A DNA stretch of 64,000 nucleotides from Saccharopolyspora galaxeae (GTDB taxonomy: Bacteria > Actinomycetota > Actinomycetes > Mycobacteriales > Pseudonocardiaceae), in contig NZ_JADDUE010000004.1 of assembly GCF_016526145.1 (NCBI RefSeq), positions 310,001 to 374,000 on the forward strand, read 5' to 3'. This document shows positions 1 through 64,000 of the stretch, piece by piece (position 1 is the stretch's first letter; each line of letters opens with the position of its first letter). The notes beneath the pieces were generated by a model that did no database searches, was not told the DNA's origin, and saw nothing but the letters and a program-made list of their open reading frames with translations. The translations under genes and the position numbers were made by a program.

Positions 1-289
1 GCGCGCCCGCGGTGAACACCGCGGACACCAGCAGCAGCGTGCGCTTGCGCCCCAGCCGGTCCACGACCGGGCCGCCGCTCATCGCACCGGCGACCGCGCC
101 GAGCAGCAGCGACGCGACCACGACCTCCTTCATCCCGGTGCTCAGGCCGAACGCGGGTGCGATGTAGAGCAGGGCGGCGGAGATGACGCCGGTGTCGTAG
201 CCGAACAGCAGCCCGCCGAGCGCGGCGATCGTCGACGCGCCGATGATCGTGCCCCGCCCGGCTCCTGGGTGGGTAGCCGGTGTGCTCAT
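1..289 (-). CDS. MFS transporter, sugar-porter family (N-terminal part, cut by the window edge)
   Basis: Only the first 96 codons lie in the window; the rest continues beyond position 1. The ATG is at 289. The visible protein has a short hydrophilic start, then the first transmembrane helix carrying GGLLFGYDTGVISAALL, and later the loop-2 motif GGPVVDRLGRKR. Both are hallmarks of the sugar-porter branch of the major facilitator superfamily (for example XylE and GalP), which are sugar:proton symporters of the cytoplasmic membrane. The substrate cannot be told from this fragment. The upstream gap holds one copy of a 49-bp palindromic repeat. Family assignment is firm; specificity is unknown. 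Confidence 0.85.
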   Translation of the reverse strand, partial: MSTPATHPGAGRGTIIGASTIAALGGLLFGYDTGVISAALLYIAPAFGLSTGMKEVVVASLLLGAVAGAMSGGPVVDRLGRKRTLLLVSAVFTAGA

Positions 290-596
290 GTGCTGCGCCT
301 TCCTCTCGTGCCGCGCTGCCCTGGGTGGACGGCCGACGGCCGGGCGAGACCGTAGACGAAGTGCCCTGCTGGGACCAGAGCCGGAACGCAATCGCAACCG
401 AGCGCCGACCGTCCCGGCGAGCCGCACCCGGTGGCTCCCGCCGACCGCGGACGTCGCGCCGACACGCCCGCGCCTCGCCCATCCCAGTGGATTCTCGCGG
501 AGTGAACGGACTGTTGGTCCCACTAGATTGGTCGAACGGGCCGTTCGCTCGGAAAGATCGGGTGCGCCGACACGCCGGGGCACCGGCGGGAAGGCG
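290..596. other. Intergenic gap with palindromic repeat copy 1
   Basis: This 307-bp gap lies between the stop of the EspG gene and the start of the MFS gene, both on the minus strand. It must hold the MFS promoter. The clear structure is one copy of the 49-bp palindrome (501-549) preceded by its flanking box CGACACGCCCGC near 460-471. No convincing coding frame is seen. Confidence 0.6.
501..549 (+). repeat. 49-bp palindromic intergenic element, copy 1
   Basis: The outer arms AGTGAACGG and CCGTTCGCT pair; inner GTT/AAC and GGTCC-type segments extend the stem. It lies 48 bp beyond the EspG stop codon. Five other copies of exactly 49 bp occur at 7987, 8106, 10427, 39651 and 39772. The element is asymmetric: one arm reads CTGTTGGTCC and the other GATTGGTCGAACGG, so copies have an orientation. 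Possible roles are a transcription terminator, an mRNA 3'-end stabiliser or a small non-autonomous mobile repeat. Confidence 0.85.
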
Positions 597-1406
597 TCAG
601 TCGCCGGTGGTCTCGGTGATGAGTTCCTGCAGGTACCAGGCCAACAGCTGGTTGCTGGAAGGCGCGACGGTGCTCCACAGCTGCCCATCGCCGTTGGCGC
701 GCACGACGTGCAGGTAGCGCCCGGAGCCGGTGTCGTGGAACGCGACGACCCGCGGCGCGCGTTCCGGTTTCGAGCCGCGCGTCGGCGCGAATTCGACGCC
801 GAACTGCCCGCGCATCCCCATCCCGTCGGCCATCGCGGCCAGCGTCGCCGCGTCGTCCGCGCCGACTCCGCGCACCCGCAGCTCGTCGGTCAACGCGCGC
901 GAGTCGTGCTGGCCGGCGCCCGCGCTCGCGTCGCGGAGCACCTCGTGCGGCACGCTCACCGCCCGGCCCGCGCCGGGCGGTGCGTCCCCGGCGACCGAGA
1001 TGACGGCTTCGGCCAGCGAACTCCCCCGCACCGGCGTGAGTTCGACGACGTCACCGTCCACAATGGTCAGCAGGCCGGTGCCGCCGTTGCACGCGGCCTG
1101 CGCCCGGATCGCGCGATCGGCCCAGATCCGCAGGTCCAGGCTCAGCTTCGGGCGGTCCAGCAGCACCAGCAGGTCGCCGAAGTCCGGATCCACCCGGTCC
1201 CGGCGGGATTCGGCCAGCTGCCGGGACCGCAGCTGCGGCCAGACTTCCGCGACGAGTCCGGCGCGTTCGGTGTGGGTGCGCCCCGGGCTGGGCACGTCCA
1301 GCACGATGTGCCGCCGGTCGGTCAGCGCTTCCGACTCGCAGACCACATCGAATTCCAATGTGGACAGCGTGATCGGTTCGCCGTCGGCTCCGGGCCGCAC
1401 CGTCAC
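597..1406 (-). CDS. ESX secretion-associated protein, EspG family
   Basis: A 269-residue protein matching the EspG family, cytosolic chaperones that bind PE/PPE-type or WXG100 substrates and deliver them to the type VII (ESX) secretion machine. Support includes the early segment STLEFDVVCESEALTDRRH, the central LRIWADRAIRAQAA strand, and a C-terminal GRYLHVVRANGDGQLWST region typical of EspG proteins, at normal family length. The start is GTG and overlaps the upstream PPE-like gene by 4 bp (GTGA), implying translational coupling. No ESX core genes (EccB-E, MycP) are in the window, so secretion would use a system encoded elsewhere. Confidence 0.8.
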   Translation of the reverse strand: MTVRPGADGEPITLSTLEFDVVCESEALTDRRHIVLDVPSPGRTHTERAGLVAEVWPQLRSRQLAESRRDRVDPDFGDLLVLLDRPKLSLDLRIWADRAIRAQAACNGGTGLLTIVDGDVVELTPVRGSSLAEAVISVAGDAPPGAGRAVSVPHEVLRDASAGAGQHDSRALTDELRVRGVGADDAATLAAMADGMGMRGQFGVEFAPTRGSKPERAPRVVAFHDTGSGRYLHVVRANGDGQLWSTVAPSSNQLLAWYLQELITETTGD

Positions 1407-2638
1407 TCCCGCTCGTCGTCGTCGGGCACGCGGTCCGCGCCGAACACCGGCGGCGCCACGAGCCGGTTGTCGTCGAACGGCGTCTCCGGCTCGTAGTACT
1501 TGTCCTCGTGCTCGGCGTCGTCGTCGGGCTGCCCGCCGCGGGTCGCGGCCGGTCCCATCATCGAGCCGGGCCCGGGGCGGCTGGTGGCCGAGCCACCGGC
1601 GGTGCGACCCGCGGTGGTGTCACCGGGGCCGCCGCCGACGCCGGACGAGCCGCCGCCTTTCAGGCTCCCGCCGGATTTGCCGCCGCCACCGGCTGCGCCC
1701 GAGCCACCTCCCGAGCCACTTCCCGGCGTCGCACCCTTGCCGCCGAGGAGTTTGCCCGCCGCTGCCGCACCGATCCCGGCGACGGCCGCACCACCGGCGC
1801 CGATCCCGAGCGCACCGCCGAGCCCGATGCCGTCCTGCTGCGGAGCTTCGCCCGGGGCGCGATCCACGCCGCCACCGGTCGACTGCTCGTCCTCGGGACT
1901 GCTGCCGCTGTGCCCGCCGGGCCGCTGACCACCGCTTTGCCCCGGCACGGCACCCGGATAGCCGCCGCCGAACGCGCCACCGCTCTCGGAGTAGCCGCCG
2001 GACCCGGAGCCACCACCGGCCCCCGAGAACGCGCCGACGCCGGAACCGCCCGCGCCGCTGGGACTCGCCGACTGGGCGCTGACCCCGGCGGGCTGCATCT
2101 CCGGCAACGGCTGGAAGGCGTCCGCCTGCGCGACCGTGGTGTCCCGGTAGGACCCCAGCGCCTGCTGCGCGACCTGCTTCTGCCCGTCGATCTTCTTGGC
2201 TTCTTCGTCGTAGTCACTGGTGTAGCCGAACGCGCCACCGGCCCACTCGAAGAAGTTCTCGTCCTTCTGGTGCTGGATCTCGGACTGGTTCGGCAGCGTG
2301 TTCCGCGCCGACTCGTACCCGCGTCCCTGCGCCTGCACGCCCGTGGCCGAATTCGCCAGCGGATCCTGCGACTCGCGCATCACCGCGGTCTGCTGCGCGG
2401 TGGCCTGCTGCGCGATGCTGCCCGCGTGGCCCTGCCACTCGATCTCCAACTTGCCGAGCTCGGTGCGCAGCGTCTCGTCCAGGTCCGCGACGATCTGCGC
2501 GCACTGCTGCAGAGCGGTCGCGGCCTGCTCCATCGACTCGGTGCCGCGCCCTTCCTTGATCTTGCCGATCCACTGCAGCAGCTCGGGAATGTCGAACCCC
2601 TGGAACCGCAGGTCCCGAATCGGGTCGAGATCGCTCAT
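1403..2638 (-). CDS. PPE/WXG100-like ESX substrate with Gly-rich C-terminal tail
   Basis: 411 residues from an ATG at 2638, chosen because AGGGGG lies just upstream; a longer frame exists but lacks such a site. Residues 1-190 are helical and resemble a WXG/PPE helical hairpin, with a WQG turn in EWQGHAGS near residue 85. The remainder is very rich in Gly, Ser and Ala with a short acidic C-terminus (DDDERE). This layout is common for Pseudonocardiaceae ESX substrates. It is translationally coupled to the EspG gene downstream and follows a DUF3558 lipoprotein gene by 20 bp. The protein is probably exported and acts at the cell surface; its exact role is unknown. Confidence 0.7.
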   Translation of the reverse strand: MSDLDPIRDLRFQGFDIPELLQWIGKIKEGRGTESMEQAATALQQCAQIVADLDETLRTELGKLEIEWQGHAGSIAQQATAQQTAVMRESQDPLANSATGVQAQGRGYESARNTLPNQSEIQHQKDENFFEWAGGAFGYTSDYDEEAKKIDGQKQVAQQALGSYRDTTVAQADAFQPLPEMQPAGVSAQSASPSGAGGSGVGAFSGAGGGSGSGGYSESGGAFGGGYPGAVPGQSGGQRPGGHSGSSPEDEQSTGGGVDRAPGEAPQQDGIGLGGALGIGAGGAAVAGIGAAAAGKLLGGKGATPGSGSGGGSGAAGGGGKSGGSLKGGGSSGVGGGPGDTTAGRTAGGSATSRPGPGSMMGPAATRGGQPDDDAEHEDKYYEPETPFDDNRLVAPPVFGADRVPDDDERE

Positions 2639-2658
2639 GCGTGCCCCCTGTAGAACCT

Positions 2659-3276
2659 TCAGCCCTGCGCTTGCAGATTCGTCACGACTAGTTCGGCCGC
2701 CTGCTTGGCCTTTGCACACTGCTCCTGATTCGACAGCGCTTGAGACTGCAACATCGCGATGTTGACCTCGAGCGCCTGCCCTTCGGCAACATCGACGTCC
2801 ACAACGCAACCGAGGCCTTCGGCACCAGGTGTTTGCGACTGGACCGCGCGGAAACCTTCGCCAACGGTGTACGTCGCGGCCGTCTCCGGAGACCCTGGAT
2901 CTTTTTGCCCTAGGAGTTCATCGAGGCCCATGGGAGCAACAGCTACGCCGATCCCGTAGGGAACACCGCCGGCCGGGCTTTGCCAGATGCAGCCGGGGAA
3001 GTCGAGCGTGCCGTCCTTCGGAGCCGGGGACGGCCCAAACGCGCCGATCTGTTGTTCTTGCTCGGGCTTGATCAAGCCGCAGATCTGGGGTTCGGTCAAA
3101 CCTGCTATTGCGAGCTCGCGCGGCCGGGCAGGCTGCTCGTCACCAGCCTCGGATGTCGGTGCAGGCTGCGACGTTCCCGTGGCACCGTTTACCGTGCAAC
3201 CGCCCGCAGTGACAGCGAACAGAACCGCGCAGGCGACCGCCACACCGATACGCCCCAAAGAAGTTGTCGTGCTCAA
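2659..3276 (-). CDS. DUF3558 lipoprotein
   Basis: A 205-residue predicted lipoprotein. A basic N-terminus and hydrophobic segment end in a lipobox (TAGGC, Cys at about 27), followed by a Ser/Pro/Glu-rich linker. The body has the DUF3558 pattern: an early Cys in PQICGLIK, a second in FPGCIWQS, and a third in GLGCVVDV. DUF3558 proteins are often encoded beside ESX substrates in actinomycetes and would be anchored on the outer face of the membrane. The start overlaps the stop of the upstream WXG-like gene by 4 bp, so both belong to the same operon. Molecular function is not known. Confidence 0.8.
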   Translation of the reverse strand: MSTTTSLGRIGVAVACAVLFAVTAGGCTVNGATGTSQPAPTSEAGDEQPARPRELAIAGLTEPQICGLIKPEQEQQIGAFGPSPAPKDGTLDFPGCIWQSPAGGVPYGIGVAVAPMGLDELLGQKDPGSPETAATYTVGEGFRAVQSQTPGAEGLGCVVDVDVAEGQALEVNIAMLQSQALSNQEQCAKAKQAAELVVTNLQAQG

Positions 3277-3641
3277 GTCATCTTCCCCGGTTTCGCTTGG
3301 AAGGACGCTGCAATCTCTTCATCGGTGTAGCCGTACTGCTTCGCCGCTTCACCGAGCCGGTGTCCCAATTGCTCGACCTGCAGCACGTAGCTCATCAGCC
3401 GGTTGTAGTGCGAGTCCGGATCACCCATCAGGTTGGCCGTCCAAGTCGCGCTCGCCGCAACACTGATGTCATCGCGAGCCGGAGAGCGGACCGAGAGGTC
3501 TGTCTGCTTGGCCACCAGCTTGTTTCTCGCATCCTCGGCAGCCGCGAGAATCGCTTTGCGCGCCGCGAGGACGTTCTCCGGGGTGACGGTGATCTGTTGG
3601 CCTGGACCGCCGGGTGCGGGTGGCGGTGCTGGTGCGGTCAT
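3273..3641 (-). CDS. Small helical ESX-associated protein (WXG100/ESAT-6-like)
   Basis: 122 residues from ATG 3641, preceded at good spacing by AGGGGGG (3649-3655). An in-frame ATG 18 bp upstream is less likely because it would lie upstream of that site. After a Pro/Gly-rich start the protein is helical, ending with the acidic YTDEEIAASFQAKPGKMT. Such short all-helical proteins are usual first genes of actinomycete ESX substrate operons, although no canonical WXG turn is visible (the centre has ATWTANLMGD). It heads the operon with the DUF3558, PPE-like and EspG genes. The upstream region shares a promoter-like box with the gene at 3759-4139. Confidence 0.6.
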   Translation of the reverse strand: MTAPAPPPAPGGPGQQITVTPENVLAARKAILAAAEDARNKLVAKQTDLSVRSPARDDISVAASATWTANLMGDPDSHYNRLMSYVLQVEQLGHRLGEAAKQYGYTDEEIAASFQAKPGKMT

Positions 3642-3685
3642 CGCGGGAACCCCCCTCATGGCGGCTGATCACCGGTGCGACGCAG

Positions 3686-3733
3686 ACGGTAGCAGCGGAG
3701 GTTCCCGGCAGGTGCGACTTCCGCGAACTTCAC
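3686..3733 (-). promoter_or_regulatory. Promoter region of the ESX substrate operon (shared box A)
   Basis: Read on the minus strand it has GTGAACTTCGCGGAA (3719-3733), a 27-bp spacer, then GCTGCTACCGTCTGC with a TACCGT -10-like hexamer at 3686-3691. The same two blocks recur at 4207-4255 before the neighbouring gene, with a 28-bp spacer. Conserved spacing suggests a real promoter with an upstream activator site. Confidence 0.5.
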
Positions 3734-3758
3734 ACCGAGCGCACCGGACGGCCGCGCG

Positions 3759-4139
3759 TCAGGTCTTGCCGGTTTCCGGAGGTCGTTCGGCGTCCGCTGC
3801 ACCGCTGCTCCGGTCAGCACCGTCTCGAGCAGGGTCGCTCTGGGCCGGACCGGCTGCTGCGGTGCCGCGTTGGTCGCGTTCGGCCTGTTCTTCGCGGCGT
3901 TGCAGGTCGGCGATGCCGGCCAGTTGGGCGCGGGTGGTGTGCACGTGGTCTTGCATGGCGCCGCCGAGCTTGTCCAGGAAGCCGTTGAGCACGGCTGCGA
4001 GTTCCGGGTTTCCGAGCGCCTCCCCGAGATTTCCGCGCTGCTGGTCCAGGTCCGACTGCGTCCGGCTCATGCGGTCCAGCTGTTCATGCGCCTCGGACAG
4101 TGCCTGCCGGGCGTGCGGGTGCTGGATTTCCTCGTCCAT
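3759..4139 (-). CDS. Hypothetical coiled-coil protein
   Basis: 126 residues from ATG 4139, chosen because GGAGG precedes it at about 10 bp; the longer frame upstream has no such site and reads through promoter sequence. The product is hydrophilic with heptad-like segments (QALSEAHEQLDRMSRTQSDL and a second helix with LQRREEQAERDQR), so it is probably an alpha-helical hairpin or coiled coil. It has no signal peptide or membrane segment. Helical fold, position beside the ESX operon and a shared promoter motif suggest an ESX-linked cytosolic or secreted partner. I do not recognise a named family. Confidence 0.55.
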   Translation of the reverse strand: MDEEIQHPHARQALSEAHEQLDRMSRTQSDLDQQRGNLGEALGNPELAAVLNGFLDKLGGAMQDHVHTTRAQLAGIADLQRREEQAERDQRGTAAAGPAQSDPARDGADRSSGAADAERPPETGKT

Positions 4140-4206
4140 GCTCGGGTCGCCTCCTTGCCGGGCTGAAATTTCCGCAGCACGACAGTTGATCAGCAATGCG
4201 CGGCAG

Positions 4207-4255
4207 ACCGTAGCAGCGCAATTCCGCCGCACGACGGGGATTCCGCGAAGTTCAC
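4207..4255 (-). promoter_or_regulatory. Promoter with shared box B
   Basis: The minus strand reads GTGAACTTCGCGGAA (4241-4255), 28 bp of spacer, then GCTGCTACGGTCTGC with TACGGT at 4207-4212. This repeats the arrangement at 3686-3733. It overlaps the last codons of the DUF397 gene. It probably drives the coiled-coil gene at 3759-4139. Confidence 0.5.
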
Positions 4256-4509
4256 CGCACTGACGTAACGCCGAGCGAACCGACGAACTCCGCCCACCGC
4301 CGAGCCGGGACGACCAGCACACCGCCATCCGGGTCCTTCGAGTCCCGCACCCCGACGACCTCGTCGCCCAAGGCGACCTCGACGCAATTCGCGGTGGTCG
4401 CGCTCCGGGTCGACTTGCGCCAGCCGAAGGCGACCTCGACGCAGTTCGCGCTGCTCGCGCTCCGGCTGGACTTACGCCAGGTCACTTGTTCCGAATGAGG
4501 ATCTTTCAT
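4252..4509 (-). CDS. DUF397 protein with a duplicated N-terminal motif
   Basis: 85 residues. DUF397 proteins are short actinomycete proteins encoded next to XRE regulators, as here. In the Streptomyces Scr1/Scr2 system such a pair has been described as toxin-antitoxin-like. The family motif W-R-K-S-x-R-S-x-x-x-x-x-C-V-E-V occurs twice in a row (about residues 11-28 and 30-47), which is unusual because most members have one copy. The C-terminal VVGVRDSKDPDGGVLVVPARRW block is also standard, so the extra copy looks like a small internal duplication. It starts 21 bp after the XRE gene stop on the same strand, so the two are likely co-transcribed. Confidence 0.85.
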   Translation of the reverse strand: MKDPHSEQVTWRKSSRSASSANCVEVAFGWRKSTRSATTANCVEVALGDEVVGVRDSKDPDGGVLVVPARRWAEFVGSLGVTSVR

Positions 4510-4530
4510 GTCGATAGCATGTCATCGTCG

Positions 4531-5382
4531 TCACCCCAGCTGAACGACCAGCTGTCGCAACCGGTCAAGCGAGCCCTCGGTGCTGAGCGCGGTCTTTACC
4601 AGGTTCTCCCAGGCGGTCCGGTAGACCTCAAGATGCTCGCGCTCTTCCAGGCAGATGCTCGACACCATCTGCTCCAACCAGACGGAACCAAGCTCTGCTC
4701 CGTATTCGACCAGGATGAATGCTCCGGTCATGCCGACATGCAGTCCTGCATCGGGCGCGAGAACCTGCAGGGTCACGTTCGGGAGCTCCGCCTCCTGCAT
4801 CAGGTGCCGAATCTGCCGCGTTCGGCAGTCTGGCTCACCGAACGGCCGCTGCAACGCAGCCTCTTCTACGATCACGTGCAGTTCTAGCGGCTTGGCGCCG
4901 GTGAGCAAGCCACGCTTTGCGACCCGGCTGCTGACCAGCTCATCGACCTCACGATCGGTCAAAGAACAGTCGGTAGCCGCGATGACAGCACGCGCGTACT
5001 CAGGCGTTTGCAGCAGCCCAGGAATCATCATCGGCTCGTAGTACCGCAGCGCTGTCGCCTCGTCCTCGAAGTCGCTCCAGGTCTGCCAGTCGGCGGGGAA
5101 GTGCGCGTTGCGGGTGCGCAGCCAGCTGCGCTGTTCGGCGTGCCGGGCGATGTCGAGGAGTTCGACGCGGCGCAACTTGGCGACCTGGTAGAAATCCAGC
5201 AGCTTCTCCAGGTCGTCCAGGTAGATCCCGATCTCGCAGGTTTCAATCCGGTTGAGCTTGCTGCCGGACATGCCGAGGGCTTTGCCGACCTCTGCGGCGC
5301 TCGCGCCGTTCTCGGTTCGGATCTTGCGCAGTGATTGCGCGAGCCTGCGGGAGCGAGCGGAAGGGCCGACACGTCGAGCCAT
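4531..5382 (-). CDS. XRE-family regulator with C-terminal DUF5753 domain
   Basis: 283 residues from ATG 5382, with GGAG about 8 bp upstream; an in-frame start 20 codons earlier is less likely. Residues 12-65 form a helix-turn-helix (LAQSLRKIRTENGASAAEVG, then ALGMSGSKLNRIET). The remainder is the DUF5753 domain (YYEPMMIPGLLQTPEYARA at about 98-116, then RQIRHLMQEAELPNVTLQVL) commonly fused to XRE in actinomycetes. It is a cytosolic DNA-binding protein paired with the DUF397 gene downstream. A divergent small gene begins at 5530, so the 147-bp AT-richer gap between them probably holds its operator. Confidence 0.9.
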   Translation of the reverse strand: MARRVGPSARSRRLAQSLRKIRTENGASAAEVGKALGMSGSKLNRIETCEIGIYLDDLEKLLDFYQVAKLRRVELLDIARHAEQRSWLRTRNAHFPADWQTWSDFEDEATALRYYEPMMIPGLLQTPEYARAVIAATDCSLTDREVDELVSSRVAKRGLLTGAKPLELHVIVEEAALQRPFGEPDCRTRQIRHLMQEAELPNVTLQVLAPDAGLHVGMTGAFILVEYGAELGSVWLEQMVSSICLEEREHLEVYRTAWENLVKTALSTEGSLDRLRQLVVQLG

Positions 5383-5529
5383 GGGGAATCTCCAGTGGTT
5401 GCGGGGGAATCTGCTTTCAACCATGGCAGAACAAATTTGCACTGACGATCACTCGATGGCGTAATTGTGTCGGCTACTGCACCTGCGCAATTCTTGGTTC
5501 CACGTTGATCTCGACCCCGAGGAGGAGCA

Positions 5530-5829
5530 GTGGACGACAAGATCGCGCGGCTGGAGCACGGCGCTCCGCAGCGGGAGTGGCTGTGCCGATGCGTCGACGA
5601 CGACGAGCGGTTCAACATCGCCACCGTCGGCGCGGCCAGCGGCGACGTGGAGATCGCCGGACCCGAGCTGCAAGGCTGCTTCCGGCTGCGCGACAGCGAA
5701 ATCGCCGTGTTCCGCCGCGCGCTGGACGAGGCCATCGCGGTCGCGCAGGAAGACATCGCCCGCTACGACGCCCAAGCCGCGACCCAGCGGGCCGAGCCAC
5801 AACCGCCTGCCCAGACCTCGGCTCACTAG
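5530..5829 (+). CDS. Hypothetical small protein divergent from the XRE gene
   Basis: 99 residues from a GTG at 5530, with GGAGGAG (5521-5527) immediately upstream; the spacing is rather short. The product is hydrophilic and acidic, with WLCRCVDDDERFNIATVGA and a helix FRRALDEAIAVAQEDIARYD. It has no signal peptide or membrane segment. I do not recognise the family. It is divergent from the XRE/DUF397 pair and could belong to the same regulatory unit, but nothing in the sequence proves this. Confidence 0.55.
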   Translation: MDDKIARLEHGAPQREWLCRCVDDDERFNIATVGAASGDVEIAGPELQGCFRLRDSEIAVFRRALDEAIAVAQEDIARYDAQAATQRAEPQPPAQTSAH

Positions 5830-6134
5830 TTCGCGCCGACATCGGCGATCAGGTTCCGGGTCCGGCTCGACCTGCCGTCCGCTCTCAGCAAGGCCGGGCC
5901 GGGCCTCTACCTCTCGGTGTTAATAACGCTTGATCGACAGCCGCAAATTTTCGCCAGTGCTGCCGCGTGCTCCTTCGCGCCGCTGCGGCCGCCCCCCTGT
6001 TTCGGGTGTTTTGCCTGGTAAGCGAGTTATATCCGTGGGAGATCTCACGTCGCCTCACCTGGATGTTTGGTTTCCACGATGCAACGATCTCGTTAACTTG
6101 GCTAAGTAAACACCTCCGCGAAGGGAGCACAGCG
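5830..6134. other. Leader and promoter region of asnB
   Basis: A 305-bp gap that is clearly less GC-rich than its surroundings between about 5920 and 6110, with AT-rich patches near 5944-5952, 6026-6032 and 6092-6112. No open frame with a ribosome site is convincing. It most likely holds the asnB promoter and 5' leader. I see no known riboswitch fold. Confidence 0.5.
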
Positions 6135-7976
6135 ATGTGCGGAATCTCCGGCTGGATCGACTTCCGCCGAGACCTGACCCGGGAACAGCCCGTGATCGAC
6201 GCGATGTGCGAGACCATGGCCTGCCGCGGGCCGGACGACTCGGGCACCTGGGTCCAACCGCACGCCGCCCTCGGGCACCGCAGGCTCGCGATCATCGACC
6301 TGCCCGGCGGGACCCAGCCGATGGAGGTCCAGACCCCCGACGGCAAGGTCGGCATGGTCTACAGCGGCGAGGCGTACAACTTCTCCGAGCTGCGCGGTGA
6401 ACTCCGCCGCCGCGGGCACCACTTCGACACCGACAGCGACACCGAGGTCGTGCTGCACGGCTACCTGGAGTGGGGCGCCGACGTCGCCGAGAAGCTCAAC
6501 GGCATGTACGCCTTCGCCATCTGGGACACCCGGACCGAGCAGCTGCTGCTGATCCGCGACCGGATGGGCATCAAGCCGCTGTACTACCAGCCCACCGAGA
6601 ACGGCGTGCTGTTCGGCTCGGAGCCGAAGGCGATCCTGGCCAACCCCGAGGTCGACAAGGTCGTCGACGCCGACGGGCTGCGCGAGCTGTTCTCCTTCAC
6701 CAAGTCCCCCGGCAAGGCCGTGTGGCAGGGCATGCACGAGGTCAAGCCCGGCACCATCGTCACCTTCGACCGCAACGGCCTGCGCGAGCACACCTACTGG
6801 CAGCTCGACGTCGCCGAGCACACCGACGGGCAGGACGCCAGCGTCGGGCACGTGCGCGAACTGCTCGACGACATCGTCGCCCGCCAGCTCGTCGCCGACG
6901 TGCCGCGCTGCGTGCTGCTGTCCGGCGGGCTGGACTCCAGCGCGCTGACCGCGCTGTCCGCGCAACAGCTGCGCGAGCAGGGCGAGACGGTGCGCAGCTT
7001 CGCGGTCGACTTCGTCGGCCAGACCGAGAACTTCGTGCCCGACCCGGTGCGCGACACCCCGGACGGGCCGTACGTGCAGGACGTGCACAAGCACGTCGGC
7101 TCCGAGCACAAGGACATCGTGCTCGATCCGCAGTCGCTGGCCGATCCGGCGGTGCGCCGCGCCGCAGTGGCCTCCCGGGACCTGCCGATGGGGCTCGGCG
7201 ACATGGACAACTCGCTGTTCCTGCTGTTCAAGAAGATCCGCGAGCACTCCACGGTGGCGCTGTCCGGCGAGTCCGCCGACGAGGTCTTCGGCGGCTACAA
7301 GTGGTTCCACGACCCCGAGGTGCAGCAGGCAAACACCTTCCCGTGGCTGGCGTTCGGGATGGCCCGGCACGCCCAGAGCGACGGCAACGAGGTCCTCAAC
7401 CCCGGCATCGCGCAGCGGCTGGACATCCCCGGCTACATCCAGTCCGAGTACGACCAGGCCGTGGCGGCCATGCCGCGCAAGGAGACCGACAGCCCGTTCG
7501 AGGCCAAGATGCGGGAGATCTGCTACCTGCACCTGACCCGGATGGTGCGCAGCCTGCTGGACCGCAAGGACCGGCTGAGCATGGCGGTCGGGCTGGAGGT
7601 CCGGGTGCCGTTCTGCGACCACCGGCTGGTGGAGTACGTGTTCAACACGCCCTGGTCGCTGAAGACGTTCGACGACCGGGAGAAGAGCCTGCTGCGGCAC
7701 GCCACCTCCGACGTGCTGCCGAAGTCGGTGGTGGACCGGGTGAAGAGCCCGTATCCGTCCACTCAGGACCCGAAGTACGCGGGTGAGCTGCAGAAGCAGG
7801 TCGCCGACCTGCTCTCGACCGGGGACCGGTCGCTGGAGCTGATGAACGAGCAGTGGGCGCGGTCCGCGGTCCGGCTCGATCCGTCCGAAGTGGACACCAA
7901 CACGCGGAACATGTTCGAGCGGATCCTCGACGTGTCCCAGTGGTTCGACCTGCACAACCCGACCATCAAGGTCTGA
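6135..7976 (+). CDS. asnB: Asparagine synthetase, glutamine-hydrolysing
   Basis: 613 residues. ATG 6135 gives MCGISGW, placing the catalytic Cys at residue 2 as needed for a class II glutamine amidotransferase; GGGAG precedes it. The N-terminal glutaminase domain (2 to about 200) contains the RGPDDSG motif. The synthetase domain has the ATP pyrophosphatase loop SGGLDSSAL starting at residue 263 and SGESADEVFGGYKWFH. The enzyme converts aspartate, ATP and glutamine to asparagine, AMP, PPi and glutamate in the cytosol. Longer actinomycete AsnB paralogues with a central insertion like this one (around FVGQTENFVPDPVRDTPDG) are common. It stands alone, ending 11 bp before a 49-bp palindromic element. 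Confidence 0.93.
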   Translation: MCGISGWIDFRRDLTREQPVIDAMCETMACRGPDDSGTWVQPHAALGHRRLAIIDLPGGTQPMEVQTPDGKVGMVYSGEAYNFSELRGELRRRGHHFDTDSDTEVVLHGYLEWGADVAEKLNGMYAFAIWDTRTEQLLLIRDRMGIKPLYYQPTENGVLFGSEPKAILANPEVDKVVDADGLRELFSFTKSPGKAVWQGMHEVKPGTIVTFDRNGLREHTYWQLDVAEHTDGQDASVGHVRELLDDIVARQLVADVPRCVLLSGGLDSSALTALSAQQLREQGETVRSFAVDFVGQTENFVPDPVRDTPDGPYVQDVHKHVGSEHKDIVLDPQSLADPAVRRAAVASRDLPMGLGDMDNSLFLLFKKIREHSTVALSGESADEVFGGYKWFHDPEVQQANTFPWLAFGMARHAQSDGNEVLNPGIAQRLDIPGYIQSEYDQAVAAMPRKETDSPFEAKMREICYLHLTRMVRSLLDRKDRLSMAVGLEVRVPFCDHRLVEYVFNTPWSLKTFDDREKSLLRHATSDVLPKSVVDRVKSPYPSTQDPKYAGELQKQVADLLSTGDRSLELMNEQWARSAVRLDPSEVDTNTRNMFERILDVSQWFDLHNPTIKV

Positions 7977-7986
7977 GCGAAGCCCG

Positions 7987-8035
7987 AGTGAGCGGACCGT
8001 TCGCCCGGCAAGATTGGTCGAACGGTCCGCTCACT
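7987..8035 (+). repeat. 49-bp palindromic intergenic element, copy 2
   Basis: AGTGAGCGG pairs with CCGCTCACT, with compensating A/G and C/T changes relative to the other copies that keep the arms complementary. It begins 11 bp after the asnB stop and is a good candidate for its terminator. Confidence 0.85.
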
Positions 8036-8105
8036 TCGCGCACATCCGCGCGCGGAACTCCCCGACACTCCCGAGTCGCCACTCGATCAGCGGAACTGCT
8101 CTCGG

Positions 8106-8154
8106 AGTGAACGGCCTGTTGGTCCCAATAGATTGGGCAAACGGTCCGTTCACT
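8106..8154 (+). repeat. 49-bp palindromic intergenic element, copy 3
   Basis: The most perfect copy: AGTGAACGG/CCGTTCACT, GTT/AAC and CCCAAT/ATTGGG all pair, giving a long hairpin with a two-base centre. It lies 19 bp from the stop of the histidine kinase gene on the other strand. Its left flank carries CCGACACTCCCG (8062-8073), matching the flank of other copies. Confidence 0.87.
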
Positions 8155-8172
8155 CATGGAGGAACAGCGTGC

Positions 8173-9624
8173 TCAGCTCAGCGGGATGAACAGGCGGAAA
8201 GTGCTGCCGCCGGAGGGGTTCGCGGCGAGTTCGACGCGGCCGTTGTGCGCCTCGGCGATCGCGGCGGTGATCGCCAGGCCGAGGCCGGTGCCGCCCTCGG
8301 AACGCTCCCGGCCGTCGTCGACCCGGTAGAACCGGTCGAAGATGCGGCGGGCGTGCTCCGGCGCGATGCCCGGGCCGCGGTCGCTGATCGAGACCACGCC
8401 CATCGCCGTGCCCGGCTCGACCGGCGCCCCCGCACCGACCGCGTCCGAGTCGTCCACCGCACCGTGCTCGACCTCGATCCGCACCGGCGTGCCGGGCGTG
8501 GTGTGCACCAGCGCGTTCGTCGTGAGGTTCGTCAGCACCTGGCGCAGCCGGTGCCCGTCGCCGAGCACCCGCACCGGGCGCTCCGGCACGACCAGCTCGA
8601 TGTCCCGATCGCCGTCGCGGACCCGCGCGTCCCCCGCCACGTCGCGCGCCAACGGCACCAGGTCCACGTCCACCAGGTCGACGGAACGCTCGCGGTCCAG
8701 CCGGGCCAGCAGCAGCAGGTCCTCCACCAGATCGCTCATCCGCACGGCCTCGCCTTCGATGCGGGACATCATCATCCGCACCGTCTCCGCGTCCGGGTCC
8801 TCGCTGCGCCGGTAGAGCTCGGCGAAACCGCGGATCGAAGTCAGCGGGGTGCGCAGCTCGTGCGAGGCGTCCGCGACGAACCGGCGCAACCGGTGCTCGG
8901 ACTGCTCCCGCTGCTGCAACGCGGAAGTGAGGCGGCCGAGCATCGTGTTCAGCGCCGCGCCCAGCCGGCCCGTCTCGGTGCCCGGGTCCTGGTCCGGGAT
9001 GCGCCGGTCCAGCTCGCCGGTGGCGATGGCGTCGGCGGTGTGCTCGATCCGGGTCAGCGGCCGCAGCCCCAGCCGCACCGTCACCAACGCGGCCACCACC
9101 AGCACCGCCACCACGACCGCGCCGACGCCCAGCTCGATGAACATCAGCAGCTGCAACGGGATGCCGACGTTGTCGGTGGTCAGCGCCAGCGCCCGCACGC
9201 TCCCGTCCGGCAGCGTCACCGTGCGCACCCGCCAGTTCGCACCACCGAGGCTGTCCGGCACGGTCGCGAACTCGTGCTCCAGATCGGAGGGGTGGATCAC
9301 CGGGCGCTTCGGGTCGCTCGCGGAAGGCCCGTCGATGCGCACCAGCCTGCCGTCCGCGTCGAACAGCAACACCCGGAAGTCCGTGGGCAACCAGTCCGGC
9401 TTGTCGTGCGGATCGCGCTGCCCCGGTGGCGGCCCCGGCGGCGGGCGGCCGTGCTCCCACGGGCGGGACATCTCCCGCAGCCGGTCGTCGAGCCGGTCCA
9501 TCAGGGACTTCTTGAGCATCACCTGGTTGGCGAACCCCATGGCCAGCAGGCCCGCCACGGTCGCGCCGATCAGCACCAGCAGCAGCCGGCCGCGCAGCGT
9601 CCGCGGCAGCAAGCGCTTCAGCAT
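8173..9624 (-). CDS. Two-component sensor histidine kinase
   Basis: 483 residues from ATG 9624; the start overlaps the response-regulator stop by 7 bp, so the two are coupled. Order: transmembrane helix about 13-33, an extracytoplasmic domain of about 125 residues with a Pro/Gly-rich stretch, a second transmembrane helix about 159-183, HAMP (184-236), a HisKA domain with the phospho-acceptor His255 in DASHELRTPLTSIRG, and an ATPase domain ending in GTGLGLAITAAIAEAHNG. This is the TrcS/PhoR-like class of actinobacterial kinases. It would phosphorylate the regulator encoded at 9618-10337. The signal is unknown. Adjacent glycosyltransferase genes and shared promoter half-sites suggest a cell-envelope role. 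Confidence 0.92.
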   Translation of the reverse strand: MLKRLLPRTLRGRLLLVLIGATVAGLLAMGFANQVMLKKSLMDRLDDRLREMSRPWEHGRPPPGPPPGQRDPHDKPDWLPTDFRVLLFDADGRLVRIDGPSASDPKRPVIHPSDLEHEFATVPDSLGGANWRVRTVTLPDGSVRALALTTDNVGIPLQLLMFIELGVGAVVVAVLVVAALVTVRLGLRPLTRIEHTADAIATGELDRRIPDQDPGTETGRLGAALNTMLGRLTSALQQREQSEHRLRRFVADASHELRTPLTSIRGFAELYRRSEDPDAETVRMMMSRIEGEAVRMSDLVEDLLLLARLDRERSVDLVDVDLVPLARDVAGDARVRDGDRDIELVVPERPVRVLGDGHRLRQVLTNLTTNALVHTTPGTPVRIEVEHGAVDDSDAVGAGAPVEPGTAMGVVSISDRGPGIAPEHARRIFDRFYRVDDGRERSEGGTGLGLAITAAIAEAHNGRVELAANPSGGSTFRLFIPLS

Positions 9625-10337
9625 CGTTCCTCCGGCGGGATCCGGAGCACGTAGCCGACGCCGCGGATGGTGTGGATCAGCGCGGGCTGCACGAAATCGA
9701 CCTTGCGGCGCAGGTAGCTGATGTAGGACTCGACGATCCGACTGTCCCCGCCGAACTCGTAGTTCCACACCCGGTCCAGGATCTGGGTCTTGCTGACCAC
9801 CTTCTCCGCGTTGATCAGCAGGTAGCGCAGCAGCTTGAACTCGGTCGGCGAGAGGTTCACCAGCTTGTCCGACCGGCGCACCTCGTAGGTCTCCTCGTCC
9901 AGCTCCAGGTCGTGGTAGTGCAGCCGCGAATCGGGCTCGGCGAGCTGCGCGGGCTGGGCGCGGCGCAGGATCGCGCGCAGCCGCAGCACCACCTCGTCGA
10001 GGCTGAACGGTTTCGTCACGTAGTCGTCGCCGCCCGCGGTGAGCCCGGCGATGCGGTCCTCCACCGAGTCGCGCGCGGTCAGGAACAGCACCGGCACGGC
10101 ATCGCCGCCGGTGCGGAGCCTGCGGGCCACCGCGAAGCCGTCCTGGTCCGGCAGCATCACGTCCAGCACCACGATGTGCGGGCGGAAATCGCTCGCTGCG
10201 CTGAGCGCCTCGGCGCCGCTTGCCGCGCCCTGCACCTCGAAGCCGCTCAGCCGGAGGGCGGCGGTGAGCAGTTCCAGGATGTTGGGTTCGTCGTCGACGA
10301 CCAGCACGCGCGCCGAGGGCGTCTTTCCATCTTCCAC
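9618..10337 (-). CDS. OmpR/PhoB-family response regulator
   Basis: 239 residues from GTG 10337; another in-frame GTG at 10355 is possible. The receiver domain (10-125) has acidic residues DDEP, phospho-acceptor Asp59 in VVLDVMLPD, the Thr in FLTARD and the conserved Lys in YVTKPF. The C-terminal winged helix (about 140-235) contains LSPTEFKLLRYLLINAEKVV and RIVESYISYLRRKVD. It overlaps the kinase start. A TGGGA half-site at 10383-10387, upstream of the gene, matches the 11-bp-phased sites in the divergent glycosyltransferase promoter at 14172-14296. I infer autoregulation and control of those genes. Confidence 0.92.
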   Translation of the reverse strand: MEDGKTPSARVLVVDDEPNILELLTAALRLSGFEVQGAASGAEALSAASDFRPHIVVLDVMLPDQDGFAVARRLRTGGDAVPVLFLTARDSVEDRIAGLTAGGDDYVTKPFSLDEVVLRLRAILRRAQPAQLAEPDSRLHYHDLELDEETYEVRRSDKLVNLSPTEFKLLRYLLINAEKVVSKTQILDRVWNYEFGGDSRIVESYISYLRRKVDFVQPALIHTIRGVGYVLRIPPEERC

Positions 10338-10382
10338 TTGGCCAGGGTCTCTCACTCGTCTGAGCAGTCGCTGAACGGACGC

Positions 10383-10387
10383 TGGGA
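10383..10387 (-). promoter_or_regulatory. Putative response-regulator half-site upstream of its own gene
   Basis: The minus strand reads GGTTCCCAGCG and then a weaker TCCGTTCAGCG, two 11-bp units. The first matches the GGTTCCCAGC units of the glycosyltransferase promoter at 14278-14298. It lies about 45-50 bp upstream of the regulator start. One clear half-site only, so this is tentative. Confidence 0.4.
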
Positions 10388-10426
10388 ACCCGCCGGACGC
10401 CGCCGCGAGCACGCGCGTTCTCCCGG

Positions 10427-10475
10427 AGTGAACGGACCCGTTCACCAATCCGGCCGGACCAACAGGCCGTTCACT
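10427..10475 (-). repeat. 49-bp palindromic intergenic element, copy 4
   Basis: AGTGAACGG and CCGTTCACT arms, in the opposite orientation to copies 1-3. Read on the minus strand the flanking box CCGACACGCCCGC lies before the element (around 10507-10519), as for copy 1. It sits between the glycosyltransferase stop (10598) and the response-regulator start, so here it could end the glycosyltransferase transcript or lie in the regulator promoter region. Confidence 0.85.
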
Positions 10476-10597
10476 CCGGGATGCGTTGCGCTGATCGGAT
10501 GGCGTGCGGGCGTGTCGGCGCGCCTCTCGTAGCGCGTGAAGGTCCCCTTTGCCCGGTGCACGGGGGTCGGGCGGAGGGGACCCGCACTTCGGCGGGG

Positions 10598-12778
10598 TTA
10601 GGCGCGGCAGTCGTAGAGCTGGGTGGAGTCGCCGCCCATCTCGTCGGACTCGGTGGTGGCGCCGTAGGTCGCCGGGGGCACCTCGGTGCAGTTCTGCTGC
10701 ACCCATTGCTGGCGTTCGGTGCGCTTTTCGCCGCCGGGGCCTTGGGAGCGCTGCGAGCCGCCGGGACCATTCTGATCAGCGGCGCCCTGACCGGGGCCAG
10801 CCTGACTGTGGCCGCCCTGACCGGACCCGCCCTGCTTGCCCGAACCGCCGGGGCCGCCCGGGCCGCCGCCGGGGCCGCCGCCGAGCTGGACGAAGCCGAG
10901 CTGGCCGGTGCTCTTCCACTCCGTGAGCTGCTGCACCGAAGGGGCGTCGTCGCTGCCCATGAACCCGCCCATGCCGACCGCGGGCAGCTCGCTGTTGATC
11001 AGGTAGGAGGCGGCGCCGTGCGAACCGCCCTCGACCGCCAGCGGAACCTTCCGATCACCGGCGTTGCCTGAGACGTAGGCGAGCAGCGATTTCTGCTCCG
11101 CGCTGAGCGATTCCTCGCCGCCCGGGCCGCCGGACATCCCGCCGCGCCGTCCGGGACCGTCGCCGCCCTGCTTGCCGTCCTGGCCTTGCTGACCCGAACC
11201 GGGCCGACCCGGCCCGGATTGACCACCCGGCGAGGACATCCCGGGCGGACCGCCCCCGCCGGGCCCCATGCCGCTGGACGGCCCGGCCATCGGGTTGGCC
11301 CCGCCCATGCCGCTCTCCCCCGAGGCCGCGGCCGCCACCGACCACACGCTCGGCACCACGAGCGCCGCAGCCAGCGACAACGTCAACGCGACCTTGCCGA
11401 GCGCGGCCCGGCTCCGCCCGAGCAGCAACGCCGCCACCGCGAGCACGCCGAAACCGATCGCCAGGTACGCGGCCCAGACGTTCCACTCCGGATCGCGGTA
11501 AACGAGCACCACCGCCCAAGCGACCGTGAGCAGCACGCCGGCCGGCAGCAGCAGCCAGGTTTTCCGCTGCGGCGCCCGGTAAGCGCGCCACGCAGCGACG
11601 ATTCCCGCGCCCGCGACGGCACCGATCGCCGGAGCCAGCATCGTCGTGTAATAGGGATGCATCGTGCCCTGGGCGAAGCTGAACATGAACCAGATCAGCA
11701 CCAGCCAGCCACCCCACAGCAACCAGCCCGCCGCGCGCTTGCGGTCGAACGGCTCACCCGCCCGCCGCCGCAGCACGGCACCGACCACGACGCCGATCAG
11801 CACCAGCGCGCACAGCGGCATCAGCCAGCTGATCTGCCCCGCGAGCTTTTCGTTGGCGAAGCGCAGGATCCCGGCCTCGCCGGAGAAGCCGCCACCGGGC
11901 CCACCGCCCGGTCCGCCGCCACCGCCGCCGTTGCCCTCGCCGCCGAGGACCCGGCCGAATCCGTTGTAGCCGAGGATGAGGTCCAGTGCGGAGCCGTCTT
12001 CGCTGCCGCCGATGTAGGGCTTCGGGTCGGGCCACAGCATGGTCGCCGCGACCCACCAGAACGACGACACCAGCACGGTCGCTGCTGCGATGGCCAAATC
12101 GGCGATGCGTCGTGTCCACGAGGTCTCGCGGCCCACGAGGTAGACCGCGATGAACACTGGCAGCACCATCCAGGCCTGCAGCATTTTGGTGAGGAAGCCG
12201 CAGCCGATCAGTGCGGCGGAGGCTGCCAGCCACCAGCTGGCCCGCGAGGCACGCTCCGCTGACAAGGCCCGGGTCAGCGCGTAGGCCGCGGCGACGACCA
12301 GTAGCACCAGCAGGGTGTCCGGGTTGTTGTCCTGGTTGATCGCCACGGTGATCGGGGTGAGCGCCATGACCAGCGCCGCCAGCAGCGCCGCGTGCTCACC
12401 CGCCCATCGCCGCACGGTGCGGTGCAGCAGGAACACGGCCGCGACTCCGGCCAGCACTTGCGGCAGCAGCATCGCGACTTTGTTGTAGCCGAGCAGCAGC
12501 ACCGAGATCACTTGGACCCACAGCGCCATCGGCGGTTTGTCCACTGTGACCACTCCGACCGGGTCGAAAGAGCCGAAGAAGAAGTTCTCGAAGCTCTGCG
12601 ACATCGATTTGACGGCCGCGGAGTAGTAGCTGTTGCCCCAGGAATCGCCGATTCCCCACGCGTAGAGGGCGCCGGCGAGCAGGCAGATCGCCGCCAGTGC
12701 CGCCGGTTGCCACCGGCTGCGGTGTGCGGCGTCGGCCGCGCCCGCGGTGGGCGCGCCGAGTACGGCCGTGGTGGTCAT
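10598..12778 (-). CDS. GT39-family membrane glycosyltransferase (YkcB/ArnT-like), paralogue 1
   Basis: 726 residues from ATG 12778, which overlaps the GT2 stop by 4 bp. An upstream in-frame extension to 14323 is read-through over the GT2 gene and is rejected. It is a multi-pass membrane protein. The first outer loop has the family Asp in GDSWGNSYYSAAV (about 45) and VDKPPMALWVQ (80-83), followed by QDNNPDTLLVLL. These are marks of PMT_2/GT39 enzymes, which transfer sugars from polyprenyl phosphate carriers outside the membrane. A Gly-rich loop and a large Gly/Pro/Gln-rich extracytoplasmic domain follow. The C-terminus NCTEVPPATYG...LYDC has two Cys, shared with paralogue 2. The adjacent GT2-GtrA enzyme probably makes its lipid-linked sugar donor. 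Confidence 0.88.
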   Translation of the reverse strand: MTTTAVLGAPTAGAADAAHRSRWQPAALAAICLLAGALYAWGIGDSWGNSYYSAAVKSMSQSFENFFFGSFDPVGVVTVDKPPMALWVQVISVLLLGYNKVAMLLPQVLAGVAAVFLLHRTVRRWAGEHAALLAALVMALTPITVAINQDNNPDTLLVLLVVAAAYALTRALSAERASRASWWLAASAALIGCGFLTKMLQAWMVLPVFIAVYLVGRETSWTRRIADLAIAAATVLVSSFWWVAATMLWPDPKPYIGGSEDGSALDLILGYNGFGRVLGGEGNGGGGGGPGGGPGGGFSGEAGILRFANEKLAGQISWLMPLCALVLIGVVVGAVLRRRAGEPFDRKRAAGWLLWGGWLVLIWFMFSFAQGTMHPYYTTMLAPAIGAVAGAGIVAAWRAYRAPQRKTWLLLPAGVLLTVAWAVVLVYRDPEWNVWAAYLAIGFGVLAVAALLLGRSRAALGKVALTLSLAAALVVPSVWSVAAAASGESGMGGANPMAGPSSGMGPGGGGPPGMSSPGGQSGPGRPGSGQQGQDGKQGGDGPGRRGGMSGGPGGEESLSAEQKSLLAYVSGNAGDRKVPLAVEGGSHGAASYLINSELPAVGMGGFMGSDDAPSVQQLTEWKSTGQLGFVQLGGGPGGGPGGPGGSGKQGGSGQGGHSQAGPGQGAADQNGPGGSQRSQGPGGEKRTERQQWVQQNCTEVPPATYGATTESDEMGGDSTQLYDCRA

Positions 12779-14085
12779 GCTGTTTCCTTTTCGCTCATCG
12801 AGGCGGTCTCCGCCCCGTTTCCAGCAGCGGGGTTTCCGGCGGGGTTGTCGGCGGCGGGCCGGAACACCCACGAGCGCAGCAGCACGAACCGCAGCGCCGT
12901 ACCGACCACCGAGGACACGATCAACACGAGAACTTCCAGCCATCGCGAGGAATCCGGCGCCGCCGCGTCCAGCCACAGCAGCGCCCCGGAGGTCACGACG
13001 TAATACAGGGCGAACACGATCAGCCCTTGCAGGTGCACGCGGCCGGAGGCGGCGGCGCGCCCGACGAAGGTGAACCGGCGATTCGCCTCGGTGTTCCACA
13101 GCGTCGTCACGGTCAGCGCCACCAGGTTCGCCAGCAGCGGTGGCCACCAGCTGCGCAGCAGCGCGTACAGCACCGAGGTGACCACAGTGGACACGATGCC
13201 GATCAGCCCGAACGAGAACAGCTGCCACAGCAACCCGTTCTCCCGCTCGGCCAGCACCGCCTGCGGATGCTCGGCGCGCGGCTCGGGCCTGCGCGGCAGC
13301 CCGGTCACCGTCGCGGCACCGGTCACTTTCGCGCGGGCGACCCGCAGCAGCCCGGCGAGGTCGTCGGTGGCGGTCTTGGTGACGTTGACGCGGGTGTCGA
13401 CGTCCTCCACCCAGTCCACCGGCACCTCGTGCACCCGCAGACCGTTGTGCTCGGCCAGCAGCAACAACTCCGTGTCGAAGAACCACGCATCGTCGTGCAC
13501 CTGGTGCAGCAGCGGACGCACCACATCGGTGCGGGCGGCCTTGAAGCCGCACTGCGCGTCGGAGAACCGCGCGCCGTGCGTCCAGTGGATCACCTTGTTG
13601 TACGCGCGGGAGATCATTTCCCGCTTGGTCCCGCGCACGGTCCGCGAACCCGGCGCCAGCCGCGACCCGACCGCCAGGTCCGAATGACCGTTGACCAGCG
13701 GCGCCACCAGCGGCAACAACGCGTCCAACCCGGTCGAGAGGTCCACGTCCATGTAGACCACCACGTCCGCGTCGCTGTAGCCCCAAGCCGTGCGCAACGC
13801 CAAACCACGGCCCTTGCGGTCCAGGTGCAGCACCCGCACGTTCGGCATCGTCTCGGCCAGTTCGTTCGCCACCCGCAGCGTGCCGTCCGTGCTCGCGTTG
13901 TCCACGACCGTGATCGACCAGTCGAACGGGAAATCCCGTCTCAAGTGCTCCCCCAGCACCTGCAGGCAGCCCGGCAGGGACCGCTCCTCGTTGTAGACCG
14001 GTATCACCAGGTCGACCGTGGCCGTCGCGCGCGGCGCAGTGCCCCGCCGCGCGGTCTCGACACTTCCATGCGGCATCACGTTCAT
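12775..14085 (-). CDS. GT2 polyprenyl-phosphate glycosyltransferase fused to a GtrA-like membrane domain
   Basis: 436 residues. ATG 14085 is chosen; ATG 14076, three codons in, is equally possible because AGAGGA lies just upstream of both. The N-terminal GT2 domain has the nucleotide-sugar fold (VDLVIPVYNEERSLPGCL, then the DxD motif VVYMDVDLSTG and DAQCGFKA), like dolichol-phosphate-mannose synthase and YkcC. From about residue 290 come four membrane helices of the GtrA type (FSFGLIGIVSTVVTS, ANLVALTVTTLWNTEANRRF), thought to help flip the lipid-sugar. The likely reaction is transfer of a hexose to undecaprenyl or decaprenyl phosphate at the inner face of the membrane. It is coupled to GT39 paralogue 1 by an ATGA overlap and divergent from paralogue 2. 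Confidence 0.88.
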   Translation of the reverse strand: MNVMPHGSVETARRGTAPRATATVDLVIPVYNEERSLPGCLQVLGEHLRRDFPFDWSITVVDNASTDGTLRVANELAETMPNVRVLHLDRKGRGLALRTAWGYSDADVVVYMDVDLSTGLDALLPLVAPLVNGHSDLAVGSRLAPGSRTVRGTKREMISRAYNKVIHWTHGARFSDAQCGFKAARTDVVRPLLHQVHDDAWFFDTELLLLAEHNGLRVHEVPVDWVEDVDTRVNVTKTATDDLAGLLRVARAKVTGAATVTGLPRRPEPRAEHPQAVLAERENGLLWQLFSFGLIGIVSTVVTSVLYALLRSWWPPLLANLVALTVTTLWNTEANRRFTFVGRAAASGRVHLQGLIVFALYYVVTSGALLWLDAAAPDSSRWLEVLVLIVSSVVGTALRFVLLRSWVFRPAADNPAGNPAAGNGAETASMSEKETA

Positions 14086-14171
14086 TCCTCTCCCGCTCGT
14101 AGCTCGCGGCCGGCACCGATGGCGACCCGTGCTCCATGAAGCACGGCCGGGTTGTCCAGGACCTCGGAACG

Positions 14172-14296
14172 AAATGGGAGTTGGCTGGGAATCGGCGGGC
14201 CGCCGCGGGCACGCGCCCCGCGGCACCGCTGCGCACCGGGGCGGCCGGGCGCTGGATCGATCGCGGGATTCCCACCGGGTTCCCAGCCGGTTCCCA
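14172..14296. promoter_or_regulatory. Divergent promoter with 11-bp-phased TCCCA direct repeats
   Basis: On the plus strand TCCCA recurs at 14270-14274, 14281-14285 and 14292-14296, exactly 11 bp apart, in units like GGTTCCCAGCC. On the minus strand TCCCA recurs at 14186-14190 and 14175-14179, again 11 bp apart and facing the other gene. Direct repeats at 11-bp spacing are the usual binding format for OmpR/PhoP-type regulators. The TCS encoded at 8173-10337 is the obvious candidate regulator. Confidence 0.6.
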
Positions 14297-14340
14297 GCTT
14301 CGCGCGGCACCGTCGGGCCGCAACGGCGAGCGGAGGAGAA

Positions 14341-16533
14341 GTGTTGAGCAATCCGGAACGGTCTCGCGCAGCCCGGCTAGTGCTGGGCGAGGTCACCGAT
14401 CCGCCCTGGGCACGGCCCGCGTTGATCGGAGTGCTCGCGCTGGCCGCGGTGCTCGGCACGTGGGCGCTGTCGATCAACGAGTGGGCGAACACCTACTATT
14501 CGGCGACCGTGCTGGGCATGACCCAGAGCTGGAAGGCGTTCTTCTTCGGCGCGGTGGACGCGGGTTCGTTCATCACGGTGGACAAGCCGCCGCTGGCGCT
14601 GTGGGTGCAGGCGCTGTCGGCCCGGATGTTCGGGTTCAACACGTGGAGCCTGCTGGTGCCGCAGGCCATCGCCTCGGTGCTGACGGTGTGGGTCGTGCAC
14701 CACGTGGTGCGGCGCGCGTTCGGCCACGTGGCGGGGCTGCTGGCGGCGCTGGTGCTGGCGGTGACTCCGATCGCGGTGGTCATGGCGCGGCACAACAACC
14801 CGGACGCGCTGCTGGTGCTGCTGGGCGCGCTGGCGCTGTGGGCGGCGTCCAACGCGATCCGCTCCGGAAAGCTGCTGCCGCTGGTGTGGTGCGCCGTCGC
14901 GGTCGGGCTCGCGTTCAACGTGAAGATGCTGCAGGCGTACTTCGTGCTTCCGGTGATCGCGGTGGTGTACCTGGTGGCCGGGAAACCGCGCTGGACGCGG
15001 AAGTTGCGGGATCTCGGTGTGGCCACGGCCGTGCTGGCGGTGGTGAGCGCGTCCTGGATGGTCGCCGTGGACGCGACGCCCGCCGATGCGCGGCCGTACG
15101 TCGGCGGCAGCACCGACAACACCGTGCGTGAGCTGCTGCTCGGCTACAACGGCCTCGGCCGCGTGTTCGGGCAGGAGCACATCGCTTCGCCCGGGATGAT
15201 GGGCGGTGGGCCGGGTGGTCCCGGCGGACCCGGTGGGATGCCGGGGCAGATGCCGCCCGGCGGGCCGGGCGGGCCCGGTGGCGGTAGTCCCGGTGGTCCC
15301 GGTGGCGGGCCTGGTGGCGGCGGTCCCGGCGGTGGCCCCGGCTCGGACGAAGGCAGCTTGACCAGGCTCGTCAGCGGCCAGGTCGCCGGGCAGATCGCCT
15401 GGCTGTTCCCGCTTGCCGCGTTCGGCACCGTCGCGGCGCTGGTCTACCTGCGCGGGCGCCCGCGCAAGGACGCGCAGCGCGCGGATTTCCTGCTCTGGGC
15501 CGGAACTCTGCTGGTGACGGCCGCGGTGTTCAGCTTCGCCTCCGGCATCTGGCACCCGTACTACACCGTGGCGCTGGCGCCTCCGCTGGCAGCCGTAGTC
15601 GGCATGGGCGTGGTGAGCATGGCCCGGTTGTACCGTGTCTCGTCCTGGTGGGGCGCGCTGTTCCCGCTGTCGGTCGGCTGCACCGGCGTGTGGTGCGGGT
15701 CTTTGCTCTCCGGCTCCGATTTCCTGCCGTGGCTGCCGCCGATGGTCGCGGTGCTCACGGCGGTGTCGGTCGGCGTGCTAGGGCTGATGCTGGCTTTCAC
15801 GCGCCAGCGGCGGATGCGCAGGGCGAAGCTGCTGGTCGCGGCAGGAACGGCGGGTCTGGTGGCGATGCTGTCCGGACCGATGTCCTACGCGCTGACTCCG
15901 CTGAGCGAACCGGTGCAGTCGACCTTCCCCAGCGCGGGACCGTCCGGCGGCGGTCCGAGCGGTCCGGGCGGTCCGGGACGAGGCCGCGGCCCGATGTCGG
16001 ACGGTTCGCAGGCCCGCCGTGCGCAGAACTCTCCCGGACAGCACGGCCCGAGCGCGCCGAACTCCCCCAGCCTGGACGGCGGATCGCCGAATGCCCAATC
16101 ACCGGGCCAGATTTCCCGCCGCGGCGGCCCGGGCGGCAGCAGCGAACTACCCGACTCCGCGGTGCGCTACCTGACCGCCCGGCACCACGGCGAAACCTGG
16201 CTCGTGGCCACCGTCGGCGCCATGGTGGCCGCACCGGTCATCCTGCGAACCGGCGAGCCGGTGATGGCCGTCGGCGGCTACAACGGCAACGATCCGGCGC
16301 CCACAGTGGACGAACTCCAGCGATACGTCCGCGACGGCGAACTTCGCTTCGTGTGGACCGACGGGACATCCGGCGTCCGCAGCATGGGCGGCGAGGTCGA
16401 CACCCGGGTAGTCGACGAGTCGATGGGCTGGGTCGCCGCGCACTGCACCGCCGTGGCTCCCGCCGAATACGGCGGAACGGAGCCGGTTCCGGCGGGCGAA
16501 ACGCGGCTCTACGACTGCGCGAAGCCGCGCTGA
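14341..16533 (+). CDS. GT39-family membrane glycosyltransferase (YkcB/ArnT-like), paralogue 2
   Basis: 730 residues from GTG 14341, directly after GGAGGAGAA. It is a clear paralogue of the protein at 10598-12778, with matching loop motifs: NEWANTYYSATVLGMTQSWK and VDKPPLALWVQ (81-84), then ARHNNPDALLVLL. About ten membrane helices follow, with a long Gly/Pro-rich loop around residues 285-335 and a C-terminal extracytoplasmic domain ending HCTAVAPAEYGG...LYDC. The predicted role is transfer of a sugar from a polyprenyl-phosphate donor to an envelope acceptor outside the membrane. The downstream alpha-galactosidase ATG overlaps its TGA (TGATG), so the two proteins are made together. Confidence 0.88.
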   Translation: MLSNPERSRAARLVLGEVTDPPWARPALIGVLALAAVLGTWALSINEWANTYYSATVLGMTQSWKAFFFGAVDAGSFITVDKPPLALWVQALSARMFGFNTWSLLVPQAIASVLTVWVVHHVVRRAFGHVAGLLAALVLAVTPIAVVMARHNNPDALLVLLGALALWAASNAIRSGKLLPLVWCAVAVGLAFNVKMLQAYFVLPVIAVVYLVAGKPRWTRKLRDLGVATAVLAVVSASWMVAVDATPADARPYVGGSTDNTVRELLLGYNGLGRVFGQEHIASPGMMGGGPGGPGGPGGMPGQMPPGGPGGPGGGSPGGPGGGPGGGGPGGGPGSDEGSLTRLVSGQVAGQIAWLFPLAAFGTVAALVYLRGRPRKDAQRADFLLWAGTLLVTAAVFSFASGIWHPYYTVALAPPLAAVVGMGVVSMARLYRVSSWWGALFPLSVGCTGVWCGSLLSGSDFLPWLPPMVAVLTAVSVGVLGLMLAFTRQRRMRRAKLLVAAGTAGLVAMLSGPMSYALTPLSEPVQSTFPSAGPSGGGPSGPGGPGRGRGPMSDGSQARRAQNSPGQHGPSAPNSPSLDGGSPNAQSPGQISRRGGPGGSSELPDSAVRYLTARHHGETWLVATVGAMVAAPVILRTGEPVMAVGGYNGNDPAPTVDELQRYVRDGELRFVWTDGTSGVRSMGGEVDTRVVDESMGWVAAHCTAVAPAEYGGTEPVPAGETRLYDCAKPR

Positions 16534-17789
16534 TGAACCGCCGGAGCATCCTGCGGATCGCCGCCGCACTGCTGCTGGTGCTGTCCGCGACGGGATCCGC
16601 CGCGCCCCGGGAACCCGTTGCGGCGCAACAACTTCCGGTTTTCCCGGCGGAAACTCCGCCGATGGGCTGGAACAGCTGGAACACCTTCGGCTGCGACATC
16701 GACGAGGCCAAGGTCCGGCGCGCCGCCGACGCCCTGGTACGCTCGGGGATGCGCGACGCCGGCTACCGGAACGTGGTCGTGGACGACTGCTGGTACGAAC
16801 CGCAGCGCGACACGGCCGGGAACCTGCGCGCCGACCGCGCACGCTTCCCGAGCGGAATGGCCGCCCTCGGCGACTACCTGCACTCCCGGGGCCTGCGATT
16901 CGGCCTCTACATGTCGCCGAACGTGCGCACCTGCGCGCAATTCACCGGCGCCTATCCGGGAAGCACCGGCAGCGGCGACCGCGAGCTCGGCGACGCCCGG
17001 ACCTTCGCCGCCTGGGGCGTGGACTACCTGAAGTACGACTGGTGCCACGGCGCAGGTTCCACCCGCACCGCCCGCGCCGCGTTCACCACGATGCGCGACG
17101 CGCTGGCCGCCACCGGCAGGCCGATCACCTACAGCATCAACCCGAACAGCAATTTCCCCGGCGCACCGGGAGAAACCGAGAGCTGGCGCGGCGTCGCGCA
17201 CCTGGCGCGCAGCACCGAGGACATCCAGCCGGTCTGGGACACCGGGCACACCAACGAACATCCGATGGGCGTGCGCAACATCATCGAAGTCCTCAGTGGA
17301 CTCCCCGACCGGCCCGCGCCCGGCTATTGGAACGACCCGGACATGCTCGAAGTCGGCGTGAACGGCCACCCCGGCCTGAACCACGAAGAAGCGCGCACGC
17401 ACCTGAGCATGTGGGCGATGTTCGCCGCCCCGCTCATCGCGGGCAACGACCCGAGCCGGATGAGCCCGGCCGACCACGACCTGCTCACCAACCCGGAAGT
17501 CCTGGCCGTCGATCAGGACCCGCTCGGCCACGCCGCACACCGCGTCACCGGCGGCGACCACCAGGTCTGGACGCGCCCACTGCAACAGGGCACCGCCGTC
17601 GCCCTCTACAACCGCAGCGACCAACCCGCCCGAATCAGCACCACGCCGGCCGAACTCCGCCTGCCACCGGGCGATCACCGCATCCGCAACCTGTGGACCG
17701 GCCACCACTACCGCACCACCGACCCGATCTCCGCCGACGTCCCCGCGCACGGCACGGTCCTGCTGCGGATCGACTCCGCCCGGCGGTAA
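16533..17789 (+). CDS. Secreted glycoside hydrolase family 27 alpha-galactosidase
   Basis: 418 residues. ATG 16533 shares bases with the preceding stop. Residues 1-24 look like a signal peptide, so the enzyme should be exported. The GH27 TIM barrel begins with PPMGWNSWNTFGCDIDE (42-58), followed by VVVDDCWYE. The nucleophile is Asp169 in YLKYDWC and the acid/base Asp230 in ARSTEDIQPVWD, with WNDPDMLEVG following. A beta-sandwich domain closes the protein at about 340-418. GH27 enzymes remove terminal alpha-galactose (or alpha-N-acetylgalactosamine) residues. Translational coupling to a membrane glycosyltransferase is unusual and suggests that the hydrolase trims or recycles the same envelope glycan. 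Confidence 0.92.
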   Translation: MNRRSILRIAAALLLVLSATGSAAPREPVAAQQLPVFPAETPPMGWNSWNTFGCDIDEAKVRRAADALVRSGMRDAGYRNVVVDDCWYEPQRDTAGNLRADRARFPSGMAALGDYLHSRGLRFGLYMSPNVRTCAQFTGAYPGSTGSGDRELGDARTFAAWGVDYLKYDWCHGAGSTRTARAAFTTMRDALAATGRPITYSINPNSNFPGAPGETESWRGVAHLARSTEDIQPVWDTGHTNEHPMGVRNIIEVLSGLPDRPAPGYWNDPDMLEVGVNGHPGLNHEEARTHLSMWAMFAAPLIAGNDPSRMSPADHDLLTNPEVLAVDQDPLGHAAHRVTGGDHQVWTRPLQQGTAVALYNRSDQPARISTTPAELRLPPGDHRIRNLWTGHHYRTTDPISADVPAHGTVLLRIDSARR

Positions 17790-17797
17790 CTACCGGC

Positions 17798-18742
17798 TCA
17801 GTAGTGCGCGTTGCGGGGCTTCGGCTGGCAGGACGGGCAGGTGTAGGAGGAGCGGTTCATGAACGAGTCGCGGCGCACGATCGCGCCGCAGCGCGGGCAC
17901 GGGTGTCCGGCCTGGCCGTACACCGCCAGCGAACGGTCGAAGTAGCCGGACTCGCCGTTGACGTTGACGTAGAGATCGTCGAACGAGGTGCCGCCCGCCC
18001 GCAGCGCATCGGCCATCACCTCGGTCACCGCTTCCAGCAGCCGCCGCACCGCGGGCCGCGTCAACGTTTCCGTCGGACGCGCCCAGTGCATCTTGGCCCG
18101 CCACAGCGCCTCATCGGCGTAGATGTTGCCGATGCCGGAGACCAGCGACTGGTCCAGCAGCGCCCGCTTCACACCGGTGCGCCGCGACCGCATCTTCGCC
18201 ACGACCGCTTCGGAGTCGAAAACCTTCTCCAGCGGATCCGGCGCGATGTGCGCCACCGGCGTCGGCAGCGCCACGCCGCCCACGTCGACCAGGTCGGCCA
18301 AGCTCAACCCGCCGAACGTGCGCTGATCCACGAACCGCAGCTCCGGGCCGCCGTCGGTGAACCGGAACCGCACCCGCAGATGCTTCTCGTCCGCGGCGCC
18401 CTGCGGCTGCACCAGCAGTTGGCCGCTCATGCCCAGATGGGTCAACAACGCCTCGCCGGGCACCGCACCGTCTGCGGTGCCGACGAACTCGGTCGACTGG
18501 GTGCGCCCGGCCAGATCGTCCTGCGCGGGCAGGTCGTCGCCGAGCTCCAGCCACAGGTACTTGCCGCGGCGCTGCGCCGACCACACCGTGCGACCGGCCA
18601 GCCGCCCCGCGAAATCTTGCGGACCGGGCACGTGCCTGCGCACCGCACGCTGGTGCAGGACTTCCACAGTGGACAACGTGCGGCCCGCGACGTGTTCGGC
18701 CACGCCGCGCCGGACGACCTCGACCTCGGGCAATTCGGGCAA
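17798..18742 (-). CDS. mutM: Formamidopyrimidine-DNA glycosylase (Fpg/MutM)
   Basis: 314 residues from a TTG at 18742. This start is set by chemistry: Fpg uses the N-terminal proline as nucleophile, and only TTG 18742 gives (M)PELPEVEVV with Pro2 and Glu3. GGAGAGG lies about 8 bp upstream. The enzyme excises 8-oxoguanine and other oxidised purines and nicks the strand. Visible are [10 protein letters not shown] (catalytic Lys region), [11 protein letters not shown], the helix-two-turn-helix [13 protein letters not shown], and a C-terminal zinc finger with Cys pairs CPRC...CPSC. The loop after LELGDD is about 20 residues longer than in E. coli. It is convergent with the GH27 gene, leaving only 8 bp between the stops. 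Confidence 0.94.
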
Positions 18743-18806
18743 CGCGCGCACCTCTCCACCGCAATCGGCCCCGCGGGGCCGCGAGCCGGGCGAGCGCCCG
18801 GCCGGA

Positions 18807-19649
18807 TCACCGCGACGAGTCCCCGCTGGCGGCCTGGTCCTGCTCAGCGCCCGCGTCGTGGTCCTGCCCGGCGGGCGCATCGGACTCGGCAGGCGCATCC
18901 TGCCCGGCGGGCGCGGCCTGCTCGTCGGACCGCTCGGAGAGCCAGCGCCAAGCCGCCTGGGCGGCCTTCTGCTCGGCTTCCTTCTTCGTGCGCCCGTCAC
19001 CCTCACCGAGGGTGTCGCCCGCGACGGAGACGAAGGCGTTGAACTCCTTGCGGTGGTCCGGCCCGTGCTCCTCGACCCGGTACTCCGGCACGCCGCGCCC
19101 GGTGGCGGCGGTGAGCTCCTGCAGGCTGGTCTTCCAATCCAGCCCGGCACCGCGCTGCGGCGCCTCGTTCAGCAGCGGCTCGAACAGCTTGTAGATCATC
19201 CCGCGCGCCACGTCGATGCCGTGCTGCAGGTACACCGCGCCGAGCACGGCCTCCAAGCCGTCGGCGAGGATGCTCGCCTTGTCCCGGCCGCCGGTGAGCT
19301 CCTCACCGCGGCCCAGCAGCAAGTACTCGCCCAGACCGCCATCACCGAGCCCGCGGGCCACACCTGCCAGCGCGTTCATGTTCACCAGGCTCGCGCGCAG
19401 CTTCGCCAGCTGGCCCTCCGGCAGGTCCGGGTGCTCCCGGTACAGCCGGTCGGTGATGACCAGCCCGAGCACCGCGTCGCCGAGGAACTCCAGCCGCTCG
19501 TTCGGCGGCAGCCCACCGTTCTCGTAGGCGTAGGAGCGGTGCGTCAGGGCAAGCGTGAGCAGCTCGGCGTCGAGCTCGACGCCGAGCGCTGCCAACAACG
19601 GGGTCCGGTCCGCGTCCGCGACGCGGTTCCGGGATTGCTTTCCCCCCAC
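18807..19649 (-). CDS. rnc: Ribonuclease III
   Basis: 280 residues from GTG 19649. The signature [13 protein letters not shown] (50-62) carries catalytic acidic residues, and the second acidic motif lies in [17 protein letters not shown] double-stranded RNA-binding domain occupies about 180-250 ([14 protein letters not shown]...[16 protein letters not shown]). An acidic Ala/Gln/Asp-rich tail of about 35 residues is extra compared with E. coli. The enzyme cleaves double-stranded RNA in rRNA processing and mRNA decay. Order rpmF-rnc-mutM is the standard actinobacterial arrangement; the rpmF stop is only 16 bp upstream. Confidence 0.95.
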
Positions 19650-19665
19650 TCCGCGACCCGCGGCG

Positions 19666-19848
19666 TCAGGCGGGCGCGACGACCTGGCGGCCGCCGTACT
19701 GTCCGCAGGACGGGCAGACCACGTGCGGCAGCTTCTGCTCCCGGCAGGACCGGTTGGAGCACTGCACCAGGTTCGGAGCGGAAGCCTTCCACTGCGACCG
19801 GCGGTGCCGGGTGTTGGAGCGGGACATCTTGCGCTTGGGGACGGCCAC
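19666..19848 (-). CDS. rpmF: 50S ribosomal protein L32, zinc-binding form
   Basis: 60 residues beginning [18 protein letters not shown], the invariant L32 start. Four cysteines (30, 35, 45, 48; patterns CSNRSC and CPSC) form a zinc ribbon, so this is the C+ form. It binds the large subunit near the peptidyl transferase region. It starts 3 bp from the end of the DUF177 gene and is followed by rnc in one transcript. Confidence 0.97.
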
Positions 19849-19850
19849 GA

Positions 19851-20426
19851 CTAGTTCTCCTCTTCGATTCCGCCGAACCGCTCACGCAGCGCGGCCCAGC
19901 GAGGGTCAATCGTCTCATGGGTGTGATCGGAGTCGAGCTCGGCCCACTTGGCCCCGCACCCGGCGCACAACCCCTGGCAGTCTTCCGCGCAGACCGGGGA
20001 GCTGGGCATCGCCAGCAGCATCGCGTCGCGCACCGCGGGCTGCAGGTCGATGAGCTCGTCCTGCACCCGGCTGACCTCGTCCTCGTCGGTCGTGCTGTCG
20101 GTGGTGCTGTCCGGGTAGGCGTACAGCTCGCGCAGCTCGATCTCGATCTCGTCGGCGACCGGGTCCAGGCAGCGCGCGCACTCACCGGCCAGCTCGGCGG
20201 ACGCGGTGCCGGAGACCAGCACGCCCTCCACCACCGACTCGGCCAGCAGGTCCAGCCGGACCGGCTCCCCCTCGGCCACCCCGATCAGATCCAGGCCGAA
20301 CCCGGCAGGTACCGGTGCACTGCGGGTGTACTGGCGGCTGCTGCCCGCGCGGTGCCCGATCTCGCGGGTGTCGAGCACCCACGGACCGACCTGGGCGGTG
20401 CGTGCGGCATCACGGTTCTCGGACAT
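19851..20426 (-). CDS. yceD: DUF177 (YceD) family protein
   Basis: 191 residues from ATG 20426; no strong ribosome site is seen and a GTG directly before it is an alternative. The family pattern is present: [19 protein letters not shown], then [10 protein letters not shown] in the middle, and a cysteine cluster [13 protein letters not shown] near 150 that may bind metal. YceD/DUF177 genes almost always precede rpmF, as here. The family has been linked to 23S rRNA accumulation in plants and bacteria (DCL1 homologues). Likely a cytosolic ribosome-biogenesis factor; direct evidence in actinobacteria is thin. Confidence 0.88.
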
Positions 20427-20788
20427 CACTGAATCTCGTTGCGGCGAAGGGTCCCAGCTGGTGCTGGGTTCCGGCGGTGTGCTGGCCTGGTGCGGACGTC
20501 CCGGGCACCGGCGAGCGCCGGTGGTGCGGGAATCCCGATCGGAACCGGACTCCGCGACTCCCGGAGCTCGGACGCGGATATCTGGAACGCGGACGCCTGC
20601 GACCCGGGCGGTCCGTGCCTCGGATCTCCGGAAGCAGAGCATCCGGAAACCGAGATATCCAGAAACCGGGACATCCGGAAACCGGAGCATCCGGAACCCG
20701 GACCCCGGACAACGGGCGAATCCCGCACGGCCAGTAGATCCAGCCTACGCCACCGCCGCGACCACCTGGAATCGCCCCACCCGCGCGG
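20427..20788. other. Intergenic gap with 16-bp tandem repeats
   Basis: A 362-bp gap between the sepIVA stop and yceD start, both on the minus strand. It contains the yceD promoter and a block of 16-bp tandem repeats (20641-20704). Small frames that cross it on both strands are made of the repeats and are not convincing genes. Confidence 0.6.
20641..20704. repeat. Tandem repeat, 16 bp x 4
   Basis: Four consecutive units with the pattern ATCCGGAAACCGGGAC: 20641-20656, 20657-20672, 20673-20688 and 20689-20704, differing at one to three positions each. A degenerate unit may precede them at 20624-20640. The unit length is not a multiple of three, which argues against coding. Confidence 0.85.
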
Positions 20789-21535
20789 TCAGCTCTCGGG
20801 GTCCTGCCCGTTGGTCGCGACGGCCGAGCGGGCGTCCTCGTAGTCGAACGGCACGCCCACCGGGCTGCGCAGCTGCTGGCGTCCGCGCCCGACCGTGCGC
20901 AGCGTGCGGCTGAGCAGGTCCTCGAAGTCGGCCAGCCGGGAGTCCACGTAGGCATCGCAGTCGCTGCGCAGCCGCTCGGCGTCCTCGTTGGCGCTTTCCA
21001 CGATGCGGTGCGCCTCGCTGTGCGCGGCCTGGGCGACCTCGGTGTCGGCGACCAGCCGGGACTGCTCGGTGCGGCCCTCGTGCACGGACTGCTCGTAGGC
21101 GGCCCGCCCGGCCTGCACCATCCGGTCGGCCTCGGACTGGGCGCGGCTGACGTGGTCCTCGTACTCGCGGCGGCCGGCGGTCACCGACTCCTCGGCCTCC
21201 GCGCGCGCGTCGGCGATCATCTGGTCGGCCCGGTCGCGGGCGTCGGAGAGGATCTGCTCCGCCTCGGAGCGCGCCGAGGACAGCGTGCGGTCGGCCTCCG
21301 TGCGGGCGTCGCCGATCGCCTTGCCGGACTGCGCCTCGGCCTTGGACACCACGTCGTCGCGGTGGTCCAGCACGTCCTGCGCGTCGTCGAACTCCTGCGG
21401 CAGCGCGTCGCGCACGTCGTCGAGCAGTTCCAGCACGTCGCCGCGGGGCACCACGCAGCCCGACGTCATCGGAACGCCGCGCGCCTCCTCGACGATCGTC
21501 ACGAGCTCGTCGAGCGCCTCGAAAACCCGGTACAC
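20789..21535 (-). CDS. sepIVA: Septum-associated DivIVA-domain protein SepIVA
   Basis: 248 residues from GTG 21535 (YRVFEALDELVTIVEEARGV), which matches the start of the M. tuberculosis Rv2927c protein and has AGGGAG upstream; an ATG 14 codons earlier is less likely. The N-terminal part is followed by a very long coiled coil (about 60-210) with regular Ala/Glu/Arg heptads (ARTEADRTLSSARSEAEQIL). SepIVA is a DivIVA-like septal protein needed for division and intracellular-membrane-domain organisation in mycobacteria. The position between coaD and yceD/rpmF/rnc/mutM is conserved with mycobacteria. Confidence 0.88.
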   Translation of the reverse strand: MYRVFEALDELVTIVEEARGVPMTSGCVVPRGDVLELLDDVRDALPQEFDDAQDVLDHRDDVVSKAEAQSGKAIGDARTEADRTLSSARSEAEQILSDARDRADQMIADARAEAEESVTAGRREYEDHVSRAQSEADRMVQAGRAAYEQSVHEGRTEQSRLVADTEVAQAAHSEAHRIVESANEDAERLRSDCDAYVDSRLADFEDLLSRTLRTVGRGRQQLRSPVGVPFDYEDARSAVATNGQDPES

Positions 21536-21782
21536 CTCGATCTCCCTGCCGTCGTAGCCGTCCGGAGCGCAAAGCATGACACCAGACCCCGGCCCCGGCG
21601 ATCACGGGTCGGCCGATCTCCAGTGTGCCGTGACCGGCGGCGGGCGGGGCGCAACTACGCCGCGCGTGTCCCGTTTCACCTGACCGCGGAAGCGGCTGCC
21701 GCCGATCGGGTGATCGACATCTCGCGGTGCGAACAGACCGGCACCCGCCGCGCAGCGCGGCGGGTGCCGGGGAACGAGCGGA

Positions 21783-22217
21783 TCAGGCGTTGATGTCGGT
21801 GATGGAGAACGTCTCGTAGTGGTCCTCGGTGTAGAAGTACTCGCCGCCGTCGCCGACCACGAAGCGCCGCGCCCCGCGGTCGTCGCTGCCCGGCGTTTCC
21901 ACCGTGTACTCCTTGTAGTAGCCGTCGGCGCAGTCCGGCAGGATCCCTTCGCGGTTGCTGAAGGTCTGGCCGTCCTGCGGGTACGGGAACGGGCCGCCCT
22001 GCTTGATCAGGTTGACCGTGTCGGTGGCTTCCGGCGGCAGTTCGGAGAGCTTGACCGGGGCGAACTCGCCGGTTTCGCCGCACGGCGCCTGCTGCACCTG
22101 GACTGGGGCCGCGGGCGCGGGGGCGGTGGCGACCGCGGCGCTGGAGAAGCCGAACAGGCCCGCCATCGCGAGCAGTCCGGCAAGAACGACCTTGATGGCT
22201 CTGGACGAGATGCTCAT
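21783..22217 (-). CDS. Secreted guanyl-specific ribonuclease (RNase N1/T1, RNase Sa-like)
   Basis: 144 residues. A signal peptide (1-31, ending SAAVATA) is followed by a linker and a mature domain very close to Streptomyces aureofaciens RNase Sa (LSELPPEATDTVNLI, GPFPYPQDGQTFSNRE, YYKEYTVETPG, YTEDHYETFSI). By alignment the catalytic residues are Glu103, Arg114, Arg118 and His133. It cleaves RNA after guanosine, outside the cell. RNase Sa closes a disulfide between its N- and C-terminal Cys; here the C-terminal Cys is missing (ends DINA) and Cys46 and Cys95 are the only pair. No barstar-like inhibitor gene adjoins. Confidence 0.93.
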   Translation of the reverse strand: MSISSRAIKVVLAGLLAMAGLFGFSSAAVATAPAPAAPVQVQQAPCGETGEFAPVKLSELPPEATDTVNLIKQGGPFPYPQDGQTFSNREGILPDCADGYYKEYTVETPGSDDRGARRFVVGDGGEYFYTEDHYETFSITDINA

Positions 22218-22377
22218 GCGCCGGACGCTAGCCCCGCCGCCCGGCCGCGCCGGGCGGTTTGGCGGGAACCCGAAGCCTGCTGCACCCGGAGTTCACCCGG
22301 CAGTGGCTCCAGGTCGTTCCCGGTACATCTCCCGTTCCCGATGCGGGAAGCCGCGGGACCGATCGCCCGAGCGGACC

Positions 22378-22872
22378 TCAGCCGTCCTCGGCCGCGCGTT
22401 CGGCGACGCGCTTCACCAGGCGCTGCTCGATCTTCGGCGGGACCAGGCTGGAAACGTCCCCGCCGTAGGTCGCGACCTCCTTGACCAGCGAGCTGGCCAG
22501 GAAGCTGTAGAGCGGATTGGTGGACATGAACAGCGTCTCCACCCCGGAGAGCCGCTGGTTCATCTGCGCCATCTGCAGCTCGTAGTCGAAGTCGCTGACC
22601 GCGCGCAGGCCCTTCACGATCGCGCCGATGCCGTTGTTGCGGCAGTAGTCCACCAGCAGGCCGTGCCAGGAGTCGATGCGCACGTTCGGCCACGGCTCGG
22701 TGACCTCGCGCAGCATCTCGATGCGTTCGTCGACGCCGAACAGGCTGCGCTTGCTCTTGTTCACCAGCACCGCGATGACGACCTCGTCGAACAGCCCGGA
22801 AGACCGCTCGATGATGTCGAGATGGCCGTTGGTAACAGGGTCGTAGGAGCCCGGACACACGGCACGCCTCAT
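22378..22872 (-). CDS. coaD: Phosphopantetheine adenylyltransferase
   Basis: 164 residues from ATG 22872. It begins MRRAVCPGSYDPVTNGHLDII, with the nucleotidyltransferase motif TNGH, and has GLRAVSDFDYELQMAQMN and STNPLYSFLASSLVKEVA, all typical of CoaD. It transfers AMP from ATP to 4'-phosphopantetheine, the penultimate step of coenzyme A synthesis. The rsmD stop lies 61 bp upstream. The order rsmD-coaD is conserved in actinobacteria. Confidence 0.96.
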   Translation of the reverse strand: MRRAVCPGSYDPVTNGHLDIIERSSGLFDEVVIAVLVNKSKRSLFGVDERIEMLREVTEPWPNVRIDSWHGLLVDYCRNNGIGAIVKGLRAVSDFDYELQMAQMNQRLSGVETLFMSTNPLYSFLASSLVKEVATYGGDVSSLVPPKIEQRLVKRVAERAAEDG

Positions 22873-22933
22873 GAGCGCCGACGTTAGCACCGGCCCGGGT
22901 GCCCATCAGGCGTCGCGTGGCGTGCGTCACCGA

Positions 22934-23539
22934 TCACGCGGGTTCGTTGCCCGCCCAGTGCACGACGGTGTCGCCGTAGCGGCGGCTGCGGATGGCCGCC
23001 AGTGGTTCCGGCCAGCTCGGATCTCCGTTGCGCACCGCCTGTTCCAGCACCACGACCGCGCCCGGCGCGAGCCGGCCGCCTGCCGCCAGCGCGCGCAGCG
23101 CCGAGTCCAACTTGGACGGGTCGAGGTCGTAGGGCGGGTCGGCGAACACCACGTCGAACGGTCCGGCAGGCGGCGCTCCCAGCGCAGTATCGGCCTGCCC
23201 AGTATCGGCCTGCCCAGTGTCGGCCAGCGCCGTCTCGGCCTTGGCCTGCTCGATCCGGATCTGCCGGAAACCGAGGGAGCCGGCGTTGCGGCGGACGATC
23301 TGCGCGGCGCGCCGGTCGGCCTCTACGAACGTGGCGTGCGCGGCTCCGCGGGAAAGGGCTTCCAGCCCGAGCGCACCGGAGCCCGCGTAGAGGTCGAGCA
23401 CCCGCGCGCCGTCCAGCTCCACGCTCGCTTCCAGCGCGCTGAACACGGCTTCCCGGACTCGTTCGGACGTCGGGCGGGTACCGCGCGGGGGCACTTCGAT
23501 GCGGCGTCCGCCCGCGCTGCCGGCCACGATCCGAGTCAC
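22934..23539 (-). CDS. rsmD: 16S rRNA (guanine-N2)-methyltransferase RsmD
   Basis: 201 residues from GTG 23539 (MTRIVAGSAGGRRIEVP), the usual RsmD start. Motifs are RPTSERVREAVFSAL, LDLYAGSGALGLEALSRGA (SAM-binding) and FADPPYDLD, the catalytic N-methylase motif. It methylates G966 of 16S rRNA in the 30S subunit. A short in-frame DNA repeat (15 bp x 3 near 23180-23225) encodes TGQADTGQAD, an insertion in a surface loop. It is followed by coaD. Confidence 0.93.
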   Translation of the reverse strand: MTRIVAGSAGGRRIEVPPRGTRPTSERVREAVFSALEASVELDGARVLDLYAGSGALGLEALSRGAAHATFVEADRRAAQIVRRNAGSLGFRQIRIEQAKAETALADTGQADTGQADTALGAPPAGPFDVVFADPPYDLDPSKLDSALRALAAGGRLAPGAVVVLEQAVRNGDPSWPEPLAAIRSRRYGDTVVHWAGNEPA

Positions 23540-23696
23540 CGGGTCATCTTCGCGCACGGTCGCGGGGGCGCGGGTGCGGGGGACTCCCGCCTCGCCCCGG
23601 TTCGAGACGGCAGAAGGAGCGGGCCGGGCGTGGTCGTCGACGGCTGCGGCGCGGCGGGGAAAGCAGCGCGGCCCGCCCGGGCGCTGCGAACGAAAA

Positions 23697-23734
23697 ACTC
23701 CGCCCGGGCGGGGAGTTCCCTGCCCGGGCGGAGT
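23697..23734 (-). terminator. Intrinsic terminator after the L,D-transpeptidase gene
   Basis: A perfect 13-bp stem, ACTCCGCCCGGGC (23697-23709) against GCCCGGGCGGAGT (23722-23734), with a 12-nt loop. On the minus strand the stem is followed directly by TTTTTCG. This is a textbook Rho-independent terminator, about 80 bp past the stop at 23816. Confidence 0.9.
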
Positions 23735-23815
23735 CGCGCCGTCGCGGCGGATCGCCGTGGCGGCGGGTCGCCGTCGCGGCGAATCACTGCCGCGGCGAAT
23801 CACCGCCGTGCCGGA

Positions 23816-24271
23816 TCACTGCACGACTTGCACCTCGTCGCCCTTGTTCAGCTCGTCGAAGAACCGCTTCGCGGCGGTGGTGGACAAGTGCAGGCAGCCG
23901 TTGGACTCCTGCTGGAGGCTGCCCTCGTGGAAGGCGACGCCGGTGTTGGTGAAGAACACCGCGTTCGGCATCGGTGCGTTGTCGAACTCGCCGCTGCGGT
24001 GGTCGGCGTCCTTCCACTGCACCTGGAACACGCCGGTCGGCGTCTCGGCGCCCGCCTTACCGGAGGTGAGCGGCACCGGGCCGTAGTAGCCCGTGCCGTC
24101 CTTCTGCAACCACGCCTGCTTCGACGACAGGTCGACGCACGCCTTCGCGCTCGGTTGGCACGGGGTGACATCGCCGGCGTCGGCGTAGGCCGCGGCTCCG
24201 GTCAGCGCGCCGCCCGCGGCGAGTGCGGTCACCAGGGCCAGTCGCCCGGCGTGCTTGGTCAAGTTGCGCAC
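23816..24271 (-). CDS. Secreted L,D-transpeptidase (YkuD fold)
   Basis: 151 residues from GTG 24271, with GGAAGG about 11 bp upstream. A signal peptide covers residues 1-31. The YkuD domain has the His in VAFHEGSLQ (His115) and the catalytic Cys126 in ESNGCLHLS, a variant of the usual SHGCxR motif with Asn in place of His and His in place of Arg. Such enzymes form 3-3 cross-links or attach proteins to peptidoglycan; short single-domain members like this may also be modifying enzymes. Cys38 and Cys45 could form a disulfide. It has its own terminator and is not clearly in an operon. Confidence 0.85.
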   Translation of the reverse strand: MRNLTKHAGRLALVTALAAGGALTGAAAYADAGDVTPCQPSAKACVDLSSKQAWLQKDGTGYYGPVPLTSGKAGAETPTGVFQVQWKDADHRSGEFDNAPMPNAVFFTNTGVAFHEGSLQQESNGCLHLSTTAAKRFFDELNKGDEVQVVQ

Positions 24272-24476
24272 GGTCGTTCACGTCCTTCCGGATCTTCGCT
24301 GTCACTCCACCGTGCCACAAGCACACGTGTTCGGTTTCGCTGCGGGGTCGGATTTCGCCCGATATCCGCAAAAAGATGACGTTGGCCCGGGAAAATCGGC
24401 CGCTGGCAACGGGTTCGCACCCACGGATGATCTAATTGCGTTTGCACGCAACGTGTTTGGCCGACTCCGGTGCTCC

Positions 24477-24530
24477 GCAGCTCAATCGCGCGGTCGCGCG
24501 ACGGCAGCTCAATCGCGCGGTCGCGCGACG
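24477..24530. repeat. 27-bp tandem duplication across the methyltransferase stop codon
   Basis: Two identical 27-bp units, 24477-24503 and 24504-24530, starting GCAGCTCAATCGCGCGG. The second unit contains the last codons and stop (24509-24511) of the methyltransferase gene; the first is its copy downstream. This looks like a recent slippage duplication. Confidence 0.9.
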
Positions 24531-25309
24531 GCTGCGTAGCAAGCGGCCCGCGCAGGCTCGTACCCCGGCGACAGCGGCCCGTCCGGGCGCCAATCGGCCG
24601 GGTAGACCAACCCCGGATCCAGGTACTCGAAACCGCCCAGCAGCGCGTCGATCTCGCAGCGGCTGCGCAGCACCAGCTCGTCGGAGCTGCCCGCGTTGAA
24701 CGTCTCGGCGGTGCGCCGGACCTCCGGGAAGTCGTCCGCGGTCATGTGCGAGAAGACCAGGAACGAGCCGGGAGCCATCGCCCGCCGGTAGGCCGCCACC
24801 GCCGCACCGGGCCGATCCGCGTCGTTGATGTAGTGCGTCATCGCCACCATCAGCACCGCCACCGGCTGCTCGAAGTCGAGCGCGGCCAGCGTGTCCGGGT
24901 GGTTGAGCACGTGCTCCGGATCCCGCATGTCGGCCTGCAGCACCGCGGTGTGGCGCTGACCGGCCAGCAGCGTCCGGCTGTAGGCCACCGCGACCGGATC
25001 CACGTCGACGTAGACCACGCGCGCCAGCGGATCGTCCCGCTGCGCGATCTCGTGCACGTTGCCCAGGGTCGGCATTCCCGAGCCCAGGTCCAGGAACTGC
25101 CGGATGCCCGCCTGCTGGCAGAACCGGACCGCGCGGCCGAGGAACGCGCGGTTGTCCACGGCGGGCTGCGGAGTCGGCGGGTAGATCTTCTTGATCGCGT
25201 CGAGCACTTCGCGGTCCACCGCGAAGTTGTGCGAACCGCCCAGCCCGTAGTCGTAGACGCGCGAAGCGCTGGACTTGGTGATGTCCGCGCCCCTGGGCAG
25301 CAGTGTCAC
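24509..25309 (-). CDS. SAM-dependent methyltransferase, DUF574 family
   Basis: 266 residues from GTG 25309, with AAGGAG 7 bp upstream. The protein matches the actinomycete-specific DUF574 (PF04672) methyltransferases: SSASRVYDYGLGGSHNFAVD, then QFLDLGSGMPTLGNVHEIAQ (SAM-binding glycine motif), VVYVDVDPVAVAYS and ADMRDPEHVL, ending with the WRPDGPL region. Substrates of this family are mostly unknown, and many copies occur per genome. No operon partner is visible. The 3' end is duplicated in DNA (24477-24530) without changing the protein. Confidence 0.85.
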   Translation of the reverse strand: MTLLPRGADITKSSASRVYDYGLGGSHNFAVDREVLDAIKKIYPPTPQPAVDNRAFLGRAVRFCQQAGIRQFLDLGSGMPTLGNVHEIAQRDDPLARVVYVDVDPVAVAYSRTLLAGQRHTAVLQADMRDPEHVLNHPDTLAALDFEQPVAVLMVAMTHYINDADRPGAAVAAYRRAMAPGSFLVFSHMTADDFPEVRRTAETFNAGSSDELVLRSRCEIDALLGGFEYLDPGLVYPADWRPDGPLSPGYEPARAACYAAVARPRD

Positions 25310-25607
25310 GGCCGGCTCCTTCGCGGGGCCGGCCCCGGTGGGCGGCCCGATCGTGCGGAACGTGGCGCGGAGATCTTCGCCTGCCACGGTCGGCGCAACG
25401 ATACCCACCGATCAGCGCAGGCAGAAGATTCACTTCCGGTGGAATCCGCTCGGCCGTCGAAGTGCTCGGAGATCGCCGAGCGGGTTCTGCGCGTCGAAGA
25501 ACCACCGCGGACTCCCAGGCGTCGTCCCGCGCGGACAGCCGACGATCGGCAAGCTTCCGCAGCGAGACGGCGCCTGTTCTCCTACCGGGCGAACGAGCGG
25601 ACCGGCG

Positions 25608-28600
25608 TCAGCCCAGCTCGACGATCAGGTCGCCACCTTCGACCTGCTGGACGGAACCGATCGCGAGGCGCTTGATCTGCCCGTCCTGCCCAGCGGTGAT
25701 CGCCGCCTCCATCTTCATCGCCTCGATGGTGGCCACGGTCTGACCGGCCGAGACGCTGTCGCCCTCGGCGGCCGAGAGCGTGACCACCCCGGCGAACGGC
25801 GCCGGAACGTGCGCCGGATTGCTGCGGTCGGCCTTCTCCGCCACCGGCAGGTCGGTGGCCACCGAGCGGTCCCGCACCTGGATCGGCCGCAGCTGGCCGT
25901 TGAGCACCGCCATCACGGTGCGGATGCCGCGCTCGTCCGGGTCACTGATCGCCTCCAGGCCGATGAGCAGCCGCACGCCCGGTTCCAGGTCGACCGAGTA
26001 CTCCTCCCCCGGCCGCAGCCCGTAGAAGAAATCCTTGCTGCGCAACAGCGAAGTGTCGCCGTACGCCTCGCGGTGCTCGGTGAACTCCTTGGTGGGCTTG
26101 GCGAACAGCAGCTTGTTCAGCGTGTCGCGGCGGTTCTCCGCGAGCCCCTTCCGGTCCTCCTCGGTGAGTTCCGCGAGCTGGCGGCCCTGCGGGCGCCCCT
26201 CCAGCGCGCGGGTGCGGAACGGCTCCGGCCAGCCCGCGGGCGGCTCGCCGAGTTCGCCCTGCAGGAAGCCGATCACCGAGTCCGGGATGTCGAACCGGCG
26301 CGGATCGGCCTCGAAGTCCGCAGGGGCCACGCCCGCGCCGACCAGGTGCAGCGCCAGATCACCGACGACCTTCGAGGACGGGGTGACCTTCACCAGCCTG
26401 CCGAGGATGCGGTCGGCCGCGGCGTACATCGCCTCGATCTCCTCGAACTTGTCCCCGAGACCGAGCGCGACGGCCTGGGTGCGCAGGTTCGACAGCTGCC
26501 CGCCGGGGATCTCGTGGCGGTAGACCCGGCCGGTCGGCGAGGCCAGCCCCGCCTCGAACGGCCGGTAGATCTTGCGCACCGACTCCCAGTACGGCTCCAG
26601 GTCGCACACCGCACCCAGGTCCAGCCCGGTCGCCCGCTCGGTGTGATCGGTGGCCGCCACCACCGACGAGAGCGCGGGCTGCGAAGTGGTGCCCGCCAGC
26701 GAGGCCGTCGCACCGTCCACGGCGTCCACCCCGGCCTGGATCGCGGCCAGGTACGTCGCCAGCTGCCCGCCCGGCGTGTCGTGCGTGTGCAGGTGCACCG
26801 GCAGGTCGAATTCGCTGCGCAGCGCGGTGACGAGCTTGGTGGCCGCGGGCGCGCGCAGCAGCCCGGCCATGTCCTTGATCGCCAGCACGTGCGCGCCCGC
26901 CTCGACGATCTGCTCGGCCAGGCGCAGGTAGTAGTCCAGCGTGTAGATGTTCTCGCCCGGGTCCGAGAGGTCGCCGGTGTAGCACAGCGCCACCTCGGCA
27001 ACGGACTTGCCGGTGTCGCGCACCGCCTGGATCGCCGGGCGCATCTGCTCGATGTCGTTGAGCGCGTCGAAGATCCGGAAGATGTCGATGCCGGTGTCGG
27101 TGGCCTCCTGCACGAAGTGCTCGGTCACCTCGGTCGGGTAAGGCGTGTAGCCGACGGTGTTGCGCCCGCGCAGCAGCATCTGCAGGCAGATGTTCGGCGC
27201 CGAGTCGCGCAGCTTGGCCAGCCGCTCCCACGGGTCCTCGGCCAGGAACCGCAGCGCCACGTCGTAGGTCGCACCGCCCCAGCACTCCAGCGACAGCAGC
27301 TCCGGCGTCATCCGCGCGACGTGCGGCGCGACGGCGAGCAGGTCCTTGCTGCGCACCCGCGTCGCCAGCAGCGACTGGTGCGCGTCGCGGAAGGTGGTGT
27401 CGGTGACGCCGACCGCGTCGGATTCCCGCATCCAGCGCGCGAAGCCCTGCGGGCCGAGTTCGGTGAGCCGCTGCTTGGAGCCCTTCGGCACCGTCGTGGT
27501 CAGGTCCACGTCCGGCAGCTTGAACACCGGGTCCGCGGCCGCGGGCCGCTCCCCGTTCGGCCGGTTCACCGTCACGTCCGCGAGGTAGTTCAGCAGCCGG
27601 GTGCCGCGGTCGGCGGAGTGCCGGGCGGTCAGCAGGTGCGGCCGCTGCTCGATGAACGAGGTGGTGACCCGGCCCGCCGCGAAGTCCTCGTCGTCCAGCA
27701 CCGCCTGCAGGAACGGGATGTTCGTGGCCACCCCGCGGATGCGGAACTCCGCCACCGCGCGGCGCGCCCGCGCCACCGCGGTCGGGAAGTCCCTGCCGCG
27801 GCAGGAAAGCTTCACCAGCATCGAGTCGAAGTGCGCGCTGATGCTGGTGCCCGCGAACGCGGTGCCGCCGTCCAAGCGGATGCCCGCGCCGCCCGGCGAG
27901 CGGTAGGCGCTGATCATCCCGGTGTCCGGGCGGAACCCGTTGGTCGGGTCCTCGGTGGTGATCCGGCACTGCAGCGCCGCGCCGCGCAGCCGCATCGTCT
28001 CCTGGCTCATGCCCAGGTCGGCCAGCGTCTCGCCGGAGGCGATGCGCAGCTGGGACTGCACCAGGTCGGCGTCGGTGACCTCTTCGGTGACGGTGTGCTC
28101 GACCTGGATGCGCGGGTTCATCTCGATGAACACGTGCCTGCCCTGCTCGTCGACCAGGAACTCCACGGTCCCGGCGTTGACGTAGCCGATCTTGCGGGCG
28201 AACGCGACCGCGTCGGCGCAGATGCGCTCGCGCAGCTCGGGTTCGAGGTTCGGAGCCGGGGCGATCTCGATGACCTTCTGGTGCCGCCGCTGCACCGAGC
28301 AGTCCCGCTCGAACAGGTGCATCACGTTGCCCTCGTTGTCGGCGAGGATCTGCACCTCGATGTGCCGCGGGTTGACCACGGCCTGCTCCAGGATGACCGT
28401 CGGATCGCCGAAGGCCGCGTCGGCTTCGCGCATCGCGGCTTCCAGCGCCTCCCGCAGCGCGCCGAGCTCGTCGACCCGGCGCATCCCGCGGCCACCGCCG
28501 CCCGCGACGGCCTTGACGAACACGGGGAACTGCATGGACTCGGCCGCCGACGTCAGCTCGTCGATGTCCGCGGACGGAGCGGAGGAATCCAGCACCGGCA

Positions 28601-28985
28601 CGCCCGCCTCGCGGGCCGCGGCCACCGCGGTGGCCTTGTTGCCGGTCATCTCCAGGATTTCGCGGCTGGGGCCGACGAACGTGATGCCCGCTTCGCGGCA
28701 CGCGCCCGCCAGATCCGGGTTCTCGGACAGGAAACCGTAACCGGGGTAGATCGCGTCCGCGCCGGCTTGGCGCGCGGCTTGCACTACCTCGTCCACGGAC
28801 AGGTAGGCGCGCACCGGGTGGCCGGGTTCGCCGATCTCGTAGGACTCGTCGGCCTTGAGCCGATGCAGCGAGTTGCGGTCTTCGTGCGGGAACACCGCCA
28901 CCGTTCCGGCGCCGAGCTCGTAGCCCGCGCGGAAGGCTCGGATGGCGATCTCGCCACGGTTGGCGACGAGGACCTTGCGGAACAT
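25608..28985 (-). CDS. pyc: Pyruvate carboxylase
   Basis: 1125 residues from ATG 28985, with AGGAGGT upstream. Order: biotin carboxylase (1 to about 450; MFRKVLVANRGEIAIRAFRA, GGGGRGMR ATP loop, EMNPRIQVEHTVTEEVT), carboxyltransferase (about 530-800; DTTFRDAHQSLLATR, CWGGATYDVALRFL, LHTHDT metal site), the PYC tetramer region, and a biotin carrier domain with the biotinylated Lys1091 in EAMKMEA. It converts pyruvate, bicarbonate and ATP to oxaloacetate in the cytosol. The location between rsmD and recG is as in mycobacteria. It appears monocistronic. Confidence 0.97.
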   Translation of the reverse strand: MFRKVLVANRGEIAIRAFRAGYELGAGTVAVFPHEDRNSLHRLKADESYEIGEPGHPVRAYLSVDEVVQAARQAGADAIYPGYGFLSENPDLAGACREAGITFVGPSREILEMTGNKATAVAAAREAGVPVLDSSAPSADIDELTSAAESMQFPVFVKAVAGGGGRGMRRVDELGALREALEAAMREADAAFGDPTVILEQAVVNPRHIEVQILADNEGNVMHLFERDCSVQRRHQKVIEIAPAPNLEPELRERICADAVAFARKIGYVNAGTVEFLVDEQGRHVFIEMNPRIQVEHTVTEEVTDADLVQSQLRIASGETLADLGMSQETMRLRGAALQCRITTEDPTNGFRPDTGMISAYRSPGGAGIRLDGGTAFAGTSISAHFDSMLVKLSCRGRDFPTAVARARRAVAEFRIRGVATNIPFLQAVLDDEDFAAGRVTTSFIEQRPHLLTARHSADRGTRLLNYLADVTVNRPNGERPAAADPVFKLPDVDLTTTVPKGSKQRLTELGPQGFARWMRESDAVGVTDTTFRDAHQSLLATRVRSKDLLAVAPHVARMTPELLSLECWGGATYDVALRFLAEDPWERLAKLRDSAPNICLQMLLRGRNTVGYTPYPTEVTEHFVQEATDTGIDIFRIFDALNDIEQMRPAIQAVRDTGKSVAEVALCYTGDLSDPGENIYTLDYYLRLAEQIVEAGAHVLAIKDMAGLLRAPAATKLVTALRSEFDLPVHLHTHDTPGGQLATYLAAIQAGVDAVDGATASLAGTTSQPALSSVVAATDHTERATGLDLGAVCDLEPYWESVRKIYRPFEAGLASPTGRVYRHEIPGGQLSNLRTQAVALGLGDKFEEIEAMYAAADRILGRLVKVTPSSKVVGDLALHLVGAGVAPADFEADPRRFDIPDSVIGFLQGELGEPPAGWPEPFRTRALEGRPQGRQLAELTEEDRKGLAENRRDTLNKLLFAKPTKEFTEHREAYGDTSLLRSKDFFYGLRPGEEYSVDLEPGVRLLIGLEAISDPDERGIRTVMAVLNGQLRPIQVRDRSVATDLPVAEKADRSNPAHVPAPFAGVVTLSAAEGDSVSAGQTVATIEAMKMEAAITAGQDGQIKRLAIGSVQQVEGGDLIVELG

Positions 28986-29294
28986 GCCGGCTACCTCCTG
29001 GGCAGGTGTCGGACCGTCGGGCGAAACCGTACCGCGAAAATTCCGTCCACCGAGAGAGTGCAACGGTGATGCACCTCATCGAAAAGCGCTGACCTGCTGC
29101 GGAAGATCGGTCATGCAAGGCGTCCCGATGAGAAGGAATCGAGTTTTTCCGCCGACGCGAAAGTTGACCGCGGCTCGGCCGGTGCGCCACCCGTCCTTCG
29201 CGCGGGCGGCCGAGCGCGCCCGATCACCACCGGCCACCGGCCGGGTCGCACACCGTCCGCCGATGCGCGCGCCGCCGTTCGGACTCCGCCGCGC
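28986..29294. other. Gap between recG and pyc
   Basis: A 309-bp gap with both flanking genes on the minus strand, so it ends the recG transcript and starts pyc. A TACGGT at 29026-29031 on the minus strand could be a pyc -10 box, but no good -35 lies at normal spacing. No hairpin terminator or gene is convincing. Confidence 0.4.
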
Positions 29295-31520
29295 TCACGA
29301 CTTCTCCAGGAAACCCGCGCTTTGCGCGTCGACGAGTTCGGTGACCATGGCCGCCAGACCGGGATGGCCGCGCAGGGCTGGATCCTCGGCGACCAGGTGC
29401 TGCGCCGCCACCCGCGCCTCGGCGATCACGTCCTCGTCGCGCAGCAGCGAGAGCATCTTGAGCCCGGACTTGCGGCCGGACTGCGTCGCGCCCAGCACGT
29501 CGCCTTCCCTGCGCAGCTCCAGGTCCAGCTTCGCCAGCTCGAACCCGTCGGTGGTGGAGGCGACCGAGTCCAGCCGCTCGCGCGTGGTGGTGCCCGCGAC
29601 CGCATCGCTGACCAGCAGGCACAGCCCCGCGGCCGAACCCCGCCCGACGCGGCCGCGCAGCTGGTGCAGCTGGCTCACGCCGAACCGGTCCGCGTCCATG
29701 ATCACCATGACCGTGGCGTTCGGGACGTTCACACCGACCTCGACGACCGTCGTGGCCACCAGCACGTCCACACCGCCGTCGGCGAAGGCGCGCATCACCG
29801 CGTCCTTGTCGTCGGCGGGCAACCGGCCGTGCAGCACGCCGAGCCGCAGCCCGGACAACGGCCCCGCGGACAGCTTCTCGGCCACCTCCAGCACCGACAG
29901 CGGCGAGCGGCGTTCGCCGGAATCCGCGCCCTCGTCCGGAGCTTCTTCGTCCACTTCGGACTTCTGGGCGGATTTCGGCTTCTTCGGCGGGTTCTGCTCG
30001 TCGTCGCCGATGCGCGGGCACACCACGTAGACCTGGTGCCCCGCGGTCACCTCTTCGCGGACGCGTTGCCACGCGCGGTCCAGCCACGCCGGTTTCTCCG
30101 CCGCGGGAACGACGCTCGTGCTGATCGGCGAGCGGCCCTGCGGCAGCTCCCGCAGCGCCGAGGTCTCCAGGTCGCCGTAGACGGTCATCGCGACCGTGCG
30201 GGGAATCGGCGTCGCGGTCATCACCAGCACGTGCGGCGCCACCTCACCGCCGCCGCGCGCCCGCAGCGCGTCCCGCTGCTCCACGCCGAAGCGGTGCTGC
30301 TCGTCGACCACGACCATGCCGAGGTCGGCGAACGACACCCGGTCCTGGATCAGCGCGTGGGTGCCGACGACGATCCCCGCCTCGCCGGAAGCCGCCGCCA
30401 GCAACGCCTTCTTGCGCTGCGCGGCGGGCAGCGAGCCGGTCAGCAGCGTGACGCCGGTGGCGTGCTCGGCCGCGCCGAGCTCACCGGCCCTGCCGAGGTC
30501 GCCAAGCAGCTCGGCCAGCGAGCGGGCGTGCTGCGCGGCCAGCACCTCGGTGGGCGCCAGCATCGCGGCCTGCCGCCCGGAATCCACCACCTGCAACATG
30601 CCGCGCAGCGCCACCAGCGTCTTGCCGGAACCGACCTCGCCCTGCACCAGCCGGTTCATCGGGTGCTCGGTGGCCAGGTCGGCGGCGATCTGCTCGCCGA
30701 TGTCGGTCTGGCCCTGGGTGAGCCGGAACGGCAGCCCCTGGTCGAACTCGGCGAGCAGGCCGTCATCGCGGCGCGGGCTGGCCGGGGCGGGGTGCTCGTG
30801 CGCGGTTTCGCGCAGCCGCGCCAGCACCAGCTGCACCGCCAGCGCCTCGTCCCACTTGAGCCGGTTCTGCGCGGCGGCCACCTCGCCGTGATCGGCGGGC
30901 TGGTGGATCTTGCGCAGTGCGGACTCCAGGCCCATCAGCCGGTGCTCGGCGCGCAGCGGCTCCGGCAGCGGATCCTCGGCCCCGTCCCAGGTGTCCAGCA
31001 CCTGGCGCACGCAGCGGGCGATCGACCAGGACGGCAGGCCCTGCGCGGACGGGTAGACCGGGATGAGCGCTGCGGCGAACTCCTCGGCCGCCGAACCAGC
31101 GTCCTGCTCCTGCTCGTCGAACAGCTGGTACTCGGGGTGCGCGAGTTGCAGCGCGCCCTTGTAGGCGGTGACCTTGCCCGCGAACATGCCGCGGCGGCCG
31201 GGCAACAGCTCGCGTTCCCGCCACGCCTGGTTGAAGAACGTGCACAGCAGCGGCCGGTGCCCGTCGGTGATGCGGGCCTCCACGATGGTTCCGCGGCGGG
31301 ATTTCATGCTGCGCTTGGTGACCCGCTCGACCTTCGCCAGCACCGTGGCGTGCTCGTCGATCTCCAGCCCGGCGATCGCGGTGAGTTCGCCGCGTTCGGC
31401 GTAGCGGCGCGGATAATGCCGCACCAGGTCGCCCACAGTGGACAGACCGAGGGCGGACTCGAGCGCCTTGCCGGTCTTGCCGCCGAGCACCCGCTCCAGC
31501 CCGGTCTCCAAAGTGGTCAT
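29295..31520 (-). CDS. recG: ATP-dependent DNA helicase RecG
   Basis: 741 residues from ATG 31520 (MTTLETGLERVLGGKTGKAL). The N-terminal wedge/OB-fold contains VGDLVRHYPRRYAERGELT. The helicase motor has Walker A GEVGSGKTLVAL, Walker B VVDEQHRFG, motif III VMTATPIPRT, and motifs V and VI including LHQLRGRVGRGSAAGLCLL. RecG remodels stalled replication forks and Holliday junctions. It carries an acidic Lys/Glu/Pro-rich insertion (NPPKKPKSAQKSEVDEE) between helicase motifs. The DAK2 gene lies upstream, as in M. tuberculosis (Rv2973c-Rv2974c), with a small membrane-protein gene between. Confidence 0.96.
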   Translation of the reverse strand: MTTLETGLERVLGGKTGKALESALGLSTVGDLVRHYPRRYAERGELTAIAGLEIDEHATVLAKVERVTKRSMKSRRGTIVEARITDGHRPLLCTFFNQAWRERELLPGRRGMFAGKVTAYKGALQLAHPEYQLFDEQEQDAGSAAEEFAAALIPVYPSAQGLPSWSIARCVRQVLDTWDGAEDPLPEPLRAEHRLMGLESALRKIHQPADHGEVAAAQNRLKWDEALAVQLVLARLRETAHEHPAPASPRRDDGLLAEFDQGLPFRLTQGQTDIGEQIAADLATEHPMNRLVQGEVGSGKTLVALRGMLQVVDSGRQAAMLAPTEVLAAQHARSLAELLGDLGRAGELGAAEHATGVTLLTGSLPAAQRKKALLAAASGEAGIVVGTHALIQDRVSFADLGMVVVDEQHRFGVEQRDALRARGGGEVAPHVLVMTATPIPRTVAMTVYGDLETSALRELPQGRSPISTSVVPAAEKPAWLDRAWQRVREEVTAGHQVYVVCPRIGDDEQNPPKKPKSAQKSEVDEEAPDEGADSGERRSPLSVLEVAEKLSAGPLSGLRLGVLHGRLPADDKDAVMRAFADGGVDVLVATTVVEVGVNVPNATVMVIMDADRFGVSQLHQLRGRVGRGSAAGLCLLVSDAVAGTTTRERLDSVASTTDGFELAKLDLELRREGDVLGATQSGRKSGLKMLSLLRDEDVIAEARVAAQHLVAEDPALRGHPGLAAMVTELVDAQSAGFLEKS

Positions 31521-31653
31521 CCGTGCCCCGCTCGTCCTGTGCCCCAAGATTTCCGGCCCACCGGTCGTGAACCTCATCGGTTTCGGGCGTTCCCGCTGAG
31601 CTTCCGCTGGCGAGATTATCGGACGCCACCGACGAAACCCGCCGCCTGCGCGC

Positions 31654-32139
31654 TCACAGCATCGCGTTCAGCAGCGCCGCGCCGCGTTCCGCGTCGTCCA
31701 CGCTGATGCCGACCTCCCGGCCGGAGCGGTAGCGCACCACGAGGCACTCCCCGGCGCGCAACATGATCGTGGCCTTGCCGGGAAGCCCGCGGTAGCCCCA
31801 GCCGCCGACCTCGGCGGGCCGCCGGTTCTCCACCCGCGCGCTTTCGATCTCCGCCAGCGCCAGCCGTTGCACCGGCCTGCGCAACGGGCCGTACATGATC
31901 GTCAGCCCTCGATCGCCGATGAGCACCCGCACCGACGAGAACAGCAGCAGCGTCAGGCCGACCACGGTGAACGTCGCGGCGGTGAACCAGAGTCCCGGCA
32001 GCACATCGATCGCGGTGCACACCGCGAACAACGCGCCCGCGAGCAGCGACACGACCGCGAGCACCAGCAGCACCGCGCTGGAGACCGCCGAGGTCCACAC
32101 CGACCGCTCCTCCGGCCGCATCCGCTTGCGGATCGTCAT
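31654..32139 (-). CDS. Small membrane protein with a PH-like domain
   Basis: 161 residues from ATG 32139, with GAGGGGG just upstream. Two hydrophobic helices (about 16-40 and 48-70) are followed by a beta-rich C-terminal domain (IGDRGLTIMYGPLRRPVQRL, then KATIMLRAGECLVVRYRSGREVGI) that resembles bacterial PH-like domains found in small actinobacterial membrane proteins. The basic N-terminus suggests the domain faces the cytosol. I do not recognise a named function. It sits between recG and the DAK2 gene on the same strand. Confidence 0.65.
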   Translation of the reverse strand: MTIRKRMRPEERSVWTSAVSSAVLLVLAVVSLLAGALFAVCTAIDVLPGLWFTAATFTVVGLTLLLFSSVRVLIGDRGLTIMYGPLRRPVQRLALAEIESARVENRRPAEVGGWGYRGLPGKATIMLRAGECLVVRYRSGREVGISVDDAERGAALLNAML

Positions 32140-32206
32140 CGCGCCCCCTCGATCGTCTTCGCGGTAGTAACCGTGCCAGATGGCGAGGGGCGCGAACCCG
32201 GCTCGC

Positions 32207-33796
32207 TCACTCCACACCGAGCAGCACGGCCGAGCCGAGTTCCCCTCCCGGGTAGCAGACGCACTCGACCTCGGGCCGGTGCCGCGCCAGGTGCGCGGTC
32301 AGCTCGTCGCCGACCCCGGCAGGCGCCCGCGCACCGATCAGCACCGTGACCAGTTCCCCGCCCGCGGTGAACATCCGGTCCACCAGGTCCCGGGCCACCG
32401 CGAAGAAATCTCGGCCCAGCAGCACGACCTCGCCATCGGCCAGCCCCAGCACATCACCCGGGCGGCAGTGTCCCGCCCAGGTCAGCGCCTCGGAATCGGC
32501 GATGCGCAGCTCGCCCCGCCGGGTCGCCGCCGCGGCCTCCGCCATCGCCACCACGTCGTCCGGGCGCCGCCGCGAGGTGTCGTGCACCGCGAGCGCGGCC
32601 AAGCCCTGGACCGGTGAGCCGGTGGGCACGACCACGACGTCGCGGCCCGCGCGGACGAGGTGCTCGGCGGCGCGTTCGGCGACGGCGGTGACCGCCGCGT
32701 CGTTGGGCAGCACCACCACGTGCGCGGCACCGGTCGCATCGATCGCTTCGACCAGCTCGTCCGCCGCGGGTGGTTCGGCACCCACTTCCAGGACATCTGC
32801 GCCCTCACCGCGGAACAGCTCGGCGAGTTCGCCGCCGCGCACGCACGCCAGCACCCCCTGTCCGCTCGCGGCGTGCGGCGCGGCGGCCTGATCCGCGAAG
32901 CGCACCACCCGGATGCGGCGGACGCGGCCGGTCTCGATGCCCGCCTCGATCGCCGCGCCGATGTCGTCGCAGTGCACGTGCACCGCCCACGAGTCCGCGC
33001 CGTCACCGGCCACCGATGCGCAGTCGCCGAGTTCCGCCAGAGCGTCGCGCAGCCGCTCCAGACCCTCCGGCTCCGCGCCGGTGAGCAGGTACATGACCTC
33101 GTAGGCGGGACCGCCCGGCGCTGCCGGTTCGCGCAGCTCCCCCTCCGGAGGTTCGGGCGCCAGCCGCGCACCGTCGTGCACCACCGCGTGCAACGCGTCC
33201 AGCAGCACGACCAGGCCGCGCCCGCCCGCGTCGACCACCCCCGCCGCCGCCAGCGCCGGGAGCTGTGCGGTGGTGCGTTCCAGCGCCAGCACCGCATCCG
33301 CCGTGGACAGCCGGACCACGTCGGCGAGTTCGTCGGAGGTGCAGTTCGCGGCGCCGAGAACGGCGGCGCGCAGCACCGACAGCAGGGTGCCCTCCACAGG
33401 TTCGGCCACCGCTCGGCGCGCGAGCGACTCCGCGCGGTGCAAAGCATCCCGCCACGCGGCGCCGTCAATCTTGCCGACGCCCCGCACTCCCTCGGCCAGC
33501 CCGCGCAGGACCTGCGAGAACAACATTCCGGAGTTGCCGCGCGCGCCCGCCAGCGCGCCCTCCGCGAGCACCGCCAGCAGCCCGTCCGGCGCGGCGGCCT
33601 CCGACGCGTCCAGCGCCGAGCCCGCGGAGCGCATCGTGTGCAGCAGGTTCGTGCCGGTGTCCGCGTCGGCGACCGGGTAGACGTTGATCCGGTCCAGCGC
33701 AGCGCGGTCGGCGGCCAGTGCCGTCACCGACTCGCGCGCCCACCGGCGGGCCGCCGCTTCGTCCAACACCCGCAGCACTTCCGGACTCCCTGCCAC
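32207..33796 (-). CDS. DAK2 (DhaL-like) domain protein, FakA-type
   Basis: 529 residues from GTG 33796; a much longer in-frame extension to 35182 is read-through over rpmB and is rejected. The N-terminal DhaL domain binds ATP and Mg: LDRINVYPVADADTGTNLL and GARGNSGMLFSQVLRG. The C-terminal half matches the FakA middle and C-terminal domains (EVMYLLTGAEPEGLERLRDAL, VVLPNDAAVTAVAERAAEHL). In Firmicutes FakA phosphorylates fatty acids bound to FakB; no fakB is visible here. Rv2974c is the mycobacterial counterpart, next to recG. It is divergent from rpmB across a 410-bp gap. Confidence 0.85.
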   Translation of the reverse strand: MAGSPEVLRVLDEAAARRWARESVTALAADRAALDRINVYPVADADTGTNLLHTMRSAGSALDASEAAAPDGLLAVLAEGALAGARGNSGMLFSQVLRGLAEGVRGVGKIDGAAWRDALHRAESLARRAVAEPVEGTLLSVLRAAVLGAANCTSDELADVVRLSTADAVLALERTTAQLPALAAAGVVDAGGRGLVVLLDALHAVVHDGARLAPEPPEGELREPAAPGGPAYEVMYLLTGAEPEGLERLRDALAELGDCASVAGDGADSWAVHVHCDDIGAAIEAGIETGRVRRIRVVRFADQAAAPHAASGQGVLACVRGGELAELFRGEGADVLEVGAEPPAADELVEAIDATGAAHVVVLPNDAAVTAVAERAAEHLVRAGRDVVVVPTGSPVQGLAALAVHDTSRRRPDDVVAMAEAAAATRRGELRIADSEALTWAGHCRPGDVLGLADGEVVLLGRDFFAVARDLVDRMFTAGGELVTVLIGARAPAGVGDELTAHLARHRPEVECVCYPGGELGSAVLLGVE

Positions 33797-34206
33797 GCGG
33801 GCAGCGTAGGAGCCGGGCGGTGCTGTCGCGGCCACGGCCCGGCGATCCGTCCCCGTGCGATCCGCACTCGCCAGGCGGGCGAAGGGGCACGACGACCGTG
33901 GGGTAAGCTGTCCGGGTCTTGGGCGGCGATGGCCCAGGGCATCCGCATGGCTGTACGCCCGGCCCGGCCTCCGCGCGAGGACGGTACCGGCGGATCGCAT
34001 CGACGATCCCGCCGGAGGGCACTGCCGGGAGGCGCGGCGCGACCCTGGCGAGCAGCAGGCCCAGCGGGACGCGGTCCTCCTCGGCGCGCAGCCGGCGGGA
34101 CCACCAAGCGGGCAGCGCTCGTGCGGACCATCGCCGCAACCGAAACCCAGGCTTCCCCGCCGCCGGCGTGGGAGCACGTCGAACGCGAAAGTTAGGGGTG
34201 TCTGAC
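33797..34206. other. Divergent promoter region of rpmB and the DAK2 gene
   Basis: A 410-bp gap. TAAGCT at 33904-33909 in GGGGTAAGCTGTCC is a plausible plus-strand -10 for rpmB, which would give an unusually long leader (about 290 nt). Frames through the gap lack ribosome sites and family resemblance. No known RNA motif is recognised. Confidence 0.45.
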
Positions 34207-34398
34207 GTGGCTGCCGTCTGCGACGTCTGCAACAAGGGGCCGGGCTTCGGCAACTTGGTCTCGCACTCCCACCGGAAGACCAGGCGCCGGTGGAACCCGA
34301 ACATCCAGACCGTGCACGCCAAGATCGGTCTTTCCGGGCGCAAGCGGATGAACGTGTGCACCTCCTGCCTGAAGGCGGGCAAGGTCGTTCGCGGCTGA
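34207..34398 (+). CDS. rpmB: 50S ribosomal protein L28, zinc-binding form
   Basis: 63 residues from GTG 34207, the position giving the usual (M)AAVCDVCNKGPGFG start, with AGGGG about 9 bp upstream. Cysteines 5, 8, 51 and 54 form the four-Cys zinc site, so this is the C+ paralogue, not a zinc-independent form. The body SHSHRKTRRRWNPNIQ is typical. It is followed at once by a strong hairpin terminator, so it is a single-gene unit. Confidence 0.95.
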   Translation: MAAVCDVCNKGPGFGNLVSHSHRKTRRRWNPNIQTVHAKIGLSGRKRMNVCTSCLKAGKVVRG

Positions 34399-34412
34399 AC
34401 GCTCGAATCGCA

Positions 34413-34453
34413 CGAAGAACCCCGGGGTGGTCCGACCGCCCCGGGGTTCTTCG
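34413..34453. terminator. Bidirectional hairpin terminator after rpmB
   Basis: A perfect 15-bp stem, CGAAGAACCCCGGGG (34413-34427) against CCCCGGGGTTCTTCG (34439-34453), with an 11-nt loop. It lies 15 bp after the rpmB stop and 30 bp beyond the stop of the convergent gene at 34483, so it can serve both. There is no long T-tract. Confidence 0.85.
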
Positions 34454-34482
34454 CGTCTCGCGCCCGCACGGTCTGCGGGGCG

Positions 34483-35061
34483 TCACGGCCAGTAGTGCCG
34501 CCACTTGGGGCCGACCTGCGCCCATTCCGCTTCCCAGGCCGCGAGCCGCTGCCTGCGCACGACCCAGCGGGCGCCGCCGTAGAGCACCGACAACCCGAGC
34601 ACGGAGCCGATCAGCACTCCGGCCCCCGCGGTACCGGCCGCCTGCGTCGCCTCGGCAGGCGGGCGCGGCGGCGGGACCGGGCGGTCCTCCCGGTCGACCC
34701 AGATCGGCAGCTCCGCGGGCAGCGGGCCGTTCACCGGCGCTTCGACGACCGCGAACCGCTCCTGCTGCGGGCTCGGGCTCCAACCCACCGCGACGGGCCG
34801 CGTCACTGGATCGTCGCCGTTGAGCTGAGCCAGCACCCGCGCCTGCACCGCGTGCCGGGACGCCTGCTCGGCACGCACCTCGGCGAGGTGCGAGTGCAGC
34901 ACCGACTGCGAGACCAGCAGCGCGGCGACCACCGCCACCGCGGTCAGCACCAGCACGACCAGCAGTGCCGCCGGCTCGAACAGGTCGGTCCGGCGCCGCA
35001 GCGGGTTGGCTCCCGGCCACACCCTGCGCAGCAGGCGCGTCAGACCACCTCCGGCACCCAT
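34483..35061 (-). CDS. Membrane protein of the Rv1733c family
   Basis: 192 residues from ATG 35061, with AAGAAGG 7 bp upstream; an ATG nine codons earlier is less likely. It begins with the Arg-rich segment RRVWPGANPLRRRTDLFEP, a pattern shared with M. tuberculosis Rv1733c, then a membrane helix (about 35-60), an outer domain, a Pro-rich stretch, and a second helix (about 147-170) with a basic C-terminus. Function in the family is unknown; Rv1733c is a dormancy-associated antigen. It is convergent with rpmB. Confidence 0.75.
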   Translation of the reverse strand: MGAGGGLTRLLRRVWPGANPLRRRTDLFEPAALLVVLVLTAVAVVAALLVSQSVLHSHLAEVRAEQASRHAVQARVLAQLNGDDPVTRPVAVGWSPSPQQERFAVVEAPVNGPLPAELPIWVDREDRPVPPPRPPAEATQAAGTAGAGVLIGSVLGLSVLYGGARWVVRRQRLAAWEAEWAQVGPKWRHYWP

Positions 35062-35215
35062 GACAAGCCTTCTTCCATCGGCGCGCACAAGTCCACCGCA
35101 CGGCCAATGTACGACCGGATGCCGAGCCGGACCATCCGCCGAACCGGCGCCTCGCGGACACGCCGGAGGGCTGTTCGATCACAGCGCGTTCACCGGCGGC
35201 GGCCGGCCGGAGCGT

Positions 35216-35887
35216 TCAGGGGAGCTTCCAGTCGACCGGCTCGGCGCCCGCTTCCCGCAGGATCTCGTTGGCGCGGCTGAACGGGCGGGAGCCGAAGAAG
35301 CCGCGGTCGGCCGACATCGGGCTCGGGTGCACCGACTCGACGCACTGCACGCCCGGCATGAGCCCGCGGGTGCTGCGCGCGTCGTTGCCCCACAGGATCG
35401 CCACCATCGGCTGCTCGCGGGCGGCCAGCGCGCGGATGGCCTGGTCGGTGACGACCTCCCAGCCCTTGCCGCGGTGCGCGGCCGGCTTGCTCGGCTGCAC
35501 GGTCAGCGCGCGGTTGAGCAGCAGCACGCCCTGTTCGGTCCACGGCGTGAGGTCGCCGCCGGAGGGCTTCGGGTGGCCGAGGTCGGAGCAGTACTCGCGG
35601 AAGATGTTGATCAGGCTCTTCGGCGGCTGCACGCCCTCGGCCACGGAGAAGCTCAGGCCGACCGCGTGCCCCGGCGTCGGATACGGGTCCTGGCCGACGA
35701 TCAGCACCCGCACGTCGTGGAACGGCTGCTGGAAGGCCCGCAGCACGTTGTCCCCGGAAGGCAGGTAGTTGCGCCCCGCAGCGACCTCGGCGCGCAGGAA
35801 CTCACCCATGGCCGTGATCTGGTCGGCGACCGGCTCCAGCGCCTCGGCCCAGCCCGCCTCGACGACCTCATGCAAGGGACGTGCCAT
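35216..35887 (-). CDS. ung: Uracil-DNA glycosylase, family 1
   Basis: 223 residues from ATG 35887. The water-activating motif is [15 protein letters not shown] (Asp67). The uracil-specificity Asn is in [10 protein letters not shown] and the catalytic His is in HPSPMS. It removes uracil from DNA to start base-excision repair. The position near recG, DAK2, rpmB and thiL is as in mycobacteria (Rv2976c). It is divergent from the MFS gene at 36246. Confidence 0.97.
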
Positions 35888-36245
35888 GAGCGCGCACTCT
35901 AGCGATCGGCCGGAACCGAGCCCGCGGCCGCCCCGAGCGGCGCGGGGCGGCGTGACGGCGGACACTGCACGGCGTCATCATGTTCCCCGAACGAGTTGAC
36001 CATGCAGTCCACCATCTCGCGATCTTCGTCGCGGCCCGTGATCAGCATCGCACCGCCGCCCGGCCGCCGGACAGTGCGTGCACGACCGCCTCCGAAACGA
36101 GGTTTTACCTGCTCCGCACAACTATCGAAACGGCACAGATGTGGCCGATTCGGTGGTCAGCGAACGGCTACTCGGCTAAGTTCTCGGTACTCCAAACGTG
36201 TTCACACACCGTGGACGGCACGACCCGGAGGTGGCACACACCCTC
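35888..36245. other. Divergent promoter region of ung and the MHS transporter
   Basis: A 358-bp gap. TAAGTT at 36177-36182 (CGGCTAAGTTCTCG) is a possible plus-strand -10. GTGTTCACACACCGTGG around 36198-36214 is a candidate operator. No gene or RNA is recognised. Confidence 0.4.
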
Positions 36246-37592
36246 ATGACTGCACAGGGAACGGACGAGGTAACGCCGGAACAGCGGTCGCTGCTACGAC
36301 GCGCGGTGGGCGCCGCAGCGATCGGCAACACCACCGAGTGGTACGACTTCGGTGTCTACGCCTACGTCGCGAGCTACGTGGGTCAGCAGTTCTTCCCCGG
36401 CCCGTGGGGGACCGTCTCGACGTTCGCGGTCTTCGCGATGTCCTTCCTGTTCCGGCCGCTGGGAAGCCTGTTCTTCGGCCCGCTGGGCGACCGGATCGGG
36501 CGGCAGAAGGTGCTCGCGGTCACGATCCTGCTGATGTCCGGGTCGACGTTCGTGCTCGGCCTGCTGCCGGGTTACGACACGATCGGCATCCTGGCGCCGA
36601 TGCTGCTGTTGCTGTGCCGGATGCTGCAGGGCTTCTCGACCGGCGGTGAGTACGGCGGCGCGGCCACCTACATCGCCGAGTTCGCGCCCAACCGCAAACG
36701 CGGTTTCTACGGCAGCTGGCTGGAATTCGGCACGCTGGCCGGGTTCGGGCTCGGCGCGCTGGTGCCGACGCTGCTGATCCTGGCGCTGCCCGAGGCGGCC
36801 ATGGAGTCCTGGGGCTGGCGGGTGCCGTTCCTGCTGGCCGGCCCGCTCGGCCTGATCGGGCTCTACCTGCGCTCCAAGCTGGAGGACACCCCGGCGTTCA
36901 AGAACCTCGAGGCCTCCGGCAACGTCGCCCGCTCCCCGCTGAAGGCGCTGATCAAGGGGCACTGGCAGCAGCTGCTGATCCTGATGGGCGTCGTGGTGCT
37001 CATCAACGTCGCCAACTACACGATCCTGACCTACATGGAGACCTACCTGGAAGACACCCTGTCCGTCCCGGAGGGGCAGGAATACCAGGTGCTGGTGCCG
37101 CTGCTGCTGGTCGTGGCGGTGATGATGGTGCTGATCACGCCGGTCGGGGCGCTGTCGGACCGGGTCGGGCGCAAACCGGTCTTCCTGTCCGCGGCGATCT
37201 GCTTCATCGTGCTGCCCTACCCGGCGTTCCTGCTGATCTCGCAGGGCACCATGGTCACGACGCTGCTGGGGCTGACGCTGCTGGGCATCGGGCACGTCCA
37301 GCTCGTCGGGCCGCTGGCGGCGACGTTGCCCGCGATGTTCCCGACCAAGGTGCGGTACGCGGCGTTCAGCATCGGCTACAACCTCTCCACCGCCGCGTTC
37401 GGCGGGACCGCGCCGCTGATCAACGAGTCGATGGTGGAGATCACCGGGAATTCCTTCTTCCCCGGCTACTACCTGATGGGCGCGGCGCTGGTGGCGCTGG
37501 TACCGATCTTGCTGATGAAGGAGACGGCGGGCCGTCCGCTGATGGAGGAGAACGACCGCACGAGCGGTCCGCAGGCGGCCACTTCCGGCTGA
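36246..37592 (+). CDS. MFS transporter, metabolite:H+ symporter (MHS/ProP-like) family
   Basis: 448 residues from ATG 36246; GGAGGTGG lies about 12-13 bp upstream, slightly far, and an in-frame GTG nearer to it is possible. The start [20 protein letters not shown] is diagnostic of the MHS family (ProP, ShiA, KgtP), and [21 protein letters not shown] is the loop 2-3 motif. Twelve membrane helices are expected. Typical substrates are proline, betaine, shikimate, 2-oxoglutarate or citrate; these motifs do not settle which. The gene interrupts an otherwise mycobacteria-like order (ung-thiL), so it is probably a lineage-specific insertion. A terminator follows. Confidence 0.88.
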
Positions 37593-37607
37593 GCGGCACC
37601 GGCTGCG

Positions 37608-37641
37608 AAGGACCGGCGGGATCCGTTCCGCCGGTCCTTTT
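37608..37641 (+). terminator. Intrinsic terminator after the MHS transporter
   Basis: A 12-bp stem, AAGGACCGGCGG (37608-37619) against CCGCCGGTCCTT (37628-37639), with an 8-nt loop, then TTTTC. It lies 16 bp after the stop. On the other strand the stem could also serve thiL, whose stop is at 37688. Confidence 0.88.
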
Positions 37642-37687
37642 CATGCGCGGCGGCCGGGCCGATCGCTGCGCTCGCGCGGCGAGGACG

Positions 37688-38653
37688 TCAGCGCCAGTGC
37701 TCCCAGCCCGCAGAACCTTCGTAACCGGCTTCGTCGACGGTGACTCCGGTGCCTTCGCCGACCTCGCCGAGCGCGCGCCAGCCCTCCGGCAGCGGCAGGT
37801 CCGGCGGGAACGTCGCCACCAGCGCCTGGTCCTCACCGCCGGTGAGCACCCAGTGCCGCGCGTCCGCGCCCAGCGCCGAAGCGACCTCGGTGAGCCGCTG
37901 CGGCACCTCGACCAGCTCGCTGCGCACGTCGATGCTCACCTGCGACGCCTCCGCGATGTGCGCGAGGTCGGCCAGCAGGCCGTCGGAGGTGTCGATCATC
38001 GCGGTGGCACCGGCGTCGGCGGCGGCCGGGCCTGCCGCGTACGGCGGCTCCGGCACCCGCTGCGCGCCCACGACGGCGACCGGGGACCGGAATCCGCGCC
38101 CCAGCACCGCCAATCCCGCGGCGGCCCAGCCGAGCCTGCCCGCGACCGCCACCACGTCGCCCGGCCGCGCCCCGCCGCGGGTGACCGGGGTGCGGCCCTG
38201 CAGGTCGCCGAGCGCGGTGATCGACAGCGTCAGCACCGGCGCGCCGACCATGTCGCCGCCCGCGAGGCCGGTGCCCGCGCGCTGCGCCTCCTCCCACATG
38301 CCCGCGGCCAGGTCGTCGACCACGCCGGTCGCGGTCTCCGGCGGGGCGCCCATGCCGACCAGCAGCCCGGTCGGCACCGCGCCCATCGCGGCCAGGTCGG
38401 ACAGGTTCACCGCCACCGCCTTGCGGCCCACCTGGTGCGGGCTGGACCAGTCGAAGCGGAAGTGCACCTGCTCGACCAGCACGTCGGTGGTGGCGACCAC
38501 GCGGCCGTCCGGCGCGGCCAGCACCGCGGCGTCATCCCCGGGACCGAGCAGCGTGGACGGAGGCTGCGGGCGCCCGGAGGTCACCCGGTGGATGAGGCCG
38601 AACTCGCCGGCCTCGGACACCGTCTTCTCCTGCGCCGAAGTGTCCGAAGCCAC
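37688..38653 (-). CDS. thiL: Thiamine-monophosphate kinase
   Basis: 321 residues from GTG 38653, with AGGAGGT about 6 bp upstream. The AIR-synthase-like fold is visible: LLGPGDDAAVLAAPDGRVVATTDVLVE, then VAVNLSDLAAMGAVPTGLLV, GLAGGDMV and AMIDTSDGLLADLAHI, and VLTGGEDQALVATF near the end. It phosphorylates thiamine monophosphate to thiamine diphosphate. It corresponds to Rv2977c next to ung. It is divergent from the stand-alone RAM-domain gene. Confidence 0.95.
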   Translation of the reverse strand: MASDTSAQEKTVSEAGEFGLIHRVTSGRPQPPSTLLGPGDDAAVLAAPDGRVVATTDVLVEQVHFRFDWSSPHQVGRKAVAVNLSDLAAMGAVPTGLLVGMGAPPETATGVVDDLAAGMWEEAQRAGTGLAGGDMVGAPVLTLSITALGDLQGRTPVTRGGARPGDVVAVAGRLGWAAAGLAVLGRGFRSPVAVVGAQRVPEPPYAAGPAAADAGATAMIDTSDGLLADLAHIAEASQVSIDVRSELVEVPQRLTEVASALGADARHWVLTGGEDQALVATFPPDLPLPEGWRALGEVGEGTGVTVDEAGYEGSAGWEHWR

Positions 38654-38693
38654 CTCTGACCTCCTGAATCCTCGAGCAACCGCACGGCCCGAT

Positions 38694-38722
38694 GGGGTAG
38701 TTTCCTGCCAGTTTCCTACCCC
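38694..38722. promoter_or_regulatory. Inverted repeat between thiL and the RAM-domain gene
   Basis: GGGGTAG (38694-38700) and CTACCCC (38716-38722) form a 7-bp inverted repeat with a 15-bp spacer that itself repeats TTTCCTGCCAGTTTCCT. It lies 28 bp upstream of the RAM gene, so it could be an operator for it or for thiL. There is no direct evidence of binding. Confidence 0.45.
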
Positions 38723-38749
38723 GCCGAGGCCGAGACGAAGGGGCACGCC

Positions 38750-38983
38750 GTGGTTCAGGCATTCATCCTCATCCAGACCGAGGTCGGCAAGGCCGCCGCC
38801 GTTGCCGCCGAGATCTCCGGGGCGCCGGGCGTGCTCACTTCCGAGGACGTGACCGGCCCGTACGACGTGATCGTGCGCGCTGAAGCGGAGAATGTCGACC
38901 AGCTCGGGAAAATGGTGGTGGCAGGCATCCAGAACGTGGAAGGGATCACCCGCACGCTGACGTGTCCCGTCGTACACCTGTGA
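38750..38983 (+). CDS. Stand-alone Lrp/AsnC ligand-binding (RAM) domain protein
   Basis: 77 residues from GTG 38750 (MVQAFILIQTEVGKAAAVAAEI). The whole protein is one ferredoxin-like RAM domain (GPYDVIVRAEAENVDQLGKMV, then VEGITRTLTCPVVHL) with no helix-turn-helix, so it cannot bind DNA by itself. Such stand-alone RAM proteins are common in actinobacteria and probably form amino-acid-binding oligomers or associate with full Lrp proteins. The DUF3515 gene follows 36 bp later. Confidence 0.85.
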   Translation: MVQAFILIQTEVGKAAAVAAEISGAPGVLTSEDVTGPYDVIVRAEAENVDQLGKMVVAGIQNVEGITRTLTCPVVHL

Positions 38984-39019
38984 CGGGGCCTTCCGGCCGC
39001 GTCGCGGGACCGTGCTGTA

Positions 39020-39604
39020 GTGGGCGGCGTGTTCGACCAACAGCCGGGAGTTCCCCGTCCGGTGCTGATCGTGGCGCTCGTGCTCAGCGGGTTGCTGGCC
39101 GTCGGCGTCGGCGCGCTCGGACTGGTCTCCTGGTACTCGCAGAAGCAGCAGCGGGACGCGGTCGTGGCCGAGCAGCAGGCCCGCCGCAGCGGTCCGCTCG
39201 CGTTGCCGCCGGTGCCTGCGCCGGACGCGGGCGGGCCGGAGTGCTCGAAGCTGCTCGCGGCGCTGCCGCCGGAACTGGTGCTCGACGGTGAACCGGTGCC
39301 GCGGCGGCCGCTGGCCGAGCCGGCGCCGCCGGGCACAGTCGCGTGGGGCGACGCCGAGCACGATCCCGTGACGGTGCGCTGCGGGATGCCCGCACCGGCC
39401 GAACTCACCCCGACCTCGCCGCTGGTCGACATCTCCGGGGTGAGCTGGCTGCGGCTTTCCGAGGCGGGCAACACCTCGTGGCTGGCGGTGGACCGCCCGG
39501 TGCACGTGGCGCTGACCGCGCCCGCGAACTCCGGTTCCGGCCCGGTGCAGGACCTCTCCGGCCTGATCCGCCGCACCATGCCGAAACAGCCCGTCTTCCC
39601 CTGA
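39020..39604 (+). CDS. DUF3515 membrane-anchored protein (Rv2980-like)
   Basis: 194 residues from GTG 39020; GTG 39029 is an alternative and no clear ribosome site is seen. One transmembrane helix (about 16-38) is followed by an exported domain with two cysteines (PECSKLLAALP and VRCGMP), a pattern of DUF3515. The Trp-rich VSWLRLSEAGNTSWLAVDRPV and the final LSGLIRRTMP are also typical. Its function is unknown. Rv2980 lies in the same place near ddl in M. tuberculosis. Two palindromic elements separate it from the convergent ddl gene. Confidence 0.8.
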   Translation: MGGVFDQQPGVPRPVLIVALVLSGLLAVGVGALGLVSWYSQKQQRDAVVAEQQARRSGPLALPPVPAPDAGGPECSKLLAALPPELVLDGEPVPRRPLAEPAPPGTVAWGDAEHDPVTVRCGMPAPAELTPTSPLVDISGVSWLRLSEAGNTSWLAVDRPVHVALTAPANSGSGPVQDLSGLIRRTMPKQPVFP

Positions 39605-39650
39605 CGCCAGCCTTCCCCGGACGCCGGTCTCCTCCCGGCCGAACTCCGCG

Positions 39651-39699
39651 AGCGAACGGACCGTTCGACCAACCTATTCGGACCAACAGGCCGTTCACT
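39651..39699 (-). repeat. 49-bp palindromic intergenic element, copy 5
   Basis: AGCGAACGG pairs imperfectly with CCGTTCACT; the orientation is minus. It lies 46 bp after the DUF3515 stop. The flank at 39729-39742 (CGCGGGCGTGTCGG) is the reverse of the flank box of copies 1 and 4. Confidence 0.85.
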
Positions 39700-39771
39700 C
39701 TGCTCGGAGCTGCTCGGAATGGACGATGCGCGGGCGTGTCGGGCAGGCGCCGGGGAGCGAAGTTCACCAGG

Positions 39772-39820
39772 GGTGAACGGACCGTTCGACCAATCCAGTG
39801 GGACGAGCAGGCCGTTCACT
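39772..39820 (-). repeat. 49-bp palindromic intergenic element, copy 6
   Basis: GGTGAACGG pairs with CCGTTCACT, again in minus orientation. It lies 14 bp beyond the ddl stop, so with copy 5 each convergent gene has one element. Confidence 0.85.
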
Positions 39821-39834
39821 CGGGAAAGCGCGGG

Positions 39835-40926
39835 TCAGCGCAGGCCGGTGCCGCGGGACAGCGCGGTGTCGATCAGCGTGCTCAGCAGCGCCGGGTAGTC
39901 CACCCCGGTCTGCGCCCACATCCGCGGGTACAGCGAGATCGAGGTGAACCCGGGCATCGTGTTGACCTCGTTGACGATCAGCTCGCCGTCCTCGGCGACG
40001 AAGAAGTCCACCCGCGCCAGCCCTTGGCAGTCCAGCGCGCGGAACGCGGCCACCGCAGCCGACCGCAGCCGTTCGACCACGTCGTCGCCGACCTTGGCGG
40101 GGATGTCGAACTCGGTGACGTCGTCGAGGTACTTGGACTCGTAGTCATACCAGTCGGCGGTGCCGGTCACCCGCAGTTCGGCGGGCAGCGAGGCTTCCAC
40201 CCGCCCGTCCGGGAATTCCAGCACGCCGCACTCGACCTCGCGGCCGGTCACCGCCGACTCGATGATCACCTTCGGGTCGGTGCGGCGGGCCTCGGCGATG
40301 GCCTCGTCGAGCTCCGCCCAGCCGGTGACCTTGCTGATGCCCAGCGACGAACCGGCGCGGGCGGGTTTGACGAAGACCGGCAGCCCCAGCCGTTCCCGCT
40401 GCCGATCGTCCAGAGTGGACTGTTCGCGGCGGAGCACTTCGTAGCACCCGACCGCGAGCCCTTCGGCCGCCAGCAGCTTCTTGGTGTACTCCTTGTCCAT
40501 CGACACCGCGCTGGAGAGCACACCGGGCCCCGCGTACGGCACGTCGGCCATCTCCAGCAGCCCTTGAATGGTGCCGTCCTCGCCGAAAGCCCCGTGCAGC
40601 ACCGGGAAAACAACGTCCACACCGGACAGGATCTCGCCGCCGCGGCCCGGTTCGACCAGCATGAGGTCGCGCCGCGTCGGGTCGCCGGGCAGCGCCACGG
40701 CAGTGCCCGCGGTGACTTCGGGGGCGCGCCGGTCGCGGATCTCCAGCTCGGCGGGGTCTCCGGTACCCAGCACCCACGCGCCCTCGCGGGTGATGCCGAC
40801 CGGCACCACCTCGAAGCGCTCCGGATCCAGATGGGCCAGAACACTGCCCGCGGACAGGCAGGAAACGCCGTGCTCGGTGCTGCGCCCGCCGAAGACGACG
40901 GCCACCCGGATCTTGCGCTGAGTCAT
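39835..40926 (-). CDS. ddl: D-alanine--D-alanine ligase
   Basis: 363 residues from ATG 40926. The N-terminal [22 protein letters not shown] is the ligase A/B-type motif. The ATP-grasp core has [34 protein letters not shown] and the metal-binding [24 protein letters not shown]. It joins two D-alanines for peptidoglycan precursors. It sits just downstream of a MocR regulator gene (10-bp gap). In mycobacteria ddlA lies next to gpsA; here three extra genes separate them. Confidence 0.96.
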
Positions 40927-40936
40927 GCGCGGAACC

Positions 40937-42376
40937 CTACCGGGCCGAGCCGGTCCGGACACCGGCCTCCTCGGCGCACCAGCGCGCCAGCTCCCGGACC
41001 GAACGCTCCAGGTCAGCGCGTGAACACGAGGCGTAGCCGAAGGCGATGCCGCACCACTGCTGAGCCCCGTGGTGGTGCCGCCGCAGACCGTCGAGCACCA
41101 GTCCCTGCCCGGCTGCGCGGTGCACCACCCGCCGCTCCGCGCCGGCGTCCGGGAGCGGCAGCACCACGTGCGCGCCCGCTTCGTCGCCGAACACCTCGAC
41201 GCCCGATCCCGCCAGCTGATCGACCACCAGGACTCGGCGCTGCGACAGCTCGCGGCGCAGCCTGCGCAGGTGCCTGCCGAGGTCCCCGTTCCTGGCGTAC
41301 TCGACCAACACGCGCTGTCCGGCCGCGGCAGGTCGGGTGCCGGTGCGCTCGCGGTGGTCCAGCACCGCGGCGGCGACGCGGTCCGGGGCGAGCATCCAGC
41401 CCACGCCGAGCGTCGGGGTGAGGATCTTGCTGGTGGTGCCGAGGTGCACGACCACGTCCGGGGCCATCGAGGCCAGCACCGGCAGCGGCGCCACGTCGTA
41501 GCGGAGTTCGCCGTCGTAGTCGTCCTCCACGATCAGCCAGCCCTCGGCGCGCGCCCGCTCCACCAGCCCGACCCGCCGCTCGGCGGGCAACCGGCCGCCG
41601 AGCGGGTACTGGTGCGCCGGTGAGCAGTAGACCGCCTGCACCCCTTGCGGGATCTCCTCGACGACGATGCCGCCGTGGTCGACCGGCGCGGGCACCACGC
41701 GGATCCCGGCGGCCAGGAAGGTCTGCACCGCGCGCTGGTAACCGGGCTCCTCCACCGCGACGACCGCGCCGGGTTCCAGCACCGCCGCCGCCAGCTCCAC
41801 CACGGCCGCCGTGGTGCCGCCGGTGGCGAGCACGGTGCCGAGGTGCGAACCGCCGGTGACCATGCCGCGGTGCCGCAGCAGGTGTTCCACCACGGCCTCG
41901 CGGTATTCGGCCAGGCCCGCGCGGTGCACTCGTTCGTCCGGTTCGCGGTCGGCGGCCGCCCGCCACGCGCGGCGCCAGGCGGCCCGGTCGATGCCGCCCA
42001 CCCACGGGGCGCCGGGCGTGAGGTTCACCTCGGCGACGATTTCCTGCTCGGTGGTCGCCGAACCGGGAACCGGCGAGGAGGGCTGGGAGCCGGGCGGCGT
42101 GGTGGTGACGTAGGTGCCGGAGCCGTGCTTGCCGACGATCCAGCCTTCGGCGTGCAGCTGCTCGTAGGCCGCGGCGGTGACGGTGCGGCTCACGCCGAGG
42201 TGCCGCGCCAGCGCACGGGTGGACGGCAGCCGGTCACCACCCCGCAGGTGGCCGAGGGTGGCGGCGTGCCGCAGCGCGTCGGCGAGCTGCACCGCCAGCG
42301 GGCGGTGGTCGTCGCGGCGCAGCTCGACGGCCGGTTCCAGCAGCGGCGAACTCGCCGCGGGCAGCGAAGTGGGCAT
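40937..42376 (-). CDS. MocR/PdxR-type regulator (GntR helix-turn-helix fused to aminotransferase fold)
   Basis: 479 residues from ATG 42376, with AGGAGAG about 9 bp upstream. Residues 15-90 are a GntR winged helix ([40 protein letters not shown]). Residues 140-470 are a fold-type I aminotransferase domain with the PLP Lys in [17 protein letters not shown]. The MocR family controls vitamin B6, GABA, taurine or amino-acid genes using PLP as effector. The neighbouring cysteine dioxygenase and C-S lyase genes make a sulfur-amino-acid regulon possible, but it could also be PdxR-like. No pdx genes are seen here. Confidence 0.88.
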
Positions 42377-42517
42377 CGCGGAGGACTCTCCTGGGTCGTC
42401 ACCTGCGATGCTGCCACCCGCTGCGCTGTGCGGTGCGCCGCAACCCCGCACCGCTTCCCCATCGGCCCCCTTGGTTCGGTCGGGCGCGACCTCCACCCGA
42501 CCCGAAGGGTTTCGGAG

Positions 42518-42994
42518 TCAAGCAGTGGTGAGGCCGCGGACCGGGTCGAGGGAGTAGCGGGTCATGCGGGTGCGGGCGGGGCGGTACACGTGCACGGTGA
42601 TCGCCGGATCCGGGCCGTCGTTGACGACCTGGTGCACGTAGTCCGGGCCGAACACCCGCGACTGACCGGTCTCGATGGTGCGCCACTCCTCGGCCGGGCC
42701 GGTGGCGGTGGACCGGACCACCCGTTCGTCGACCGAACCGGACACGACGGTGAAAGCGCCGGTGGCGCCGCCGTGGTCGTGCAGTTCGGTGTGCTGCCCC
42801 GGCAACCAGCTCAGCAGCCACGCTTCGTACCCGGCGGTGCGTTCCAGCAGGCCGGACCAGCGCTGCTGCGGGTCGTAGCGCAGCCGGTGCGCCCACGATT
42901 GCCGGTCGGCGGCGAACTCGCGGGCGATCCGCGCCGGGTGCGCCAGAGAGCGGTCCGCTTCGGCGGCGACGGTGTTGGGAGGTACTGCGAACAC
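42518..42994 (-). CDS. Cysteine dioxygenase family protein
   Basis: 158 residues from GTG 42994, with GAGGA about 8 bp upstream. It is a cupin with the iron ligands His72, His74 (TELHDHGGATGAF) and His121 (DYVHQVV), as in type I cysteine dioxygenases, and the segment WLPGQHT is typical of bacterial members. It would oxidise cysteine (or a related thiol such as 3-mercaptopropionate) to the sulfinate with O2. It lies between the MocR regulator and a PLP-dependent C-S lyase/synthase gene, which supports a role in sulfur-amino-acid breakdown. Confidence 0.87.
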   Translation of the reverse strand: MFAVPPNTVAAEADRSLAHPARIAREFAADRQSWAHRLRYDPQQRWSGLLERTAGYEAWLLSWLPGQHTELHDHGGATGAFTVVSGSVDERVVRSTATGPAEEWRTIETGQSRVFGPDYVHQVVNDGPDPAITVHVYRPARTRMTRYSLDPVRGLTTA

Positions 42995-43406
42995 GTGGAT
43001 GTCCTCGTGAATCGGTCGAATTGATCGGGATCGCGCGGCGGCGCGGTGCCCACCCTCGGGTTCTGCGGCGTCGCGGGATCGGCTGCGTCGCGCGGGAGTT
43101 CGCGCGGAATGCGCCGGAAAGCGCTGCGGTGGCCGGGAAGCGGCCGGGGAATGCGGGCTCAGGCCCGGGACGCCGGGTGGATCACCGCAGCGGACAAAGC
43201 GCGCTCGCCACCCGGCGAAGGTCGATGTGACCCCAGCTGACGGTCATGGCTCGCGGCAACACGGCGAGTACTCAACCAGCACGCCGGGTTACCCGTCAAG
43301 CGGACTCCGCCCATCTCACACCCTCGGGCAGGGGCGGGATCGCAGCTTAACCGGGGTTTGCGAGCGGTGCGACCGCGACGAGCGAGAACGGGAAACCCCG
43401 CGGGCC
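42995..43406. other. Gap upstream of the cysteine dioxygenase gene
   Basis: A 412-bp gap between two minus-strand sulfur-metabolism genes. It may hold a leader for the dioxygenase. I looked for a SAM riboswitch core on both strands; there are scattered GGCAAC and GGTAACCC segments but no consistent fold. GCGGGGTTTCCCG near 43391-43403 could be a weak terminator for the upstream gene. No gene is recognised. Confidence 0.35.
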
Positions 43407-44531
43407 TCAGTTGAGCGCCCCGAGCACGTCGGCGACCAGATCATCGGTGTCCTCGCACCCGGCGGAGAAGCGCACGAATCCCTCGGACACCGGATCGCCC
43501 CACTGAGCCCGCCGGTCGACGGTGCTGTGCACGCCGCCGAAACTGGTCACCTGCGAAACGAGCCGGCTGCGGCGCACGAACTCCGCCACCGCGTCGGCGT
43601 CGGCCAGCTCGAAGCGGAAAACCCCGCCCCAACGCCGCATCTGCGCCCGCGCGGCCGCGTGCGCGGGATCGTCGGACAGCCCGGGCCAGCGCAACCCGCG
43701 CACGCGCCCGCGCAGCGCCTCGGCCAGCGCGGCGGCGTTCTGCGCCTGCCGCGCCAAGCGCAGGTCGAGCGTGCCGAGGCTGCGGTGTGCCAGCCAGGTC
43801 TCGAACGGCCCGGGAATCGAGCCGGAAAGCGTGCGCGCCTTGCGCAACCGCTCGGCCCACTCGCCGTCCGCAGTGGACACGTGCCCCAGCAGCAGATCGC
43901 TGTGCCCGGACAACGCCTTGGTGTCGCTGGCGATCGCGAAGTCCGCGCCGAGCTCGAGCGGCCGCTGCCCCAGCGGCGTCGCCGTGGTGTTGTCCACCGC
44001 CAGCAGCGCACCCGCCGCGTGCGCGCGCCGCGCGAGTTCGGCGATGTCGCAGACGTCCAGCCCGGGGTTGGACGGGGTTTCCAGCAGCACCAGCCGGACC
44101 CCGTCGAAGATCCCTTCCGGCCACGGACCGGTGGTCGGGATTTCCTTTACGCGCAACGAAAGCGCGTCCATCTCGTCCTGCACGAACTGGCGGGTCGCGT
44201 AATAGCCGTCGCTGGGCAGCAGCAGCGAATCCCCCGCCCGCAGCACGCTGCGCAGCAACGTGCTGATCGCGGCCATGCCGGAGGGCAGCAGCACGCAGGG
44301 CCCGCCGTCGAGGTCGCCGATCGCGGCTTCCAGCGCCCGCCAGGTGGGATTGCCCGCCCGGCCGTAGAAATCCGCCGAGTCACCGCCGAGGTGGTAAGGC
44401 GCCGCGAACACCGGCCCGGGCGCGAGCGGCTCACCGGGTCGTTCCCCGCCGTGCCCGCCGTGCACGCAACGCGTGCCGTCGCCGAACTCCGCCCCGGAAT
44501 CCGCCCCGGAATCCGCGCTGAACGCCGTCAT
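43407..44531 (-). CDS. Cystathionine gamma-lyase/synthase-type PLP enzyme
   Basis: 374 residues from ATG 44531. It belongs to the Cys/Met metabolism PLP family: TRCVHGG start, YGRAGNPTWRALEAAIGDLDGG, LLPSGMAAIS, ETPSNPGLDVCDI, the PLP-binding Lys205 in ASDTKALSGHSDLLLG, and SFGGVHSTVDRRAQW near the C-terminus. Family members make or cleave C-S bonds in cystathionine, homocysteine or methionine. The DSADFYGRAGNPT segment and location near cysteine dioxygenase suggest a cystathionine gamma-lyase, but synthase activity cannot be excluded. The gpsA stop is only 10 bp upstream, so it probably shares the plsC-gpsA transcript. Confidence 0.85.
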   Translation of the reverse strand: MTAFSADSGADSGAEFGDGTRCVHGGHGGERPGEPLAPGPVFAAPYHLGGDSADFYGRAGNPTWRALEAAIGDLDGGPCVLLPSGMAAISTLLRSVLRAGDSLLLPSDGYYATRQFVQDEMDALSLRVKEIPTTGPWPEGIFDGVRLVLLETPSNPGLDVCDIAELARRAHAAGALLAVDNTTATPLGQRPLELGADFAIASDTKALSGHSDLLLGHVSTADGEWAERLRKARTLSGSIPGPFETWLAHRSLGTLDLRLARQAQNAAALAEALRGRVRGLRWPGLSDDPAHAAARAQMRRWGGVFRFELADADAVAEFVRRSRLVSQVTSFGGVHSTVDRRAQWGDPVSEGFVRFSAGCEDTDDLVADVLGALN

Positions 44532-44541
44532 TTCCCTCCCG

Positions 44542-45558
44542 TCACTCGGCTTTGCGTTCCCGCCCCAGCAGCAGCGCCGCCCCCGGGCCGGGTTCCAGGC
44601 CCGCGTGGCAGACCTGGTGCACCACCTCGGTGATCGGCATCTCCACCCCGCACCGCGCGGCGAGCTCCCGGATGGACGAGCACGACTTCACGCCTTCCGC
44701 GACCTGCCCGTGCGCGGCCTGCTGCGCGGCGAGCACGGATTCGCCGCGGCCCAGCCGCTCGCCGAAGGTCCGGTTCCGCGACAGCGGCGAGGTGCAGGTG
44801 GCCACCAGGTCGCCCATCCCGGCCAGCCCGGCGAACGTCATCGGCTCCGCGCCGAGCGCCACCCCGAGCCGGGTGGTCTCCGCCAGCCCGCGGGTGATCA
44901 GCGAGGACATCGTGTTGTGGCCGTGCCCGAGCCCGGCGGCCATGCCGCAGGCGAGCGCGATCACGTTCTTGCACGCCCCGGACAGCTCGATGCCGACCAG
45001 ATCGGTGTTGGTGTAGGGGCGGAAGTAGCCGGTGGAGCACGCCGCCTGGAACGCGACGGCGCGGTCGTGATCGGCGCAGGCCACGACGGTCGCGGTGGGC
45101 TCACCGGCGGCGATCTCCTTGGCCAGGTTCGGTCCGGAGACCACGGCCACGCGCTGCATCGGCACGTCCGCGACCTCGGCCACCACCTGGCTCATCCGCT
45201 TGAGGGTGCTCAGTTCGACGCCCTTGGCCAGGCTCACCAGCGTCGCCTCGTCCGGCAGCAGCGGCTGCCAACCGGCCAGGTTCTCCCGCAGGTTCTGGCT
45301 GGGCACCGCCAGCACCACGGCTTGCGCCCGGTGCACCGCGGCGGCGGCGTCATCCGTGGCGCGCAGCGAATCCGGCAGGGTCACGCCGGGCAGGTAGTCC
45401 TCGTTGCGGTGCTGCCGGTTGATCTCCTCGGCGACTTCGGCGCGGCGCGCCCACAACGTCACTTCCGACCCGGCGTCGGCGAGCACCTTGGCGAACGTGG
45501 TGCCCCACGAACCGGCGCCGAGCACGGTGACCCGGCGCAGCGGTTCAGGCCCGCTCAT
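44542..45558 (-). CDS. gpsA: Glycerol-3-phosphate dehydrogenase [NAD(P)+]
   Basis: 338 residues from ATG 45558, overlapping the plsC end by 14 bp. It has the Rossmann motif [59 protein letters not shown] (catalytic Lys region), [20 protein letters not shown], and [20 protein letters not shown]. It reduces dihydroxyacetone phosphate to sn-glycerol 3-phosphate for membrane lipid synthesis. Together with the acyltransferase upstream it makes a phospholipid pair, the counterpart of Rv2982c. Confidence 0.97.
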
Positions 45559-46552
45559 CGTCGCCCTGCAGGCGTTCGCGCTTGTTCTGCGGGAGATCGT
45601 CCGAGTCCTCGCGCGGGCTCCCGGCCGATCCGTCCCGCCCACGCGTGGCGCCGTTCTGCGGGGATTCATCCGCGGTGTCGTTCTGCGAGGTTTCCCCCGC
45701 AACGCCGTTCTGCGAAGTCTCCCCCGCGGTGTCGTTCTGCGGAGTCTCCCCCGCGGCGCCGTCCCGCGAACCCCCCGCGGAGCCGCCCTGCACCCGCCGC
45801 CGAGCGGGCGAGTAGAACTCGGCGGGCGGCTGCTGCTCGCGGATCTCGCCGAGCAGTTCCCGCACCCGCCCCATGGCCAACTCGCTCACCGCGCGCAGCG
45901 TCGCGTTGTCGGCCGGTTTGCCGCGGAACTCCGAAACGTCCAACGGCTCACCGACGCGCAGGTGCACCGTCTTGCGCGGGAACGGGCGGAACTTCTTCTC
46001 GTAGTGGTTGTAGAGGTCCCGGGTTCCCCAGCGGGCGATCGGAACGATCGGCACGTCGTGCTCCAGCGCGAGCCGCGCGACACCGGCCTTCGGCACCATC
46101 GGCCAGCCGTCGGGATCCTTGGTGACCGTCCCGTCCGGGTAGATGATCACGACCTTGCCCGTTTCCAAGGCGTCGTGCGCGGCTTGCAGGCTCTTCTGCG
46201 CGTCGGTGGTCTGCCGCACGACCGGGATCTGGGCGACGCCGTCGAGCACGTTGCGCAGCACCGGCACGTTCCACAGCGTGTTCTTGGCCATGAACCGCGG
46301 GATCCGCGCAGCCCGGTGCACCGTCACGGCGTCGTAGAGCGGATCCAGGTGCGAAACGTGGTTGAGCACCAGCACCACCGGACCGGTCGCGGGGATGTTC
46401 GCCAGCCCGTGCACCCGCACCCGGGCGAGCAGGGCGGTGAGCGGGTAGAACACGATCGCCGCGAACCGCAGCCAGAACCGGCCCATGCCGGTGGCCGGCC
46501 GCTCCTTCGTGCGTCTGCGCGGCCGCTTGAGATTTCCCGGTTCCACGCCCAT
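45545..46552 (-). CDS. 1-acyl-sn-glycerol-3-phosphate acyltransferase (PlsC-like) with a repeat tail
   Basis: 335 residues from ATG 46552, with GAGAGGAG upstream. A hydrophobic helix (about 30-45) is followed by the acyltransferase motif [11 protein letters not shown] (64-74) and block [19 protein letters not shown]. It adds an acyl chain to lysophosphatidate at the membrane. After about residue 235 the protein is disordered and holds four 9-residue repeats ([36 protein letters not shown]), encoded by a perfect-period 27-bp DNA repeat (45650-45757). It overlaps gpsA, so both are coupled. Confidence 0.92.
45650..45757. repeat. 27-bp tandem repeat x 4 inside the plsC-like gene
   Basis: Four adjacent 27-bp units (45650, 45677, 45704, 45731) with pattern GCCGTTCTGCGAAGTCTCCC and so on. 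They encode the 9-residue repeats of the acyltransferase tail. The number of units could vary between strains by slippage while keeping frame. Confidence 0.85.
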
Positions 46553-46634
46553 CTCCTCTCGCCAGAGCGGCTGTCAAGTTACCTCCCCGGCACCGCTGCC
46601 CGGGCGGGGGTCGCCGCGGGCGGAGGATGGCGGC

Positions 46635-47315
46635 ATGAGCGTTCCCGCCTCCCTCCTGGTGCCGATCAAGCCGCTGCGGCTGGCGAAGACCCGGCTGCGC
46701 GGCGACCGGCCCGCCGACGCGCACGCCGCGCTGGTGAGCGCGGTCGCGCACGACACGGTCGAGGCGGCCCGGCGCGCCGCGGGCGTTCGCGAAGTGCTGG
46801 TGGTGACCTCCGACCCGGAGCTGACGGACTCGTTCGCGGCGGCGGGCGTGGAAGTCGTCGCCGATGACCCGGACGCCGGGCTCAACCCCGCGCTGGAGCA
46901 CGGCGAGCGCGTGCTGCGCGACCGCGGCGCGGACCGGATCGGGGCGCTGCAGGCGGATCTGCCCGCGCTGCGGCCGGAAGACCTGGCGCGGGCGTTGCAC
47001 GCGGCCGGCCCGGAGCGGGCGTTCACACCGGACCGGCAGCGGACCGGTACGACGCTGCTGCTGGCCGCCGCCGGGGCCGCACTGGCGCCCCGGTTCGGCA
47101 ACGGCTCCGCGTTGGCGCACGAGGCTTCCGGTGCGCGCCGGCTGGCGGGACGCTGGGAGTCGTTGCGCTGCGATGTGGACACCGCAGCCGATCTGCGCCG
47201 GGCGGCCCGGATCGGCCTCGGCCCGCGAACCGCGGCATGGCTCGCGCGAGCCTCGCAGGAGCACGCGGATCCGGGTGGTGTTCCGGGTGACAGTGCTCGA
47301 ACGGACGGCGCTTGA
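46635..47315 (+). CDS. fbiD: 2-phospho-L-lactate/phosphoenolpyruvate guanylyltransferase (CofC/FbiD)
   Basis: 226 residues from ATG 46635, with GGAGG about 9 bp upstream. The start [19 protein letters not shown] and the segments [34 protein letters not shown] and [19 protein letters not shown] define the CofC family. In mycobacteria FbiD (Rv2983) uses GTP and phosphoenolpyruvate to give the activated three-carbon unit for coenzyme F420 synthesis. Its TGA shares bases with the ppk1 ATG (TGATG). The order fbiD-ppk1-mutT1 matches Rv2983-Rv2985. Confidence 0.9.
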
Positions 47316-49510
47316 TGAGTGACAATGGTGGCGTGAGCACGGACAGCAGCGAGCCCGCCAAACCGCGGCGCAACGGCGACACCCCGCCGGACGGTGCCGG
47401 CGCCCGGGTTCCCGAAGCGCCCCCGGCAGTGACCCGCGCCGCGGCCAGCACGGACCTGCCCGACGACCGCTACCTGAACCGCGAACTGTCCTGGCTGGAC
47501 TTCAACGCGCGAGTGCTCGCCGTGGCCGAGGACCACTCGCAGCCGGTGCTGGAGCGCGCCAAGTTCCTGGCGATCTTCGCGTCCAACCTGGACGAGTTCT
47601 ACATGGTCCGGGTCGCGGGGCTGAAGCGCCGCGAGGAGACCGGGCTGTCGGTGCGCAGCGCCGACGGGCTCACCCCGCACGAGCAGCTGGCCCGCATCGC
47701 GGCCCGCAACCAGGACCTGACCGAGAAGCTGGGCCGGGTGTTCACCGACGAGCTGCTGCCGGAGCTGGAGGCGTCCGGCATCAGCATCATGAGCTGGGCG
47801 CGGCTCGACGAGGGCCACCAGCGCACGCTGGGCCGCTACTTCGAGGACCACATCTTCCCGGTGCTGACCCCGCTGGCGGTCGACCCGGCGCACCCGTTCC
47901 CGTACATCTCCGGGCTGTCGCTGAACCTCGCGGTGATGGTCACCGCCCCGGAGGAGGGCCTGCGCCGCTTCGCCCGGGTGAAGGTGCCGGACAACGTCCC
48001 GCGGCTGATCCGGGTGGAAGCCGACCGGGAGGACGAGCAGGCGACGTTCCTGCCGCTGGAAGAGCTCATCGCCGCGCACCTGGACAAGCTGTTCCCCGGC
48101 ATGGAGGTCAGCGAGCACCACATCTTCCGGGTCACCCGCAACGCTGATCTGGAGGTCGAGGAGGACCGCGACGAGGACCTGCTGCAGGCCATGGAGCGGG
48201 AACTCGCGCGGCGCCGGTTCGGCCCGCCGGTGCGGCTGGAGATCGCCGACACCATGAGCGAGACCATGCTGGAGCTGCTGCTGCGGGAGCTGGAGGTCGA
48301 CGAGCACGACGTGGTCGAGGTGCGCGGCCTGCTCGACCTGTCCTGCCTGTTCCAGCTGGAGAAGCTGCAACGCCCGGATCTGAAGAACGCGCCGGTGGTG
48401 CCCGCCACGCACCCCGCCTTCGCCGAGGGCCAGACGCCGCGGAGCATCTTCGCGACGCTGCGCGACGGCGACGTGCTGCTGCACCACCCCTACGACGCGT
48501 TCTCCACGTCGGTGCAGCGGTTCATCGAGCAGTCCGCCGCGGATCCGCACGTGCTGGCGATCAAGCAGACGCTCTACCGCACCTCCGGCGACTCGCCGAT
48601 CGTGAACGCGCTGATCGACGCGGCCGAGGCGGGCAAGCAGGTGGTCGCGCTGGTGGAGCTCAAGGCCCGCTTCGACGAGCAGGCCAACATCCAGTGGGCG
48701 CGCACCCTGGAACGTTCCGGGGTGCACGTGGTCTACGGCCTGGTCGGGCTGAAAACGCACTGCAAGACCGCGCTGGTGGTGCGGCAGGAAGGTTCGACGA
48801 TCCGCCGCTACTGCCACCTGGGCACCGGCAACTACAACCCGAAGACCGCGCGCACCTACGAGGACCTGGGGCTGCTGACCGCGGAGCCGGCGGTCGGCGC
48901 GGACCTGACGGACCTGTTCAACGTGCTCACCGGCTACGCCCGGCACGGCACCTACCGCCGCGTCCTGGTGTCCCCGCAGGGCATCCGCTCCGGGATCGTG
49001 GAACGCATCGAGGCCGAGGCCGAACGCGCCCGCGCCGGATTGCCCTGCGGCATCCGGATGAAGGTCAATTCGCTGGTCGACGAGCAGATCATCGACACGC
49101 TCTACCGCGCTTCGCTGGCGGGCGTGCCGATCCGGATCGTGGTGCGCGGCATCTGCGCGCTGCAGGCAGGGGTTCCCGGCCTGAGCGAGAACATCGAGGT
49201 CCGCTCCATCCTGGGCCGTTTCCTGGAGCATTCCCGGGTGTTCCACTTCGCGGGCATCGACGAGCGCTGGATCGGCAGCGCGGACATGATGCACCGCAAC
49301 CTGGACCGCCGGATCGAGGCGCAGGTGCGCGTGGTGGACCCGAAGCTGACCGAGCAGCTCGACGAGCTGCTGGATTCGGCGCTGCACCCGCAGACGCGCT
49401 GCTGGGTGCTCAATTCCAAGGGGGACTGGGAGGCTTCGCCGCGCAGCGGGGCGCAGGTCCGCGACCACCAGACCGAGATGTTGCGCAGGCACGGGGCACA
49501 GGTTTCATGA
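47315..49510 (+). CDS. ppk1: Polyphosphate kinase 1
   Basis: 731 residues from ATG 47315. After a disordered N-terminus comes [19 protein letters not shown], the start of the N-domain. [37 protein letters not shown] and [20 protein letters not shown] follow. The phosphohistidine is His482 in [11 protein letters not shown], and [20 protein letters not shown] and [16 protein letters not shown] complete the active site. It makes polyphosphate from ATP, reversibly. mutT1 overlaps its stop by 4 bp, so the two are translated together. Confidence 0.97.
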
Positions 49511-50478
49511 CGACGCAGGAAGAACCGGAGCACGCGACCAGCGCGAGCGATTCGGTGACGGTCCGCGCCGCCGGTGCGGTGCTGTGGCGCCCGGACGACG
49601 ACGGGACTCCGCGGATCGCGCTGGTGCACCGCCCGCGCTACGACGACTGGACGCTGCCGAAGGGCAAGCTGGATCCCGGCGAGACCCCCGCGCACGCGGT
49701 GGCGCGGGAAGTGCTGGAGGAAACCGGGTTCGGTTGCGTGCTCTCCGGCGAACTCGCGCAGATCCGCTATTCGGTACCCGCTCCGGGCGGGTACACCGGC
49801 AAGCGGGTGGACTACTTCGCCGCCCGCGCCGGGCAGGGCCTGTTCGCGGTGAACGAGGAAGTCGACGAGCTGCGCTGGCTGAGCACCGCGGCCGCACGGG
49901 AACTGCTGACCTACCCGCACGACGGGCACGTGCTGGACGCCTTCGACGCGCTGCCGCTGGAATCCCGGACGCTGCTGCTGGTCCGGCACGCCAAAGCGGG
50001 CAAGCGTTCGGAATTCACCGGCGACGACACGCAGCGCCCGCTGTCCGCGGCCGGGCTGCGCCAGCGGGACGCCTTGCACACCTTGCTGCCGCTGTTCGGC
50101 CCGCAGCGGGTCTACTCGGCGCCGCGGGTGCGCTGCACGCAGACGGTGCAGCCGGTGGCCGACGACCTCGGCATCGCCGTCGCCGACGAGCCGCTGCTGA
50201 CCGAAGAGCAGTACCAGGCCGATCCCGCCGCGGCGGTGCGCAGGCTGCTGCGCATCGCGGGCGGTTCCGGCACTTCGGTGGTGTGCAGCCAGGGCGGTGT
50301 CATCCCGGATCTGGTCGGGCGGTTGACCGAATCCGCGGGCCTGCGCCCGGACGAGGTGCTCAGCAGCAAAGGCAGCGTGTGGACGTTGCGGTTCTGCCCG
50401 GATGCGAATTCCGGCAACGGTTCCGGGCCGCTGCTGCGGCTGGTGGCCGCGGATTACCTCCCCGACCCGAGGGGTTGA
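49507..50478 (+). CDS. mutT1: MutT1: Nudix hydrolase fused to a histidine phosphatase domain
   Basis: 323 residues. The N-terminal Nudix box is [19 protein letters not shown], with the mutant-specific [12 protein letters not shown] before it. The C-terminal half (about 155-310) is a phosphoglycerate-mutase-like histidine phosphatase with [12 protein letters not shown] and [14 protein letters not shown]. In mycobacteria MutT1 (Rv2985) hydrolyses 8-oxo-dGTP and 8-oxo-GTP and protects against oxidative mutation. ATG overlaps the ppk1 stop. A hairpin at 50606-50644 probably ends the fbiD-ppk1-mutT1 transcript. Confidence 0.94.
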
Positions 50479-50605
50479 GCGGGGAAATGCTTTGCGCAGC
50501 GGTCCGGTAGCGGCGGCTCGGGCTTTTTCCGGTTTCCCGGCGGCTCTTCGGAGCAGGCCGCGGCGCATCGCGTCGCCGATGCCGCGCGAACCCGGTGGAA
50601 AACGG

Positions 50606-50644
50606 CGATGATCCCGGCGCGATCGGATCGCGCCGGGATCATCG
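50606..50644. terminator. 39-bp perfect palindrome, likely bidirectional terminator
   Basis: CGATGATCCCGGCGCGATC (50606-50624) is the exact reverse complement of 50626-50644, with one base between. It lies 127 bp after the mutT1 stop and would form a very stable hairpin. There is no T-tract, which is common for actinobacterial terminators. Confidence 0.75.
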
Positions 50645-50743
50645 GATGAACATCGCGGAGCGCGTGGACCGGATTCGGCGGCACCGTTTCCGCTGCCGCT
50701 GACCGGTTCCGCCTCCGCAGCCGCGCGCGGCTGCGAGTGGTGC

Positions 50744-50857
50744 CGTGCGGTGCACGCGAAGGATTTCCGTGCGGTGCACGCGAAAGACTCCCGTGCGGTG
50801 CACGCGGATCACTCCCGTGCGGTGCAGGCGGATGACGCCGTGCAGTGCACGTGACCA
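50744..50857. repeat. 24-bp tandem repeat, about 4.8 units
   Basis: Units start CCGTGCGGTGCACGCG at 50744, 50768, 50792, 50816 (23 bp) and a partial one at 50839. Each contains the small palindrome GTGCAC. It lies between the mutT1 terminator and the hupB stop. Confidence 0.85.
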
Positions 50858-50901
50858 CTCTGGCCCACCTGGGAAGTTCGGCTCGCTCAGGTGGCGAGCG
50901 T

Positions 50902-51723
50902 TCACTTCTTGGTGGTCTTGCGCGCCGTGCTCGTCTTGGCGGTGGAGGTCTTCGCGGCCGAGGTCTTCGCTGCCGAAGCGGTCGATTTGGTGGACTTCGT
51001 CGCGGATTTGGTGCCGGTGGACTTGCTGCCGGTGCTCGCCTTCGCAGTGCTCGCCTTGCCGGTGGTGCTCTTCGGCGCCGCCTTGCTCGTGGTCGCCTTG
51101 CTCGTGGTCGCCTTGCTCGTGGTCGCAGCCTTGCCGGTCGTCGCGGCCTTGCTCGCCGTCGACTTGCCGGTGGTCGCCGCCTTGCTCGTGGTCGCCTTGG
51201 TCGTGGCACCGGTCTTGGCGCTGGACCGGGTGGTGGCGGCCTTCTTCGGCGCCGCCTTGGTGGTGGTCGCCGACTTGGCGGCGGTGCTGCGCGAGCCCGC
51301 GGTCTTGGTCGCGGTGGCCTTGCCGGCGGTGCCGGTGGACTTGGCCGCGGTGCCGGTGGACTTGGCCGTGCTGCGGCCGGTGCCCGCGGTCTTGGTGGCG
51401 GTGCTGCGGGTTCCGGCGGACTTCGTCGCGGTGGCGCGGGGCAGTTTGCGGCTGCCGCCGACGACTTCCTTGAACTGGGTGCCTGCGCGGAACGCCGGAA
51501 CGTTGGTCTTCTTGACCTTCACGGCCTCACCGGTGCGCGGGTTGCGCGCGGTGCGCGCGGCGCGGGCGCGCTTCTCGAAGACGCCGAATCCGGTGATGTT
51601 GACCTTCTCGCCCTTGTTGACGTTGCGGACGATGAGGTCCACGACGCCTTCCACCGCCTGGCTGGCGGTCTTCTTGTCGCCGAGGCGTTCGGCCAGTGCC
51701 TCGATGAGTTGGGCCTTGTTCAC
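50902..51723 (-). CDS. hupB: HU-family DNA-binding protein with long Lys/Ala/Thr-rich tail (HupB/HLP)
   Basis: 273 residues from GTG 51723, with GGGAGGG upstream. Residues 1-92 are a standard HU domain ([42 protein letters not shown], and [11 protein letters not shown]). The remaining 180 residues are a low-complexity basic tail of Thr/Ser-Lys-Ala repeats, like mycobacterial HupB (Rv2986c) but with TTKA/STKA units instead of PAKK. It binds DNA without sequence specificity and shapes the nucleoid; the tail adds non-specific DNA contacts. The position between mutT1 and leuD is conserved. Confidence 0.95.
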
Positions 51724-51782
51724 TTCAGTCCCTCCCAGGACAACAACGGCCCCGTCGGGCCGACTCAAAGCCCACGGTAAAG

Positions 51783-51854
51783 CCCAGAACAGCCGAATGC
51801 CATTCGCCACGCCTCATTTTTTCGTTGGGGCGTGGGACTTTCGGCTGTCCTGGG
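51783..51854. repeat. Nested inverted repeat between leuD and hupB
   Basis: The outer arms CCCAGAACAGCCGAA (51783-51797) and TTCGGCTGTCCTGGG (51840-51854) pair with one mismatch. The inner arms CCACGCC (51807-51813) and GGCGTGG (51829-51835) pair around a loop with TTTTTT. A second hairpin, GGGAAACATTGTTTTTCCC, lies near 51897-51915. It could be the leuCD terminator or a regulatory RNA structure in the hupB leader. Confidence 0.7.
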
Positions 51855-51953
51855 CGTTGCTCGCCGCGCTTCGCGACGCCGTCCCGGCGACCGCCGGGAA
51901 ACATTGTTTTTCCCGCACAGCAGGGAGAAATGCGTTCTCCGGCGGGTTCCCGA

Positions 51954-52556
51954 TCAGCCTTCGCGAGCGGGCAGTGTGGCCGGTTTGAACGCCGGGCGGT
52001 GCTGCTCGTACGTGTCGATCGTCTCGGCGTGGCGCATCGTCAGGCCGATGTCGTCGAGACCTTCCAGCAGCCGCCAGCGGGTGTAGTCGTCGAGCGAGAA
52101 GCCGACGGTGAGGTCTTTCGCCTGCACCGTGCGCTCTTGCAGGTCCACGGTGACTTCGGTGCCCGGCTCGTTCTCCAGCAGCTTCCACAGCAGTTCCACA
52201 TCGGACTGCTCGCATTCGGCGGCCAGCAGGCCCTGTTTGCCCGCGTTGCCGCGGAAGATGTCCGCGAACCGGGAAGAGATGACCACCCGGAAGCCGTAGT
52301 CCTTCAACGCCCACACCGCGTGCTCGCGGGACGATCCGGTGCCGAAGTCGGGGCCTGCGACCAGAACGCTGCCGTTGCGGAACGCCTCGTTGTTGAGCAC
52401 GAAGGTCTCGTCGCCGCGCCATGCGGCGAACAGCGCGTCCTCGAACCCGGTGCGCGCGACCCGCTTGAGGTACACGGCGGGGATGATCTGGTCGGTGTCC
52501 ACGTTGGACCGGCGCAGCGGGACGCCGACACCGGTGTGCGTGGTGAACGGTTCCAT
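51954..52556 (-). CDS. leuD: 3-isopropylmalate dehydratase, small subunit
   Basis: 200 residues from ATG 52556, with AGGAGGAA upstream. It matches LeuD throughout: [42 protein letters not shown] and [18 protein letters not shown]. With LeuC it isomerises 2-isopropylmalate to 3-isopropylmalate in leucine synthesis. It starts 27 bp after the leuC stop, in the same transcript. Confidence 0.97.
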
Positions 52557-52583
52557 CGTTGGTTCCTCCTGTTGCGCGGGCGG

Positions 52584-53987
52584 TCAGTCGAGGTCTTCCG
52601 GGGAGGACAGCGTGCCGCGCACCGCGGTCGCCGCGGCGACCAGCGGCGAGACCAAGTGGGTGCGGCCGCCTTTGCCCTGCCTGCCCTCGAAGTTGCGGTT
52701 GGACGTGGAGGCGCTGCGCTCGCCGGGGGCCAGCTGGTCGGGGTTCATGCCGAGGCACATCGAGCAGCCCGCCGAGCGCCATTCCGCCCCCGCGGCGGTG
52801 AAGACCTCGTTGAGCCCTTCGGATTCGGCCTGCTGCCGGACCTTCATCGAGCCGGGCACCACCATCATCCGCACGTCCGAGGACACCTTGCGCCCGTCCA
52901 GGATGGCCGCTGCGGACCGCAAGTCCTCGATGCGGCCGTTGGTGCAGGAACCGAGGAAAACGGTGTCCACGACGACCTCACGCAGCGGAGTGCCGCCCTG
53001 CAGGCCCATGTAGGCCAACGCCTTTTCGACCGCGTAGCGCTCGGAATCCTCGGCGATGGCCTCGGGATCCGGAATCCGCTCGCCCAGCGGCAGCCCTTGG
53101 CCCGGGTTGGTGCCCCACGTGACGAACGGCGTGAGTTCGTCGGCGTCCAGGGTGACTTCCGCGTCGAACTCGGCATCTTCGTCGGTGCGCAGCGTCTTCC
53201 AGTACGCCACGGCCGCGTCCCAGTCGGCGCCCTGCGGCGCGTGCGGACGGCCCCGCAGGTACTCGAAGGTCGTCTCGTCCGGCGCGATCATCCCGGCCCG
53301 CGCGCCCGCTTCGATGGACATGTTGCAGATCGTCATGCGGGCTTCCATGGACAGCTGGCGGATGGCTTCGCCGCGGTACTCCAGGACGTAGCCCTGCCCG
53401 CCGCCGGTGCCGATCTTGGCGATGACCGCGAGGATGATGTCCTTGCTCGTGACACCGGGCCGCAGCGTGCCTTCGACGTTGATGGCCATGGTCTTGAACG
53501 GGCGCAGCGGCAGCGTCTGGGTGGCCAGCACGTGCTCCACCTCGGAGGTGCCGATGCCGAACGCCAGCGCGCCGAACGCGCCGTGCGTGGAGGTGTGGCT
53601 GTCGCCGCACACCACCGTCGTGCCGGGCTGGGTGAGCCCGAGCTGCGGCCCCACCACGTGCACGATGCCCTGCTCGGCGTCGCCCATGGGGTGCAGGCGG
53701 ACGCCAAATTCCTCGCAGTTGCGCCGCAAAGTGTCCACCTGCGTGCGCGAGACCGGATCGGCGATCGGCAGCTCGGTGCCGGTGGTGGGCACGTTGTGGT
53801 CTTCGGTCGCGATCGTCAGGTCGGGTCGCCGGACCGGCCGGTCCGCCAGCCGCAGCCCCTCGAACGCCTGGGGGCTGGTGACTTCGTGCACGAGGTGGAG
53901 GTCGATGTAGAGCAGGTCGGGCTCGTAGCCCTCGCCTCGGCGCACGATGTGGCCGTCCCAGACCTTCTCCGCGAGCGTGTTGCCCAT
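52584..53987 (-). CDS. leuC: 3-isopropylmalate dehydratase, large subunit
   Basis: 467 residues from ATG 53987, with GGGAGGAG upstream. It is an aconitase-fold protein: [20 protein letters not shown], and the 4Fe-4S cluster Cys residues in FLGSCTNGR and [10 protein letters not shown]. It forms a heterodimer with LeuD. It is divergent from the IclR-type gene at 54106, whose promoter region carries a dyad that likely also controls leuCD. Confidence 0.97.
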
Positions 53988-54069
53988 CGCTCCTCCCGAT
54001 CGAAAGGTGGTGGTCGCACCGCTGCCCAGCGGGCAAGCAGACCCTGCGCAGCGGCACTGTCCCAAGAAG

Positions 54070-54099
54070 TGGACTTCTCAGATGACGAGAAGTTAGTAT
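54070..54099 (+). promoter_or_regulatory. iclR promoter and leuCD operator; probable leaderless transcript
   Basis: ACTTCTC (54073-54079) and GAGAAGT (54087-54093) form a 7-bp dyad around a 7-bp centre. TAGTAT (54094-54099) fits an actinobacterial -10 box, with the GTG start of the regulator at 54106, exactly where transcription should begin, so the mRNA may have no leader. The dyad lies between the likely -35 (around 54070-54076) and the -10, ideal for repression, and faces leuC on the other side. Confidence 0.65.
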
Positions 54100-54105
54100 C
54101 GGTAC

Positions 54106-54807
54106 GTGGGACAGCATAGCGGCATCGGAGTGTTGGACAAGGCAGTGGCCGTGTTGCAGGCCGTGGCCGAAGAACCTTGCGGCCTCACGGAGTTGTGCAG
54201 CCGCACGGGTCTGCCGCGGGCCACCGCGCACCGGTTGGCGGTGGGCCTGGAGGTGCACCGGATGCTGCGCCGCGGCTCGGACGGCCGGTGGCGCCCGGGT
54301 GCGTCGCTGGCGGAATTGGCCGGTGGCGCGGTGGATCCGCTGCTGGAGGCGTCGTCCACGGTGCTGCCCAAACTGCGGGAAGTCACCGGGGAAAGCGTCC
54401 AGCTCTACCGCAGGGACGGTTTGCAGCGGCTGTGCATCGCTTCCGCGGAACCGCCGAGCGGGTTGCGGGACACGGTCCCGGTCGGCTCGACGGTGTCGAT
54501 GATGGCGGGCTCGGGCGCGAAAGTCCTTGCGGCGTGGGCGGATCCGGCCACCCAACGAGCGGTGCTGGCCGAGGCCGTCTTCGGCGAGCGCACGCTGCTG
54601 GAGGTCCGCCGCCGCGGCTGGGCGCAAAGCGTCGCCGAACGCGAGTCGGGTGTGGCCAGCGTCTCGGCCCCGGTCCGCGATTCGCAGGGCACGGTGGTGG
54701 CGGCCATCAGCGTTTCCGGCCCGATCGACCGCATGGGCCGCCGACCGGGCGCCCGCTGGGCCGCCGACCTGTTGGCGGCCGCGGATGCCTTGCAGAACCG
54801 CATCTGA
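54106..54807 (+). CDS. IclR-family regulator of the leucine genes (NdgR/AreB/LeuR-like)
   Basis: 233 residues from GTG 54106. The N-terminal winged helix (SGIGVLDKAVAVLQAVAEEP, LTELCSRTGLPRATAHRLAV) is followed by the IclR effector-binding domain (about 75-230; SVQLYRRDGLQRLCIASAEP, RDTVPVGSTVSMMAGSGAKVL, GVASVSAPVRDSQGTVVAAI). Divergence from leuCD is the conserved arrangement of the regulators called NdgR or AreB in Streptomyces and Rv2989 in M. tuberculosis, which control leuCD and respond to amino acids. The -10 box and start codon suggest a leaderless mRNA and autoregulation. Confidence 0.93.
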   Translation: MGQHSGIGVLDKAVAVLQAVAEEPCGLTELCSRTGLPRATAHRLAVGLEVHRMLRRGSDGRWRPGASLAELAGGAVDPLLEASSTVLPKLREVTGESVQLYRRDGLQRLCIASAEPPSGLRDTVPVGSTVSMMAGSGAKVLAAWADPATQRAVLAEAVFGERTLLEVRRRGWAQSVAERESGVASVSAPVRDSQGTVVAAISVSGPIDRMGRRPGARWAADLLAAADALQNRI

Positions 54808-54810
54808 TCC

Positions 54811-54912
54811 TTCGGGGCCCATCCGTCTTCGGGGCCGTCGGCTTTCGGGGCTCATCGACTCTCGGGGCCCGTCGACCTTCGCGGCGCTGGCGGATTTCCG
54901 GGCGCCGTCGGC
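54811..54912. repeat. 17-bp degenerate tandem repeat, six units
   Basis: Units of 17 bp start at 54811, 54828, 54845, 54862, 54879 and 54896, all based on TTCGGGGCCCATCGTC-like sequence with two to five differences. It lies directly after the regulator stop, between convergent genes. The unit is not a multiple of three. Confidence 0.7.
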
Positions 54913-55054
54913 CTTCCGCGCAACGGGAGATGTCGCTCGGTCCTTCCCGCCGCTGCCGACGAAGTGAGCGGCGAACCGCTGACCCGGCGCAGCGACGCCG
55001 TGCGGACGGCACATCGGACCGGACGGACCGCTCTGGGCCGAGCGGCCGGATGGT

Positions 55055-55831
55055 TCAGGCGTGCCGGCGCACGAGCGCGTACTCGAAGGGCAAGTGCAGG
55101 AAGGTTCCGTCGGGCAACGGGACGCGGGAGGACAGCGCCAGTTCCCCGGCCTCCAGCACCAGCCACCCGTGCCGCCGGTACAGCCCGGTGAGCCCTTGAG
55201 CGGGGAGCTCGGCGGGCCACAGGCCCGTCGTCGCCGCCTCCCGGATCGCTTCGGGCCACTCGCCGAAGCACTCCGCCAACTCGGCGAGGGACTCGGTGAA
55301 GCGTTCGGAGAGCTCGACGTCGAAGACCCGCCCGCGCTGCCCGGTCAGCACGGCGAGGCCGGCCAACGCGTTCGGCCACTGCTCCGCTGCCATCGCGTGC
55401 AGCACGCCGCGCAGGTGCACGTTCGCGTCGCCGATGCGCTCGTGCAGCGCCCGGACCGCGGCCAAGTCGGTGCTGTCGAGCTGTTCGTAGCGGACCCCGG
55501 TGTGCCCGTTCCCCGTGCGCCCGATCCTGGTGCGCCCGATCCAGGTGTTCCCGTTCCCGGTGTGCGCCTTCTCCAGCGCCGCGGCGGCGACGTCGGTGCC
55601 GAGCACGGTCTCGAAGTGCTCGGCGAAGTGCTCGGTCAACCCGCCGTTCCCGCAACCGGCGTCGACCAGCGGCAGCCGGGAGTCGAACCCCGCGAGCAGC
55701 ATCGGCAGGTAGGGGGCCATGTCCTCGGCGGTGCCGAAGTGCCACGGCACCGGCAGGTCCGGGCTGGTCCCGGCCAGCTGCCAATAGGACTCCCAAGCGC
55801 CGGGTTCATTCGTTCCGGTGGATTCGGCCAT
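55055..55831 (-). CDS. Class I SAM-dependent methyltransferase (bisindole locus, left edge)
   Basis: 258 residues from ATG 55831, with GGGGCGAGG upstream. Motif I is PLVDAGCGNGGLTEHFAEHF and motif post-I VLGTDVAAAALEKA. A low-complexity insert with short repeats (IGRTRIGRTGNG) is encoded near 55500-55560. The C-terminal part (WLVLEAGELALSSRVPLPDG) is typical of small-molecule methyltransferases. It is divergent from the methyltransferase at 56149, separated by 317 bp holding two copies of a shared motif. The substrate is unknown; its location suggests tailoring of the bisindole product. Confidence 0.78.
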   Translation of the reverse strand: MAESTGTNEPGAWESYWQLAGTSPDLPVPWHFGTAEDMAPYLPMLLAGFDSRLPLVDAGCGNGGLTEHFAEHFETVLGTDVAAAALEKAHTGNGNTWIGRTRIGRTGNGHTGVRYEQLDSTDLAAVRALHERIGDANVHLRGVLHAMAAEQWPNALAGLAVLTGQRGRVFDVELSERFTESLAELAECFGEWPEAIREAATTGLWPAELPAQGLTGLYRRHGWLVLEAGELALSSRVPLPDGTFLHLPFEYALVRRHA

Positions 55832-56148
55832 CGCCTCGCCCCTTCTTCGGCCCTGCCGCACGACCGGCAGGTGTGGCTGCATTGCACAGCCCGGGCACCG
55901 GCTCGCGGGTCGCACATATCTGGCGAGCACCAAAGTAGTCCGCGATTTCGCCTGGTGGTCGCGGTTGCCCGCGATACCGCTCGATGGTGGCGCGAGAAAA
56001 CCAGCCCTGCCGAAATTTTGATCGCGACATGAAAAATCCAGCCGAAATGTTCCGGACGCCGCGCCTATTGCGAACCCGAACCCCCAGGAGGAAGATCGCG
56101 CCGAAACCGGCGTGCGGCACGGAGGCCGGTTCGGACGAGGAGGTCATC
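55832..56148. other. Divergent promoter region of the bisindole locus
   Basis: A 317-bp gap, less GC-rich than average, that must hold promoters for the methyltransferases on either side. It contains two copies of the motif GAAAA-N-CCAGCC...GAAAT-N-TT (55994-56020 and 56025-56054). No gene is seen. Confidence 0.55.
55994..56054 (+). promoter_or_regulatory. Two tandem copies of a bisindole-locus promoter motif
   Basis: The first copy has GAGAAAACCAGCCCTGCC followed by GAAATTTTG (55994-56020). The second has ATGAAAAATCCAGCC then GAAATGTTCCG (56029-56054). The second is closely matched upstream of the oxidase gene at 56927-56959. A shared regulator is likely. Confidence 0.55.
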
Positions 56149-56901
56149 GTGGCAGAACAGTCCGGCGCGCCCGAATTCGTCAAGGAGAACGTCGATTTCG
56201 AAGCCTGCTACCAGGGTCAGCGCTTTCTGGCGGGAACCGATCTGACCTTCCCGGTGGCCCCCTGGGACATCGGCGAACCGCAGCCCGCCCTGGTGGAGCT
56301 GGCCGACCGGACCGCGTTCTCCGGCGATGTCCTCGACGCCGGCTGCGGGCTCGGCGAGAACGCGATCTTCCTGGCCGGTCGTGGCTACCGGGTGACCGCG
56401 TTCGACTGCTCGCCGACAGCTCTGGACCGCGCCCGCGCGCGGGCCCGCGAATGCGCCGCCCAGGTCGAGTTCGTGCAGGCGGACGCCACTCGGCTCGGCG
56501 AGCTCAGCGGGCGCCGCTTCGGCACCGTCGTGGACAGCGCGCTGTACCACTGCCTCGGTGCGCAGCAGCAGCACCGATACGCCGCCGCCTTGCACGAGGT
56601 CACCGAACCGGGCGCGCGACTGCACCTGCTGTGCTGGGCGGTGGCGGGCGAGGACGCGGCCGTGCGGCATCCGATGGGCGTCGGCGAGCAGAGCATCCGG
56701 GCCACCTTGGACGCTCGCTGGGAAGTTCTGGAAGTGCGCACCGCGCAGATTTCCACCGCGCTGATCCGGGACGCGCTCACCGAGGCGGACATCGCCCTGT
56801 TCGCGCGGAAAGGGGTCGGCATCGACCCGGGCAGGGCGGCGGTCGACGACCGGGGAAGGATTTCCGCGCCTGCCTGGTTCGTGAGCGCGGTGCGCCGCTG
56901 A
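56149..56901 (+). CDS. Class I SAM-dependent methyltransferase (bisindole locus)
   Basis: 250 residues from GTG 56149, with AGGAGGT 5 bp upstream; upstream in-frame ATGs lie inside the promoter motif. Motif I is VLDAGCGLGENAIFLAGRGY, motif post-I VTAFDCSPTALDRARARA, and VVDSALYHCLGAQQQHRY and ARLHLLCWAVAGED follow. It is cytosolic with no membrane segment. It precedes the RebO/VioA-type oxidase by 151 bp and shares an upstream repeat with it, so the two are probably co-regulated. It likely methylates the dimer product or an intermediate; the position of methylation cannot be told. Confidence 0.8.
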   Translation: MAEQSGAPEFVKENVDFEACYQGQRFLAGTDLTFPVAPWDIGEPQPALVELADRTAFSGDVLDAGCGLGENAIFLAGRGYRVTAFDCSPTALDRARARARECAAQVEFVQADATRLGELSGRRFGTVVDSALYHCLGAQQQHRYAAALHEVTEPGARLHLLCWAVAGEDAAVRHPMGVGEQSIRATLDARWEVLEVRTAQISTALIRDALTEADIALFARKGVGIDPGRAAVDDRGRISAPAWFVSAVRR

Positions 56902-56926
56902 GGACGCGGCGCTTTTGCGCTTTCCC

Positions 56927-57018
56927 CGCGATTTGAAAAACCCCGGCGAAATGTTTCCGCTACCGATCGCCCTTCCGGGTGATCATGGATGTGGCGAACC
57001 GGCGAACTGCGACATAAT
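56927..57018 (+). promoter_or_regulatory. Oxidase-gene promoter with the shared motif
   Basis: GATTTGAAAAACCCC then GGCGAAATGTTTCCG (56930-56959) repeats the motif at 56025-56054. CATAAT (57013-57018) is one base from the consensus -10 and would start transcription near 57025, about 28 bp before the GTG. No clear -35 is visible. Confidence 0.5.
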
Positions 57019-57052
57019 CCGTTTTGTGCGAACAGCTGGGGGAAGATCTCAC

Positions 57053-58501
57053 GTGGCGGCGGAACCGCCCGCCGTGGCGATTCTCGGCGCCGGGATCGCG
57101 GGACTGGTGGCGGCGCACGAATTGGAAAGGCTGGGGCATTCGGTCATCGTGCTGGAGGGCAGCGGCCGCATCGGCGGACGCGTGTTCACCCACCGGTTCG
57201 GCTCCGCCGACAACGCCCCTTACGCGGATTTGGGCGCGATGCGCATTCCGACCGGTCACGCGCTGACCATGCGCTACGTGGACGAACTCGGCCTCACGCC
57301 CGCGCTGCGCCCGTTCCGCACGATCCTGAGCGACCCGAACAACTACCTGGCGACCGGCCGCGGCTTCGTCCGGGTGCGGGACGCGGCCGGGCCGGTGGTC
57401 GAGGACCTGCGGTGCGCGGTCCCGGTGGATTCCTTCCGGCGGGACACCGTGCTGTTCTGCGCCTGGCTGGCCGCGCTCGCCCGGGCGGTGGGCCCGCGTG
57501 CGCTGCGCACGGGCCTGGCCGCGGAGATCACCCCGATGCTGCGCGCAGCCGACCGCGTCGACCTGTCGTCGTACGTGCACGGGCCGGCCGACCGGTTCGA
57601 CCTGGTCGGCGCCTTCGACACCCATCCGCAACTGCGCGAGGCGTGCGGCGTCCGGCTGGCCGGGTTCATCGACGACCTGCTGCTGGAGACCGGAACCCGG
57701 CTGCGGTACCTGGCGGGCGGGATGGGCCGGATCACCGACCGGCTGGCCGCCCGGCTCCGCGGCCCGGTCCTGCTGGACCGGGAGGTCGTGAGCTTGCACG
57801 TCCGCGGCGACCAGGTGCTCGTCGGGCTGCGGCACCGGGGCGTCGACGTGCTCTCGAGATATCCGGTCGCGGTGTGCACGCTGCCGTTCTCGGTGCTGCG
57901 CGAGCTGCAGCTGGCGGGCTTGGACGACGACAAGCGGGAGGTGATCCGCAGCGTCGAGTACGCGGCGGCCACGAAGATCGCACTGCACTGCCGGGAGCCC
58001 TTCTGGAAACGCGCCGCGGTCTCGGGCGGCGCGTCCGCGACCGGCGGGCGGCTGCGCCAGACGTACTACCTGCCGCAGGACGGCGACCCGGCGTTGGGCG
58101 CCGTGCTGCTGGGCTCCTACGCGATCGCCGAGGACGCCGCCCCGCTCGGCCGGTTGCCCGCCGACCGCAGGCACGCCGCTTCGCTGGAGGAGCTGGCCGG
58201 GCTGCACCCGGAGCTCAAGGCGCCGGGCGCCGTGCTCGGCGCCGCGAGCATCTCCTGGGGCGACCACCGCTGGAGCAAGGGCTGCGCCGCGCACCGCTGG
58301 CGGTGGGGCAAGGACGCGGCGGCGGCCAGGGCCGAGGGAATGCGCGCGGCCCGCCCGCAGGGAGGGCTGTTCTTCGCCGGTGAGCACTGCTCGTCCACTC
58401 CGGCGTGGATCAACGGGGCCATCGAGGCGGCGCTGGCCGTCACCGGCGCCGTGGACGCGGCGTTGCGGACCGGTGCGGCCGACCGCGCGCAACGATCGTG
58501 A
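57053..58501 (+). CDS. FAD-dependent L-tryptophan oxidase, RebO/VioA/StaO-like
   Basis: 482 residues from GTG 57053, with GGGGGAAG upstream. The FAD-binding motif is VAILGAGIAGLVAAHELERLGHS near the start, then GRIGGRVFTHRFG and DLGAMRIP. The C-terminal dinucleotide region is GLFFAGEHCSSTPAWINGAIEAAL. Together with its neighbour this places it in the L-tryptophan oxidase group (RebO, StaO, VioA), which converts L-tryptophan (or a chlorinated form) to the indole-3-pyruvate imine with H2O2 release. General flavin monoamine oxidases look similar, so the partner gene is the key evidence. It is directly followed (36 bp) by the dimer synthase gene. Confidence 0.87.
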   Translation: MAAEPPAVAILGAGIAGLVAAHELERLGHSVIVLEGSGRIGGRVFTHRFGSADNAPYADLGAMRIPTGHALTMRYVDELGLTPALRPFRTILSDPNNYLATGRGFVRVRDAAGPVVEDLRCAVPVDSFRRDTVLFCAWLAALARAVGPRALRTGLAAEITPMLRAADRVDLSSYVHGPADRFDLVGAFDTHPQLREACGVRLAGFIDDLLLETGTRLRYLAGGMGRITDRLAARLRGPVLLDREVVSLHVRGDQVLVGLRHRGVDVLSRYPVAVCTLPFSVLRELQLAGLDDDKREVIRSVEYAAATKIALHCREPFWKRAAVSGGASATGGRLRQTYYLPQDGDPALGAVLLGSYAIAEDAAPLGRLPADRRHAASLEELAGLHPELKAPGAVLGAASISWGDHRWSKGCAAHRWRWGKDAAAARAEGMRAARPQGGLFFAGEHCSSTPAWINGAIEAALAVTGAVDAALRTGAADRAQRS

Positions 58502-58537
58502 GCGCCCGCGCGGCGCAGCGGTGAACAGGGGGAAACA

Positions 58538-61500
58538 GTGAGCATCTTCGACCTGCCCCGGCTGCACTTCGCCGGTACGGCGATCACCCGACTGCCCACC
58601 GGCCCGCGCAGCGGGCACTACGACCTGGCCGCGAACGAGGCGCTGACCGCGGACGGCACGCCGTTCCCGCGGGACCGGCCTGCCGCGGAGTACCACGAGC
58701 ACCTCGACGGGCTCGGCGAGCGCTTCGAACCCGACGGCCGGCTCCGGCCGGACGGGCGGTTCGGCACCGCCAAGGGCTGGAACTTCGGCGGCAACGGGCA
58801 CTTCTGGCTGGACGCCCGCATCACCGGGTGGGAGCGCGTGCCGGGCGCGGCCGGTGCGCAGGATCCGGTGCTCGGGCGGGCGGTGGACCTGTGGGGGCAC
58901 TTCAACGAGCACCTGGCGACCACGCACAACCGGGCTCGCGTCTTCGACGTCGACCCGGCGTCCGACTGGACCACCACCGTGCTGGCGGGTCAGTTCTGCT
59001 TCGGCCGCCAGGGTCGCTCGCACGACACCGGGTACATGGCGGTCGGCGCGGTCGACGGCCCGCAGCCACCTCGCTGGCAGAACTCGCAGCACGTGCACGG
59101 AGTCGGCGAGCACCCGCTGGAATCCTGGTTCCGGCGCTCTGTCGTGCATCAGTTCGCCGTGGACGCCGACGGCCTGGAGTGGTTACCCGAGGCGGAGATT
59201 TCCGAGGCGGTACGGCTGCTGCGCGCCGCGGCGGGCCCAGGCGGTCTGGTCGTCCGCTACGCGCTGAGCAACATGGCCGCACCGCGAGACAACGACACCC
59301 CGAACGTCTGGCAGGTGCGCGGCACCATCGCTGCCCGCGACCCCGCGGAAGAGCGCACTTGTCCGGCGGGGCGGTTGCTCACCGCGCGCGAACCCCGCCG
59401 GCGCGGTGAACCGGCTCCGCTGCACAACGCCGCGGTGCAGGTGACCGGCGAGCACACGACCTTCGACCTGATCACCGCGGTGCCCGCGCTGGGACGGAGC
59501 CCGGAGCCCGGTCCGGACGGGGTGCACCGGCTCGGGCCGCGGCTGGACCTGGGAGATCTGCAGCTGCGCACGCGCGGCTCCGGGCAGCTGGTCGCGCGGT
59601 TGCCCAGTAGCGCCTACCGCGCGGACACCGAGCGGACCGGCGGGCTGGTCACCGTTGCGACCGAGCCGGGATGCGCCGCAGCCGAGGACGAGCCGCTGGT
59701 GCTCGTCCGCGAGGGGCAGGAGTCCGCGGTGCTGCTCGCCGAGGAGGAGTCGGTCGTGCGGATCGACGACTCCTGCCTGTTCCTCGACCCCGCCGAGGGA
59801 GACAGCACCGAGGGAGACAGCACCGAGCGGGACGGCAGTGCGGGGGACGGCACCGCGCGGGTACCGGTCCGCACGTACCACCTGGGACGCCCCGCTCCGC
59901 TGAACGGCCTGCGGGTGGTGCAGTTCTTCAACCCGCGCGCACTGCCGCGGGACCCGCGGGCCCAGGCCGCGGACGCCCGGTGCGGTGCGGTGCAGATCGT
60001 GCAGGTCCGGCCGGACGAAGGCGCCGCGGATTGGGCCGAATCCTGCACCTTGGACACCGACGAACAGGGCCGAGCCGTGTTGGCGGTGCGCTGCGCCACC
60101 GCCGGCGCCACCCGGCTGCTGCTGCTCCCGGAAGGCCAACTCCCGCCGTGCGATCCGGACGAGCCCGGCTCAGCGGCCCGCGCGTACGACAACGACGACC
60201 GCACGGGCTACTGGCCCGCCGTCGGCTGCGCGGACGTGCGCGTGCTGCCGGACACCCGGCACCTGGACGAGATTCCGCGCGCGGAGGTCACCCACGACCT
60301 GCTCTACCGGGAGGTCTTCGCGCCCTACGAGCTGCTGTACTCGTTCATGGCCGACGAGGTCTTCAGCCTGGCCGAGCAGAGCAAGGTGGGCACTTACGCG
60401 CGGCTGATCTGGCTGATGTCCGACCCGCGCCACCGGGACAAGACGTTCTACATGCCGCCGACCCGCGACCTGACCCGGCCGCAGGGCCGCTTGCTGCTGG
60501 CCCACCTGCGCAGGCAGCAGGCGCCCGCTCCGCCGGAGCTCGTGGCCCGGCGAGATCGCCCCGGCGCCATCACCACCCGCGGTCAGCTGCGCGACGCGCT
60601 GCGCGAGGCCGCGAGCGTCGAACTCGCCGGGATGCTGCAGTACCTGTACGCCGCCTGGTCGATCCCGACGCACGAGGCCGGGCAGCAGCTGGTGCGGCGC
60701 GGCGAGTGGACCGCCGAGCAGCTGCGGCTGGCCTGCGGCGACGGCACCGAGACGCTGCGCAACGGGATGCGCGGCGAGCTGCTGAGCGTGGCGCGGGAAG
60801 AGATGGTGCACTTCCTGGTGATCAACAACATCATCACGGCGATGGGGTTGCCGTTCCACTTGCCGGACATCGACTTCGGCCGCGTCAACCACCGTCTGCA
60901 GGTGCCGCTCGACCTGGCCTTGGAAGGGTTCGGGCTCGGGAGCGTGCAGCGGTTCATCGCGTTGGAGCAGCCGCACTCGTTGACCAGGGAGATCGCAGGC
61001 GACGTCGCGCCGGACGCGGCCGGGAAGGCGTACCCGTACCAGTCGCTCAGCGACCTCTACGCCGCCATCCGGGAGGGCATCGGCGCGGTGCCGGACCTCT
61101 TCCTGGTGCAGCGGGGGCGGGGCGGCGGCGAGCACCACCTGTTCATGCGCAGGTCGCTCAACGACGTCCACCCCGACTACCAGCTGGAGGTGGACGACGT
61201 CCCCAGCGCGCTGTTCGCCATCGACTTCGTCACCGAGCACGGCGAGGGCAACGTCCTGCCCGGGCCCGCGGACGAGGACTCGCACTACGACACCTTCCTG
61301 CGGATGTCCGACCTGCTGATGGCGCACCGCGTCGAGGCGCCCGGCCAGCGGTGTCCACCGTGGACACCCGCGTACCCGGTGCTGCGCAATCCGACGTTGC
61401 ACGCGGGCGACGGCGCCAGGGAACCGGTCACCGCGCCGGAGGCGCGCTCGGCCATGGTGCTGTTCAACCGCTCGTACTTCCTGATGCACCAGCTGATGCT

Positions 61501-61825
61501 GCAGCACTTCCACGGCGCGGCCGACGCCAGCCTGCGGCGCTCCCGGCTGATGAACGCGGCTATCGACGTGATGACGGGGATGCTGCGGCCCATCGCCGAG
61601 CACCTGGTGACGCTGCCGTCCGGACGGCCCGGCCGCACCGCCGGGCCGTCCTTCGAGCTGGAGGAGGAGCCGGGTTTCCTCGCCCGTCCCGATGTCGCGC
61701 TGCGCTCGCTCGGCGGCCGCTTCGACCACCTCGCTCGCCAGGCTGCGGAACAACCCGGCCTGCCCGCGCGGGTCGCAGAGCTGATGCGCTCCTACGCCGC
61801 GGAGTTCCGCGGGTCGGCACCGTGA
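58538..61825 (+). CDS. Iminophenyl/indole-pyruvate dimer synthase, RebD/VioB/StaD-like
   Basis: 1095 residues from GTG 58538, with GGGGGAAACA upstream. It starts MSIFDLPRLHFAGTAITRLPT, close to the VioB/RebD start, then NFGGNGHFWLDARIT and VDLWGHFNEHLATTHNRARV. The middle has LLYREVFAPYELLYSFMADE and YARLIWLMSDPRHRDKTFYM (about 587-650). The ferritin-like domain has ASVELAGMLQYLYAAWSIPT (about 690) and the metal-ligand segment AREEMVHFLVINN (about 753), then GGEHHLFMRRSLNDVHP (about 863). RebD and StaD dimerise two indole-pyruvate imines to chromopyrrolic acid; VioB makes an imine dimer used by VioE. It is about 80-100 residues longer than VioB or RebD, partly through an acidic insert (EGDSTEGDSTERDGSAGDG, about 425). 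Confidence 0.92.
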   Translation: MSIFDLPRLHFAGTAITRLPTGPRSGHYDLAANEALTADGTPFPRDRPAAEYHEHLDGLGERFEPDGRLRPDGRFGTAKGWNFGGNGHFWLDARITGWERVPGAAGAQDPVLGRAVDLWGHFNEHLATTHNRARVFDVDPASDWTTTVLAGQFCFGRQGRSHDTGYMAVGAVDGPQPPRWQNSQHVHGVGEHPLESWFRRSVVHQFAVDADGLEWLPEAEISEAVRLLRAAAGPGGLVVRYALSNMAAPRDNDTPNVWQVRGTIAARDPAEERTCPAGRLLTAREPRRRGEPAPLHNAAVQVTGEHTTFDLITAVPALGRSPEPGPDGVHRLGPRLDLGDLQLRTRGSGQLVARLPSSAYRADTERTGGLVTVATEPGCAAAEDEPLVLVREGQESAVLLAEEESVVRIDDSCLFLDPAEGDSTEGDSTERDGSAGDGTARVPVRTYHLGRPAPLNGLRVVQFFNPRALPRDPRAQAADARCGAVQIVQVRPDEGAADWAESCTLDTDEQGRAVLAVRCATAGATRLLLLPEGQLPPCDPDEPGSAARAYDNDDRTGYWPAVGCADVRVLPDTRHLDEIPRAEVTHDLLYREVFAPYELLYSFMADEVFSLAEQSKVGTYARLIWLMSDPRHRDKTFYMPPTRDLTRPQGRLLLAHLRRQQAPAPPELVARRDRPGAITTRGQLRDALREAASVELAGMLQYLYAAWSIPTHEAGQQLVRRGEWTAEQLRLACGDGTETLRNGMRGELLSVAREEMVHFLVINNIITAMGLPFHLPDIDFGRVNHRLQVPLDLALEGFGLGSVQRFIALEQPHSLTREIAGDVAPDAAGKAYPYQSLSDLYAAIREGIGAVPDLFLVQRGRGGGEHHLFMRRSLNDVHPDYQLEVDDVPSALFAIDFVTEHGEGNVLPGPADEDSHYDTFLRMSDLLMAHRVEAPGQRCPPWTPAYPVLRNPTLHAGDGAREPVTAPEARSAMVLFNRSYFLMHQLMLQHFHGAADASLRRSRLMNAAIDVMTGMLRPIAEHLVTLPSGRPGRTAGPSFELEEEPGFLARPDVALRSLGGRFDHLARQAAEQPGLPARVAELMRSYAAEFRGSAP

Positions 61826-61916
61826 CCGCGATGGTCTCGCGGAATTCCCGGTGCGCATTCGCGGTCGGGTTGCCGAGCGGATCGATGCCGCCGCGATCAG
61901 ATCGACGAAGCCTCGT

Positions 61917-62666
61917 TCAATTCGGGTCCGGGGCCTGCCAGACGGCGGCGGCCATTGCGACGGCCACCCCGTCGAAGAATTGCGCACCCGGCAACCACCC
62001 GGAATAGGCGTCCCGGAATTCCTGCGAACTCGGCAGCGTGTTGAGCTCGCCCAGCTTGTGCCAGCTGGGGTGCAGGAAGAGGTTCAACGCGTCCGTGGCC
62101 GCCCCGGCATCGGCGGTGGCCCGGTACACGGCTTCGGCGTTCTGGAACGCGACCGGGATGTGCCAGTCCGCGTCCCGGCCCTTCCGGGCGTGCAGGTCGG
62201 TCCGCTGCGGTTCCAGCACGACCAGCCGCCCGCCCGGGGCGACCAGCGAGCGCAGGTGCGGCAGGATCTGTTCGTAGGGACGCATGTGGAACACGGCGCT
62301 GAAGGCGAAAACGACGTCGAACACGCCATCCGCCGCGGGCTCGACGTCGTAGGCGCTGCGCGCCTCGTAGCGGATGTTCGCGGCCGGCCGGGTCCGCCGC
62401 GCGATGTGGATCAGCGCTTCGGACAGGTCGACGCCGAGCACCTGCGCGTAGCGTTCCGCGAGCAGCGGGCAGTGCCTGCCGGTACCGCACCCGACGTCGA
62501 GCGCTCGGTCACCGCCGGGCAGTTGGGCGTCCAGCCAGGTGCGGAACGGGCCTTCCGCGTCGATCATCCGGGTGGCCATCCGGTCGAAGTGTTCGGCCAC
62601 GTCGTCGAAAAGCGCGCCGACTTCCGCGGACCGCGCAGCAATGGACTCTTTTCCCGATGATTCCAT
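61917..62666 (-). CDS. Class I SAM-dependent methyltransferase (bisindole locus, right edge)
   Basis: 249 residues from ATG 62666. No strong ribosome site is seen, and an in-frame GTG 62729 could be used instead. Motif I is ALDVGCGTGRHCPLLAERYA, motif post-I VLGVDLSEALIHIARR, motif II VFDVVFAFSAVFHM, and APGGRLVVLEP follows. It is convergent with the dimer synthase gene with 91 bp between stops. Its small size and lack of a leader are as in tailoring methyltransferases of secondary metabolism. Together with the genes at 55055 and 56149 it gives the locus three methyltransferases. Confidence 0.8.
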   Translation of the reverse strand: MESSGKESIAARSAEVGALFDDVAEHFDRMATRMIDAEGPFRTWLDAQLPGGDRALDVGCGTGRHCPLLAERYAQVLGVDLSEALIHIARRTRPAANIRYEARSAYDVEPAADGVFDVVFAFSAVFHMRPYEQILPHLRSLVAPGGRLVVLEPQRTDLHARKGRDADWHIPVAFQNAEAVYRATADAGAATDALNLFLHPSWHKLGELNTLPSSQEFRDAYSGWLPGAQFFDGVAVAMAAAVWQAPDPN

Positions 62667-63252
62667 GTCCTGGCACGATACCTGCAGCCGCCATTCCCGT
62701 TCGGGTGAAATGATGCGCAGGATTTGCACAAATTCCGACAATTTTCGGCATCGCGGGATGCGAGCCGATCAGACACTCCGGCGGATGGAGTTCGCCGACC
62801 GGAATCGACGACGTCCTGCCCTGGTCCAGCCCTCGGCAACGGCGTCCCGCAGGAGTCCGGGGTCGCCGTGCGGCGACCACTCCGTCGACACGACGCTCGA
62901 TCACGGACACGCCCGCTGGTGACCGAGCATCCGTTTTCCAGCGCGAACACCGTCGCCGACCTGCGCAACGAACACGGACACCGCACCTCCGACGGAGGTG
63001 CTCAGTCCGTCAAGTCCGTCGTGCCCTGTCCAACCGCATCGACAGGTCGCCGACCACATCGACGAGACCACCAACAGCGGCACACCCGACGAGCGCAAGG
63101 CTCGCACCGAAGCCCTAGCGCCCCGGACCGAGATCACCGACCCGAGCCGGCTCGTCCCGGTCCCACTCCCCCAGCCCCGCGACAAAACGAGGCCGCCCCC
63201 ACCTCACCAGCGGGAACGACCTCGGAAGGAGCGGTTCGCACAATGTTTGCTT
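62667..63252. other. Gap with a decayed recombinase tail
   Basis: 586 bp between the methyltransferase start and the first tRNA. The first 300 bp hold the methyltransferase promoter; GGGTGAAATGATG at 62704-62716 weakly resembles the bisindole promoter motif. From about 63043 there is a frame-shifted remnant of a serine recombinase C-terminus. The other long frames here are unconvincing. Confidence 0.5.
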
Positions 63253-63293
63253 TGGTAGTCCCGACGGGATTCGAACCCGCGCCGCCGGCGTGA
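63043..63293 (+). pseudogene. Remnant of a serine-recombinase C-terminus abutting tRNA-Glu
   Basis: One frame reads VADHIDETTNSGTPDERKAR then DPSRLVPVPLPQP, which resembles the end of large actinobacterial serine recombinases (the segment before their last residues often reads GTPDERKALIEALV... LIPVFRIPQ). Another frame then gives VRTMFALVVPTGFEPAPPA, the usual final segment that runs into the adjacent tRNA gene. The two parts are in different frames and there is no upstream catalytic domain, so this is a decayed piece left by an integrated element. I recognise it by pattern only. Confidence 0.45.
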
Positions 63294-63328
63294 GAGGCCG
63301 GTGTCCTAGGCCGCTAGACGACGGGACC
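63256..63328 (-). tRNA. tRNA-Glu (CTC)
   Basis: The minus strand folds as a cloverleaf of 73 nt beginning GGTCCCGTCGTCTAGCGGCC. The anticodon loop is CTCTCAC, giving anticodon CTC for GAG (Glu). The TPsiC arm contains GGTTCGAATCC. The acceptor stem is GGTCCCG with CGGGACT (one G-U pair) and discriminator A. The next three bases are CCA (63253-63255), so the 3' end is encoded. Confidence 0.95.
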
Positions 63329-63390
63329 GCGCTACACCGAGAACTCTACAACACCCCCACACCACCAAGACCCCCACCCCCATTCCCACA

Positions 63391-63563
63391 CTCGACGTGC
63401 GAAGCACGAGCCCCAACTTCACCTCGACGTGCGAAGCACGAGCCCCCACTCACCTCGACGTGCGAAGCACGAGCCCCCACTCACCTCGATGTGCGAAGCA
63501 CGAGCCACGCACTCCCCGCCACCACACAAAGCCGACCCCACAACTCAATGTGCGAAGCACGAG
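63391..63563 (-). repeat. 31-bp repeat with core CTCGACGTGCGAAGCACGAG, five copies
   Basis: The 20-bp core occurs at 63391, 63423, 63454, 63485 (one change) and 63544 (one further change). The start spacing is 32, 31, 31 and 59 bp. Each core contains the small hairpin CGTGC-GAA-GCACG. The spacers are C-rich (CCCCCACTCA). This is a tandem repeat, not a CRISPR array: spacers are short and nearly identical. Confidence 0.85.
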
Positions 63564-63776
63564 CGCCCACACAGCAGTGGCCGACCACACCTGCGGTGGC
63601 TCAAAACAAGCGCCGGTGGCGACCACACATGCGGAGGCCCCAAACAAGCAGTGGCAACCACACATGCGGAGGCGACCACACACGCGAGTGGCCCCACACA
63701 AGTGCTGGTCCCCACCCAGCCCCTCCACACACCTATGGCGAGGAGCCCTCCCCACGCAACCACCGCACCGTGGGGG

Positions 63777-63797
63777 TCTGGGGGGTCGCCCCCCAGA
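63777..63797. repeat. Perfect hairpin between the tRNA genes
   Basis: TCTGGGGGG (63777-63785) and CCCCCCAGA (63789-63797) pair around the 3-nt loop TCG. Such GC hairpins are common beside actinobacterial tRNA genes; function uncertain. Confidence 0.7.
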
Positions 63798-63817
63798 TAG
63801 ACAGACAAAAACGGGAA

Positions 63818-63845
63818 AAGGCCCGCCCCCAAAGGGGCGGGCCTT
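63818..63845 (-). terminator. Intrinsic terminator after the second tRNA-Glu gene
   Basis: A 12-bp stem, AAGGCCCGCCCC (63818-63829) against GGGGCGGGCCTT (63834-63845), with a 4-nt loop. On the minus strand it is followed by TTCCCGTTTTTG. It ends 14 bp before the tRNA 3' end. Confidence 0.88.
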
Positions 63846-63858
63846 GAACACGCGCGTG

Positions 63859-63931
63859 TAGCCCCGACGGGATTCGAACCCGCGCCGCCGGCGTGAGAGG
63901 CCGGTGTCCTAGGCCGCTAGACGACGGGGCC
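63859..63931 (-). tRNA. tRNA-Glu (CTC), second copy
   Basis: 73 nt on the minus strand beginning GGCCCCGTCGTCTAGCGGCC. It is identical to the first copy except in the acceptor stem (GGCCCCG with CGGGGCT). The anticodon loop CTCTCAC gives CTC. The bases after the discriminator are CAC, so unlike copy 1 the CCA end is not encoded. Confidence 0.95.
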
Positions 63932-64000
63932 TCGGCGAACGATCGCGACCTTCGCGCTGATCGTGATCAACGCACTCGGTCTTGATCCTCGCGCTGGGGT

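Follow-up and report, generated by a model that had tools for sequence, protein, structure and literature searches.

Chromopyrrolate is mostly known as a precursor of carbazoles that inhibit kinases. In the reb and sta clusters the oxidase gene (O) is directly followed by the synthase gene (D), and the same order is found in the Saccharopolyspora galaxeae DNA analysed here, a stretch of 64 kb which we call the window. The staurosporine-type loci used for comparison, which we take to be of this type because of their gene order, also show O followed by D, and the D protein of the window is approximately 51-57% identical to theirs. In contrast to reb and sta, the window contains neither StaP/RebP and StaC/RebC nor sugar genes or a glycosyltransferase.

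The lynamicin and spiroindimicin clusters (lyn, spm) lead to bisindole pyrroles, like the product proposed below for the window, and lynamicins bear methyl groups. The lyn cluster comprises two halogenases, two flavin reductases, a RebP-like P450, a transporter and a regulator, all of which are missing from the window. For the spm gene names no relevant paper was found in the literature searched, and LynD and SpmD were left out of the rows of the D tree. According to the accessible text of PMC5301196, lycogarubin C was present in the same extract as bisindole pyrroles of the lynamicin/spiroindimicin type, and both lycogarubin C and the lynamicins are uncoupled bisindolyl-pyrroles.

The BE-54017 and cladoniamide clusters (abe, cla) have O, D and an AbeM1-like methyltransferase in common with the window, and the abe-like loci L050, L062 and L072 form the sister group of the window clade in the D tree. 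The abe and cla clusters additionally encode StaP/StaC-type enzymes, the flavin oxygenases X1/X2 and a halogenase, as far as the available part of PMC3158105 describes them, while the window has none of these. The reductasporine cluster red (redODPEMT, six genes) is compact and, like the window locus, combines O and D with a methyltransferase, but it differs by a P450 and an imine reductase; in the portion of PMC10784701 at hand, RedM is treated together with COMT-type methyltransferases. The BE-13793C cluster bec likewise has five genes including O and D. It differs from the window by becC, becP and a LuxR regulator, and no methyltransferase appears in the gene table of PMC7024260, which gives a span of about 8.4 (unit not shown). 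Since bec and red are of similar size, the unusual smallness of the pathway, stressed in the preliminary description, does not hold and had to be given up as the novelty of the locus.

A five-gene cassette between iclR and tRNA-Glu

Gene prediction based on codon-position composition, combined with protein families, revealed five open reading frames at 55055-62666, the start codons of which were chosen from ribosome-binding sites or from relatives. The first is MT1 (55055-55831, minus strand), a class I SAM methyltransferase related to CyaF according to a short Pfam match and PDB 9k2f. On the plus strand follow MT2 (56149-56901; GTG start with a ribosome-binding site), a class I SAM methyltransferase matching Pfam Methyltransf_25; O (57053-58501; GTG start), a RebO/StaO-type flavin L-tryptophan (amino acid) oxidase matching Pfam Amino_oxidase; and D (58538-61825; GTG start), a RebD/StaD-type chromopyrrolate synthase with a ferritin-like domain, assigned by Pfam, the VioB model and a tree. 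The last gene, MT3 (61917-62666, minus strand, ATG start at 62666), belongs to the AbeM1-like group of methyltransferases by Pfam and tree. An oxidase of the RebO family and an adjacent chromopyrrolate synthase of the RebD family are thus present.

To the left of these genes are leuD/leuC, with aconitase domains, and iclR, and to the right are two tRNA-Glu genes at 63253 and 63858, in agreement with the preliminary description. The interval between iclR and the first tRNA-Glu (54808-63252) measures 8.4 kb, compared to only about 70-300 bp in the four congeners G001-G004, whose iclR is 92-93% identical to that of the window. Nothing beyond the five genes was predicted in this interval, and no integrase was seen there. 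One of the four congeners, Saccharopolyspora sp. NFXS83 (G002), harbours all five genes in unchanged order at a different site: its own iclR/tRNA-Glu site is empty, and its cassette (L009) is located on another contig. D is missing from the other three. DNA homology with the NFXS83 cassette spans 55072-62711 (80.4% identity at 55072-56911 and 85.6% at 56943-62711) and marks the extent of the cassette. The recurrence of the gene order in NFXS83 indicates that the arrangement is beyond chance, and the empty site in four congeners together with the second site in NFXS83 shows that the locus is complete at about 7.6 kb, as originally supposed. Judged from these comparisons, the five genes are probably a self-contained, mobile cassette. 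Simple pairwise counts between the two Saccharopolyspora copies gave dN/dS values of 0.49 for MT1, 0.17 for MT2, 0.42 for O, 0.25 for D and 0.17 for MT3.

A 29-bp sequence occurs twice as a direct repeat in the upstream region of the divergent genes MT1 and MT2 (55991-56051, plus strand; the reference copy and one with 69% identity), and a third copy (83%) is located upstream of O (56927-56955, plus strand). Their positions suggest a possible shared operator. In NFXS83 the 29-bp sequence was not detected as a repeat, and only degenerate look-alikes were seen by eye. The genome of the host comprises 6,397,171 bases and contains one D gene. In the paper on S. galaxeae HNM0986, a borregomycin-like cluster of low similarity is mentioned among the clusters of two strains in the accessible part of the text (PMC11599206).

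The O/D pair and its relatives

The O protein matches Pfam Amino_oxidase with an E value of 3e-48 and groups with D-linked oxidases in a tree of 58 rows, being 63-79% identical to the O proteins of the nearest six loci and 46-55% identical to the rest. Its GAMRIP stretch aligns with L-amino acid oxidases, in which the Arg of this stretch presumably has a role. D scored 710.8 bits with the VioB model, as compared to 786.7 for a staurosporine-type D and 592.3 for an abe-type D. All three scores are below the equivalog cut-off of 1250, so that D was rejected as a VioB member, and together with the D tree this supports its placement on the RebD/StaD side. Both family assignments of the preliminary description thus stand. 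In O, 43 of the 45 positions identical across 49 other rows are retained, and in D 160 of 165, again in comparison with 49 other rows; for these counts L049, L053, L063 and L074 were left out, and rows had to exceed 980 aa for D and 380 aa for O. One of the five departures of D from otherwise identical positions, Arg to Leu at 449, is common to all seven loci of the clade described below. A PDB sequence search with D gave no match up to an E value of 1, and the D homologues in plasmid records were all less than 60% identical (for example 48% in Streptomyces clavuligerus).

To place the pair among its relatives, genome contigs were scanned with two N-terminal patterns from an alignment of four D sequences, which yielded 62 loci and passed over D genes that do not have these patterns. 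Proteins longer than 900 aa were available for D from 59 of 63 loci (those of L053, L065, L069 and L074 are short or split), and 58 rows remained after removal of L063; for O, 59 proteins exceeded 350 aa, and 58 were kept in the tree after removal of L053. In both trees, which are quick trees without bootstrap, the window falls into a clade of seven loci (the window, L013, L014, L015, L047, L055 and L059) with SH-aLRT support of 100 (D) and 99 (O). The other members of this clade are 66-85% identical to the window in D and 63-79% in O. D was matched in 5 of 60 relatives (E<=1e-3), three of these at full length (G002, G023 and the host itself, counted either among the 60 or beside them). In the class, 5 of 394 genomes including the host gave a match (E<=1e-80).

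StaP and StaC were searched for by tblastn (E<=1e-8, at least 40% of the query) with the reference genes of L019, presumably a staurosporine-type locus given its gene order. Neither was found in any of the seven loci of the clade. StaP was detected at 50 of the 63 loci, which corresponds to 50 of the 56 outside the clade; among the six others, L027, L049, L062, L065 and L069 are truncated, either by a contig end or because the fetched stretch stops there, and L048 is a genuine exception. In the D tree the label for absence of both genes also appears on the truncated loci L027 and L049 elsewhere. The sister group in the D tree (L050, L062 and L072) has StaC at all three loci and StaP at two, and in the O tree the next relatives of the clade are L065 and L072. 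As the sister group carries the coupling enzymes, the simplest assumption is that they were lost at the base of the seven-locus clade. However, the neighbourhood of the O/D pair in L047 and L055 includes a different type of P450 and a gene resembling reductive aminases, so that freedom from coupling is not proven for the clade as a whole.

In the 64-kb window, tblastn detected no StaP, StaC or halogenase (two halogenase queries), and VioC, VioD and VioE were not recognised by eye among the predicted genes. The locus thus contains neither the StaP/RebP P450 and StaC/RebC flavin oxygenase of an indolocarbazole pathway nor the tryptophan halogenase of the lynamicin/spiroindimicin type. The lack of the usual partner enzymes, put forward in the preliminary description, is real, but it is common to the seven-locus clade.

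Origin of the three methyltransferases

All three proteins had been described as class I methyltransferases. This is clear for MT2 and MT3 in Pfam, while MT1 only narrowly exceeds two Pfam methyltransferase cut-offs, over a stretch of 37 residues; its assignment comes from the match to CyaF (PDB 9k2f, E 5e-57), next to a second SAM methyltransferase with 4e-21. The MT1 counterpart in the NFXS83 cassette is 75-78% identical. A homologue beside O/D was found only in the two Saccharopolyspora and at none of the other loci, and MT1 matches were present in 12 of 298 genomes of the order, the host included (E<=1e-10). Outside these cassettes, the best relative is found in G027 and does not differ from CyaF at any of the 67 residues compared. 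It adjoins P450 genes, with an AMP-binding enzyme and a Cucumopine_C-domain protein encoded within the same 20 kb, and we take this neighbourhood to be a beta-carboline alkaloid cluster. In the literature on CyaF and cyanogramide biosynthesis no paper on CyaF was found.

For the MT2 and MT3 trees, proteins of more than 420 aa were left out. MT2 forms a clade with genes of L013, L015 and L059 (support 100/99), all of them near O/D genes, and the next gene to join is the unlinked L088 (99/97). MT2 homologues are common in the order (88 of 298 genomes, own included, E<=1e-20). The MT2-like genes of L062, L072 and L040 are found elsewhere in the tree, and since MT2 is not in one clade with the gene at the AbeM2 position of L062, it was rejected as an AbeM2 orthologue.

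MT3 groups with D-linked AbeM1-like genes. Its clade contains genes adjoining D in L047 and L055 (100/99), then L072 and two tandem copies from G790 (99/96), and then L062, L050 and a third G790 copy (94/96). The homologues adjoin D in L047, L055, L062 and L050, and O in L072. Still, the bisindole-linked genes are not an exclusive group in this tree (4 changes): the three G790 rows, which have no known link to O/D, are inside the group and L018 is outside. MT3 homologues are rare (E<=1e-25): in the order, 3 of 298 genomes including the host have a match, and in Streptomyces 2 of 392. L062 has the gene order of the published abe (BE-54017) cluster and several of its protein lengths (D 1015, H 515, C 533, Y 264), although abeF was missed by the gene finder used, and the MT3 homologue in L062 occupies the place of AbeM1. 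For AbeM1, methylation of a succinimide nitrogen is reported in the available text of PMC3158105.

Proposed product and alternative explanations

Based on the gene content, we propose with a probability of about 0.7 that the cassette directs the synthesis of a methylated, uncoupled chromopyrrolate, i.e. a bisindolyl-pyrrole. O would convert L-tryptophan to indole-3-pyruvate imine, and D would couple two imines to chromopyrrolic acid, 3,4-bis(indol-3-yl)pyrrole-2,5-dicarboxylic acid. Without an aryl-aryl coupling P450 and StaC/RebC, the pathway should stop at this uncoupled stage, and decoration would be left to the three methyltransferases. MT3 belongs to the AbeM1-like group, and its most likely target is the nitrogen in the central five-membered ring; by analogy to AbeM1 this is the best-based single assignment. 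For MT1 and MT2 the indole nitrogens or the carboxylates are the most likely targets, but these sites are guesses. The product could be up to a trimethyl chromopyrrolate, for which hand calculation predicts [M+H]+ 428.16 (dimethyl 414.14, monomethyl 400.13). The preliminary description had named a methylated bisindolyl-pyrrole and an uncoupled imine dimer side by side; we favour the former because D keeps so many of its invariant positions.

Coupling enzymes might be recruited from elsewhere, since the host has many P450s and one of them could act in trans, in which case a coupled bisindole or indolocarbazole would be made with an unlinked P450 and flavin oxygenase. The host genome holds 29 StaP matches and 8 weak StaC matches, and an FAD monooxygenase gene approximately 2.8 kb beyond the right end of the window is 46-47% identical to the genes at the AbeX2 position of L050, L062 and L072. 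However, the best StaP match is 40% identical and partial (query residues 93-383), as compared to 43-100% for the 50 StaP proteins encoded near D, and the best full-length StaC match reaches 34%, so that neither has a close counterpart in the host genome. NFXS83 is similar, with 37 StaP matches of up to 40% and a best full-length StaC-like match of 33%. The clade includes five Streptomyces genomes: StaP of L050 has matches (E<=1e-60, 36-41% identity) in four and none in the fifth. The FAD monooxygenase gene occupies this position in four congeners as well, although three of these lack D, which argues against a part in the pathway. Further, the partners are missing at seven loci in two genera, and on balance we consider recruitment in trans unlikely. 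A halogenase was indicated in the host only by model matches of 55-62 positions, of a kind also found in 5 of 14 control genomes. As the host genome has a single D gene and lacks close counterparts of StaP, StaC and a halogenase, a second, larger cluster sharing these enzymes, which would refute the preliminary description, was not found.

Two further explanations concern the cassette itself. The nesting of D beside abe-like D genes and the absence of partner genes would fit a decaying remnant of a larger abe- or borregomycin-like cluster that makes nothing specific, but the five reading frames are uninterrupted in both strains, where they occupy different sites, dN/dS lies between 0.17 and 0.49, and the invariant positions of D are largely kept, which makes decay the least probable explanation. 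It is also quite improbable that D releases or misroutes the imine dimer in a VioB-like manner and that the methyltransferases trap the unstable intermediate. The five deviating residues of D, including Leu at 449 in all seven loci, could point in this direction; against it, the VioB-model score is in the range of RebD/StaD-type proteins and no VioE was recognised by eye among the predicted genes of the window. Moreover, RebD-type enzymes are said to yield chromopyrrolic acid without a partner, as reportedly found by Howard-Jones and Walsh in 2005.

Beyond the methylated chromopyrrolate as such, it is tempting to speculate, though with somewhat less than even confidence, that the seven loci represent a P450-free tryptophan-dimer lineage which arose by loss from abe-like ancestors. 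Its Saccharopolyspora branch would do without halogenation and rely on methylation as its only tailoring, with an AbeM1-type enzyme that now acts on a pyrrole instead of an imide nitrogen, an N-methylated chromopyrrolate not yet described as product, and a five-gene cassette without its own regulator, transporter or integrase. While small size is already known, the new aspect is this P450-free lineage with methyltransferases as the sole tailoring genes; no paper on an O/D cluster with methyltransferases alone was found in a literature search that was thin on subscription papers. If the proposal is correct, bisindole engineering would gain three small methyltransferases from the cassette, and the five-gene set would be directly testable in a laboratory Streptomyces. 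It would also mean that selection acts on an uncoupled bisindolyl-pyrrole as a final product.

Repeated sequence in the cassette

A 29-bp direct repeat is present in three copies in the cassette. Two of them lie next to each other in the divergent region between the methyltransferase genes MT1 and MT2, upstream of MT2 (positions 55991-56019 and 56023-56051), and the third is located upstream of the RebO-type oxidase gene O (56927-56955). The other copy in the MT1/MT2 region matches the reference copy at 69%, and the one upstream of O at 83%. Since the cassette has no regulator of its own, the repeat is a possible operator common to these upstream regions. In the corresponding cassette of Saccharopolyspora sp. 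NFXS83, the repeat was not found as such.

Surroundings of the insertion site and MT3 homologues elsewhere

A gene encoding a FAD monooxygenase is located approximately 2.8 kb past the window end (2784-4022 in locus L008). Its product shares 46-47% identity with those of the genes at the AbeX2 position in the abe-like loci L050, L062 and L072. Four congeners carry this gene in the corresponding position, and therefore it is probably a core gene adjoining the cassette insertion site.

The Streptomyces genome G790 harbours three homologues of the methyltransferase MT3. They are spread over two contigs, both about 3.1 kb long (L131/L134 and L136), and two of the three form a tandem pair. Locus L065 comprises O and a part of D, the chromopyrrolate synthase gene, all on a 3-kb contig.

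Related loci without a StaP match

In L014, L015 and L059 (around 13500-21000), O-D is followed by genes for a large regulator-like protein, a DUF574-like protein, a methyltransferase and a PapA-type protein; the first two labels were assigned by eye, and the methyltransferase and PapA-type families come from a Pfam test of L015. A halogenase and an MT2 homologue are additionally present in L015 and L059. No match to StaP, the coupling P450, was detected in these three loci.

The loci of Streptomyces gossypii (L047, 6206-17231) and S. radicis (L055, 6204-16710) contain genes for a flavin-reductase-like protein and a tryptophan halogenase, for O, D and MT3, and for a reductive-aminase-like protein and a P450 that does not match StaP; the family assignments come from L047 alone. 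They may represent a new halogenated bisindole cluster.
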